From: a virus
Direction: 5' to 3' (one strand)
Length of the DNA stretch: 28,750 bases
Virus record (IMG/VR): IMGVR_UViG_3300006738_000055
Coordinates: 1-28,750 of that record
Each line of letters starts with the position of its first letter. Within the stretch, counting starts at the first letter, position 1. A program made the translations under genes and the position numbers. Positions 1 to 28,750 of this stretch are shown here, one piece after another. Below the pieces are notes generated by a model. The model saw nothing but the letters and a program-made list of their open reading frames with translations. It did no database searches and had not been told where the DNA came from.

Positions 1-835
1 CCATCTGCCCTTGAGCTTCTTTTTGTATTTCAGATAGCTCTTCATCGGTGGGAGGGACATTCAAGAAAACATTTCTATAAGCAATTTTTATCTTCTGATA
101 TGTTTCATATAAATCTAGTATTTCATCTTCTTCAGCAGTTGAAGGCTTGTAAGCTTCTCCCACCATATCATCCGGGAGAATAACATCGCTAGAACCAATA
201 TCTCTCATACTAAGAGTATTGGAAAACTCAGCACTTCCTGATGCCTTCTTTATCTTGGCTTTATGCTCTGGGAACAGTCTCATAACCTGTTCCTTTGGTA
301 TATCTTTCTTGATTATGATATAAGACGCATCTCTGAATAAGAAATCTCTACTCGTAGGGTCAACATAAACATCAAAAGGCTCAACTCTCTTAAATACAAC
401 TTCCCCCATTCCCCTATCCATATCTGGGTCAACATCAACAAGAAAATATCCTATCCCTTTAGTAAGAGCATCTTGTATAACTTGAGAATAAATAGACTTA
501 CCATTAGAGACATACCAACAATAATCAGCAATATCTGAATGAACAGCTGCTACTTCGACATCAGAACCTTCACTTCCTACAGCTTGCCATCTAGGACTAT
601 TAGCCGTAACAAAGTACTTCATCATCTCAATAACAGGAGTAATCCTATTTATAACAAAAGTCGGCATTCCTGCTTCTTCAAGAGAATGCTTCTCATTAAC
701 AGTTAGTTGTTCATTGAGATAAAACTCATAAGCTCGTTGCTGAACTCTTTGCCACTTAGCCCTATTTCCAGAGTTAGCTTTATTAAATAGATTCTTTACA
801 ATCTCAGCTTTTTTCTTTTTACTTAGTCGAGGCAT
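1..835 (-). CDS. Portal protein, P22-like (partial, 3' end outside window)
   Basis: The portal forms the dodecameric ring at the capsid vertex through which DNA is packaged and ejected. The visible 278 residues are the N-terminal part; the frame is open to the left edge of the window. The pattern fits P22-type portals: a basic start (MPRLSKKKK), an N-terminal helical region, a stretch reading PTFVINRITPVIEMMKYFVT followed by SPRWQAVG (typical of the family's 'N.i.p.i..i.g....n.p...v.p' region), then an alternating segment with GIGYFLVDVDPD and EPFDVYVDPTSRDF. It starts at ATG 835, preceded by GGAG four bases upstream. The start overlaps the end of the upstream small gene. Its place downstream of the large terminase agrees with this role. 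The assignment rests on pattern recognition, not on a search. Confidence 0.8.
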   Translation of the reverse strand, partial: MPRLSKKKKAEIVKNLFNKANSGNRAKWQRVQQRAYEFYLNEQLTVNEKHSLEEAGMPTFVINRITPVIEMMKYFVTANSPRWQAVGSEGSDVEVAAVHSDIADYCWYVSNGKSIYSQVIQDALTKGIGYFLVDVDPDMDRGMGEVVFKRVEPFDVYVDPTSRDFLFRDASYIIIKKDIPKEQVMRLFPEHKAKIKKASGSAEFSNTLSMRDIGSSDVILPDDMVGEAYKPSTAEEDEILDLYETYQKIKIAYRNVFLNVPPTDEELSEIQKEAQGQM

Positions 836-1073
836 TGTACTCCATATCTAGTTTCCTCATATCAGATTTTCTAGAAGGTCTAAAAGACTTTCCTTCTTCA
901 TATAAGGAATCAAGAGATTTTCTAATTGGGTGAGTTGTTTTCTTTCTAGTGTAAGTTTGCCACATAGACTTTGTTTTGCCGGTAGGTTCAGCTTCTGGTA
1001 ATCCAAGTTCCTGCCTAGTGGAAAGACTATTGGATGAAGGTCTTTGTGTCTCGTCAAATCTATTGTTACCCAT
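819..1073 (-). CDS. Hypothetical protein, 84 aa, upstream of portal
   Basis: This is a small, hydrophilic, basic protein rich in Arg, Lys, Ser and Thr, without a recognisable domain or membrane segment. Its start abuts the stop of the M15 peptidase gene (shared position 1073) and its end overlaps the portal start by 17 bases. It therefore sits in a gap-free operon and is probably translationally coupled. The composition and position would suit a small packaging or head-assembly accessory protein, but nothing in the sequence shows the function. An overlapping 66-aa frame in the same interval is considered a shadow. Confidence 0.6.
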   Translation of the reverse strand: MGNNRFDETQRPSSNSLSTRQELGLPEAEPTGKTKSMWQTYTRKKTTHPIRKSLDSLYEEGKSFRPSRKSDMRKLDMEYNASTK

Positions 1074-1483
1074 TATTCTCCCACCAGTTCAAAGTGGACT
1101 AAATCATCGAACCTGTTATCTTTTACTTCGGTGTCCATATCCCAGTCCCCGCCCCAGCGGAGCTTTAAGGTTGGCATCTTTTCTTCAAGCTTAGTTGCCA
1201 TTCCCATTACAAACCCACTAAAGTAGTGAAATCTGTCACGGTCTTCCCAATCTACAGGGTAAGGAGCCACATCCACAGCCCTCGAAGGATTAGAATTGTG
1301 CTTTCCTTTGGGAAACCGAAGTTTGCTCCGCCCAGCGTCATATGCTTGATTTTGTTCCGCTTCACCTCTGTGTCCTTGTATAACTGTGCAATCGAAATAT
1401 TTAACTACTTCCTTAAATAACTTTTGCAACCTTATATCACAAGTTGCTAATCTCTTTTTTGACCTTTTGCCAAATCTTGGCAT
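1073..1483 (-). CDS. M15-family peptidase (probable L-alanyl-D-glutamate-type endolysin)
   Basis: This is predicted to be a zinc peptidase that cleaves peptide bonds in peptidoglycan stems, the usual form of a small single-domain phage endolysin. The 136-residue length fits one M15/VanY-like catalytic domain. Likely zinc ligands are H62 and D71 within the segment KGKHNSNPSRAVDVAPYP (the HxxxxxxAxD-type signature) and H130 in LVHFEL near the C terminus. RWGGDWD (109-115) is a further signature of the family. No signal peptide or cell-wall-binding domain is present, so export would need a holin, which I do not see in the window. The gene lies between the large terminase and the portal, overlapping the terminase stop by one base. 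This placement outside a lysis cassette is unusual, but peptidase genes within packaging clusters are known in some phages. Confidence 0.85.
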   Translation of the reverse strand: MPRFGKRSKKRLATCDIRLQKLFKEVVKYFDCTVIQGHRGEAEQNQAYDAGRSKLRFPKGKHNSNPSRAVDVAPYPVDWEDRDRFHYFSGFVMGMATKLEEKMPTLKLRWGGDWDMDTEVKDNRFDDLVHFELVGE

Positions 1484-3045
1484 TACGCTACCAACCAGCT
1501 CTTTGCTTTCCTTTTAGGCTTGAACCAGCCTGTTTTACCCTTCTCTTTCTTGTAGTTTGGGGGAAAAGCGTGCAGATTTGCATAATAAAGTGTTTCTATG
1601 GTGTCGTCATGAGCCATTCTTGGGCCGAATGTAAGAATTTCATGCTCTAAATCAAAGTTATTGTCCCTTAAATGTATAGTTCCCATACTAAAACGTCCAC
1701 TTAAGCCACTGTAGATTCGATTTCTCTTCTGCGTGCCACCTGGTTTTTGTGGTATAACAGCAATATCGAACCTGTTTAGCCTTCTTCTTTCGTCATTTAA
1801 CGCCTGGAATATAGACCGGTTCATGGCAACGTCCTCTACAGTAGCGCTGGTACAATTATACTTATCATACAGAGATATTATGTAATCAACAACACCTTTT
1901 TTACCTATTATATCTCCATTGGAAGATTTTGAACCAACTGTTGGTATGCTTCTATGACGTTCATATTCGAGTACGAATAGATTATTATCTGTGTCCACAC
2001 CCACAGCCATAATGACGCTGAAATCAGACTCTTTAGTATCAATATCAGTAGCAGGGTCACACCCGATAAATGTATTGATAGGTTTCTTTTCTCCGTCTTG
2101 TACGAGATAGTTAATGCCTTCTTCATGCTCATAGTATCCATTCCACTTTTTAACATCTTTTCTTCCCCACGCTGAATCTTCTTCACTCATAACTTCCATC
2201 ATATATTCTTGAAAGAACTTTGATGACTGACCTGAATCTCTATAGAACTTCTTTTTCTCTTCTAACTTACTTCTAGAGAAGAAACTTGGCCAGAGGGGAT
2301 TTCCTTTCTTATCTATAGCCTTGGCAGTGATTACATCCCAAGCAAAATCCTTACCCTCTTTCCTAGATATTTCATGGTTTCTGAGAAGGTTATTGATAAA
2401 ACTATCAAAGTGTACAGGAGTCCCATTAACACGGAGACGACCAGTATGAGGCTCCAAAGCAGGGTAAACAACGGCAGTGACAAGGTTAGCGTTTTTAGCT
2501 CTCGCATCGTGAGTGATTGTATTTGCTTCATGTTCAAAATCGTCCAGTACTATTAAGTCATATCTCTTATGTAGCTTGGCTCCACCACGAATACCAGCAA
2601 CATTACTTTTAGAGATTAGTTTACATCCATTCTTTAACTCTACATCTTCTTCAGTCCATTTTGGCCCGTGCATAGAACCAAAGTAGTATTTAATCTTTTC
2701 GTTGTTATCTAAGTGATACTTTATGTAATCCATGTTCCCGACAGCAAGTTTTTGTGTCGCTGATACCCATCCGTAGAAAAACATATCGTCAGAAGGACAG
2801 AATAAGAAGTCTTTAAGTATAGATGCCTTCGTAAGTACAGTCTTACCATGTCCTCTTGGGACTATTATTGCTAGTTGCTTTACTTCTTTATTGTCTATAG
2901 AGTCAGCAATCATGTAATGGAATGCCGGTGTCTCACTTCTTAAGAAGTCATCAGGAAGAAATAACTTACCGAATGCGATTAAGTCACTCTTCGCTAGTGA
3001 CAGTATCTCTTCCGCTTCCGTTATCTTCTGGCTGTTTACGTTCAT
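1483..3045 (-). CDS. terL: Terminase large subunit (packaging ATPase/nuclease)
   Basis: This is the motor that translocates DNA into the prohead and cuts the concatemer. The 520 residues show both expected domains. The N-terminal ATPase has a Walker A motif, PRGHGKT (63-69), and a Walker B with catalytic acid, DLIVLDDFEHE (163-173). The C-terminal RNase H-like nuclease begins with FIGCDPATDIDTKESDFSVI, where D330 is the likely first metal ligand. ATVEDVAMN and HDDTIETL provide candidates for the other acids. It lies downstream of the small terminase, MPE and two small genes, and upstream of the peptidase and portal. The start at ATG 3045 lies inside the end of the upstream 77-aa gene (62-base overlap) and has only a weak ribosome binding site, so translational coupling is likely. 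Confidence 0.95.
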   Translation of the reverse strand: MNVNSQKITEAEEILSLAKSDLIAFGKLFLPDDFLRSETPAFHYMIADSIDNKEVKQLAIIVPRGHGKTVLTKASILKDFLFCPSDDMFFYGWVSATQKLAVGNMDYIKYHLDNNEKIKYYFGSMHGPKWTEEDVELKNGCKLISKSNVAGIRGGAKLHKRYDLIVLDDFEHEANTITHDARAKNANLVTAVVYPALEPHTGRLRVNGTPVHFDSFINNLLRNHEISRKEGKDFAWDVITAKAIDKKGNPLWPSFFSRSKLEEKKKFYRDSGQSSKFFQEYMMEVMSEEDSAWGRKDVKKWNGYYEHEEGINYLVQDGEKKPINTFIGCDPATDIDTKESDFSVIMAVGVDTDNNLFVLEYERHRSIPTVGSKSSNGDIIGKKGVVDYIISLYDKYNCTSATVEDVAMNRSIFQALNDERRRLNRFDIAVIPQKPGGTQKRNRIYSGLSGRFSMGTIHLRDNNFDLEHEILTFGPRMAHDDTIETLYYANLHAFPPNYKKEKGKTGWFKPKRKAKSWLVA

Positions 3046-3217
3046 ATTTATTCTCTAGGAACTTTTCAAAGTCTTCAGTTTCTTTTTTGTACTCAAGGTA
3101 TTCTTGAAATTCTTGCTGTTGTAGCTGAAATACAGCCAAGAGATTATCTAGTCTATACCTGAGAGCTTTGATTGACCTAATGATGTCATGCTTGGATATT
3201 GTGTTCTTTTTCTTCAT
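2984..3217 (-). CDS. Small coiled-coil protein, 77 aa
   Basis: This is a highly charged small protein. Residues about 10-60 have heptad-like spacing of Leu and Ile among Glu, Gln and Lys and are likely a coiled coil. It overlaps the large terminase start by 62 bases and the upstream 83-aa gene by 32 bases, so all three are probably translated as a coupled set. Phages often encode small helical proteins here, but I do not recognise a family. The overlap and the uninterrupted operon are the main reasons to call it real. Confidence 0.55.
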   Translation of the reverse strand: MKKKNTISKHDIIRSIKALRYRLDNLLAVFQLQQQEFQEYLEYKKETEDFEKFLENKYERKQPEDNGSGRDTVTSEE

Positions 3218-3437
3218 AACCCACTATCTCCGGCCTATCCATTTGTTTTATTATATCACTCATCCAGAAAAATCTTAAGGTATCCTTACTATTTCCTTTA
3301 ACTATTCCTGTCGTACTTATCTCTTGGTTAATTCTTTTAAGTTCATCAATACATTCTCCTAAATTAAGACCAGATGCATCATATTTTCGGTTTGTGTATC
3401 TCATTCCTATTTCACCTATATCTAGTTCGTCCAGCAT
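3186..3437 (-). CDS. Hypothetical protein, 83 aa
   Basis: This is an acidic small protein without recognisable domains. It starts MLDELDIGEIGMRYTNRKYD and has a central helical stretch rich in Glu, Lys and Ile. It begins inside the end of the metallophosphoesterase gene (16-base overlap) and ends inside the next small gene (32-base overlap). This is consistent with a coupled, gap-free late operon. The function is unknown. Confidence 0.55.
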   Translation of the reverse strand: MLDELDIGEIGMRYTNRKYDASGLNLGECIDELKRINQEISTTGIVKGNSKDTLRFFWMSDIIKQMDRPEIVGYEEKEHNIQA

Positions 3438-4309
3438 TTAATCCCGTCTTTTGTGAACTCCATAGTTACCCATCCAGTTCTCACAATAGGGTATATAGCA
3501 TATCTTGCATACTGAGCATATCTAAGAAAACTTCCACCACGCACATACCATCTACGGTAGAGACTTTCTTCGTTTTTGTCCCTATCTATCTTCAATGAAT
3601 CAATGGGTTTTGCGTAAAGTTGGTGATTGTGTCCTAGAAAGAAGACATCAGCCTTAGAGTATACTGAAGCTAATTTATCAAGTTCCAAGTCTCCATTCTT
3701 AGCGCCACTCTTCCCGTGACCAGAAGCTATTATCCACTCAGAGTCTCCAATCTTGACACATGAGTAGCCAGGAAATGGGAAATATGGAACATTCATGTCT
3801 TTAGCTATCATACGACTAATATCGTAGTCTAACATCATCATGCTTCTCAAATAGTCGTGATTACCACCTCTAACGAATAAGCACTTATCCATAATTGGAT
3901 ATATAAGACCAAGGAACTCCATATGCTGGTCATCTGGCGGTGCATATTGACCTCTTTGAGTAATCTTATAATTTGGTGGGATACATTCTAACAAATCCCC
4001 GTTACCAAACCATCTGGCATTATCGTCTTCATATATCACCTTGACGGCCTCTGAAAACTTCTTTCTATCGAAGTCTGTTGAGCCTACGTGCATATCTGTA
4101 AGACCATGAAGCCTGATGATTTCATCAGATTCAAACATATGCACTTGGCCAGGGACGACCTTCTTTTCTTCGTCAATAATGTCAGTATTTACAGGAACAG
4201 AGAAGTACCTACCACAAGCTTTGCACTTGTACTTTTGTACTAACGTATCTTTTGAGTTGTACTTTCCATCTTTGTATACATCTATCGCATTACATCTTGG
4301 GCATATCAT
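3422..4309 (-). CDS. Metallophosphoesterase with N-terminal zinc ribbon
   Basis: This is a predicted calcineurin-like phosphoesterase fused to a four-cysteine zinc ribbon. The ribbon uses C3, C6, C29 and C32 (CPRC and CKACGRYF), a pattern seen in transposase- and DNA-associated ribbons. The phosphoesterase domain follows with the ordered signatures TDMHVG (D72, H74), GNGDLLE, GGNHD, SGHGKSG and GHNHQ. Together these supply the usual two-metal ligand set, so the enzyme should be active. The substrate is unknown; a nucleic-acid end, a nucleotide or a phosphoprotein are all possible, and the ribbon favours a nucleic acid. It sits between the small and large terminase, ATGA-coupled to the former, which suggests a role connected with packaging or DNA ends. 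Confidence 0.85.
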   Translation of the reverse strand: MICPRCNAIDVYKDGKYNSKDTLVQKYKCKACGRYFSVPVNTDIIDEEKKVVPGQVHMFESDEIIRLHGLTDMHVGSTDFDRKKFSEAVKVIYEDDNARWFGNGDLLECIPPNYKITQRGQYAPPDDQHMEFLGLIYPIMDKCLFVRGGNHDYLRSMMMLDYDISRMIAKDMNVPYFPFPGYSCVKIGDSEWIIASGHGKSGAKNGDLELDKLASVYSKADVFFLGHNHQLYAKPIDSLKIDRDKNEESLYRRWYVRGGSFLRYAQYARYAIYPIVRTGWVTMEFTKDGIKCWTN

Positions 4310-5127
4310 TCCGTACTATTTACCTCTTTTGATGGTTCAAGGGAAGGTCTTCTAGCAGATTCAATTTGCTCTGGAGTGAACTCTTGGAGCATTCCAAATA
4401 TCCCGACTTCTTTCTGCTTGATAGTAGTACCACCTAAAGTACCTATCGCTTTCCCCAATTCTTTCGTTGATTGCAACTGGATATTCTCATCTATGCTATT
4501 CTCAGCAAGGCATTTTAAATTATTTAATATGTACTCATGGTCAACACCAAGATTCTTTGCAATATCAGTTACAGATTTCTCAATCTCTTTCATTACTCTC
4601 TCCTGTTTAAGAAGTGCAACAGCTTTAGACCTAGCATTTGAGTCCTTTGTATCTCCAAATGCTTTCTTATAAGCATTGATAGCATCTGTTCCCGTTGCAA
4701 CACTCGTAGCGAATAGCCTCTCCCGCTTGGTAGGGATTCTTCGTTCTTTTAGTCTCTTTGATTGCGATGTCTTCTTGCCGGAAAAAGTATACCTGTCGGG
4801 ATGCTTATCAAAATCGGTATCCATGAAAACATCATCTTTGTTTAAAAATGTCCCAACTATAGTCCTTACCCATCCTCTCGCATATTTGTAATTCTTCCTA
4901 TCGTTTGGGTGTGAAATCATATCCTTGACTTTTAGTAGTTGAACAATTCTCCCATCATCAGAGAACACCCATTCTCCCTCTTTGCTATTCCTCCAGTTTC
5001 TTCTTGGATTCCTAGTGTCTTCCGAAGAACTAAAGTGTGCTATGTATTCATTAACATCATCAAAAACGTAATGACGCTCTCCCTTAATACTACGGGACTC
5101 CAAGTTCGTGAAGCTCCCGTATCTCAA
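4306..5127 (-). CDS. terS: Terminase small subunit
   Basis: This is predicted to recognise phage DNA for packaging and to hand it to the large subunit. The 273 residues have an N-terminal region of unknown function (about 1-130). A helix-turn-helix region of the Terminase_2 type then begins near TKRERLFATSVATGTDAINA and continues with AYKKAFGD, NARSKAVALLKQERV and the helical EIEKSVTDIAKNLGVDHEYI, matching the family pattern of an arrayed HTH plus oligomerisation helices. It is longer than typical small terminases (about 150-180 aa) because of the extra N-terminal domain. Its stop overlaps the MPE start as ATGA. The assignment rests on the HTH region and on gene order. Confidence 0.75.
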   Translation of the reverse strand: MRYGSFTNLESRSIKGERHYVFDDVNEYIAHFSSSEDTRNPRRNWRNSKEGEWVFSDDGRIVQLLKVKDMISHPNDRKNYKYARGWVRTIVGTFLNKDDVFMDTDFDKHPDRYTFSGKKTSQSKRLKERRIPTKRERLFATSVATGTDAINAYKKAFGDTKDSNARSKAVALLKQERVMKEIEKSVTDIAKNLGVDHEYILNNLKCLAENSIDENIQLQSTKELGKAIGTLGGTTIKQKEVGIFGMLQEFTPEQIESARRPSLEPSKEVNSTE

Positions 5128-5296
5128 AATGTAGGCTTTCTATCAAGTCAAACACTCCTTGTGGTATCACATAGAACACACCATCTATCTCGATTGGACA
5201 AGTCTTTAACGACCTCGCTTCATCGCTTAACTCTTCCAGAACTCGTTCCTGTTCTTCTAGTGGAAGTCTCGACAAAGCTTTCATTGCTACACCCAT
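5090..5296 (-). CDS. Hypothetical protein, 68 aa, upstream of terS
   Basis: This is a small acidic protein with a helical N-terminal half (SRLPLEEQERVLEELSDEA) and a short CPIEIDGVFYVIPQGVF segment that looks like beta strand. It overlaps the small terminase start by 38 bases. The start codon is uncertain: ATG 5296 has no clear ribosome binding site, and ATG 5284 is an alternative preceded by GGGTG. No family is recognised. Confidence 0.5.
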   Translation of the reverse strand: MGVAMKALSRLPLEEQERVLEELSDEARSLKTCPIEIDGVFYVIPQGVFDLIESLHFEIRELHELGVP

Positions 5297-5367
5297 GCCT
5301 AAATATAACCATTATTCCATACTCATTTCAATGATGTACAGTCTTATTTTCTTAGGTTTATATAAGA

Positions 5368-5385
5368 CCCCCCTATAGTCCCCCC
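5368..5385 (-). other. Paired G-runs flanking ACTATA, between two late genes
   Basis: On the minus strand the intergenic stretch between the 57-aa and 68-aa genes reads GGGGGGACTATAGGGGGG. Two G6 runs flank ACTATA in an AT-rich genome. The 3' half resembles the initiation region of T7-type promoters (ACTATAGGG), but the upstream recognition part does not fit. A slippage site, a promoter for the phage's own polymerase, or chance remain open. Confidence 0.3.
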
Positions 5386-5388
5386 AAA

Positions 5389-5562
5389 TTACTCGCTTTT
5401 TACGTTGCTTTTCTTTGATTGTTTCTTACTTTTTTTAGGCTCGTCAACTTTAGGCTCTTCTCCCGCAAGAGGCGGCTGATTCTGTCGGCCAGTGTCACCC
5501 GGCTCACCTCGCGTATTGTGTAAGAAGGCTGCACCTCCTGTACTTTCATCGTATCTAGGCAT
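5389..5562 (-). CDS. Small basic hydrophilic protein, 57 aa
   Basis: This is the first gene of the leftward operon. It starts at ATG 5562 with an excellent ribosome binding site (AAGGAG, eight bases upstream) and ends at TAA 5389. The product begins MPRYDESTGGAAF and ends in a Lys/Ser-rich tail; the whole chain is low in hydrophobic residues and probably disordered. The strong ribosome binding site decides this frame over a longer overlapping 80-aa frame. Function unknown; small disordered proteins at the head of late operons can be scaffold- or packaging-associated, but nothing shows this here. Confidence 0.65.
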   Translation of the reverse strand: MPRYDESTGGAAFLHNTRGEPGDTGRQNQPPLAGEEPKVDEPKKSKKQSKKSNVKSE

Positions 5563-5631
5563 TTTATTAACTCCTTGTTATCTGTTGAAGATGTCTTGCC
5601 ACATCCCGGGCAAGTGTACAGCTGTTCTCTC

Positions 5632-5661
5632 ATTATAAACAAATTTAAACAATATGCCCAA
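5632..5661 (-). promoter_or_regulatory. Putative sigma-70-type promoter for the leftward operon
   Basis: On the minus strand a perfect TATAAT (5637-5632) lies 18 bases downstream of TTGGGC (5661-5656), a weak -35 match with only TTG conserved. Transcription would begin near 5625 and read through a leader of about 60 bases to the 57-aa gene at 5562. Position and the perfect -10 support it; the poor -35 argues for activation or another factor. Confidence 0.45.
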
Positions 5662-5723
5662 GTGTATCAAGGAAATATAGTTCCAATGATATATAGCCAT
5701 ATATTCACCCCGCGTCCACTAAG

Positions 5724-5742
5724 TGAGATTATCGGAATCTCA
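5724..5742. promoter_or_regulatory. Inverted repeat in the divergent control region
   Basis: The sequence TGAGATT, a 5-base spacer ATCGG, and AATCTCA form a perfect 7-bp inverted repeat, followed on the plus strand by TTTT. It lies 30 bases upstream of the first early gene. It could be an operator, a short hairpin promoter of the kind used by virion polymerases, or the tail of a terminator. I see no second copy of the same sequence in the window. Confidence 0.4.
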
Positions 5743-5771
5743 TTTTCCATTAACAAATTGGAGGTTCTATT

Positions 5772-6017
5772 ATGGACTATTTCATTTTGACTGATTGGAT
5801 GACATCCCCCGTACTCGTCAAGAGTGCGAGGACTTTCCTCGTTGGAGAGAACGAGATAACTGAGTTTATCACCGTTGGTAACTCTAGACCCGTCTCTCTC
5901 TTCGACTATGAGGTTGATGATGCTATTGCTTTAGGCAAGGCCTACAAGTCGCTTCGCGACAAGACCAAGCCGTGGAGCAAGGCAGTGATGAACAAGCGTT
6001 TCCACGGAAAGGCTTAG
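5772..6017 (+). CDS. First early gene, hypothetical protein, 81 aa
   Basis: This gene opens the rightward block, with a strong ribosome binding site (GGAGG) eight bases before ATG 5772. The product is soluble, with an N-terminal beta-rich half (MDYFILTDWMTSPVLVKSAR) and a helical, basic C terminus (KPWSKAVMNKRFHGKA). No family is recognised. It is followed within 20 bases by a good factor-independent terminator, so it forms its own transcription unit. A first, separately terminated early gene in a phage is often a host-takeover factor expressed immediately after infection; that is inference from position only. Confidence 0.8.
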   Translation: MDYFILTDWMTSPVLVKSARTFLVGENEITEFITVGNSRPVSLFDYEVDDAIALGKAYKSLRDKTKPWSKAVMNKRFHGKA

Positions 6018-6036
6018 TCTATCCCTTCATTGGATT

Positions 6037-6057
6037 CCCACGCTTCGCGTGGGTTTC
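6037..6057 (+). terminator. Rho-independent terminator after the first early gene
   Basis: A GC-rich hairpin, CCCACGC (6037-6043), triloop TTC, GCGTGGG (6047-6053), is followed directly by TTTCCTC. It lies 20 bases after the stop of the 81-aa gene and would separate it from the rest of the early block. Confidence 0.75.
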
Positions 6058-6442
6058 CTCTGGGGGCAACTTATATAGCCGTCCAATCATCTGAATAAGC
6101 TTCGGAGTGTGGTGAGCTTGGCAACAGTAATCACTACCATTTGGGGATAAAGGATAGGTTGGAGACCATTCATGTCTGTACACGCGTTCGTTGAAGACAG
6201 GTCGAGGCTGTTCATTGAAACAGTTAGCCTATCCCGAATCTCTATTCTTTGCATTATACATATAACTTGGGCAATAACATACATTTCGTCTTGCTGGGGC
6301 AGGACTCACTCAAGACACGTGACCCAAGAGTGGTTAAAAAGGGTTTCAGCCCCCACTCGCTGACCTGTGTATCCCAAGTACCGCACAGGACAAATGTGGG
6401 ATAATTTCAATCAATTAACTAACTAATAAAGGGGGTCATATC
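6058..6442 (+). ncRNA. Structured non-coding leader, about 385 nt
   Basis: No credible gene is present between 6058 and 6442. Several stem-loops are: a GGATAGG/CCTATCC stem (6152-6158 with 6228-6234) enclosing a CTGTT/AACAG hairpin (6208-6223); a GAGTGG/CCACTC stem (6328-6333 with 6353-6358) with an inner GGG/CCC; and a CCTGTG/CACAGG hairpin (6364-6389). The end of the stretch carries the ribosome binding site for the 177-aa gene. It may be a separate small RNA plus a 5' leader. No known RNA family is recognised. Confidence 0.4.
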
Positions 6443-6976
6443 ATGACCAAAATCAACGAGCTTAAAACGACTGATACTCATATTGGGGAATTCCCTATTA
6501 TACAGCTTAAGAATAGCATACGCATAGTGAACTTCAGTTCACTGCACTCATATACATTTGATACTGGTGAAGTACTTCCCGGTTGTGATAGTGAAGTAAC
6601 ATATAAATATAAATTAGAATGTTCGCATGAATACGAGCCAAGATGGATAAATGTTAATGAGCATGAGACATCTGCGTATGGTGAAGATTACATGAGAGCA
6701 TCTATGGGTGACCCAGAGTATCATGATGTTCGCATACATTATAGTCTAAGCGAACCCATTCAAGACATGTTACGTCTCTTGGCTAATATGAATTACGTAG
6801 ATATTATACTTGTTCCATTTCCTGTTAGACAGTGTATTAAAGAAGAGTATGATGAGCTTGAACAAATAGTTCCTCCATCAGAGGAAAACAATATATTGTA
6901 CAAAACAAGAACGTGTAAGAAGGTTGACCCAAGAGATATTTCTAAAGGCATATCTTCAGTAGAGTTTTGTGCTTAA
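6443..6976 (+). CDS. Hypothetical protein, 177 aa
   Basis: The gene starts at ATG 6443 after AAGGGGG-type spacing, in a leader (TAACTAACTAATAAAGGGGG) nearly repeated before the next gene. The 177-residue product is soluble and acidic. An N-terminal beta-rich part (about 15-75) is followed by a region with YHDVRIHYSLSEPIQDML and a hydrophobic strand NYVDIILVPFPV. No transmembrane segment, zinc site or catalytic motif is evident and I do not recognise a family. It is the first gene after the long structured leader, so its expression may be controlled there. Confidence 0.8.
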   Translation: MTKINELKTTDTHIGEFPIIQLKNSIRIVNFSSLHSYTFDTGEVLPGCDSEVTYKYKLECSHEYEPRWINVNEHETSAYGEDYMRASMGDPEYHDVRIHYSLSEPIQDMLRLLANMNYVDIILVPFPVRQCIKEEYDELEQIVPPSEENNILYKTRTCKKVDPRDISKGISSVEFCA

Positions 6977-7000
6977 CTAACCAATAAGGGGATAATAACA

Positions 7001-7354
7001 ATGACTAGACATGGATTCTCTCGATACTTCGGTAATATGCGTGGATATAACCTCAGAAGAGGACTGATGATATGTGGACTGATTGACGGCAACCCATTCA
7101 AGCCAGATGTACTGAGCCGTTTATTTTTCTCAATGCATCTACCAATGTTAGATTTTGGATATACTATAGGCATTAATCTGTCCGGTGAGTTCACAAGCGG
7201 TGTAAAATATTTAATAGCATCGTTTGAAGTGACTGATCCGTGTGACTTCGATGAGTTTGAAGGTGAAGACAGATGCATTAAGCATATCGGTGTGAGATTG
7301 TTTGATAATAGGAAACGAATAAAAAGAAGGAGAGAACGTCTTCAAATACGTTAA
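7001..7354 (+). CDS. Hypothetical protein, 117 aa
   Basis: This is a basic protein with a ribosome binding site (AAGGGG) about nine bases before ATG 7001. The N terminus is Arg/Gly-rich (MTRHGFSRYFGNMRGYNLRR), the middle is mixed alpha/beta, and the C terminus is a run of Arg and Lys (RKRIKRRRERLQIR) likely to bind nucleic acid. No domain is recognised. The leader repeats that of the upstream gene, which suggests the two genes are related in regulation. The zinc-finger ORF downstream begins in another frame. Confidence 0.75.
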   Translation: MTRHGFSRYFGNMRGYNLRRGLMICGLIDGNPFKPDVLSRLFFSMHLPMLDFGYTIGINLSGEFTSGVKYLIASFEVTDPCDFDEFEGEDRCIKHIGVRLFDNRKRIKRRRERLQIR

Positions 7355-7373
7355 AAAATACCATTATACCAAA

Positions 7374-7499
7374 TTGTCTGATAAACATAGCTGCAGAGTA
7401 TGTGGCAAAGGAATCAAGATGAGCTTGATTAAGAGGAAGAAATATCCTCCACAACTCTGTTATAATCATTGGCTAATGAGGAAGGGATTGAGAGAATGA
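7374..7499 (+). CDS. Small zinc-binding protein, about 41 aa, start uncertain
   Basis: The frame encodes HSCRVCGKGI, then YPPQLCYNHW, a CxxC...CxxH pattern typical of a minimal zinc knuckle, and ends in a basic tail. It ends with TGA at 7497-7499, overlapping the next start codon as ATGA, the coupling used throughout this block. The frame is open back to about 7320 and has a good AAGGAG at 7327-7332, but there is no ATG, GTG or TTG in the right place; TTG 7374 is the only in-frame standard start before the cysteines and lacks a ribosome binding site. The protein may therefore use an unusual start, or the true start may be missing. Confidence 0.5.
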   Translation: MSDKHSCRVCGKGIKMSLIKRKKYPPQLCYNHWLMRKGLRE

Positions 7500-7711
7500 G
7501 AAAGAGATTAGGAATGAACGGTGAAGTGTTAACCGAACAGGATATTATAAAGCACAAAAGACTTCTTAGAGAGTGTGGACTTCCTGACACTATTGGAGAC
7601 TCAGTATCACAGGAAAAGCTTGAGGAGAGATACCCTCATCTCAAGATGACTGAGGCTGAAAAAGAAGTAAGAAGAATAGTAAATGAATCAGAAATAAAAA
7701 TGAGAAGATGA
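7496..7711 (+). CDS. Hypothetical protein, 71 aa
   Basis: The start is ATG 7496, chosen over the longer TTG 7469 frame because AGGAAGGG lies eight bases upstream and the ATG overlaps the preceding TGA. The product is charged and helical (MRKRLGMNGEVLTEQDIIKH at the N terminus, EAEKEVRRIVNESEIKMRR at the C terminus). No family is recognised. Confidence 0.7.
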   Translation: MRKRLGMNGEVLTEQDIIKHKRLLRECGLPDTIGDSVSQEKLEERYPHLKMTEAEKEVRRIVNESEIKMRR

Positions 7712-7914
7712 TGGGGATAAACAGAACTAAGACTAGTATATAAATACATCTGTTGGAATAACTAACTGTATGTAACCTGATGAAAAGCAGGACGGTTAAG
7801 TAGTGAATATTGGCTCTTTGTCGCTCTTAGAGTTTAAACTGGTATCTTATGTCTGCCTGGAATAGAGAACAGACTAACTACTTCCCCATCTTTCTCATAA
7901 AAAAGGAGACAATC
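7712..7914 (+). promoter_or_regulatory. Structured leader upstream of a small membrane protein
   Basis: This 203-nt gap holds no supported gene. AAGTAGT (7798-7804) and ACTACTT (7877-7883) can pair and enclose a GTCTG/CAGAC hairpin (7851-7855 with 7870-7874) and the 10-bp palindrome AGTTTAAACT (7831-7840). A CCTG/CAGG hairpin lies just before. The structure ends about 20 bases before the AAAAGGAG of the next gene. A cis-acting leader or a small RNA are both possible. Confidence 0.35.
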
Positions 7915-8130
7915 ATGGTAGACATTATTGGAATGACAGTTATACTGTTAATGGGGATGTTCTATGGATGGGCGGCCAGAGACCTCTATTCTGAACACCA
8001 AGACAGTAAAGTGGAAGATGAGTCATTGTTGCGGGAGGATTTTATAGCGACAATGGAACTCCGAGAACAAACCTTACAGGACAAATATGAGAAAGGGTCT
8101 CACTTGTCCGATGTTGAGGCATATAGTTAA
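7915..8130 (+). CDS. Small membrane protein, 71 aa
   Basis: The start is ATG 7915, directly after an AAAAGGAG ribosome binding site; a longer in-frame start at 7849 would put the ribosome binding site inside the gene and is rejected. The product begins with one membrane span, about residues 3-20 (IIGMTVILLMGMFYGWAA), followed by a charged cytosolic or periplasmic tail of about 50 residues. Single-span early proteins in phages often act on the host membrane or exclude other phages, but no family is recognised. Confidence 0.75.
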   Translation: MVDIIGMTVILLMGMFYGWAARDLYSEHQDSKVEDESLLREDFIATMELREQTLQDKYEKGSHLSDVEAYS

Positions 8131-8142
8131 TAACCTCGGTGA

Positions 8143-8173
8143 GAGGGGGAGAGTTATCCCCATACTCCCCCTC
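8143..8173 (+). terminator. Strong GC-rich hairpin after the small membrane protein gene
   Basis: GAGGGGGAG (8143-8151) and CTCCCCCTC (8165-8173) form a perfect 9-bp stem around a 13-base loop, 13 bases after the stop codon. No T-run follows on the plus strand, so it may be a pause, processing or protective structure rather than a full terminator. Confidence 0.45.
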
Positions 8174-8185
8174 AAATAATTTAAA

Positions 8186-8304
8186 TTGTGATAACAGGTG
8201 AGTAAAGGCTGCGGTATACGCATTCTGGCGAGATATTTAAGTCGTATGTATGGTTACCCCGCGACCAAAGTCGGGGCCAGTGTTTAGAAAGCCTGTTATC
8301 ACAA
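8186..8304 (+). promoter_or_regulatory. 119-nt element closed by a perfect 13-bp inverted repeat
   Basis: TTGTGATAACAGG (8186-8198) is the exact reverse complement of CCTGTTATCACAA (8292-8304). The 93 bases between contain a TGCG/CGCA hairpin and a CCCC...GGGG hairpin around CGACCAAAGTCG. The AAAGGAG of the next gene lies just outside the closing stem. The arrangement resembles a folded leader RNA or an excisable RNA. A similar-sized element occurs at 14218-14330. Confidence 0.55.
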
Positions 8305-8323
8305 ACAATTAAAGGAGAATAAC

Positions 8324-8743
8324 ATGATAGCTGTAAAGAAAGAAGAGATAAAATGGGCTCCGACTAATGATGCAGTATGGGATGCTATAGATAGAGTCAG
8401 CCGTCAGAATGATGCAGTATGGGATGCTATAGAGCAATTAAGACAAAAGCTGGTAAATATAGAGTCAGCCGTCAGAATATTCAGAGAAATGCTTGTAAAA
8501 GCCAAGATACCTCCATTTGATTACGATACTAAGGGGTATAGAAACTTTGCGTGGAGACAGAATGCAGGGAACACAGAAGCTGATACATATATAGTCAATA
8601 TGATAATAGACCACTTTAATGACAATCTGAATCATTTTGGTGAAGCAATACTCAAGGTTTCAGACTTCGATGATATATGTCTCCTTGCAAAAGACGAACA
8701 TACACAGAACCAACTGAAAGGAGATAGTAATGGGAGCGATTAG
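8324..8743 (+). CDS. Hypothetical protein with internal repeat, 139 aa
   Basis: The gene starts at ATG 8324 after AAAGGAG. The N terminus carries two tandem copies of NDAVWDAI (14-residue period), then a helical stretch of coiled-coil type, then a mixed region rich in Asn, Asp and Phe. The repeat is nearly exact at DNA level, so the duplication is recent (see the repeat entry). No family is recognised. Its end overlaps the next gene by 14 bases. It directly follows the 119-nt inverted-repeat element, which may control it. Confidence 0.75.
   Translation: MIAVKKEEIKWAPTNDAVWDAIDRVSRQNDAVWDAIEQLRQKLVNIESAVRIFREMLVKAKIPPFDYDTKGYRNFAWRQNAGNTEADTYIVNMIIDHFNDNLNHFGEAILKVSDFDDICLLAKDEHTQNQLKGDSNGSD
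8366..8478 (+). repeat. Interleaved direct repeats (25 bp x2 and 20 bp x2) inside a gene
   Basis: A 25-bp unit occurs at 8366-8390 and 8408-8432 (42-base period, in frame). A 20-bp unit, ATAGAGTCAGCCGTCAGAAT, occurs at 8391-8410 and 8459-8478 (68-base period, out of frame). The second unit is therefore translated as DRVSRQN in one copy and as ESAVRI in the other. The pattern A-B-A-B looks like recent slippage or recombination. Confidence 0.85.
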
Positions 8744-9011
8744 TCAAATACATGAGTATCTGTCAAATTATATGGGAAATCACGTAATAGACACACTACA
8801 GGTACATGAAGCTATCGAGTTGATGAACTTAATCGAAGAACGTGAGTCTGAGTATAATGATATTGGATTTAATCTTAGTGGAACAAAAATAACTCTTAAT
8901 AACGGCAAGACTATATATATGCCTATAAATGGTTGCTGTGAAGACTGTGACTATGCAGACCATTTGTATCAAAAGGGAGAGGATGCCGCATTAAGTGAAG
9001 GAGATGTTTAA
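8730..9011 (+). CDS. Hypothetical protein with cysteine cluster, 93 aa
   Basis: The gene starts at ATG 8730 with AAAGGAG eight bases upstream, overlapping the preceding gene. The acidic product has a helical N-terminal half and a C-terminal GCCEDCDYADHLYQKG segment with CCxxC plus a His, a possible metal site. Between them lies a short beta-rich stretch (GTKITLNNGKTIYMPI). No family is recognised. Its last codons contain the ribosome binding site of the 27-aa gene that follows. Confidence 0.75.
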   Translation: MGAISQIHEYLSNYMGNHVIDTLQVHEAIELMNLIEERESEYNDIGFNLSGTKITLNNGKTIYMPINGCCEDCDYADHLYQKGEDAALSEGDV

Positions 9012-9095
9012 ATGCAAGTACTAGTGTCTGTTGCTGTTTTCTTTGTCTTTGTAATTGCAATTTTGCTTGTATGTATAGTTAAAGGGGAAGAATAA
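9012..9095 (+). CDS. Single-span micro-protein, 27 aa
   Basis: A short ORF starts at ATG 9012, eight bases after GAAGGAG, and ends in TAA 9093-9095, whose last base begins the next ATG. The product is one hydrophobic span (VLVSVAVFFVFVIAILLVCI) with a charged KGEE tail. The strong ribosome binding site and exact junctions support translation. Such micro-proteins are membrane-embedded and usually act by binding a partner; no family is recognised. Confidence 0.65.
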   Translation: MQVLVSVAVFFVFVIAILLVCIVKGEE

Positions 9096-9301
9096 TGATT
9101 AAAAAATGTAACAAACCGGGCTGTGATATAATGTATGAAACTACATGGCAAGAGAATAAACGACCCAAAAGTGATAATACAATCATAAAAGACTACATGT
9201 ATAGAATCATAATGAAAGAGAAAATAAAGAACGAAGGCAAGTTTGGAGTAGGCAAGGTCATCATACAATTCTTACAACAAGAGGTAGATAAACTATCATG
9301 A
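9095..9301 (+). CDS. Hypothetical basic protein, 68 aa
   Basis: The start codon at 9095 overlaps the previous stop (TAATG) and is preceded by AAAGGGGAAG. The product is basic and helical, with CNKPGCDIMYE near the N terminus (two Cys five residues apart) and a C-terminal helix VIIQFLQQEVDKL. The cysteine arrangement is like the first half of a zinc-binding site but no second pair exists. Function unknown. It overlaps the next small gene by 4 bases. Confidence 0.65.
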   Translation: MIKKCNKPGCDIMYETTWQENKRPKSDNTIIKDYMYRIIMKEKIKNEGKFGVGKVIIQFLQQEVDKLS

Positions 9302-9453
9302 AAAAGAATAAAGATATTGAAGGAATGAATAAGTACAGGGAGAAGTGTGCAAGGCTTATGGATAAGATATTAAAACACTACGACAGTGATGCTTTCTTAA
9401 CAAAGCCAAGTTTTGAAAAGCTTATTGATGAAGTTACAAAGGAGACAAAGTGA
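9298..9453 (+). CDS. Hypothetical protein, 51 aa
   Basis: A short ORF from ATG 9298 overlaps the previous TGA as ATGA and ends with TGA 9451-9453, which overlaps the next ATG. The product is charged and helical (MKKNKDIEGMNKYREKCARL onwards), without a recognised domain. It fills the interval between two well-supported genes without gap, and an AAAGGAG for the next gene is embedded in its last codons. Confidence 0.6.
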   Translation: MKKNKDIEGMNKYREKCARLMDKILKHYDSDAFLTKPSFEKLIDEVTKETK

Positions 9454-9728
9454 TGAGTAAAGAAGAGAAACAAGATATAACAAAGTATAACGCAAAGGCA
9501 GTATACGACCACACAAATCAAATTGATGATATATTTGATAGACTGGTAGATATTGCTGATAACATTACTGATATTACTAAGCTACTCAGTTCTCTACACA
9601 GCCGAATAGCAATATTGGAAGTGGCTTCACATGAACCACAAGATTTTATTTATAAGTACGATGAGTTAATAGAAAGAGTAAACAACCTAGAGGAGAATAA
9701 CCATGTTACAAATACAGAAACAGAATGA
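9453..9728 (+). CDS. Coiled-coil protein, 91 aa
   Basis: The start is ATG 9453 (AAAGGAG nine bases before); an in-frame GTG three bases earlier is a less likely alternative. Heptad spacing of Ile, Leu and Val (QIDDIFDRLVDIADNITDI, then KLLSSLHSRIAILEV, then LIERVNNLEE) predicts a coiled coil over most of the length. It probably oligomerises. No family is recognised. Its end overlaps the ParB-like gene by 26 bases. Confidence 0.75.
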   Translation: MSKEEKQDITKYNAKAVYDHTNQIDDIFDRLVDIADNITDITKLLSSLHSRIAILEVASHEPQDFIYKYDELIERVNNLEENNHVTNTETE

Positions 9729-10425
9729 GTACGCATTATTTGATATGCTGCAGATTAACAGAAATATACGACCAAGGAAGGTAGACTGGATGGTTGTCTC
9801 AATAAGTATAATAGACCTGGGCAATGAATATCCTATCATCACTACTCCTTCCAAAAGGGGAATATATTACATATGGGATGGACAGCACAGATTTACAGCT
9901 AGAAAGAAACTAGGTCTTCCAATATACTTCATACCAACAGCGAAAATGAATATAAAAAGCGTAGCCCGTTTGAATATGTGTCAGGATAAGTGGAACATGG
10001 GTGATGTGAGAGATTCATTCTCCAAGCAAGACATCCATGAGTATAAAGTGTTTAAAGGATACCAAGAAAGATATGAATTTTCTATATCCACAACACTAAT
10101 GCTATTATGTGGAAGACGATGGGGTAAAGCGAGAGAGGACTTTCTGTCCGGTGACCTAAAGATAACCAACAGTATAAGCGAAGCCAATAGGTTTGGTGAT
10201 GCAGTAGGTGATTTCAGTAAATATATTGAACACAACAAGCACCGTGACTTCGTTCATGCATTCAAGAAACTGTTCGACCATCCCGATTACGACCATGTAA
10301 CAATGATGAACAAGATGGAATACCTCACTAGGAAAATGGGTAAATGCCCAGACATCAAAGAGTACATGAAGCAGTTTGAGGAAGTCTATAATTATAACAA
10401 TAGAAATCCGTTGAGGCTAGTATGA
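9703..10425 (+). CDS. ParB/sulfiredoxin-fold protein
   Basis: The 240-residue protein has the DGQHRFTA motif (59-66), the signature of the ParB N-terminal nuclease/CTPase fold, preceded by PIITTPSKRGIYYIW, the usual strand-turn that leads into it. A helical region follows, with no clear ParB HTH, so partition is doubtful. Phage proteins of this type act as DNA-binding, nuclease or CTP-dependent regulators; which applies here is not shown. The start at ATG 9703 has a GGAG ribosome binding site and overlaps the previous gene. It ends in an ATGA junction with the next gene. Confidence 0.7.
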   Translation: MLQIQKQNEYALFDMLQINRNIRPRKVDWMVVSISIIDLGNEYPIITTPSKRGIYYIWDGQHRFTARKKLGLPIYFIPTAKMNIKSVARLNMCQDKWNMGDVRDSFSKQDIHEYKVFKGYQERYEFSISTTLMLLCGRRWGKAREDFLSGDLKITNSISEANRFGDAVGDFSKYIEHNKHRDFVHAFKKLFDHPDYDHVTMMNKMEYLTRKMGKCPDIKEYMKQFEEVYNYNNRNPLRLV

Positions 10426-10604
10426 GTACGCCTCCAGTCATAAGTGCAACCCCTCCGGTCATAGTATCAAAACAGTTCATACGTTTTCTTAGATGGATTG
10501 CAGATGGTAAATGTATACCTGAGCAAATAATAGACATAATTGCGAAACCTCATCACTATTGTCCTGAATACGAGCGTTTCCAAAAATGGGAGGAAAGCAA
10601 ATGA
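10422..10604 (+). CDS. Hypothetical protein, 60 aa
   Basis: The start codon at 10422 overlaps the TGA of the ParB-like gene. The product begins with a repeated TPPVI (STPPVISATPPVIVSKQF), then a helical segment and a C-terminal KPHHYCPEYERF with two His and one Cys. No family is recognised. It ends in ATGA with the next gene, whose ribosome binding site (GGGAGG) lies in its last codons. Confidence 0.6.
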   Translation: MSTPPVISATPPVIVSKQFIRFLRWIADGKCIPEQIIDIIAKPHHYCPEYERFQKWEESK

Positions 10605-10837
10605 CCGAAGAAAAAAAGAAAATCTTGGATTTCGTTAACAGCATGAGAGGTACATATATAATAAGTCAGGCTCTATACTATACTATAAGAGAGCTTGAAT
10701 CGGTGCCTGAGGGCAGACGTGAATTAAGTAACATAAAGGATATGGAATATCTTAGAGAACATGTCTTTAATATATTTCCTATAGCAGGCGAAGTCGAGCC
10801 AAGCCTTCACGATAAGGAGAAAGTTATCAATGAGTGA
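10601..10837 (+). CDS. Hypothetical protein, 78 aa
   Basis: The start is ATG 10601, seven bases after GGGAGG and overlapping the previous TGA; the longer start at 10586 would swallow the ribosome binding site. The product is a charged helical protein (MTEEKKKILDFVNSMRGTYI onwards). No family is recognised. It overlaps the HTH gene that follows by 8 bases. Confidence 0.7.
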   Translation: MTEEKKKILDFVNSMRGTYIISQALYYTIRELESVPEGRRELSNIKDMEYLREHVFNIFPIAGEVEPSLHDKEKVINE

Positions 10838-11198
10838 TAAAAGTGCAACATCAAGGATATTAGAGCATCTACAGAAAGGAATGAGTATAAGTCCATTAGA
10901 GGCGCTGGAGAGGTTTGGATGCATGAGGTTAGCCTCTATAATCCACGTTCTCAGACAAAATGGACATGCTATAACAACAACCACAATCAAAACGACCAAT
11001 AATAAACATTGGGCTGAGTATAGGATGACGTTTGCCGATAGTGTCTCAAACTATGAAAGACTCGGTGCAGTAAACAAAGGTAATGGAGAAAATGAAGAAA
11101 CCACATTAGAAGAACCTAAAGGTAAAGACATCCATAGTGCGATAAAACAAGCTGAAAAAGAGTGGGGAATTACCCCATCCGGTACACAAGGTGAGTAG
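10830..11198 (+). CDS. Helix-turn-helix protein (HTH_39-like), 122 aa
   Basis: This is a probable DNA-binding protein. Residues about 5-50 match the small phage winged-HTH family: SATSRILEHLQKGMSIS, then PLEALERFGCMRLASIIHVL, then RQNGHAI, with the typical 'iTpleAL..fgc.rLaarI..LR..Gh.I'. The wing (TTTTIKTTNNKHWAEYRM) follows, and the C-terminal half is charged and probably flexible. AAGGAG lies ten bases before ATG 10830. Proteins of this family commonly sit next to recombination genes in temperate and lytic phages, as here, and may recruit partners to DNA. The exact role is unknown. Confidence 0.7.
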   Translation: MSDKSATSRILEHLQKGMSISPLEALERFGCMRLASIIHVLRQNGHAITTTTIKTTNNKHWAEYRMTFADSVSNYERLGAVNKGNGENEETTLEEPKGKDIHSAIKQAEKEWGITPSGTQGE

Positions 11199-11247
11199 GA
11201 TAACCGCTCTATATTCATTAACTTAGACACCCACTTAGGAGGAAGAA

Positions 11248-12147
11248 ATGATAGATATTGAGAAGGTATATCATTGGTATATAAAAACCCAAAATGAAGC
11301 TAATAGAGAGAAATACGAGGAATATGATGGGTGGCTATCAGCATCCAGTGCAGGTCAGTGCCACAGAAAACAATGGTATAAAACGTACAAATATGATGAG
11401 CGGCCAATAGAAAGAGACTCAGCTAGAAAGATGAGATTAGGAACTGTGGTACATGAGGACATCCTTGAAAAAGCTATACCTACGTATCTCATTATGCATG
11501 GAAGTCTCCCCGGTGTTGAGAATTGGACAGTTTATATAGAAGACAGAATAGAACTCCCCGATGTCAAGGTAGTCGGTCATTTAGACCTAGTATCTATCAA
11601 CCCAGATATGGGGTCGGCTATTTTGAGCGACTTCAAAACAGTGCATAGCTATAAATGGAGAAAGATGTTTGGTCACATAAAGAATAGGGACAAGAACCCA
11701 AGTATAAACTATGAACTCCAGCTGGGAACTTATGCATTGGGAGTTAAGCGTAAGTATGATGTTGATACAGTAGAGATGAATATAGTATGGTATAATAAAG
11801 ACACAAGCACAATGCGTACAACTAGGATACAAAAAGCATATCAAACTGAAGCATTGAACTATTGGACTAATCTAAAAGAAACAATAGAAGAAGAAGACTA
11901 TGATAAAGTATATAAGTTCAAATCATTGGTGCCTGGCACGTGGAACTCTCCTATTAATGAGTGGGAGTGTAACTATTGTCAATTTAATCATATATGTAAA
12001 AGTCCGTTTATAACAAAAAAAGGAGTTAGTAGTGAAAATGCCAAAAGCAAAGGAACCAGTCTTAAAGACAAGCGAAGAGCTAGTGCTGACAAAGGCTCTA
12101 CCTCAAGTGGAGGAGGGAGTCTCCCAGAAGCACAGAAAAGTAAGTGA
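11248..12147 (+). CDS. PD-(D/E)XK exonuclease, Cas4/RecB-like, with Fe-S cysteines
   Basis: This is predicted to be a DNA exonuclease that makes single-stranded tails for the annealing protein encoded next. Active-site elements in order: H70 in GTVVHED; GHLDLV (110-115, D113); SDFKT (127-131, D128 and K130); and YELQLGTYAL (Q158), the helical QhxxY motif. Four cysteines, C38 in GQCHRKQ plus C241, C244 and C250 in ECNYCQFNHIC, match the Fe-S staple of Cas4 and AddB. The start at ATG 11248 follows AGGAGG. The last 38 residues are low-complexity Ser/Lys-rich and are encoded by the 116-base overlap with the next gene, so they probably carry no function of their own. Confidence 0.85.
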   Translation: MIDIEKVYHWYIKTQNEANREKYEEYDGWLSASSAGQCHRKQWYKTYKYDERPIERDSARKMRLGTVVHEDILEKAIPTYLIMHGSLPGVENWTVYIEDRIELPDVKVVGHLDLVSINPDMGSAILSDFKTVHSYKWRKMFGHIKNRDKNPSINYELQLGTYALGVKRKYDVDTVEMNIVWYNKDTSTMRTTRIQKAYQTEALNYWTNLKETIEEEDYDKVYKFKSLVPGTWNSPINEWECNYCQFNHICKSPFITKKGVSSENAKSKGTSLKDKRRASADKGSTSSGGGSLPEAQKSK

Positions 12148-12667
12148 TATACCCACACCGAGAGCATATATATTCAAGAAAGGTAACGACCACAACAGCC
12201 CAGAGTATGTCAAATTCCCTTATATGCGTAGTATTGCGAATAAGGAGTATCCTATATGGAGCTTCACCGTAATTAACACAGGCCCCGTTGGAGATAAAGC
12301 GTGGTATGTACACGGCAGATTAGAATGGGTTGATAATGGTATAAAAAGACAAGGCGACATGGTAGCAGCTCACAGGATACAAGTTAAAAGGGGAACAAGT
12401 GAGTATGTTGACATTGGTAATGATATAAAGGCAGCCGTAACAGACTGTCAAAAGAAAGCCTTCAATGTCTATTTAAATATAAGTGATGATATATACAGAG
12501 GTCATGTAGATGACATGGAGTTAAGTGAAGAACAGATTAATGAGATTATGGATATGGCTAAATCAGCAGGAAAAGAGGAGAAAATAGCTTCTCTTATTGA
12601 ATCTGGTGAGATAGCCGGACACAGTTACGAAGGCTCATTAGCAAAACTAAAGAGGCAATCGAAATGA
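12032..12667 (+). CDS. RAD52-like single-strand annealing protein
   Basis: This is a candidate recombinase that anneals complementary single strands during phage recombination-dependent replication. The central part reads WSFTVINTG, WYVHGRLEW and MVAAHRIQVKRG, then DIKAAVTDCQKKAFNVYL. The last segment resembles the 'A.tDAlKrA....G' helix shared by RAD52/Sak-type annealing proteins. Residues 1-45 and the C-terminal 50 are charged and probably flexible. The neighbours support the role: an exonuclease upstream and an SSB-like protein downstream. The start GTG 12032 is preferred over ATG 12038 because AAAGGAG is six bases upstream. It lies 116 bases inside the nuclease gene. Confidence 0.6.
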   Translation: MKMPKAKEPVLKTSEELVLTKALPQVEEGVSQKHRKVSDIPTPRAYIFKKGNDHNSPEYVKFPYMRSIANKEYPIWSFTVINTGPVGDKAWYVHGRLEWVDNGIKRQGDMVAAHRIQVKRGTSEYVDIGNDIKAAVTDCQKKAFNVYLNISDDIYRGHVDDMELSEEQINEIMDMAKSAGKEEKIASLIESGEIAGHSYEGSLAKLKRQSK

Positions 12668-12900
12668 CAAGTCTAAGTTACGATGAAGGACTTCTAGAAT
12701 ACGGAAGCCAATATAGTCTTGGTACTAACGATGGTAAAGAGTTCCGAAGAGTCACATTTATAGGTTATAAACTCATGTTTGGTAAACAAATCATGGTGTT
12801 TGAAACTCAGGACTCAAGCAAACTCACTGTCAATCCAAGCTATCATTGTTGGACACTAGAAGAAAACGAAACACACAGAAAGGAGAATAGCGATGGGTAA
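12664..12900 (+). CDS. Hypothetical protein, 78 aa
   Basis: The start codon overlaps the TGA of the annealing protein as ATGA. The product is beta-rich (KEFRRVTFIGYKLMFGKQIM, VFETQDSSKLTVNPSYH), suggesting a small barrel, and it may bind a partner or nucleic acid. A conserved-looking TVNPSYH segment stands out. I recognise no named family. It overlaps the next gene by 8 bases and contains that gene's ribosome binding site (AAAGGAG). Confidence 0.7.
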   Translation: MTSLSYDEGLLEYGSQYSLGTNDGKEFRRVTFIGYKLMFGKQIMVFETQDSSKLTVNPSYHCWTLEENETHRKENSDG

Positions 12901-13165
12901 ACTAACTGTAGCAGAGGCTGAAAGATTGCAGTCTAGCGGTGTTTTAACTAAGAACACTGTTGAGAAAATGCAGACAGAAGGTCTTGTAAGCTCAAGAAGA
13001 ACCTCGTCTCAGCGTTGGGTTAAAACCGCTGATGGTAGTTGGGTTCGACCTACTTTATACTACGCTGGAGGCAAAGGTGCCAAGTATAGTAAAAAGATGA
13101 CAGAGTTAACAGCTAAAGTCCATGCCTTGTTTGAAGAGTATGGCACAACAAGAACCAATAGTTAA
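12893..13165 (+). CDS. Hypothetical protein, 90 aa
   Basis: This is a basic small protein with an N-terminal helical part (LTVAEAERLQSSGVLTKNTV), a middle SSRRTSSQRWVKTADGSWVR with Trp and Arg that could contact nucleic acid, and a C-terminal helix. No family is recognised. AAAGGAG lies six bases before ATG 12893. It sits between the recombination genes and may be an accessory to them. Confidence 0.7.
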   Translation: MGKLTVAEAERLQSSGVLTKNTVEKMQTEGLVSSRRTSSQRWVKTADGSWVRPTLYYAGGKGAKYSKKMTELTAKVHALFEEYGTTRTNS

Positions 13166-13179
13166 GGAGTATAACAATA

Positions 13180-13815
13180 ATGCGAGAAATAGATGCGTTC
13201 TTTGATGATAAACAAACAGGCTTTCTACCTATTGAAGCAGGTACTTATCCTGCTCACGTAGTAGGATTAACTGAGAGAGATGTCAATACCAAAAGTGGTA
13301 AGGCAATAGTATTTCAGTTAGCCTATAAAATAGCCGAGGAAGCTAAAGAGATTGAGCAAAACGTCTATGAAATGGATGGATGGAATTATACGCTCAATTC
13401 TAGTGGAAATAAAGTACCGGTGATGAACGGTGACGGCACGCCTAAAACGGCTAAATGTACACACATGCCCGAAAAGACGTTCAAGGATAAAGGTATATTC
13501 CTTTTCCCCGGTAATGCTAACTCTGGTAGAAATAGGAGATACTTCGAGCTTTTAAGTGTGCTTGGAGTAGAGACTGCCAGCATCACTAAAGATGGACAAG
13601 TATTAAAGAAGCTTGTTCTTCTTGATGAGGATGACGTTGTAGGTAAGCCGTTTCTAGTAAGAATATCTCAAGAGGAGTTTATAACTTCTGAAACGAGAGA
13701 CTTGCCGGAGCCTCAACAGGTAAAGAAAAAGGTGTGGAAAGTGTTTGATAGAACACCCTGGGAAGATGGTGAAGTACTTGACCCAGCTGAACTATCAGAT
13801 GATGTACCCTTTTAG
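13180..13815 (+). CDS. SSB-like single-stranded DNA-binding protein
   Basis: The 211-residue protein ends in an acidic tail finishing DDVPF (last residues ELSDDVPF), the hallmark of bacterial and phage SSBs that recruit partner proteins. The N-terminal half starts AFFDDKQTGFLPIEAGTYPA, a beginning common in the DUF669-type phage proteins that replace SSB, and continues with beta strands. AAGGAG lies upstream of ATG 13180. Its role would be to coat single strands made by the exonuclease and by the DnaB helicase downstream. The tail is strong evidence; the fold is inferred. Confidence 0.7.
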   Translation: MREIDAFFDDKQTGFLPIEAGTYPAHVVGLTERDVNTKSGKAIVFQLAYKIAEEAKEIEQNVYEMDGWNYTLNSSGNKVPVMNGDGTPKTAKCTHMPEKTFKDKGIFLFPGNANSGRNRRYFELLSVLGVETASITKDGQVLKKLVLLDEDDVVGKPFLVRISQEEFITSETRDLPEPQQVKKKVWKVFDRTPWEDGEVLDPAELSDDVPF

Positions 13816-13827
13816 GTAAATGGCACA

Positions 13828-13899
13828 TGGGATGTAGTCTAAAGGCAAGGCACTCGGCTGTTAACCGAGATGATGTAGGTTCGAGTCCTACCGTCCCAG
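13828..13899 (+). tRNA. tRNA-Asn (anticodon GTT)
   Basis: The 72-nt cloverleaf is complete. The acceptor TGGGATG (13828-13834) pairs with CGTCCCA (13892-13898), with one T-G wobble and discriminator G. The D-arm loop contains GG. The anticodon stem is CTCGG/CCGAG around CTGTTAA (anticodon GTT). The T-arm is GTAGG-TTCGAGT-CCTAC. CCA is not encoded (CAA follows the discriminator). It lies 12 bases after the SSB-like gene. It may compensate for Asn codon demand in the AT-rich phage genes. Confidence 0.93.
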
Positions 13900-14217
13900 C
13901 AAATAGGCATATTCATTTTACAACTTCTATGCTCCTCCGCATGTTGGTACGCTAAAGTAAAGTGGATGTGCCGTAATTACGAGGGGGCTTGGTATTCTTC
14001 TTCTGCAGGGTTGAAGAATAGCGGGATTGACCGCCTATGCCAAGTCCCATCTAAAATGGATGGTCACCGATGAGCCAATTTAAGATTGGTAGAAAATGCT
14101 GAATACCTCTAACAGGTTGTTGCCGTAATAATTCTAGAGCCCTGTTAAGTATTAGACTATAAACACACACGGTTAACACTCTGTTTGCGGAGTGAGGGGC
14201 TAGCCATCCATAAACAT
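13900..14217 (+). ncRNA. Highly structured non-coding region downstream of tRNA-Asn
   Basis: No gene is visible in 318 nt, but pairing is dense. A three-way junction spans 13984-14048: an outer 9-bp stem (13984-13992 with 14040-14048, one G-U), TATTCTTC/GAAGAATA (13993-14000 with 14013-14020) and GCGG/CCGC (14021-14034). Further hairpins are CCAAT/ATTGG, TAACAGG/CCTGTTA (14110-14116 with 14141-14147) and CACTC/GAGTG (14177-14194). TGCCGTAAT occurs at 13969 and 14121. This is consistent with a large structured RNA next to a phage tRNA. The family is not identified. Confidence 0.5.
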
Positions 14218-14330
14218 TAGGTGAGCTATATTTTCACGAACTTAACTTAAAAGGAGTCCAAGATTATGTTAGAGTACTTGGTATCTCAGGGTTTGGAACG
14301 TGAAGTGCCCCGCAACACATAGCTCACCTA
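14218..14330 (+). promoter_or_regulatory. 113-nt element closed by a perfect 12-bp inverted repeat
   Basis: TAGGTGAGCTAT (14218-14229) is the exact reverse complement of ATAGCTCACCTA (14319-14330). The 89-base loop contains a ribosome binding site and an 18-codon ORF whose stop codon lies in the 3' arm. The ribosome binding site of the next gene is just outside. It parallels the element at 8186-8304 in size and place. Confidence 0.6.
14266..14322 (+). CDS. 18-codon ORF inside the inverted-repeat element
   Basis: ATG 14266 lies nine bases after AAAAGGAG and reads MLEYLVSQGLEREVPRNT to TAG 14320-14322. The stop is in the 3' arm of the closing stem, so a terminating ribosome would keep that stem open. 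It could be a leader peptide controlling the downstream gene, or a micro-protein. The good ribosome binding site supports translation. Confidence 0.45.
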   Translation: MLEYLVSQGLEREVPRNT

Positions 14331-14351
14331 TAAAATTAAAAGGAGAACGTC

Positions 14352-14717
14352 ATGAATGAAAAAGATGGCTTTAAACTAAAGGTCACAAGCAGTACAAAGC
14401 GTAGCGAAGAACCAGTATATATTGATGATAAAGTAATACCCAAGATGAATTTCGGGGGTGATACAGGAATAGACGCTGATTATGAGCAAGCTGCAGCAGA
14501 CGCTGATGAAAACTGTATTAGTATAAAGGATGTTAATAAGGAAATTGCTAAAGACTATAAATATGAACATGACCAAATAAGCGAAATGGTATTGCCGGAT
14601 GAAATAATAGTAGAATCAGTAGTTAATGTAAAAGATGCAAACTATACAAGGTATTACGATAAAGAACTTGGTATATGGTTTTGCAAATTTTGTGAGCAAC
14701 AAATCGTGGGAGACTAA
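14352..14717 (+). CDS. Hypothetical protein, 121 aa
   Basis: The gene starts at ATG 14352 after AAAAGGAG. The product is acidic, rich in Asp, Glu and Lys and mainly hydrophilic, and ends in a WFCKFCEQQIVGD segment with CxxC, a possible half zinc site. No family is recognised. It follows the 113-nt inverted-repeat element and may be controlled by it. The ribosome binding site of the 26-aa membrane protein that follows lies at its end. Confidence 0.7.
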   Translation: MNEKDGFKLKVTSSTKRSEEPVYIDDKVIPKMNFGGDTGIDADYEQAAADADENCISIKDVNKEIAKDYKYEHDQISEMVLPDEIIVESVVNVKDANYTRYYDKELGIWFCKFCEQQIVGD

Positions 14718-14718
14718 A

Positions 14719-14799
14719 ATGGAAATTATAACTGATATAATCGTCATATGGATAATGTTACTCATTTATCAAATACTAAGGAGATTGGAAAATGAATGA
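14719..14799 (+). CDS. Single-span micro-protein, 26 aa
   Basis: ATG 14719 follows GGGAG by six bases and the ORF ends with TGA 14797-14799, overlapping the next start by 8 bases. The product is a hydrophobic span (IITDIIVIWIMLLIYQIL) with a charged RRLENE tail. Its layout matches the 27-aa micro-protein at 9012. Function unknown. Confidence 0.6.
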   Translation: MEIITDIIVIWIMLLIYQILRRLENE

Positions 14800-15109
14800 G
14801 GAAGCTGTTGTAAGAATACGAGCAAGTGAGTCTGAACTAGAGTGTATTATATGGGCGCTCACAGTTATAAAGACCATGAGGATACCAGTCGACCCTGAAT
14901 GGAAAGTTCCATACAAATCTCTTTTGAAAGATATGCTTAGAATTAGTGACAATCTTGTTAAAGAGAAAAGAAACCAAACAGCTAAATTAATTAAAGCACA
15001 TCAGATTGGTAATGTAGAAGACTTTGATAAAGTTATTGACGTTGAGAAGGAAATACAGAAGTCACAAGGGACTTTAGTCGCTGGATGTAAGGGAGATGAC
15101 TGTGATTAG
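14792..15109 (+). CDS. Hypothetical protein, 105 aa
   Basis: AAGGAG lies eight bases before ATG 14792. The product is mostly helical and charged, with a C-terminal AGCKGDDCD segment holding two cysteines. No family is recognised. It overlaps the 26-aa gene at its start and a possible 29-codon ORF at its end. Confidence 0.7.
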   Translation: MNEEAVVRIRASESELECIIWALTVIKTMRIPVDPEWKVPYKSLLKDMLRISDNLVKEKRNQTAKLIKAHQIGNVEDFDKVIDVEKEIQKSQGTLVAGCKGDDCD

Positions 15110-15191
15110 GGGTAAAACACGAAAACAGTATTTGGCTTCAATCCTAAGAATACCTCTATTTATAGACGATGGTTGTATCGCCTTATGTTGA
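15102..15191 (+). CDS. Possible 29-aa ORF (GTG start)
   Basis: GTG 15102 lies six bases after AAGGGAG and reads MIRGKTRKQYLASILRIPLF onward to TGA 15189-15191, overlapping the previous gene by 8 bases. The product is basic then hydrophobic. It could be a real micro-protein or chance; the ribosome binding site and junction style favour the former modestly. Confidence 0.4.
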   Translation: MIRGKTRKQYLASILRIPLFIDDGCIALC

Positions 15192-15268
15192 GAAAGTGGC
15201 TTAAAACCCCCTTTAAACAGTCCGTTTTTTCCAAAAATCCTAAAAAACTAGTAAAAAGGAGTAAAACA

Positions 15269-15517
15269 GTGAAAAGAGCGCCATTATACATATTTAAAGT
15301 AAAAAATAATATAATAAATAGATTCTTTATAAGAATAGTAAGGAATAAACTGAATAAAAAAAGGTATACACTTGTTTGCCGGGGCAGACATAGTAATAGA
15401 AAGGGGTTATATGAAAAGCATGGATGGAAGTATACCAAGTATTTACAAAATGAAGTTCCACTAAAGTATGCTGAGACTATTGGTATATACTTAAGGGACA
15501 AGAATGAAATGTCCTAA
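15269..15517 (+). CDS. Hypothetical basic protein, 82 aa
   Basis: The start is GTG 15269, chosen because AAAAAGGAG lies seven bases upstream; the upstream extension of the frame to 15173 has no ribosome binding site. The product is very basic (MKRAPLYIFKVKNNIINRFF, then RIVRNKLNKKRYTLVCRGRH) and probably binds nucleic acid. No family is recognised. Its end overlaps the next gene by 14 bases. Confidence 0.65.
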   Translation: MKRAPLYIFKVKNNIINRFFIRIVRNKLNKKRYTLVCRGRHSNRKGLYEKHGWKYTKYLQNEVPLKYAETIGIYLRDKNEMS

Positions 15518-15932
15518 GTGTGGGGAAGAGATAGAAGCTATCCCAATGACAGTGAGTGACTCTTATAGGTCACCAAGAAGACAGAGAGACTTAGATAAGC
15601 TAATGATGAAAATGGATAAGAGTTTAAGAAAGCTAGTAAGAAAGGTTATAAACGATATACAGAACAATATACCATCAGAACAATTAGGCAAAGGAGTAAT
15701 GCCTTTCCTAAAGGCAATTACTTCAGTTGACAAAGAAGTTGCCAAATGGGCTATAAATAGTTACTACAAAGGAAAATATGTATATCAAGGAAAAGGATTC
15801 GCATATCTAAAGTATATAATAAACTCACACTCAATGAATAGAGAAAGGCTTCTAAAGAATGAACGTAAAACTTATGGAAGCTTACCAAAACCTAAAACGA
15901 TAAAGGAGAAAGAAGATGGAGAGTCTATTTAA
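15504..15932 (+). CDS. Protein with N-terminal CPKCG half-knuckle, 142 aa
   Basis: The N terminus MKCPKCGEEIE carries a CxxC half of a zinc ribbon, but no second Cys pair follows, so full zinc binding is doubtful. The rest is basic and helical (KLMMKMDKSLRKLVRKVIND; later KAITSVDKEVAKWAINSYYK). AAGGGAC precedes ATG 15504. It overlaps the previous gene and the DUF932 gene (17 bases), whose AAAGGAG lies in its last codons. Function unknown; a nucleic-acid accessory role would suit the context. Confidence 0.7.
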   Translation: MKCPKCGEEIEAIPMTVSDSYRSPRRQRDLDKLMMKMDKSLRKLVRKVINDIQNNIPSEQLGKGVMPFLKAITSVDKEVAKWAINSYYKGKYVYQGKGFAYLKYIINSHSMNRERLLKNERKTYGSLPKPKTIKEKEDGESI

Positions 15933-16707
15933 AGTAAGTGAAGTACCGGCAAGAGCAGAACTCGTTACACCAGGTGCTCCACAAGCAGATTACGCAAATA
16001 CATCATATAAATTCATAAGAAGAGATGATACAGGACACATTCTAGGATGTGTAACAGATAACTATAGGCTTGTGACCAATGATGAACTCTATACTCTATC
16101 TAGCAAGGCAGTAAAAGACAATGGTGGTGTCTTTATAGGTGAAAGAGTATATGGTAATGGGGAGAAGACCAGATATAAGTTCCGATTTCCAGAAGAGAAG
16201 GTAGAAGTCAGTAAAGGAGACTTTGTGAACCCAGAAGTCCAAATATGGAATAGCTATGATGGGACAACAGCCGTTCACCTAATTACCGGTGCATTCAGAA
16301 TGATATGTTCTAATGGTATGGTAATAGGTTCAGTATTTGGGAAGTTCAATAATAGGCATTCTAAATATAATGCTAACATAGACAAGTTAAATGAAACTAT
16401 ACCATCAATGGTAACAGCAGCAAAGCAAACAGCAGTCGAAGACATGGGATTCCTCAGTAATGTCCCAATAAAAGGGAATGACCTATTAAAGGTTCTTGAA
16501 CTTGTCCCAGAGCAATACATGGAACAGACTGTTGACTATACAATAACCAATAAACCTAAAACATACTGGGATTTACTCAATGTAGCTACATGGTGTACTA
16601 CACACTTGATGAATGATGAGCAGCTGAGTAAACCTAAAGTAGAAAGTAAAATATATCCATTAATAAAGAGGTTAGCCAATAATGCATCCGAAGTAGCAGA
16701 GGCATGA
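15916..16707 (+). CDS. DUF932 family protein
   Basis: The 263-residue protein fits the phage/plasmid DUF932 family: an N-terminal region with a YKFIRRDDTGHILGCVTDNY segment (the family's repeated 'r.d.g..lg.v...Y...n' strand), EVQIWNSYDGTTAV, then FRMICSNGMV, and a helical C terminus. Family members occur widely on phages and plasmids and their biochemical role is unknown. AAAGGAG lies seven bases before ATG 15916. The gene ends with an ATGA junction to the methylase, so the two are probably co-translated. Confidence 0.8.
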   Translation: MESLFKVSEVPARAELVTPGAPQADYANTSYKFIRRDDTGHILGCVTDNYRLVTNDELYTLSSKAVKDNGGVFIGERVYGNGEKTRYKFRFPEEKVEVSKGDFVNPEVQIWNSYDGTTAVHLITGAFRMICSNGMVIGSVFGKFNNRHSKYNANIDKLNETIPSMVTAAKQTAVEDMGFLSNVPIKGNDLLKVLELVPEQYMEQTVDYTITNKPKTYWDLLNVATWCTTHLMNDEQLSKPKVESKIYPLIKRLANNASEVAEA

Positions 16708-17531
16708 ACTCAGAATGGCTTAAATGCCCTGTAGTAATGCCTTATTATGGGGGCAAGTTTGAATTAAGTAGAAGGCTTGTCCCCATGTTGGCTCCACACA
16801 ACAGATATATTGAAGTGTTTGCCGGTGGTCTATCTATGATGTTCAGAAAGCCAAAAGCCAAGTGGAATGTGGTAAATGATATTGATAATGATATTGTGAA
16901 TCTATATATTTGTGTGGTCGAGGAGTTTGAAAAATTATGTGAATACATATACTGGTATCCTCGCTCACGCCAACTGTATTATGAAATAAAAAAAGAAGTA
17001 ATGAGTGGAAAAGATATTCAAGTGCCAGACCCTAAAAGGGCTGCTAGGTATCTATTCCTAATCAAGCTATCATATAATAAAAACCCATATACGGCATTTT
17101 CCAAGTCAGGGAAAGAAGACTGGTCAACAAAGATGTTGGCAGAGCTGAAAATATCAAGAGAGAAGTTCAATCAAGTTACTATAGAGAACCTTCACTTTGC
17201 AAAGCTAGTTGATAAATATCCACCTCAAGCAGGCGATATGTGGTATTTAGACCCACCTTACGTAGCTGCTGAGAGAGGAGACTATTACTTCTATGACTTC
17301 GGAGAAAAAGAACATAAGGAATTAAAGGAATGCGTTGACACCATAAATGAAAATAACGGGAAGTTCATGGTAAGCTATGATGATAAACCTCTAGTAAGAG
17401 AGTTATATAATGAATATAACATAGTAGAGCTTCCAACAATATATACAGGAAATCTAAAGAACAGAAACAAAGTAGTCAATGAGTTGGCTATAATCAACTA
17501 TCCGCAAACAGGCCAAGAGTCCCTATTTTGA
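16704..17531 (+). CDS. dam: DNA adenine methyltransferase, Dam/D12 class
   Basis: This enzyme transfers a methyl group from S-adenosylmethionine to N6 of adenine in DNA. Motifs in order: PYYGGK (13-18, the D12 N-terminal motif), EVFAGG (37-42, the AdoMet-binding FxGxG motif) and YLDPPYV (181-187, the catalytic DPPY). The length of 275 aa fits the Dam/D12 class. No cognate restriction nuclease is adjacent, so it is probably an orphan that shields phage DNA from host restriction or marks DNA for packaging or replication. The target site cannot be read from the sequence. It is ATGA-coupled to the DUF932 gene, and its stop overlaps the DnaB leader. Confidence 0.92.
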   Translation: MNSEWLKCPVVMPYYGGKFELSRRLVPMLAPHNRYIEVFAGGLSMMFRKPKAKWNVVNDIDNDIVNLYICVVEEFEKLCEYIYWYPRSRQLYYEIKKEVMSGKDIQVPDPKRAARYLFLIKLSYNKNPYTAFSKSGKEDWSTKMLAELKISREKFNQVTIENLHFAKLVDKYPPQAGDMWYLDPPYVAAERGDYYFYDFGEKEHKELKECVDTINENNGKFMVSYDDKPLVRELYNEYNIVELPTIYTGNLKNRNKVVNELAIINYPQTGQESLF

Positions 17532-17542
17532 AAGGAGGTATC

Positions 17543-18895
17543 ATGGTTAAAACGAGCATTCAACCTGAAGTACAACCTCTTCCCTCTAGTAAAGAAGCAG
17601 AAGTCGCTGTACTTGGTTCATTGTTGCAAAAAGGTGATGAAATATATGAGAAAATAGCTGCATGGATTAGAGAAACAAAAGCCTTCTATTTTACCGAAAA
17701 TAGACAGGTATGGATAGCAATACAATCCCTATGGAAAGACAAAGAACCAATAGATACAATAACAGTTATAGAGAGATGTAAACAGCTATATAAGAATAAG
17801 GACGATAAAGTTAGTTCATACTTCATCACGGGATTGGAAGAAGCAGTACCGACAGCCGGTAATGTAGAATACTATGCTAAAATCGTATGGGAGAGGCACG
17901 TACAAAGAGAGACTGCATTGAGTGCCCATAGGCTATTTGATACGAGTTTTGATGACTATGAAGAAATAAATAAGACACTAGAAACTCATGCACGTCTTAT
18001 AGAAGAGTTGAGAGAAATACATCCGACAAAGAAGCGTGATATGAGTAGTATAGTAGAAGAAGTAGAAGAAGAAATGAAACAGGCTAATAATATCATTCAG
18101 TTTGGACTGGATTATCTAGATTGGCCTGCAGGGGGAATGACACGTAAAGAGATAACTGTCTTAGGTGGAAGACCAGGACATGGTAAAACAACTCTTATGG
18201 TAAACGCATTAAAAGGACTAATAGAACAGGGGTATTCTGTTATGCTATTCTCAAGAGAAATGAGTATAACAGAGTTGATGAAGAAGATAGTAACAATGGA
18301 AAGTGAAATATTACTCTACCACAGAGTCAGAAGAGGTATATATGAGAATGGAGAAAATGAAGAACTAACAAAAACATTGAATGATATTAAGAGGAAATAT
18401 AAAAAGCTAATAATCTATGATGATGTAAGGAAACTAGATGAATCTATAAGAGAGATTGTCCGGCACAAGCCAGACGTGGTAATAGACGACTATATTCAGC
18501 TAATACAAGTAGGTGATGGAAAGAAAGATAGAAGGTTCGAGATAGAAGAAATAATGTATGAATATAAATGGGTATGTAAGAAGTCTGGTTGCAGCGCTAT
18601 GCTGGTAAGTCAGCTAAATAGAGAAATAGAAAGAAGATTAGACCCAACTCCTAGAATGAGTGATTATGCTGAGAGTGGGGTAATAGAGCAAACAGCAGAA
18701 ACTGCGATGTTCGTCTTCTATGGATATAACTTCGACCCAGAGAGATATAACCAATATCAATCTCAAATAATAAATGCTAAATCAAGGTATGGAACGATTA
18801 ATAACTATAAGATGGGTTTCTACGGAAACAAGTGTAAGTTTTATTCAACAATGCAAGAAGCACAGAATGAAGCTTCAAAAGAGATGACAAAATAA
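17543..18895 (+). CDS. dnaB: Replicative DNA helicase, DnaB-like
   Basis: This is the hexameric 5'-3' helicase of the phage fork. The N-terminal domain starts with SKEAEVAVLGSLL, the usual DnaB opening, and the C-terminal RecA-like domain has Walker A GGRPGHGKTT (208-217) and Walker B VVIDDYIQLI (about 312-321), followed by a QLNREIERR segment with the arginine-rich end of the fold. The 450-residue length matches the family. The start ATG 17543 is preferred over TTG 17528 because AAAGGAGGT lies immediately upstream. No primase, loader or DNA polymerase is encoded in this block, so priming and synthesis probably depend on the host or on genes outside the window. Confidence 0.93.
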   Translation: MVKTSIQPEVQPLPSSKEAEVAVLGSLLQKGDEIYEKIAAWIRETKAFYFTENRQVWIAIQSLWKDKEPIDTITVIERCKQLYKNKDDKVSSYFITGLEEAVPTAGNVEYYAKIVWERHVQRETALSAHRLFDTSFDDYEEINKTLETHARLIEELREIHPTKKRDMSSIVEEVEEEMKQANNIIQFGLDYLDWPAGGMTRKEITVLGGRPGHGKTTLMVNALKGLIEQGYSVMLFSREMSITELMKKIVTMESEILLYHRVRRGIYENGENEELTKTLNDIKRKYKKLIIYDDVRKLDESIREIVRHKPDVVIDDYIQLIQVGDGKKDRRFEIEEIMYEYKWVCKKSGCSAMLVSQLNREIERRLDPTPRMSDYAESGVIEQTAETAMFVFYGYNFDPERYNQYQSQIINAKSRYGTINNYKMGFYGNKCKFYSTMQEAQNEASKEMTK

Positions 18896-18912
18896 ATAAG
18901 AACTAGACAGTA

Positions 18913-18957
18913 GGGCTTGAGATAAGTTTTTTCTGCTTCTTTTCTCATCTTAAGCCC
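18913..18957 (+). promoter_or_regulatory. Intercistronic stem-loop between dnaB and the resolvase gene
   Basis: GGGCTTGAGAT (18913-18923) pairs with ATCTTAAGCCC (18947-18957) over 11 bp with one G-U, around a 23-base pyrimidine-rich loop. An ACTAG/CTAGT pair flanks it. No T-run follows. It is in the only sizeable gap of this part of the block and may be a processing site or a partial terminator that lowers resolvase expression. Confidence 0.5.
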
Positions 18958-18979
18958 GAACTCTAGTATGGAGTTTATT

Positions 18980-19495
18980 ATGGTAGTATTCGGAATAGAC
19001 CCAGGTGCAAGCGGTGCAATAGCATCATATGATGGAAAAACACTAGATTTCGTCAAATGCCCAAGTGGGGGTAAAGATATGGCAGATTCCGTCAAGTCAA
19101 TAATACATGGTTTTGAGATAAAAGGAATCGTCCGGTCAGACATTTTAGTTGGATTTGAGCGAGTTCATGCTATGCCACATGACGCCAGAAATTCTGCCTT
19201 TAAATTCGGTAGAAATGTGGGAATGTGGTGGGGAGTACTTGGCTCACTGGGATTAGATTTTATAGAAATAGCACCTAGAACATGGCAAGCACACTTTCTT
19301 CATAAAAGAATAAAGGTTAAGAAGGATAGAAAAAATAAGCTTAAAGAAATAGCACAAAATATGTTTCCAGATAAGAAAGTGACTCTTATCAACTGTGATG
19401 CAATATTAATCGCAGTGTATTATTATCAAACCTCGCAAAAAGAAAGGGAAGAAAATGATAGAAAAACCGACACCACTATTTCAGATAGGAAATAA
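18980..19495 (+). CDS. RuvC-like Holliday junction resolvase
   Basis: This is predicted to cut branched recombination intermediates, clearing DNA for packaging. The RNase H-like fold is shown by FGIDPGASGAIA (D7), VGFERVHAMP (E60) and INCDAILIAVYY (D140), which supply the acidic metal ligands. The segment GRNVGMWWGVLGSLG follows E60 as in the family. The start ATG 18980 is chosen because GGAG lies six bases upstream; ATG 18968 would place that site inside the gene. The product is then 171 residues, the usual length. It ends 41 bases inside the next gene. Confidence 0.88.
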   Translation: MVVFGIDPGASGAIASYDGKTLDFVKCPSGGKDMADSVKSIIHGFEIKGIVRSDILVGFERVHAMPHDARNSAFKFGRNVGMWWGVLGSLGLDFIEIAPRTWQAHFLHKRIKVKKDRKNKLKEIAQNMFPDKKVTLINCDAILIAVYYYQTSQKEREENDRKTDTTISDRK

Positions 19496-19682
19496 ATATG
19501 CTGGACTAGAGATAATAAAGTTAGATATAGAAGGACTAGCTACACAATGGAACATAACATTAAAAGCATTCCCACTATTTATACAAATAACACAGGCCAG
19601 TGGAAGTTCAGCTAATATAGCCTTTGGAATTGGATGGTTCTATCTGTCTTTAGGGTGCGGGGTTGGATATGCATGGAAATAA
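19455..19682 (+). CDS. Hypothetical protein with possible membrane segment, 75 aa
   Basis: ATG 19455 follows AAGGGAAG and lies inside the resolvase gene (41-base overlap). The N-terminal half is mixed beta (PTPLFQIGNKYAGLEIIKLD), and the C terminus contains a hydrophobic Gly-rich stretch, ANIAFGIGWFYLSLGCGVGY, that could span a membrane. No family is recognised. Confidence 0.6.
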   Translation: MIEKPTPLFQIGNKYAGLEIIKLDIEGLATQWNITLKAFPLFIQITQASGSSANIAFGIGWFYLSLGCGVGYAWK

Positions 19683-19770
19683 ACCAATTATAAAAGTCGT
19701 TATTTCTAAGATAAAAATAATAATTAGAGAGTTAAAAGAATTAGTGAGGGAATTAGAAAGAAGGTCTTAG
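19669..19770 (+). CDS. Possible 33-aa basic amphipathic protein
   Basis: A short ORF from ATG 19669 to TAG 19768-19770 reads MHGNKPIIKVVISKIKIIIR and continues ELKELVRELERRS. It is a basic helix with hydrophobic and charged faces. It overlaps the previous gene by 14 bases but has only a weak ribosome binding site (GGTTGG). It would be the last gene of the rightward block. Confidence 0.4.
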   Translation: MHGNKPIIKVVISKIKIIIRELKELVRELERRS

Positions 19771-19791
19771 CTTTTTATTCCGACATAAAAG
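19771..19791. terminator. Weak AT-rich hairpin between convergent operons
   Basis: CTTTTTAT and ATAAAAG can pair across a short spacer, with one bulged A. T-rich flanks lie on both strands, which could make a weak bidirectional terminator between the convergent early and late units. The stem is AT-only apart from one closing pair. Confidence 0.3.
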
Positions 19792-19816
19792 TAAAACAGG
19801 TGACTGCGTGAACCTC

Positions 19817-22800
19817 CTAGTCATCAAGATGCTTTGTAATTCCCTCTATCGCCATTGAAAGAAGAGGGGGAAGTAGGAAACGCCTAACATATTTAAATGT
19901 ATCGTCCTCATCCTCCTCATCCCCCCCAAACCAAAGTCCAAGAACCGCCATCCTCATAAGTAATCCTACCACCGGGTTTTCAGCTGCTTTAAAAAATCTC
20001 ATCGAGCCAGAAACACCTTGCCCTCCTATCATACCTCTTATGCCTCTTACTACGTCTGCTGTTAAAGGACTTGTCCTAGCAAATATGGCAAAGAAACTTG
20101 CAATTACTCTACCAAGAATAAATCTCCCAACTCTTTGAGCATCTCTTTCTTCATCCCTAAGATTCTGTTGTTTAAATCTTCTTCTTGCGCCATCCCACAT
20201 AAGATTCATAAGACGTGTTGAGCCATCTATAGACCTAGCTATTGTTGACTGACCTTCGTTCCCATCTAAGAAATTCTTTACTATTCTATAATCATGTCTA
20301 GACTGGTTATATGGATAAGTTTTGTACTGAAATATAAATTTACCAGCTCCACCAAACATGTGAGGTAGAAACTGCTGGCTCATCCCAAACTGTGTATTAT
20401 ATACAGCATTTCTAATTATATCTACAGCATCCTCGCCATACCACATAGCATCATCATCAGCAGGGTCTTGTCTTCCTGCAATTTCAACTTGTATGTCACC
20501 CTCTGGTATAAATGCTTTCATCTCTTCTGCTATCATCAGAGATAAAACTCCCGTCTCAAAACGCATCGCAGCTTCAACGCCAGTAAAAGTCAACACTTTT
20601 TCTGCACCTGGAATTATAGGAGGAAAGTATTTCAACTTCCATATAGCAGCCTTCCTCATCTCCTTCCTTGTCCAATTCCTTTTAAGTGTTTTTAGTCTAC
20701 CCTTAGTTAATGCTAGTTGACGTTTCTTAGATAAATCTGCTTCGTTACTTGGACTATCTACCAAATCAATCCATGCTTCACGTAGCTCCATCATTCTTGC
20801 AGCATTCATTTTCTCATCTTTATTCATGAGTCTCAACATCTTATCAACTTTATAGTCACCATTCTTTATAAACTTTTTACGACCCATAGCAACAATAGAA
20901 GCAATCTTAGCATATTCTATTTGTGGTAAGTTAGCCATAGTTACAGATGTTCCAGATTCACCAAGCATAATCTCATGAAACGCATTCACAAGTACTAATA
21001 CACCTGAGTTCTCTACTCTAGCCTTCCAAATATCTTTCTCCGGCCCAAACTGTGCTTCCTGAGCTGCCTTCCAATATCTTCTCAGCCCAAATAATATAAT
21101 GGGATTCAGTCTCTGCGTATTATTATGTAAAGAAGCATGAACACCAAGTAGTTTAGAAGTAGTATATAAATTAGCCATTATAACATAGTATTCTACATCG
21201 TCTGCTTTCCACTTTTTATTAGGACTAAATATATTTAAAAGGTTAGCAACTTGTTCATGCCCCAAACCATAATCTTTACCTCTATCTAACGCTCTATAAT
21301 CAGTCTCTCCAAAGGCAATCTTAGCTTGGTTTGTCAAATAATCATACAGACCAGATGGAGTATTATCATTATCCATCACCCCTAGAAACTCATTCTTTAC
21401 ACGCGTCTGGTGAAGAGAAGTAATAGTTCTTTCAAAATATTTACTAGCAACTTCGGGGTCTCTTCTCCTATTCATCCTATTCATCATTGAACTAACAGCT
21501 CTAAGATGTGAGGGAGTATTCATTAATCTAATAGTTCTTTCATCATGGTCAATATTTGCAAGTTTAGCCAACACTTCATTCATAATATTCATTCGTTCTT
21601 CAATCTCACTAATCTTGCCTTCTATAACAATTCTGTTCTGTTTGTTAGCCTTACTTAATGCTTTTTTCAATGCTTTAATTTGTCTCTCCCAAGACTCTAA
21701 AGCTTCATCAGCTGTCCTCTCATACTCTCCATCCCAATATTGTGCCGGAGAATAGTTCATAGCACGTCCTTTTATTATACCATCACCTCTGAACGCCCCT
21801 ACTTTGATTTCTCCTGTTAACTTACCTTCTTTATCTCTAAGTAATTCTATATCAGATTTATACCCACCAATGCTCATTGTATTTTCAATTCTTTCCTCAA
21901 TCTCTTCTTCATCAAGACCTTCTTCTTCAGCCTGCTGACGTATAACCTCTGCTCTAGAAGTAATATCTTTCGTTAGAGAAGATGTCTCCTCTGCTACATA
22001 ATCAAAGAACTGTTGATATAAAGACCTAGTTTCTTTTATAGCATTCCATAATCCTCTTCCATCCTCAACATCAAATGCCCGTCTTTGTGGTTTGGCTCCA
22101 GGAGGAGTATCAACTCTATAAGGCTTGGGCACTCCGCTACCGGGCTGTCCTATCATCCTTTCAAACCCATAGTACTCTTTAAACTGTTCTTCCAAATCAT
22201 ATATAAATCCTTGCTCTCCCTCTTCTTCAATACCCTCAGCTACACCAATTATCTTTCCACTTCTAAATCTTTTATGTTCTTTCGCATTGTAAAACCCTTC
22301 GGGAAGCACAGCTTCTAGACTACTAACTGTTATACCTCTTTCCAATGCTTCTTCTTGCGTTCCAAACCACTCCTCTGTTCCCGCCTCAAAGAAGTTAATT
22401 GGGTCTTGTACCTCATCAGCGTATCGAACTTGAACAAGAAATGCGTTATAGTTTTCCCCAACTATTGGGTCTTTTCTAGCCATTAACTGTTCTAGTTCTT
22501 TTTGAGACAGTCTAGGGTCGTTTATTCTTTCCCCTCTTTCCCCAGCTTCGTCCTTTACAATAACAAAAGACCATTGATTACCAGCTTCATCTTTAAAAGA
22601 ATGGTAGTCTTTATGTTTAGGAGTATATGTCATATTGTTTTCGTCTGCTGCCTTCCTTTGTGCCGCCATCTCATCTAATACTTTAGATATAAATTTCCCC
22701 TCGTTTGTCTCTTCTCTCCACTTTTGATTCTCTTCAAAGTTAGATGGTATATGTGCTGTTCTAATATATCTAACTCTACCATCAAGTATGTCTTGATAGA

Positions 22801-23689
22801 ACCTCTGAAATGAAGATTGAGAAGCAAGTTTTAAGTTCTCATCGGTAGCATTTATACTATCCTTAGAGAACCAATATTTCTTTTCAAGTCTTACATCGCC
22901 AACTGTACCATCTTGTACAGAGCCGTCTCTCGCAGGAAAAGAAACTAAATATCTAGTTGCATCTTCTCCATGTATAGTTACCTCTGCCTTTTTTCCAGTC
23001 TTACTTGTCAATATAAAACCTTCTAAACCTCCAAATACAACAGAGTTTAGACTATCTCTATTGTTCCAAATGTTGTCATTATGATAATTGATTAAGCCAT
23101 TAGTTATATTAGTATACCTAGTTGTAAAGAAACGAGCTTTGCCCTGAATAATATCAGAGCTTCGTTTAATCATTTTAATAATCTTTGCAAACTTACCTGT
23201 TTTATCTCTAGAATAAACTAAGTTGGCCGGTTCCCATAATGCTCGTTCCCAAAATGTTAGAGGTTCTCCTGATGGCTTGTATCCTTTAGCTGCTTTATTA
23301 AAATGTTTATCTAATTTCTTATGAAATGACTTAGCTCTTCTCCAATGATATTCATTAAGGTCAACTAGTGGTTCAGTAAAGTCATCTGAAAACTCGTCAC
23401 GTATCATATTTAAGAAATCATCTATTACAGTAGGGTCATAAAAGCTTGTCTTACCAAGCTCATCTACATGCTTCTTCAATAGATTATGTATATCAGACAT
23501 ATACTTTAATCTTTTCTTAGATTCTTCTATCTTTTTTGGGTTAGGTTTTCCTGTAAGTCTATGGTATTCTGCTTCAACTGGACTAAGGAATCCAACTAGA
23601 TTCCCTATAGCAGCCTTCGCTTTAGATTCAAAAAAGGTTACATCAGTATTAGAATATTCTCTAATACCTCTTAACGTACTACATTTCAT
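19817..23689 (-). CDS. Giant internal virion-type protein, 1290 aa
   Basis: This large protein at the end of the leftward unit is a likely ejected internal virion protein. Most of the chain is charged and helical, with long Glu/Lys/Arg-rich stretches near the middle. About residue 1112 begins FGGAGKFIFQYKTYPYNQ, resembling the 'G.f.fQfK.f' region of phage large-polyvalent-protein domains (LPD38-like). Hydrophobic segments at about 1194-1206, 1239-1255 (NPVVGLLMRMAVLGLWFGG region) and 1271-1283 could insert in a membrane. No protease, lysozyme or polymerase motif is seen. The start ATG 23689 overlaps the upstream giant gene's TGA as ATGA with no own ribosome binding site, so the two are co-translated and probably work together. 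Confidence 0.75.
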   Translation of the reverse strand: MKCSTLRGIREYSNTDVTFFESKAKAAIGNLVGFLSPVEAEYHRLTGKPNPKKIEESKKRLKYMSDIHNLLKKHVDELGKTSFYDPTVIDDFLNMIRDEFSDDFTEPLVDLNEYHWRRAKSFHKKLDKHFNKAAKGYKPSGEPLTFWERALWEPANLVYSRDKTGKFAKIIKMIKRSSDIIQGKARFFTTRYTNITNGLINYHNDNIWNNRDSLNSVVFGGLEGFILTSKTGKKAEVTIHGEDATRYLVSFPARDGSVQDGTVGDVRLEKKYWFSKDSINATDENLKLASQSSFQRFYQDILDGRVRYIRTAHIPSNFEENQKWREETNEGKFISKVLDEMAAQRKAADENNMTYTPKHKDYHSFKDEAGNQWSFVIVKDEAGERGERINDPRLSQKELEQLMARKDPIVGENYNAFLVQVRYADEVQDPINFFEAGTEEWFGTQEEALERGITVSSLEAVLPEGFYNAKEHKRFRSGKIIGVAEGIEEEGEQGFIYDLEEQFKEYYGFERMIGQPGSGVPKPYRVDTPPGAKPQRRAFDVEDGRGLWNAIKETRSLYQQFFDYVAEETSSLTKDITSRAEVIRQQAEEEGLDEEEIEERIENTMSIGGYKSDIELLRDKEGKLTGEIKVGAFRGDGIIKGRAMNYSPAQYWDGEYERTADEALESWERQIKALKKALSKANKQNRIVIEGKISEIEERMNIMNEVLAKLANIDHDERTIRLMNTPSHLRAVSSMMNRMNRRRDPEVASKYFERTITSLHQTRVKNEFLGVMDNDNTPSGLYDYLTNQAKIAFGETDYRALDRGKDYGLGHEQVANLLNIFSPNKKWKADDVEYYVIMANLYTTSKLLGVHASLHNNTQRLNPIILFGLRRYWKAAQEAQFGPEKDIWKARVENSGVLVLVNAFHEIMLGESGTSVTMANLPQIEYAKIASIVAMGRKKFIKNGDYKVDKMLRLMNKDEKMNAARMMELREAWIDLVDSPSNEADLSKKRQLALTKGRLKTLKRNWTRKEMRKAAIWKLKYFPPIIPGAEKVLTFTGVEAAMRFETGVLSLMIAEEMKAFIPEGDIQVEIAGRQDPADDDAMWYGEDAVDIIRNAVYNTQFGMSQQFLPHMFGGAGKFIFQYKTYPYNQSRHDYRIVKNFLDGNEGQSTIARSIDGSTRLMNLMWDGARRRFKQQNLRDEERDAQRVGRFILGRVIASFFAIFARTSPLTADVVRGIRGMIGGQGVSGSMRFFKAAENPVVGLLMRMAVLGLWFGGDEEDEDDTFKYVRRFLLPPLLSMAIEGITKHLDD

Positions 23690-26600
23690 TTACTTGCTAC
23701 CCTACACCCATTGTCTATTTCATACTTGTCTTGCGCTATATCAACTCTAGTGTCTTTCCATTTTTCTTGTGCCACTCTCTCTTCAGTATTACTAGAAGCA
23801 TCAAGACCATCACTCCATGCATCTAAATACTCTATACTTAAATCTTCGTCCATTAACTCCCACGGCAATAATTTATCTGCTGCATCAGTTATCATAGCAC
23901 TAACCCCACCTCTCTTATTAATACGAACATCACTTCTTTCTAATGCATTCAAAAACATGTGAGTATGTAAAAACTGAGCCCCCGGTGAAAGAGCAAGAAA
24001 CTGATGTATATGGTCTTCTATAAATGCTCCCATCATTTTACTATACTCGTTTCTTACTACTCTATCCTCTGTCGCATCATATTCAGTCCCATCTTCTGCG
24101 ATGTACATCTTATCTTTTCCTATGTTATAGAATCTTGTATGCATCAGCCTTGCAAATTTTTTAGCTGCTTCCAAGTCACCCTCTGCTATAGGAACTTTAT
24201 ACTTATCTACTAAGTGTGCAAAGTTTGCATTAATTGAATCTCTGGCAAATATAAAAGCATTCTTAAGTCTTGTATGGTTATACCTTGTAACGTCCCAATT
24301 TAATACCTCACCCTCTTCACCATGATTTTTTATCTGTTCCCTAGCGAGTTTAAAATATTTAGCAAAGCCTTGTTCAAGACTAGTAAATCTATTATTCATA
24401 GTAACGCTTTTTACCAATTTCTTTAATCTTTTATCGCTAGTAAACATGTGCCTTTTAACACGAGCCCCTTTCTCCTCTGGTGTTGATGCAATAAAGTTTG
24501 CTTTATCGAAGGAACGTCTTCCGATTTCTTGAAGACCTAGTGAACGTCTATTTTTATCACGTCCTTGTCTAAATTGAGAGTAGTTAAAAAAGTTAAAAAC
24601 ATGTCTCATCATGGTTAATGCACCTTCTTCTTTAAGAAGAGATTTAGTAACAGATGGGGCTCCCTTTGGAGAATCAGCATCCTTCCACGAACCATCCTTC
24701 ATTTTTCTAATATTTCTTTTGTCAGCTATCATTCTAGAAAATAAGAAGTTATATCCACTTTTTCCGTATAAGTCTTCATTTCCCCATCCCCATCCATAAA
24801 GCAAAAGCTCTTTAGCATTGTCCACAGAAGCCTGTAATATAGTTGCCATCTCATGAGCGGACGTAGTGTATAAGTATACCTCATTTTCTCCAGTTTCCTC
24901 TGTTACACTTGTAACAAAAGGTCTTTCATCCCCACCTATCGTACCTTCCCATGTTAATCCATAGTTCTTTTCTATATACTCTTTTCCTACAAGTCCATAC
25001 ACTTCCCCTTGCTGATATATATTATTAAGTTTAAATCCATACATATCCTGCCTCCCCATCAGACTAGCCTTCTTATCAGATACGTAGCCAAAAGCCCTAG
25101 TACCTTCTGAAGTAGTTTCTAATAAGAGAAATTCGTTAGGCTTGTTTTCATTACGTAGAAATTCTACCTTTCCAGTAAGAGTTCTTGGCCCGTGCATTTT
25201 CATATAAGCCGAAACTGTCATCCCCTTTATGGAATCGTGTATGGGAGTAAAAAACTTAGCAATAGCCTGTGGAGCTTTAGCACTACTTATTCTAGAAGGC
25301 ATAGATGTCTCACGACCTGCAAACTTTAACAGCTCTTCGGGAGTTTTGATAAACTTACCATCGCTGGTAATAATCTTAACTTTATCATTCTCCATTAGTT
25401 GTTTCATAACTATACCACCATCAGCCGTAAGAACATCTATATCAAGAGGTGCATAGTCCATTATAACATTTGAGTTAGATGGAAGAAATGCCAACTTTGC
25501 ATTTTCCAAATGAGCAGTCTTCCCCTTATCAGTAAGACCAACAACTATATCTTTATAAGATAAAAGCTCTCTAATATTTTTAGCGTTAACAGAGATACCT
25601 TGGGCAAATTGTCCTACCGATACCATAGAAGTAAACTTTTTAATATCATCAAAATTAGCAAGGTTTCCTGTGTGTGTATCATGCTTAAAAATTCCAAGCT
25701 TGATACTCTTCTTCCTATTTTTAAATGCTTTAGAATTAACTGCCTTTTCTAAGGCGTTAGTTAGCTTGTCCGGCAGAAACTCTAGTGCTAGATGGTCACC
25801 GTCATTGTCACCTTGCATAATGTTATATAAAACTTTAGAGTTTGGGATGGCTACATTCCCTAGACCTATTCTTATTTCTTTAATTCTTAAAATTCTAGGA
25901 GAACCAACATCGGGGATAGGCTGTCTATGAACTAATGTTTTAATATCCTCTACAGCTAAGACAGCATTTAACTGATTAACAGCATCGTCCCTTGTCTCTT
26001 TATTCTTATAAAGAGCATCCCATTCTTCCCTAATGCCCCTCTCTTTTTTAGAAGCAGACCTATCTTTTTTACCTATAACCTTATCTGCTACTCTTTTAAT
26101 AGTAACCTCATTCATGTCCCCTACTATTATCTCGTCTTCAGCTACCTCGTTTTTCCAATCGGGATAAATAGTAAATAGAGTACCTTGCCCCGTTCTTCTC
26201 CCCTTAAAAGCAGTCTTCTTAATTAACATATTACCAAGACTACTTCTATATCTTCCCAAGAAAGCAGAATGTCTTAATGCTCCAGCTTTAATGCGATTGA
26301 CAATTTTCCCTTCCTTTAAAGAACCGTAGGAATCAAGTATTCCCATACGCTTTAAATTTCTTTTAAGAAAAGACGGGTTCCATCTTCCCTTGATTAAAGT
26401 AATTATATTTTCTTGCATTATATCAAGTATATGAAAACCAGCTAATTCTAATGCTTTAGCAACATCAGGGTCTTTCATTAAATCAGGTGCAATAAACATC
26501 TCATACCAAGATAGTGGATGTGCTGCACTAGGCTTTCCTTTTGGAGAAGAACCAAAAATAACTTTCATAGATGTCTCAGGGAAATTATAATCAAAGACTT

Positions 26601-28750
26601 CATTTGTAACATCAAACTGACCGGTGTTTCTTTTAGCTTCATCTTTAGTGGCAAACATATCAAACTCAACCCCGTTACCATCGTAAAAATGCATCTGCCC
26701 ATTCTCGTCTTCCCTTGTTTCCATAACAAGACGACCAGTCGCTTTGTCCAAGAAACGTAACCCAGGAGGTGGCTTAGATGCGTTAGCTTTAATAGCCAAG
26801 ACACTCTCTTTGTCTTCGGTAATATGATAAAAAGATGGTTTAAATTCAGATAAGGGATATTCATTTGCTTCAGGCTTTCTACCTGTTGCCTCCTCAACAC
26901 CAGATATAATTCTATCATTAACACCTAAGAACCCATCACCAAAATATCTAGGCTCACCAGTCTCTGTATAATCTTCCTTTGGGTCTCGCCTTACTACATT
27001 ACCATTAGCATCTTCATACTCTATCTCAATAGTATCCATGTCCATAACCATAACACGTGTATCACCAAGACCTCTCGGTGTACTTCCTTCGTTAAATGGT
27101 ATCCTTGTCCTATTAAAATAGTCTTTTACTCCCCTAGTTTGCATATCATCTTCCATGAGATAATTATTTCCCATGACAGATTTCCACCAGTTGTGCCTAG
27201 CCGCAGCTTGTAATAATACAAAATCATTTTCTTCAGCTCTTGTTAGAGCGCTCTCTTCTATGTCTTTGAGGTGCTGCTCTGTCATTCTACCAGCAGCTAT
27301 CTCATCTCTAAAGTATTCAACTACTTTTTTATCCTTCCAAAGAGCGCCATTCTTATATCTAAATTGATTCCCTACTCTGACAATCATAAACGCATTTTTA
27401 TCCGCACCTTTAATTCCTAAAAGAGCCATTGGTCTTGGGCTACCTTTTTCACTTTCAAAATAAGAAAGCTGGTCTTCTAAAAACTCTATGTCTTCAAAGT
27501 TTAAAAAGTCAGGCCCATATTGTGGGTCTTCAAAATTCCTCCATTTAGAATATCTTGTTTCAGCAAACACATCAGAGCCAAGCATCATAACTGTGTCTTC
27601 ACCGACATCTAAATCGTCTATAAAGCTTTTATTAATAAATTCAGATTGTGTGTTTCCCATAAAATCTTTTTCACTGCTTTTTAACTGAACATCACCATCA
27701 ACTGACTGTAGAAACACCTTAGTACTTCTTCTTATAGTGTCATTAGCATGGTTGTAAAAACGAATAAAAGCATTACGTTCTTTTCTATTAAGAGTTTTTT
27801 TCTTTTTCTGCTTTCCTTCAAAGTCTGCTAAAAACATTACTTTTCTATTAGTATTTTGAGCAAACCCGGCAGCTCTAATATATGTTAGGAACTGTTTCAT
27901 ACCCTCAATGCTTCCAACATCTACTTCTAGTTCTCTAGCCTTATGAATCAATGTTGCCACTTCACTATTTAAAAGAGGTGCGCCAAATAGTTTTTGAGTA
28001 GACTCTTCAAATCTCTTAAATACAAAGTCTGCAGGAGAAGCATCCTCTCCAAGAGTCTCATCTTGCTCATCCTCTGGGTCTTCAGTTAAAGACTCGTCAA
28101 ACCCCTCTCCCTGCTCATTGTTGATAGACGCAGCCCATCGCTTTAGTTTCCCTTGCGCAGACTGTGGAACAGAGTATAGAGGGTCAGTTCCATATAGTTC
28201 CTCAGCGAATATGTCAATAACATCGTTCTTATTGAACTTAGTAGTTCTAAACATATTCTTAAGCTTTCTATAAAACCTTTTTATCCATCTTGCCGCCTTG
28301 GCAGGTAGAGACTCTGAAGCCATAGTTATATATACATTAGCAACCTGCCTAGCAAGATACTCTTCAACAACAGCAGTGTCTAGCTCCTCTTGAGTCATTG
28401 TGCCTGCGTCTTCAAATATGTCAATTAGCGGTGTCGACTTCTCTTTGAATATACCTTTCCCAATTTCTTCTAAAGTCTTTTTTAAATCTTCAACATATAC
28501 ACCTTCTTGGGCTTGCCCCTTTTTTATCTTAGCAGCCTTCCATTTATCAAAAGCCTCATTAAAAGACTCCTTAGTTGGGAATACTTTATTTATATCTTTT
28601 ATAACCTTCCGTACTGTAAGACGAACATCAGCATTATCGGGCCAGTGCTGAGCTAAACGTAGCAAACCCATAGCTTCTTCTCTTATCTCAGAAATATTAC
28701 CATCCTCAACAGCACTATAAAATTCACTCACTTCCTCTACAGCCCACTCA
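23686..28750 (-). CDS. Giant single-chain DPBB-type RNA polymerase (candidate virion RNAP), partial
   Basis: At least 1681 residues are visible from GTG 28731, but the frame stays open to the window edge (EWAVEE precedes the GTG), so the true start is outside. Numbering from that GTG: GDGF (598-601), K641 in KPSFYHITEDKESVLAIKA, and SMK (721-723) resemble the first double-psi barrel of QDE-1/RDR enzymes (DG, KG.VA and SMxKF). HRQP (935-938) and GDNDGDHLALEF (974-985) match NRxP...NADFDGD of beta-prime, with R936 to D975 spaced 39 residues against 35 in E. coli. QGISVNA (1044-1050) follows, like GxIxNA in RDRs. It would catalyse DNA-templated RNA synthesis, possibly after ejection with phage DNA. 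The N-terminal 590 and C-terminal 500 residues match no family I know. Confidence 0.72.
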   Translation of the reverse strand, partial: EWAVEEVSEFYSAVEDGNISEIREEAMGLLRLAQHWPDNADVRLTVRKVIKDINKVFPTKESFNEAFDKWKAAKIKKGQAQEGVYVEDLKKTLEEIGKGIFKEKSTPLIDIFEDAGTMTQEELDTAVVEEYLARQVANVYITMASESLPAKAARWIKRFYRKLKNMFRTTKFNKNDVIDIFAEELYGTDPLYSVPQSAQGKLKRWAASINNEQGEGFDESLTEDPEDEQDETLGEDASPADFVFKRFEESTQKLFGAPLLNSEVATLIHKARELEVDVGSIEGMKQFLTYIRAAGFAQNTNRKVMFLADFEGKQKKKKTLNRKERNAFIRFYNHANDTIRRSTKVFLQSVDGDVQLKSSEKDFMGNTQSEFINKSFIDDLDVGEDTVMMLGSDVFAETRYSKWRNFEDPQYGPDFLNFEDIEFLEDQLSYFESEKGSPRPMALLGIKGADKNAFMIVRVGNQFRYKNGALWKDKKVVEYFRDEIAAGRMTEQHLKDIEESALTRAEENDFVLLQAAARHNWWKSVMGNNYLMEDDMQTRGVKDYFNRTRIPFNEGSTPRGLGDTRVMVMDMDTIEIEYEDANGNVVRRDPKEDYTETGEPRYFGDGFLGVNDRIISGVEEATGRKPEANEYPLSEFKPSFYHITEDKESVLAIKANASKPPPGLRFLDKATGRLVMETREDENGQMHFYDGNGVEFDMFATKDEAKRNTGQFDVTNEVFDYNFPETSMKVIFGSSPKGKPSAAHPLSWYEMFIAPDLMKDPDVAKALELAGFHILDIMQENIITLIKGRWNPSFLKRNLKRMGILDSYGSLKEGKIVNRIKAGALRHSAFLGRYRSSLGNMLIKKTAFKGRRTGQGTLFTIYPDWKNEVAEDEIIVGDMNEVTIKRVADKVIGKKDRSASKKERGIREEWDALYKNKETRDDAVNQLNAVLAVEDIKTLVHRQPIPDVGSPRILRIKEIRIGLGNVAIPNSKVLYNIMQGDNDGDHLALEFLPDKLTNALEKAVNSKAFKNRKKSIKLGIFKHDTHTGNLANFDDIKKFTSMVSVGQFAQGISVNAKNIRELLSYKDIVVGLTDKGKTAHLENAKLAFLPSNSNVIMDYAPLDIDVLTADGGIVMKQLMENDKVKIITSDGKFIKTPEELLKFAGRETSMPSRISSAKAPQAIAKFFTPIHDSIKGMTVSAYMKMHGPRTLTGKVEFLRNENKPNEFLLLETTSEGTRAFGYVSDKKASLMGRQDMYGFKLNNIYQQGEVYGLVGKEYIEKNYGLTWEGTIGGDERPFVTSVTEETGENEVYLYTTSAHEMATILQASVDNAKELLLYGWGWGNEDLYGKSGYNFLFSRMIADKRNIRKMKDGSWKDADSPKGAPSVTKSLLKEEGALTMMRHVFNFFNYSQFRQGRDKNRRSLGLQEIGRRSFDKANFIASTPEEKGARVKRHMFTSDKRLKKLVKSVTMNNRFTSLEQGFAKYFKLAREQIKNHGEEGEVLNWDVTRYNHTRLKNAFIFARDSINANFAHLVDKYKVPIAEGDLEAAKKFARLMHTRFYNIGKDKMYIAEDGTEYDATEDRVVRNEYSKMMGAFIEDHIHQFLALSPGAQFLHTHMFLNALERSDVRINKRGGVSAMITDAADKLLPWELMDEDLSIEYLDAWSDGLDASSNTEERVAQEKWKDTRVDIAQDKYEIDNGCRVASK

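Follow-up and report, generated by a model that had tools for sequence, protein, structure and literature searches.

The giant open reading frame at the edge of an environmental phage contig raises the question whether its product is a single-chain, two-barrel RNA polymerase and whether the phage carries this enzyme in its virion. The stretch of DNA analysed, here called the window, comprises positions 1-28,750 of the IMG/VR record IMGVR_UViG_3300006738_000055, and all coordinates refer to it unless another contig is named. Single-chain two-barrel polymerases are few, and they bear on the origin of cellular RNA polymerase and of the RNA-silencing polymerases. The class is taken here as QDE-1, RDR, YonO and crAss gp66, and structural comparisons were made with QDE-1, RDR2, the phi14:2 enzyme, gp64-type polymerases and beta-prime. 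The reading frame, P0001, continues without a stop codon as far as the contig edge and comprises 1687 aa, or 1681 aa counted from a GTG (Table 1). A preliminary description of this DNA, to whose residue numbers 6 must be added to obtain those of P0001, had proposed a divergent member of the class from a set of short motifs. All of these are present in P0001, namely DNDGD with HRQP 39 residues before it and ALEFLP directly C-terminal of it, GDGF (residues 604-607), SMK (last residue K729) and QGISVNA (1050-1056).

Table 1. Features of the giant gene and its downstream neighbour in the window (residue numbers are those of P0001)
Feature	Position	Strand	Remark
P0002, conserved partner, 1290 aa	19817..23689	minus	directly downstream of the polymerase gene
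Giant ORF P0001, predicted virion two-barrel RNA polymerase	23686..28749	minus	1687 aa; 5' end missing at contig edge
Polymerase core, 510-1408	24526..27222	minus	aligned in 29 family members, modelled in L029
VDNAK-type motif, D1310 and K1313	24811..24822	minus	matches VDxxK of crAss polymerases; C-terminal to the catalytic loop
Barrel B region, beta-prime-like, about 848-1014	25708..26208	minus	L029 model and window model compared with beta-prime
DNDGD, predicted Mg2+-binding catalytic loop, 981-985	25795..25809	minus	
R-x-P motif, R942 Q P944 (in HRQP)	25918..25926	minus	39 residues before DNDGD
R851 of KxR motif	26197..26199	minus	invariant; L029 equivalent R331
Barrel A region, beta-like, about 574-734	26548..27030	minus	borders carried over from strands of the L029 model; part of the stretch that superposes on QDE-1
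K654, second invariant barrel A lysine	26788..26790	minus	family alignment
K637, first invariant barrel A lysine	26839..26841	minus	family alignment
Barrel A DG motif, D605 G606	26932..26937	minus	invariant in 29/29
Terminal 295 bases, residues 1-98	28456..28750	minus	99.7% identical to L001 10000-10294

Short motifs of this kind can arise by chance. Among 2000 composition-preserving shuffles of P0001, 4.6% contained a DxDGD motif, and 0.15% contained it together with RxP 33-45 residues upstream. Because of the former rate DNDGD alone is only suggestive, and it is the conservation among relatives that settles the reality of the motif. Direct sequence searches gave no match to P0001 in Pfam, the PDB or phage records, the last including a tblastn search of 50,697 records in which crAss phages were contained and gave no match. 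The PHROG "RNA polymerase beta subunit" appeared below threshold over residues 932-1008 (E 0.026-0.05). The first relative found in IMG/VR is full-length with 3228 aa and 28% identical, and profile searches iterated with the core and with P0002, the protein encoded downstream, led to about 30 distinct IMG/VR contigs. A profile search of their ORFs showed a giant ORF containing the core on nearly every one of them. Intact relatives have about 2,450-3,670 aa, and the protein is therefore larger than the earlier description gave. Pairwise identity between the cores of 29 members is mostly 20-35%, with a minimum of 20%. A scan of GTDB genomes yielded no prophage relatives, and the polymerase family was not found described in the literature searched. 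The family is new and uncharacterised, occurs in environmental phages and is absent from Pfam and PHROGs. The idea of a phage polymerase of this class is supported, but P0001 belongs to an environmental phage family and not to one isolated phage.

Alignment of the 29 cores revealed which residues are kept throughout: D605, G606, G623, K637, K654, K706, G710, R851, R942, P944, D981, D983, G984, D985, G1051 and K1066, the last two lying, like the VDxxK segment, C-terminal to barrel B. RxP stands 39-41 residues upstream of DxDGD in the 29 relatives aligned, and D605 and G623 are 18 residues apart in 28 of them. The second position of the loop differs between members (W, F, H, Y or Q), and the N of the window is unusual. 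DxDGD, RxP and the DG of barrel A, which had been named as catalytic signatures, are hence invariant. This does not hold for the two lysines assigned to barrel A at the same time, K641 and K723 (K647 and K729 of P0001): they vary freely or are exchanged for R among relatives, and the family alignment rules them out as the catalytic pair. The conserved pair is K637 and K654 (K631 and K648 in the earlier numbering). Between the cores of the two relatives L016 and L017, 163 codons differ only synonymously and 68 change the amino acid, and the gene is therefore under purifying selection. A catalytically dead relic, whose fold is retained because it forms a structural part of the ejection machinery, might account for the fast divergence of the giant protein (28% identity to the related contig L001, compared to 81% for TerL) and for the unusual N in the loop of the window. 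It is, however, highly improbable, since it is precisely the presumed catalytic residues that 29/29 members have retained at identities of 20-30%, and a dead enzyme should lose them.

Remote homology was assessed with a profile of crAss RNA polymerases, consisting of phi14:2 gp66 and nine crAss-type homologues. In hhalign, RxP..DxDGD of the family falls exactly on RxP..DFDID of the crAss enzymes, and the VDxxK segment forms a second match collinear with the first. Calculated from well-occupied columns, the score was 37.0, whereas 120 profiles with shuffled columns averaged 16.4 (sd 2.2) and reached 23.5 at most. The profile similarity is confined to the motif regions. Barrel A of crAss gp66 shows the same D-x17-G spacing (D961 to G979), followed by two lysines 15 residues apart. 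The E-value of family versus crAss is 0.073; such modest values are obtained even for known two-barrel pairs (0.075 for crAss versus gp64, 0.0086 for crAss versus gp96), in line with the report that many two-barrel families have no significant sequence similarity outside the DxDxD region (PMC10770324). Matched to the single sequences of gp64 and gp96 of phage P23-45, the family profile did not exceed the shuffle background, gp64 lying near background and gp96 aligning in part. A profile of 4 sequences, run against the PDB, retrieved AR9 beta-prime aligned at RxP..GDYDGD (E 0.012), but this match was not reproduced with profiles of 9 and 29 sequences, and the case therefore rests on the shuffle-calibrated profile comparison and on the fold.

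For the latter, a core of 700 aa was modelled with AlphaFold2 from 29 sequences, with the central member L029 as query and the window in row 2 (29% identical). The L029 model is confident (pLDDT 88.5, pTM 0.87). In a Foldseek search of the whole PDB, ranks 1-12 were taken by QDE-1 (best E 8.8e-10), rank 13 by the phi14:2 RNA polymerase (2.3e-7) and ranks 14-15 by RDR2, followed by cellular beta-prime, so that the predicted kinship with QDE-1 and the crAss-like enzyme reappeared among the top structural matches. VIA gave Z scores of 14.9 over 433 residues for RDR2, 14.2 over 447 residues for QDE-1 and 12.0 over 383 residues for the phage gp64-type RNA polymerase 8f72. The superposition on QDE-1 and RDR2 extends across model residues 1-700 and includes both barrel regions, which the match to the phi14:2 enzyme likewise covers. 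Judged from this joint superposition alone, the aspartates and the lysines would come together in one active site. Barrel B (model residues 328-494) matched AR9 beta-prime with Z 12.7 and E. coli beta-prime with Z of about 12, and L029 R331 forms the first aligned pair with residue 346 of E. coli beta-prime (8tom_J). The model of the window protein itself (residues 200-1390, 9 sequences) is poor with a pLDDT of 53; its top PDB matches were AR9 and PhiKZ beta-prime and also RDR2 (Foldseek E 0.0046 and up), and VIA gave Z 9.5 over 150 residues of barrel B with AR9 beta-prime. Three BFVD entries (A0A516M7V2, A0A516LSI3 and A0A516LUR1) resemble the model across the whole core at TM 0.71-0.85 and 18-21% identity; judged by these models, they evidently belong to the same fold family, deposited unnamed and unannotated.

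On the modelled structures, the core, which is about 700-900 aa long, shows the QDE-1/RDR/crAss-phage fold with both barrels in one chain, as established on the confident model of the relative L029 and transferred to the window protein by alignment. The reading as a new family of two-barrel polymerases follows from the fold matches of L029 together with the ranking of phage beta-prime first by the window's own model. The alternative that DNDGD is a surface calcium-binding loop of an unrelated giant virion protein, with the other motifs due to chance, has a practically negligible probability: D-rich loops are common calcium sites and DxDGD turns up in shuffled sequences at the rate given above, but DxDGD and RxP are invariant in 29 relatives, and the structural matches lead to two-barrel polymerases. 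The class thereby gains a whole family, represented by about 30 phages with identities down to 20% and unseen by Pfam, PHROGs and BLAST, the modelled core of which is structurally nearest to QDE-1/RDR2. The family also offers compact candidate cores (about 700 aa) for biochemistry.

The known enzymes share different parts of this architecture. QDE-1 and plant RDR2 are the best structural matches in the PDB, with both barrels in one chain and in the same order in a single superposition over 430-450 residues. However, they are only 11-15% identical to the family and are eukaryotic RNA-silencing polymerases, RNA/DNA-templated, and not phage giants. Like the family, gp66 of the crAss-like phage phi14:2 (PDB 6vr4) is a single-chain two-barrel phage polymerase in a giant structural protein, in this case of the virion, and D-x17-G, K..K, RxP..DxDxD and VDxxK occur in the same order in both. 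In contrast to the DxDGD of the family, crAss loops read DFDID or DFDVD, and their barrel A starts with DA or DG; crAss genomes are near 100 kb, whereas the phages of this family have about 54-60 kb. Direct sequence similarity to the Crassvirales RNA polymerases was not found. The Thermus phage P23-45 enzymes gp96 and gp64 are single-chain two-barrel polymerases as well, and they too are recognised solely by DFDGD/DYDGD together with RxP. P23-45 gp96 is a giant protein in which an N-terminal two-barrel virion RNA polymerase is combined with a metallopeptidase domain (PMC10770324), and it is fused to the tail tape measure protein, while the family gene instead ends a late operon. Barrel B, RxP and DYDGD of the non-virion beta-prime subunits of AR9 and PhiKZ align with the family, but those enzymes are multisubunit, with beta and beta-prime split over several proteins.

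Gene order points to the place of P0001 in the phage life cycle. The minus strand of the window encodes portal, endolysin, TerL and TerS, and the plus strand the replication genes Cas4-type exonuclease, Dam, DnaB and RuvC. The 53-kb contig L001 is syntenic: a 914 aa protein, the giant protein and P0002 are followed by the replication genes on the opposite strand and then by TerS, TerL, endolysin, portal and more late ORFs. From this synteny the giant gene forms the end of the late operon, opposite in strand to the replication genes. The best matches of TerL are largely podoviruses. The late genes adjoining the giant gene gave no PHROG match, and no match to a tape-measure family was found in the giant ORFs examined. 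Divergence from L001 is uneven among late genes, TerL (1486-3045) being 81% identical and the giant protein (23686-28749) 28%.

The N-terminal regions of the giant proteins provide a further indication. An HExxH motif of zincin type occurs in 20 of the 29, mostly as PHEYAH or a near variant located about 320-460 residues before the core. Further N-terminal domains in relatives are an SF1 helicase, an AlkB-like 2OG-Fe(II) oxygenase, SLOG, GNAT, SAP/HeH, a possible PD-(D/E)XK nuclease and DUF7831. The relatives thus combine several unrelated domains with a zincin metallopeptidase, as is characteristic of polyvalent proteins, and the window copy is cut before that region. Accessory domains are highly variable at the giant-ORF N-termini of L004, L005, L006, L017, L024 and L026. 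In phage N4 (Schitoviridae), a T7-like virion RNA polymerase is fused to a zincin-like metallopeptidase in an ejected polyvalent protein (PMC5512222); N4 and the family have giant size and a zincin-type motif in common, but the fold in N4 is T7-like and the modelled core of the family is two-barrel. A search of the relatives with PF00940 (T7-type RNA polymerase) was uninformative, as a working positive control was lacking, and P0001 has no Pfam match. P0002, with 1.2-1.3 kaa in the family, immediately follows the polymerase gene in nearly all members; it has no Pfam or PHROG assignment and carries conserved motifs such as VYxTQFGMS. In L039 (2360-13324), the polymerase and the P0002 homologue are fused in one ORF of 3655 aa.

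Based on the modelled fold and on gene order, P0001 is very likely a virion-carried, single-chain two-barrel RNA polymerase. It appears unlikely that the two-barrel enzyme is instead made in infected cells and, as YonO or P23-45 gp64 do, transcribes middle or late genes. The neighbouring proteins with no PHROG match leave room for such a role, and the location in the virion is drawn from gene order. However, the gene closes the late operon and shares the strand of TerS, TerL and portal, opposite the replication genes, in both the window and L001. Furthermore, the size of about 2.5-3.7 kaa and the HExxH motif recall those polyvalent proteins that are ejected, N4 vRNAP among them (PMC5512222), whereas the non-virion gp64 has only 616 aa.

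The virion-carried polymerase would be packaged together with neighbouring ejection-type proteins and would enter the cell with the phage DNA. There, Mg2+ bound by D981, D983 and D985 together with the barrel A lysines may drive early-gene transcription on the genome as it enters. The extensive N-terminal parts, which in relatives include an HExxH peptidase motif, a helicase, an AlkB-like domain and others, and P0002 would probably serve packaging, ejection, processing or counter-defence. Activity, packaging and a DNA template are what we infer, and the order of genes suggests the location in the virion. In these environmental phages with a podovirus-like terminase and about 54-60 kb, infection probably starts with the phage's own injected two-barrel RNA polymerase, contained in a polyvalent ejection protein of 2.5-3.7 kaa and paired with P0002, which may be a polymerase or ejectosome partner; this would be an independent invention of coupled ejection and transcription. 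The family is a test case for whether DNA ejection and first transcription are generally coupled via giant polymerase-bearing ejection proteins.

As known from QDE-1/RDR and from archaeal PolD, the two-barrel fold permits both RNA-templated and DNA polymerase activity. Similarity of fold does not decide the choice of template, and the nearest solved structures, RDR2 and QDE-1, use RNA or single-stranded DNA templates. A mainly RNA-templated polymerase, a primase or a DNA polymerase that kept this fold is nevertheless rather improbable here, as the phages are dsDNA tailed phages (DnaB, terminase, portal) and those phage members of the class whose characterisation was consulted here depend on DNA for RNA synthesis (PMC10770324, PMC5467207).

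The beginning of P0001 in the window has to be treated with caution. Over its terminal 295 bases the window agrees with L001 at 99.7% identity, compared to 66-70% in the other matching stretches, and a chimeric end is suspected for this reason. Beyond the near-identical stretch, the alignment jumps the L001 segment holding the HExxH motif. The end of the contig is probably chimeric or otherwise the result of very recent recombination. Residues 1-98 are not to be trusted, and the polymerase core is unaffected. In L001, the near-identical stretch has a weak MazG-like match.

Several further observations concern the genomes. Within window positions 5100-19816, 48 sigma-70-like promoter matches were found versus 48.3 expected, which is chance level; this would be compatible with a phage polymerase for the early genes and proves nothing. 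No convincing repeated motif resembling a promoter emerged when the early region was searched. L008 and L034 are one record, IMGVR_UViG_3300030012_002820 (57,904 bases), and the polymerase gene is split over both of its ends, which suggests that this genome of about 58 kb is circularly permuted and nearly complete. Between TerS and TerL, the window (3425-4309) encodes a protein with two N-terminal CxxC pairs that is 64% identical in L001 and matches the PHROG DNA-repair-exonuclease (metallophosphoesterase-like).
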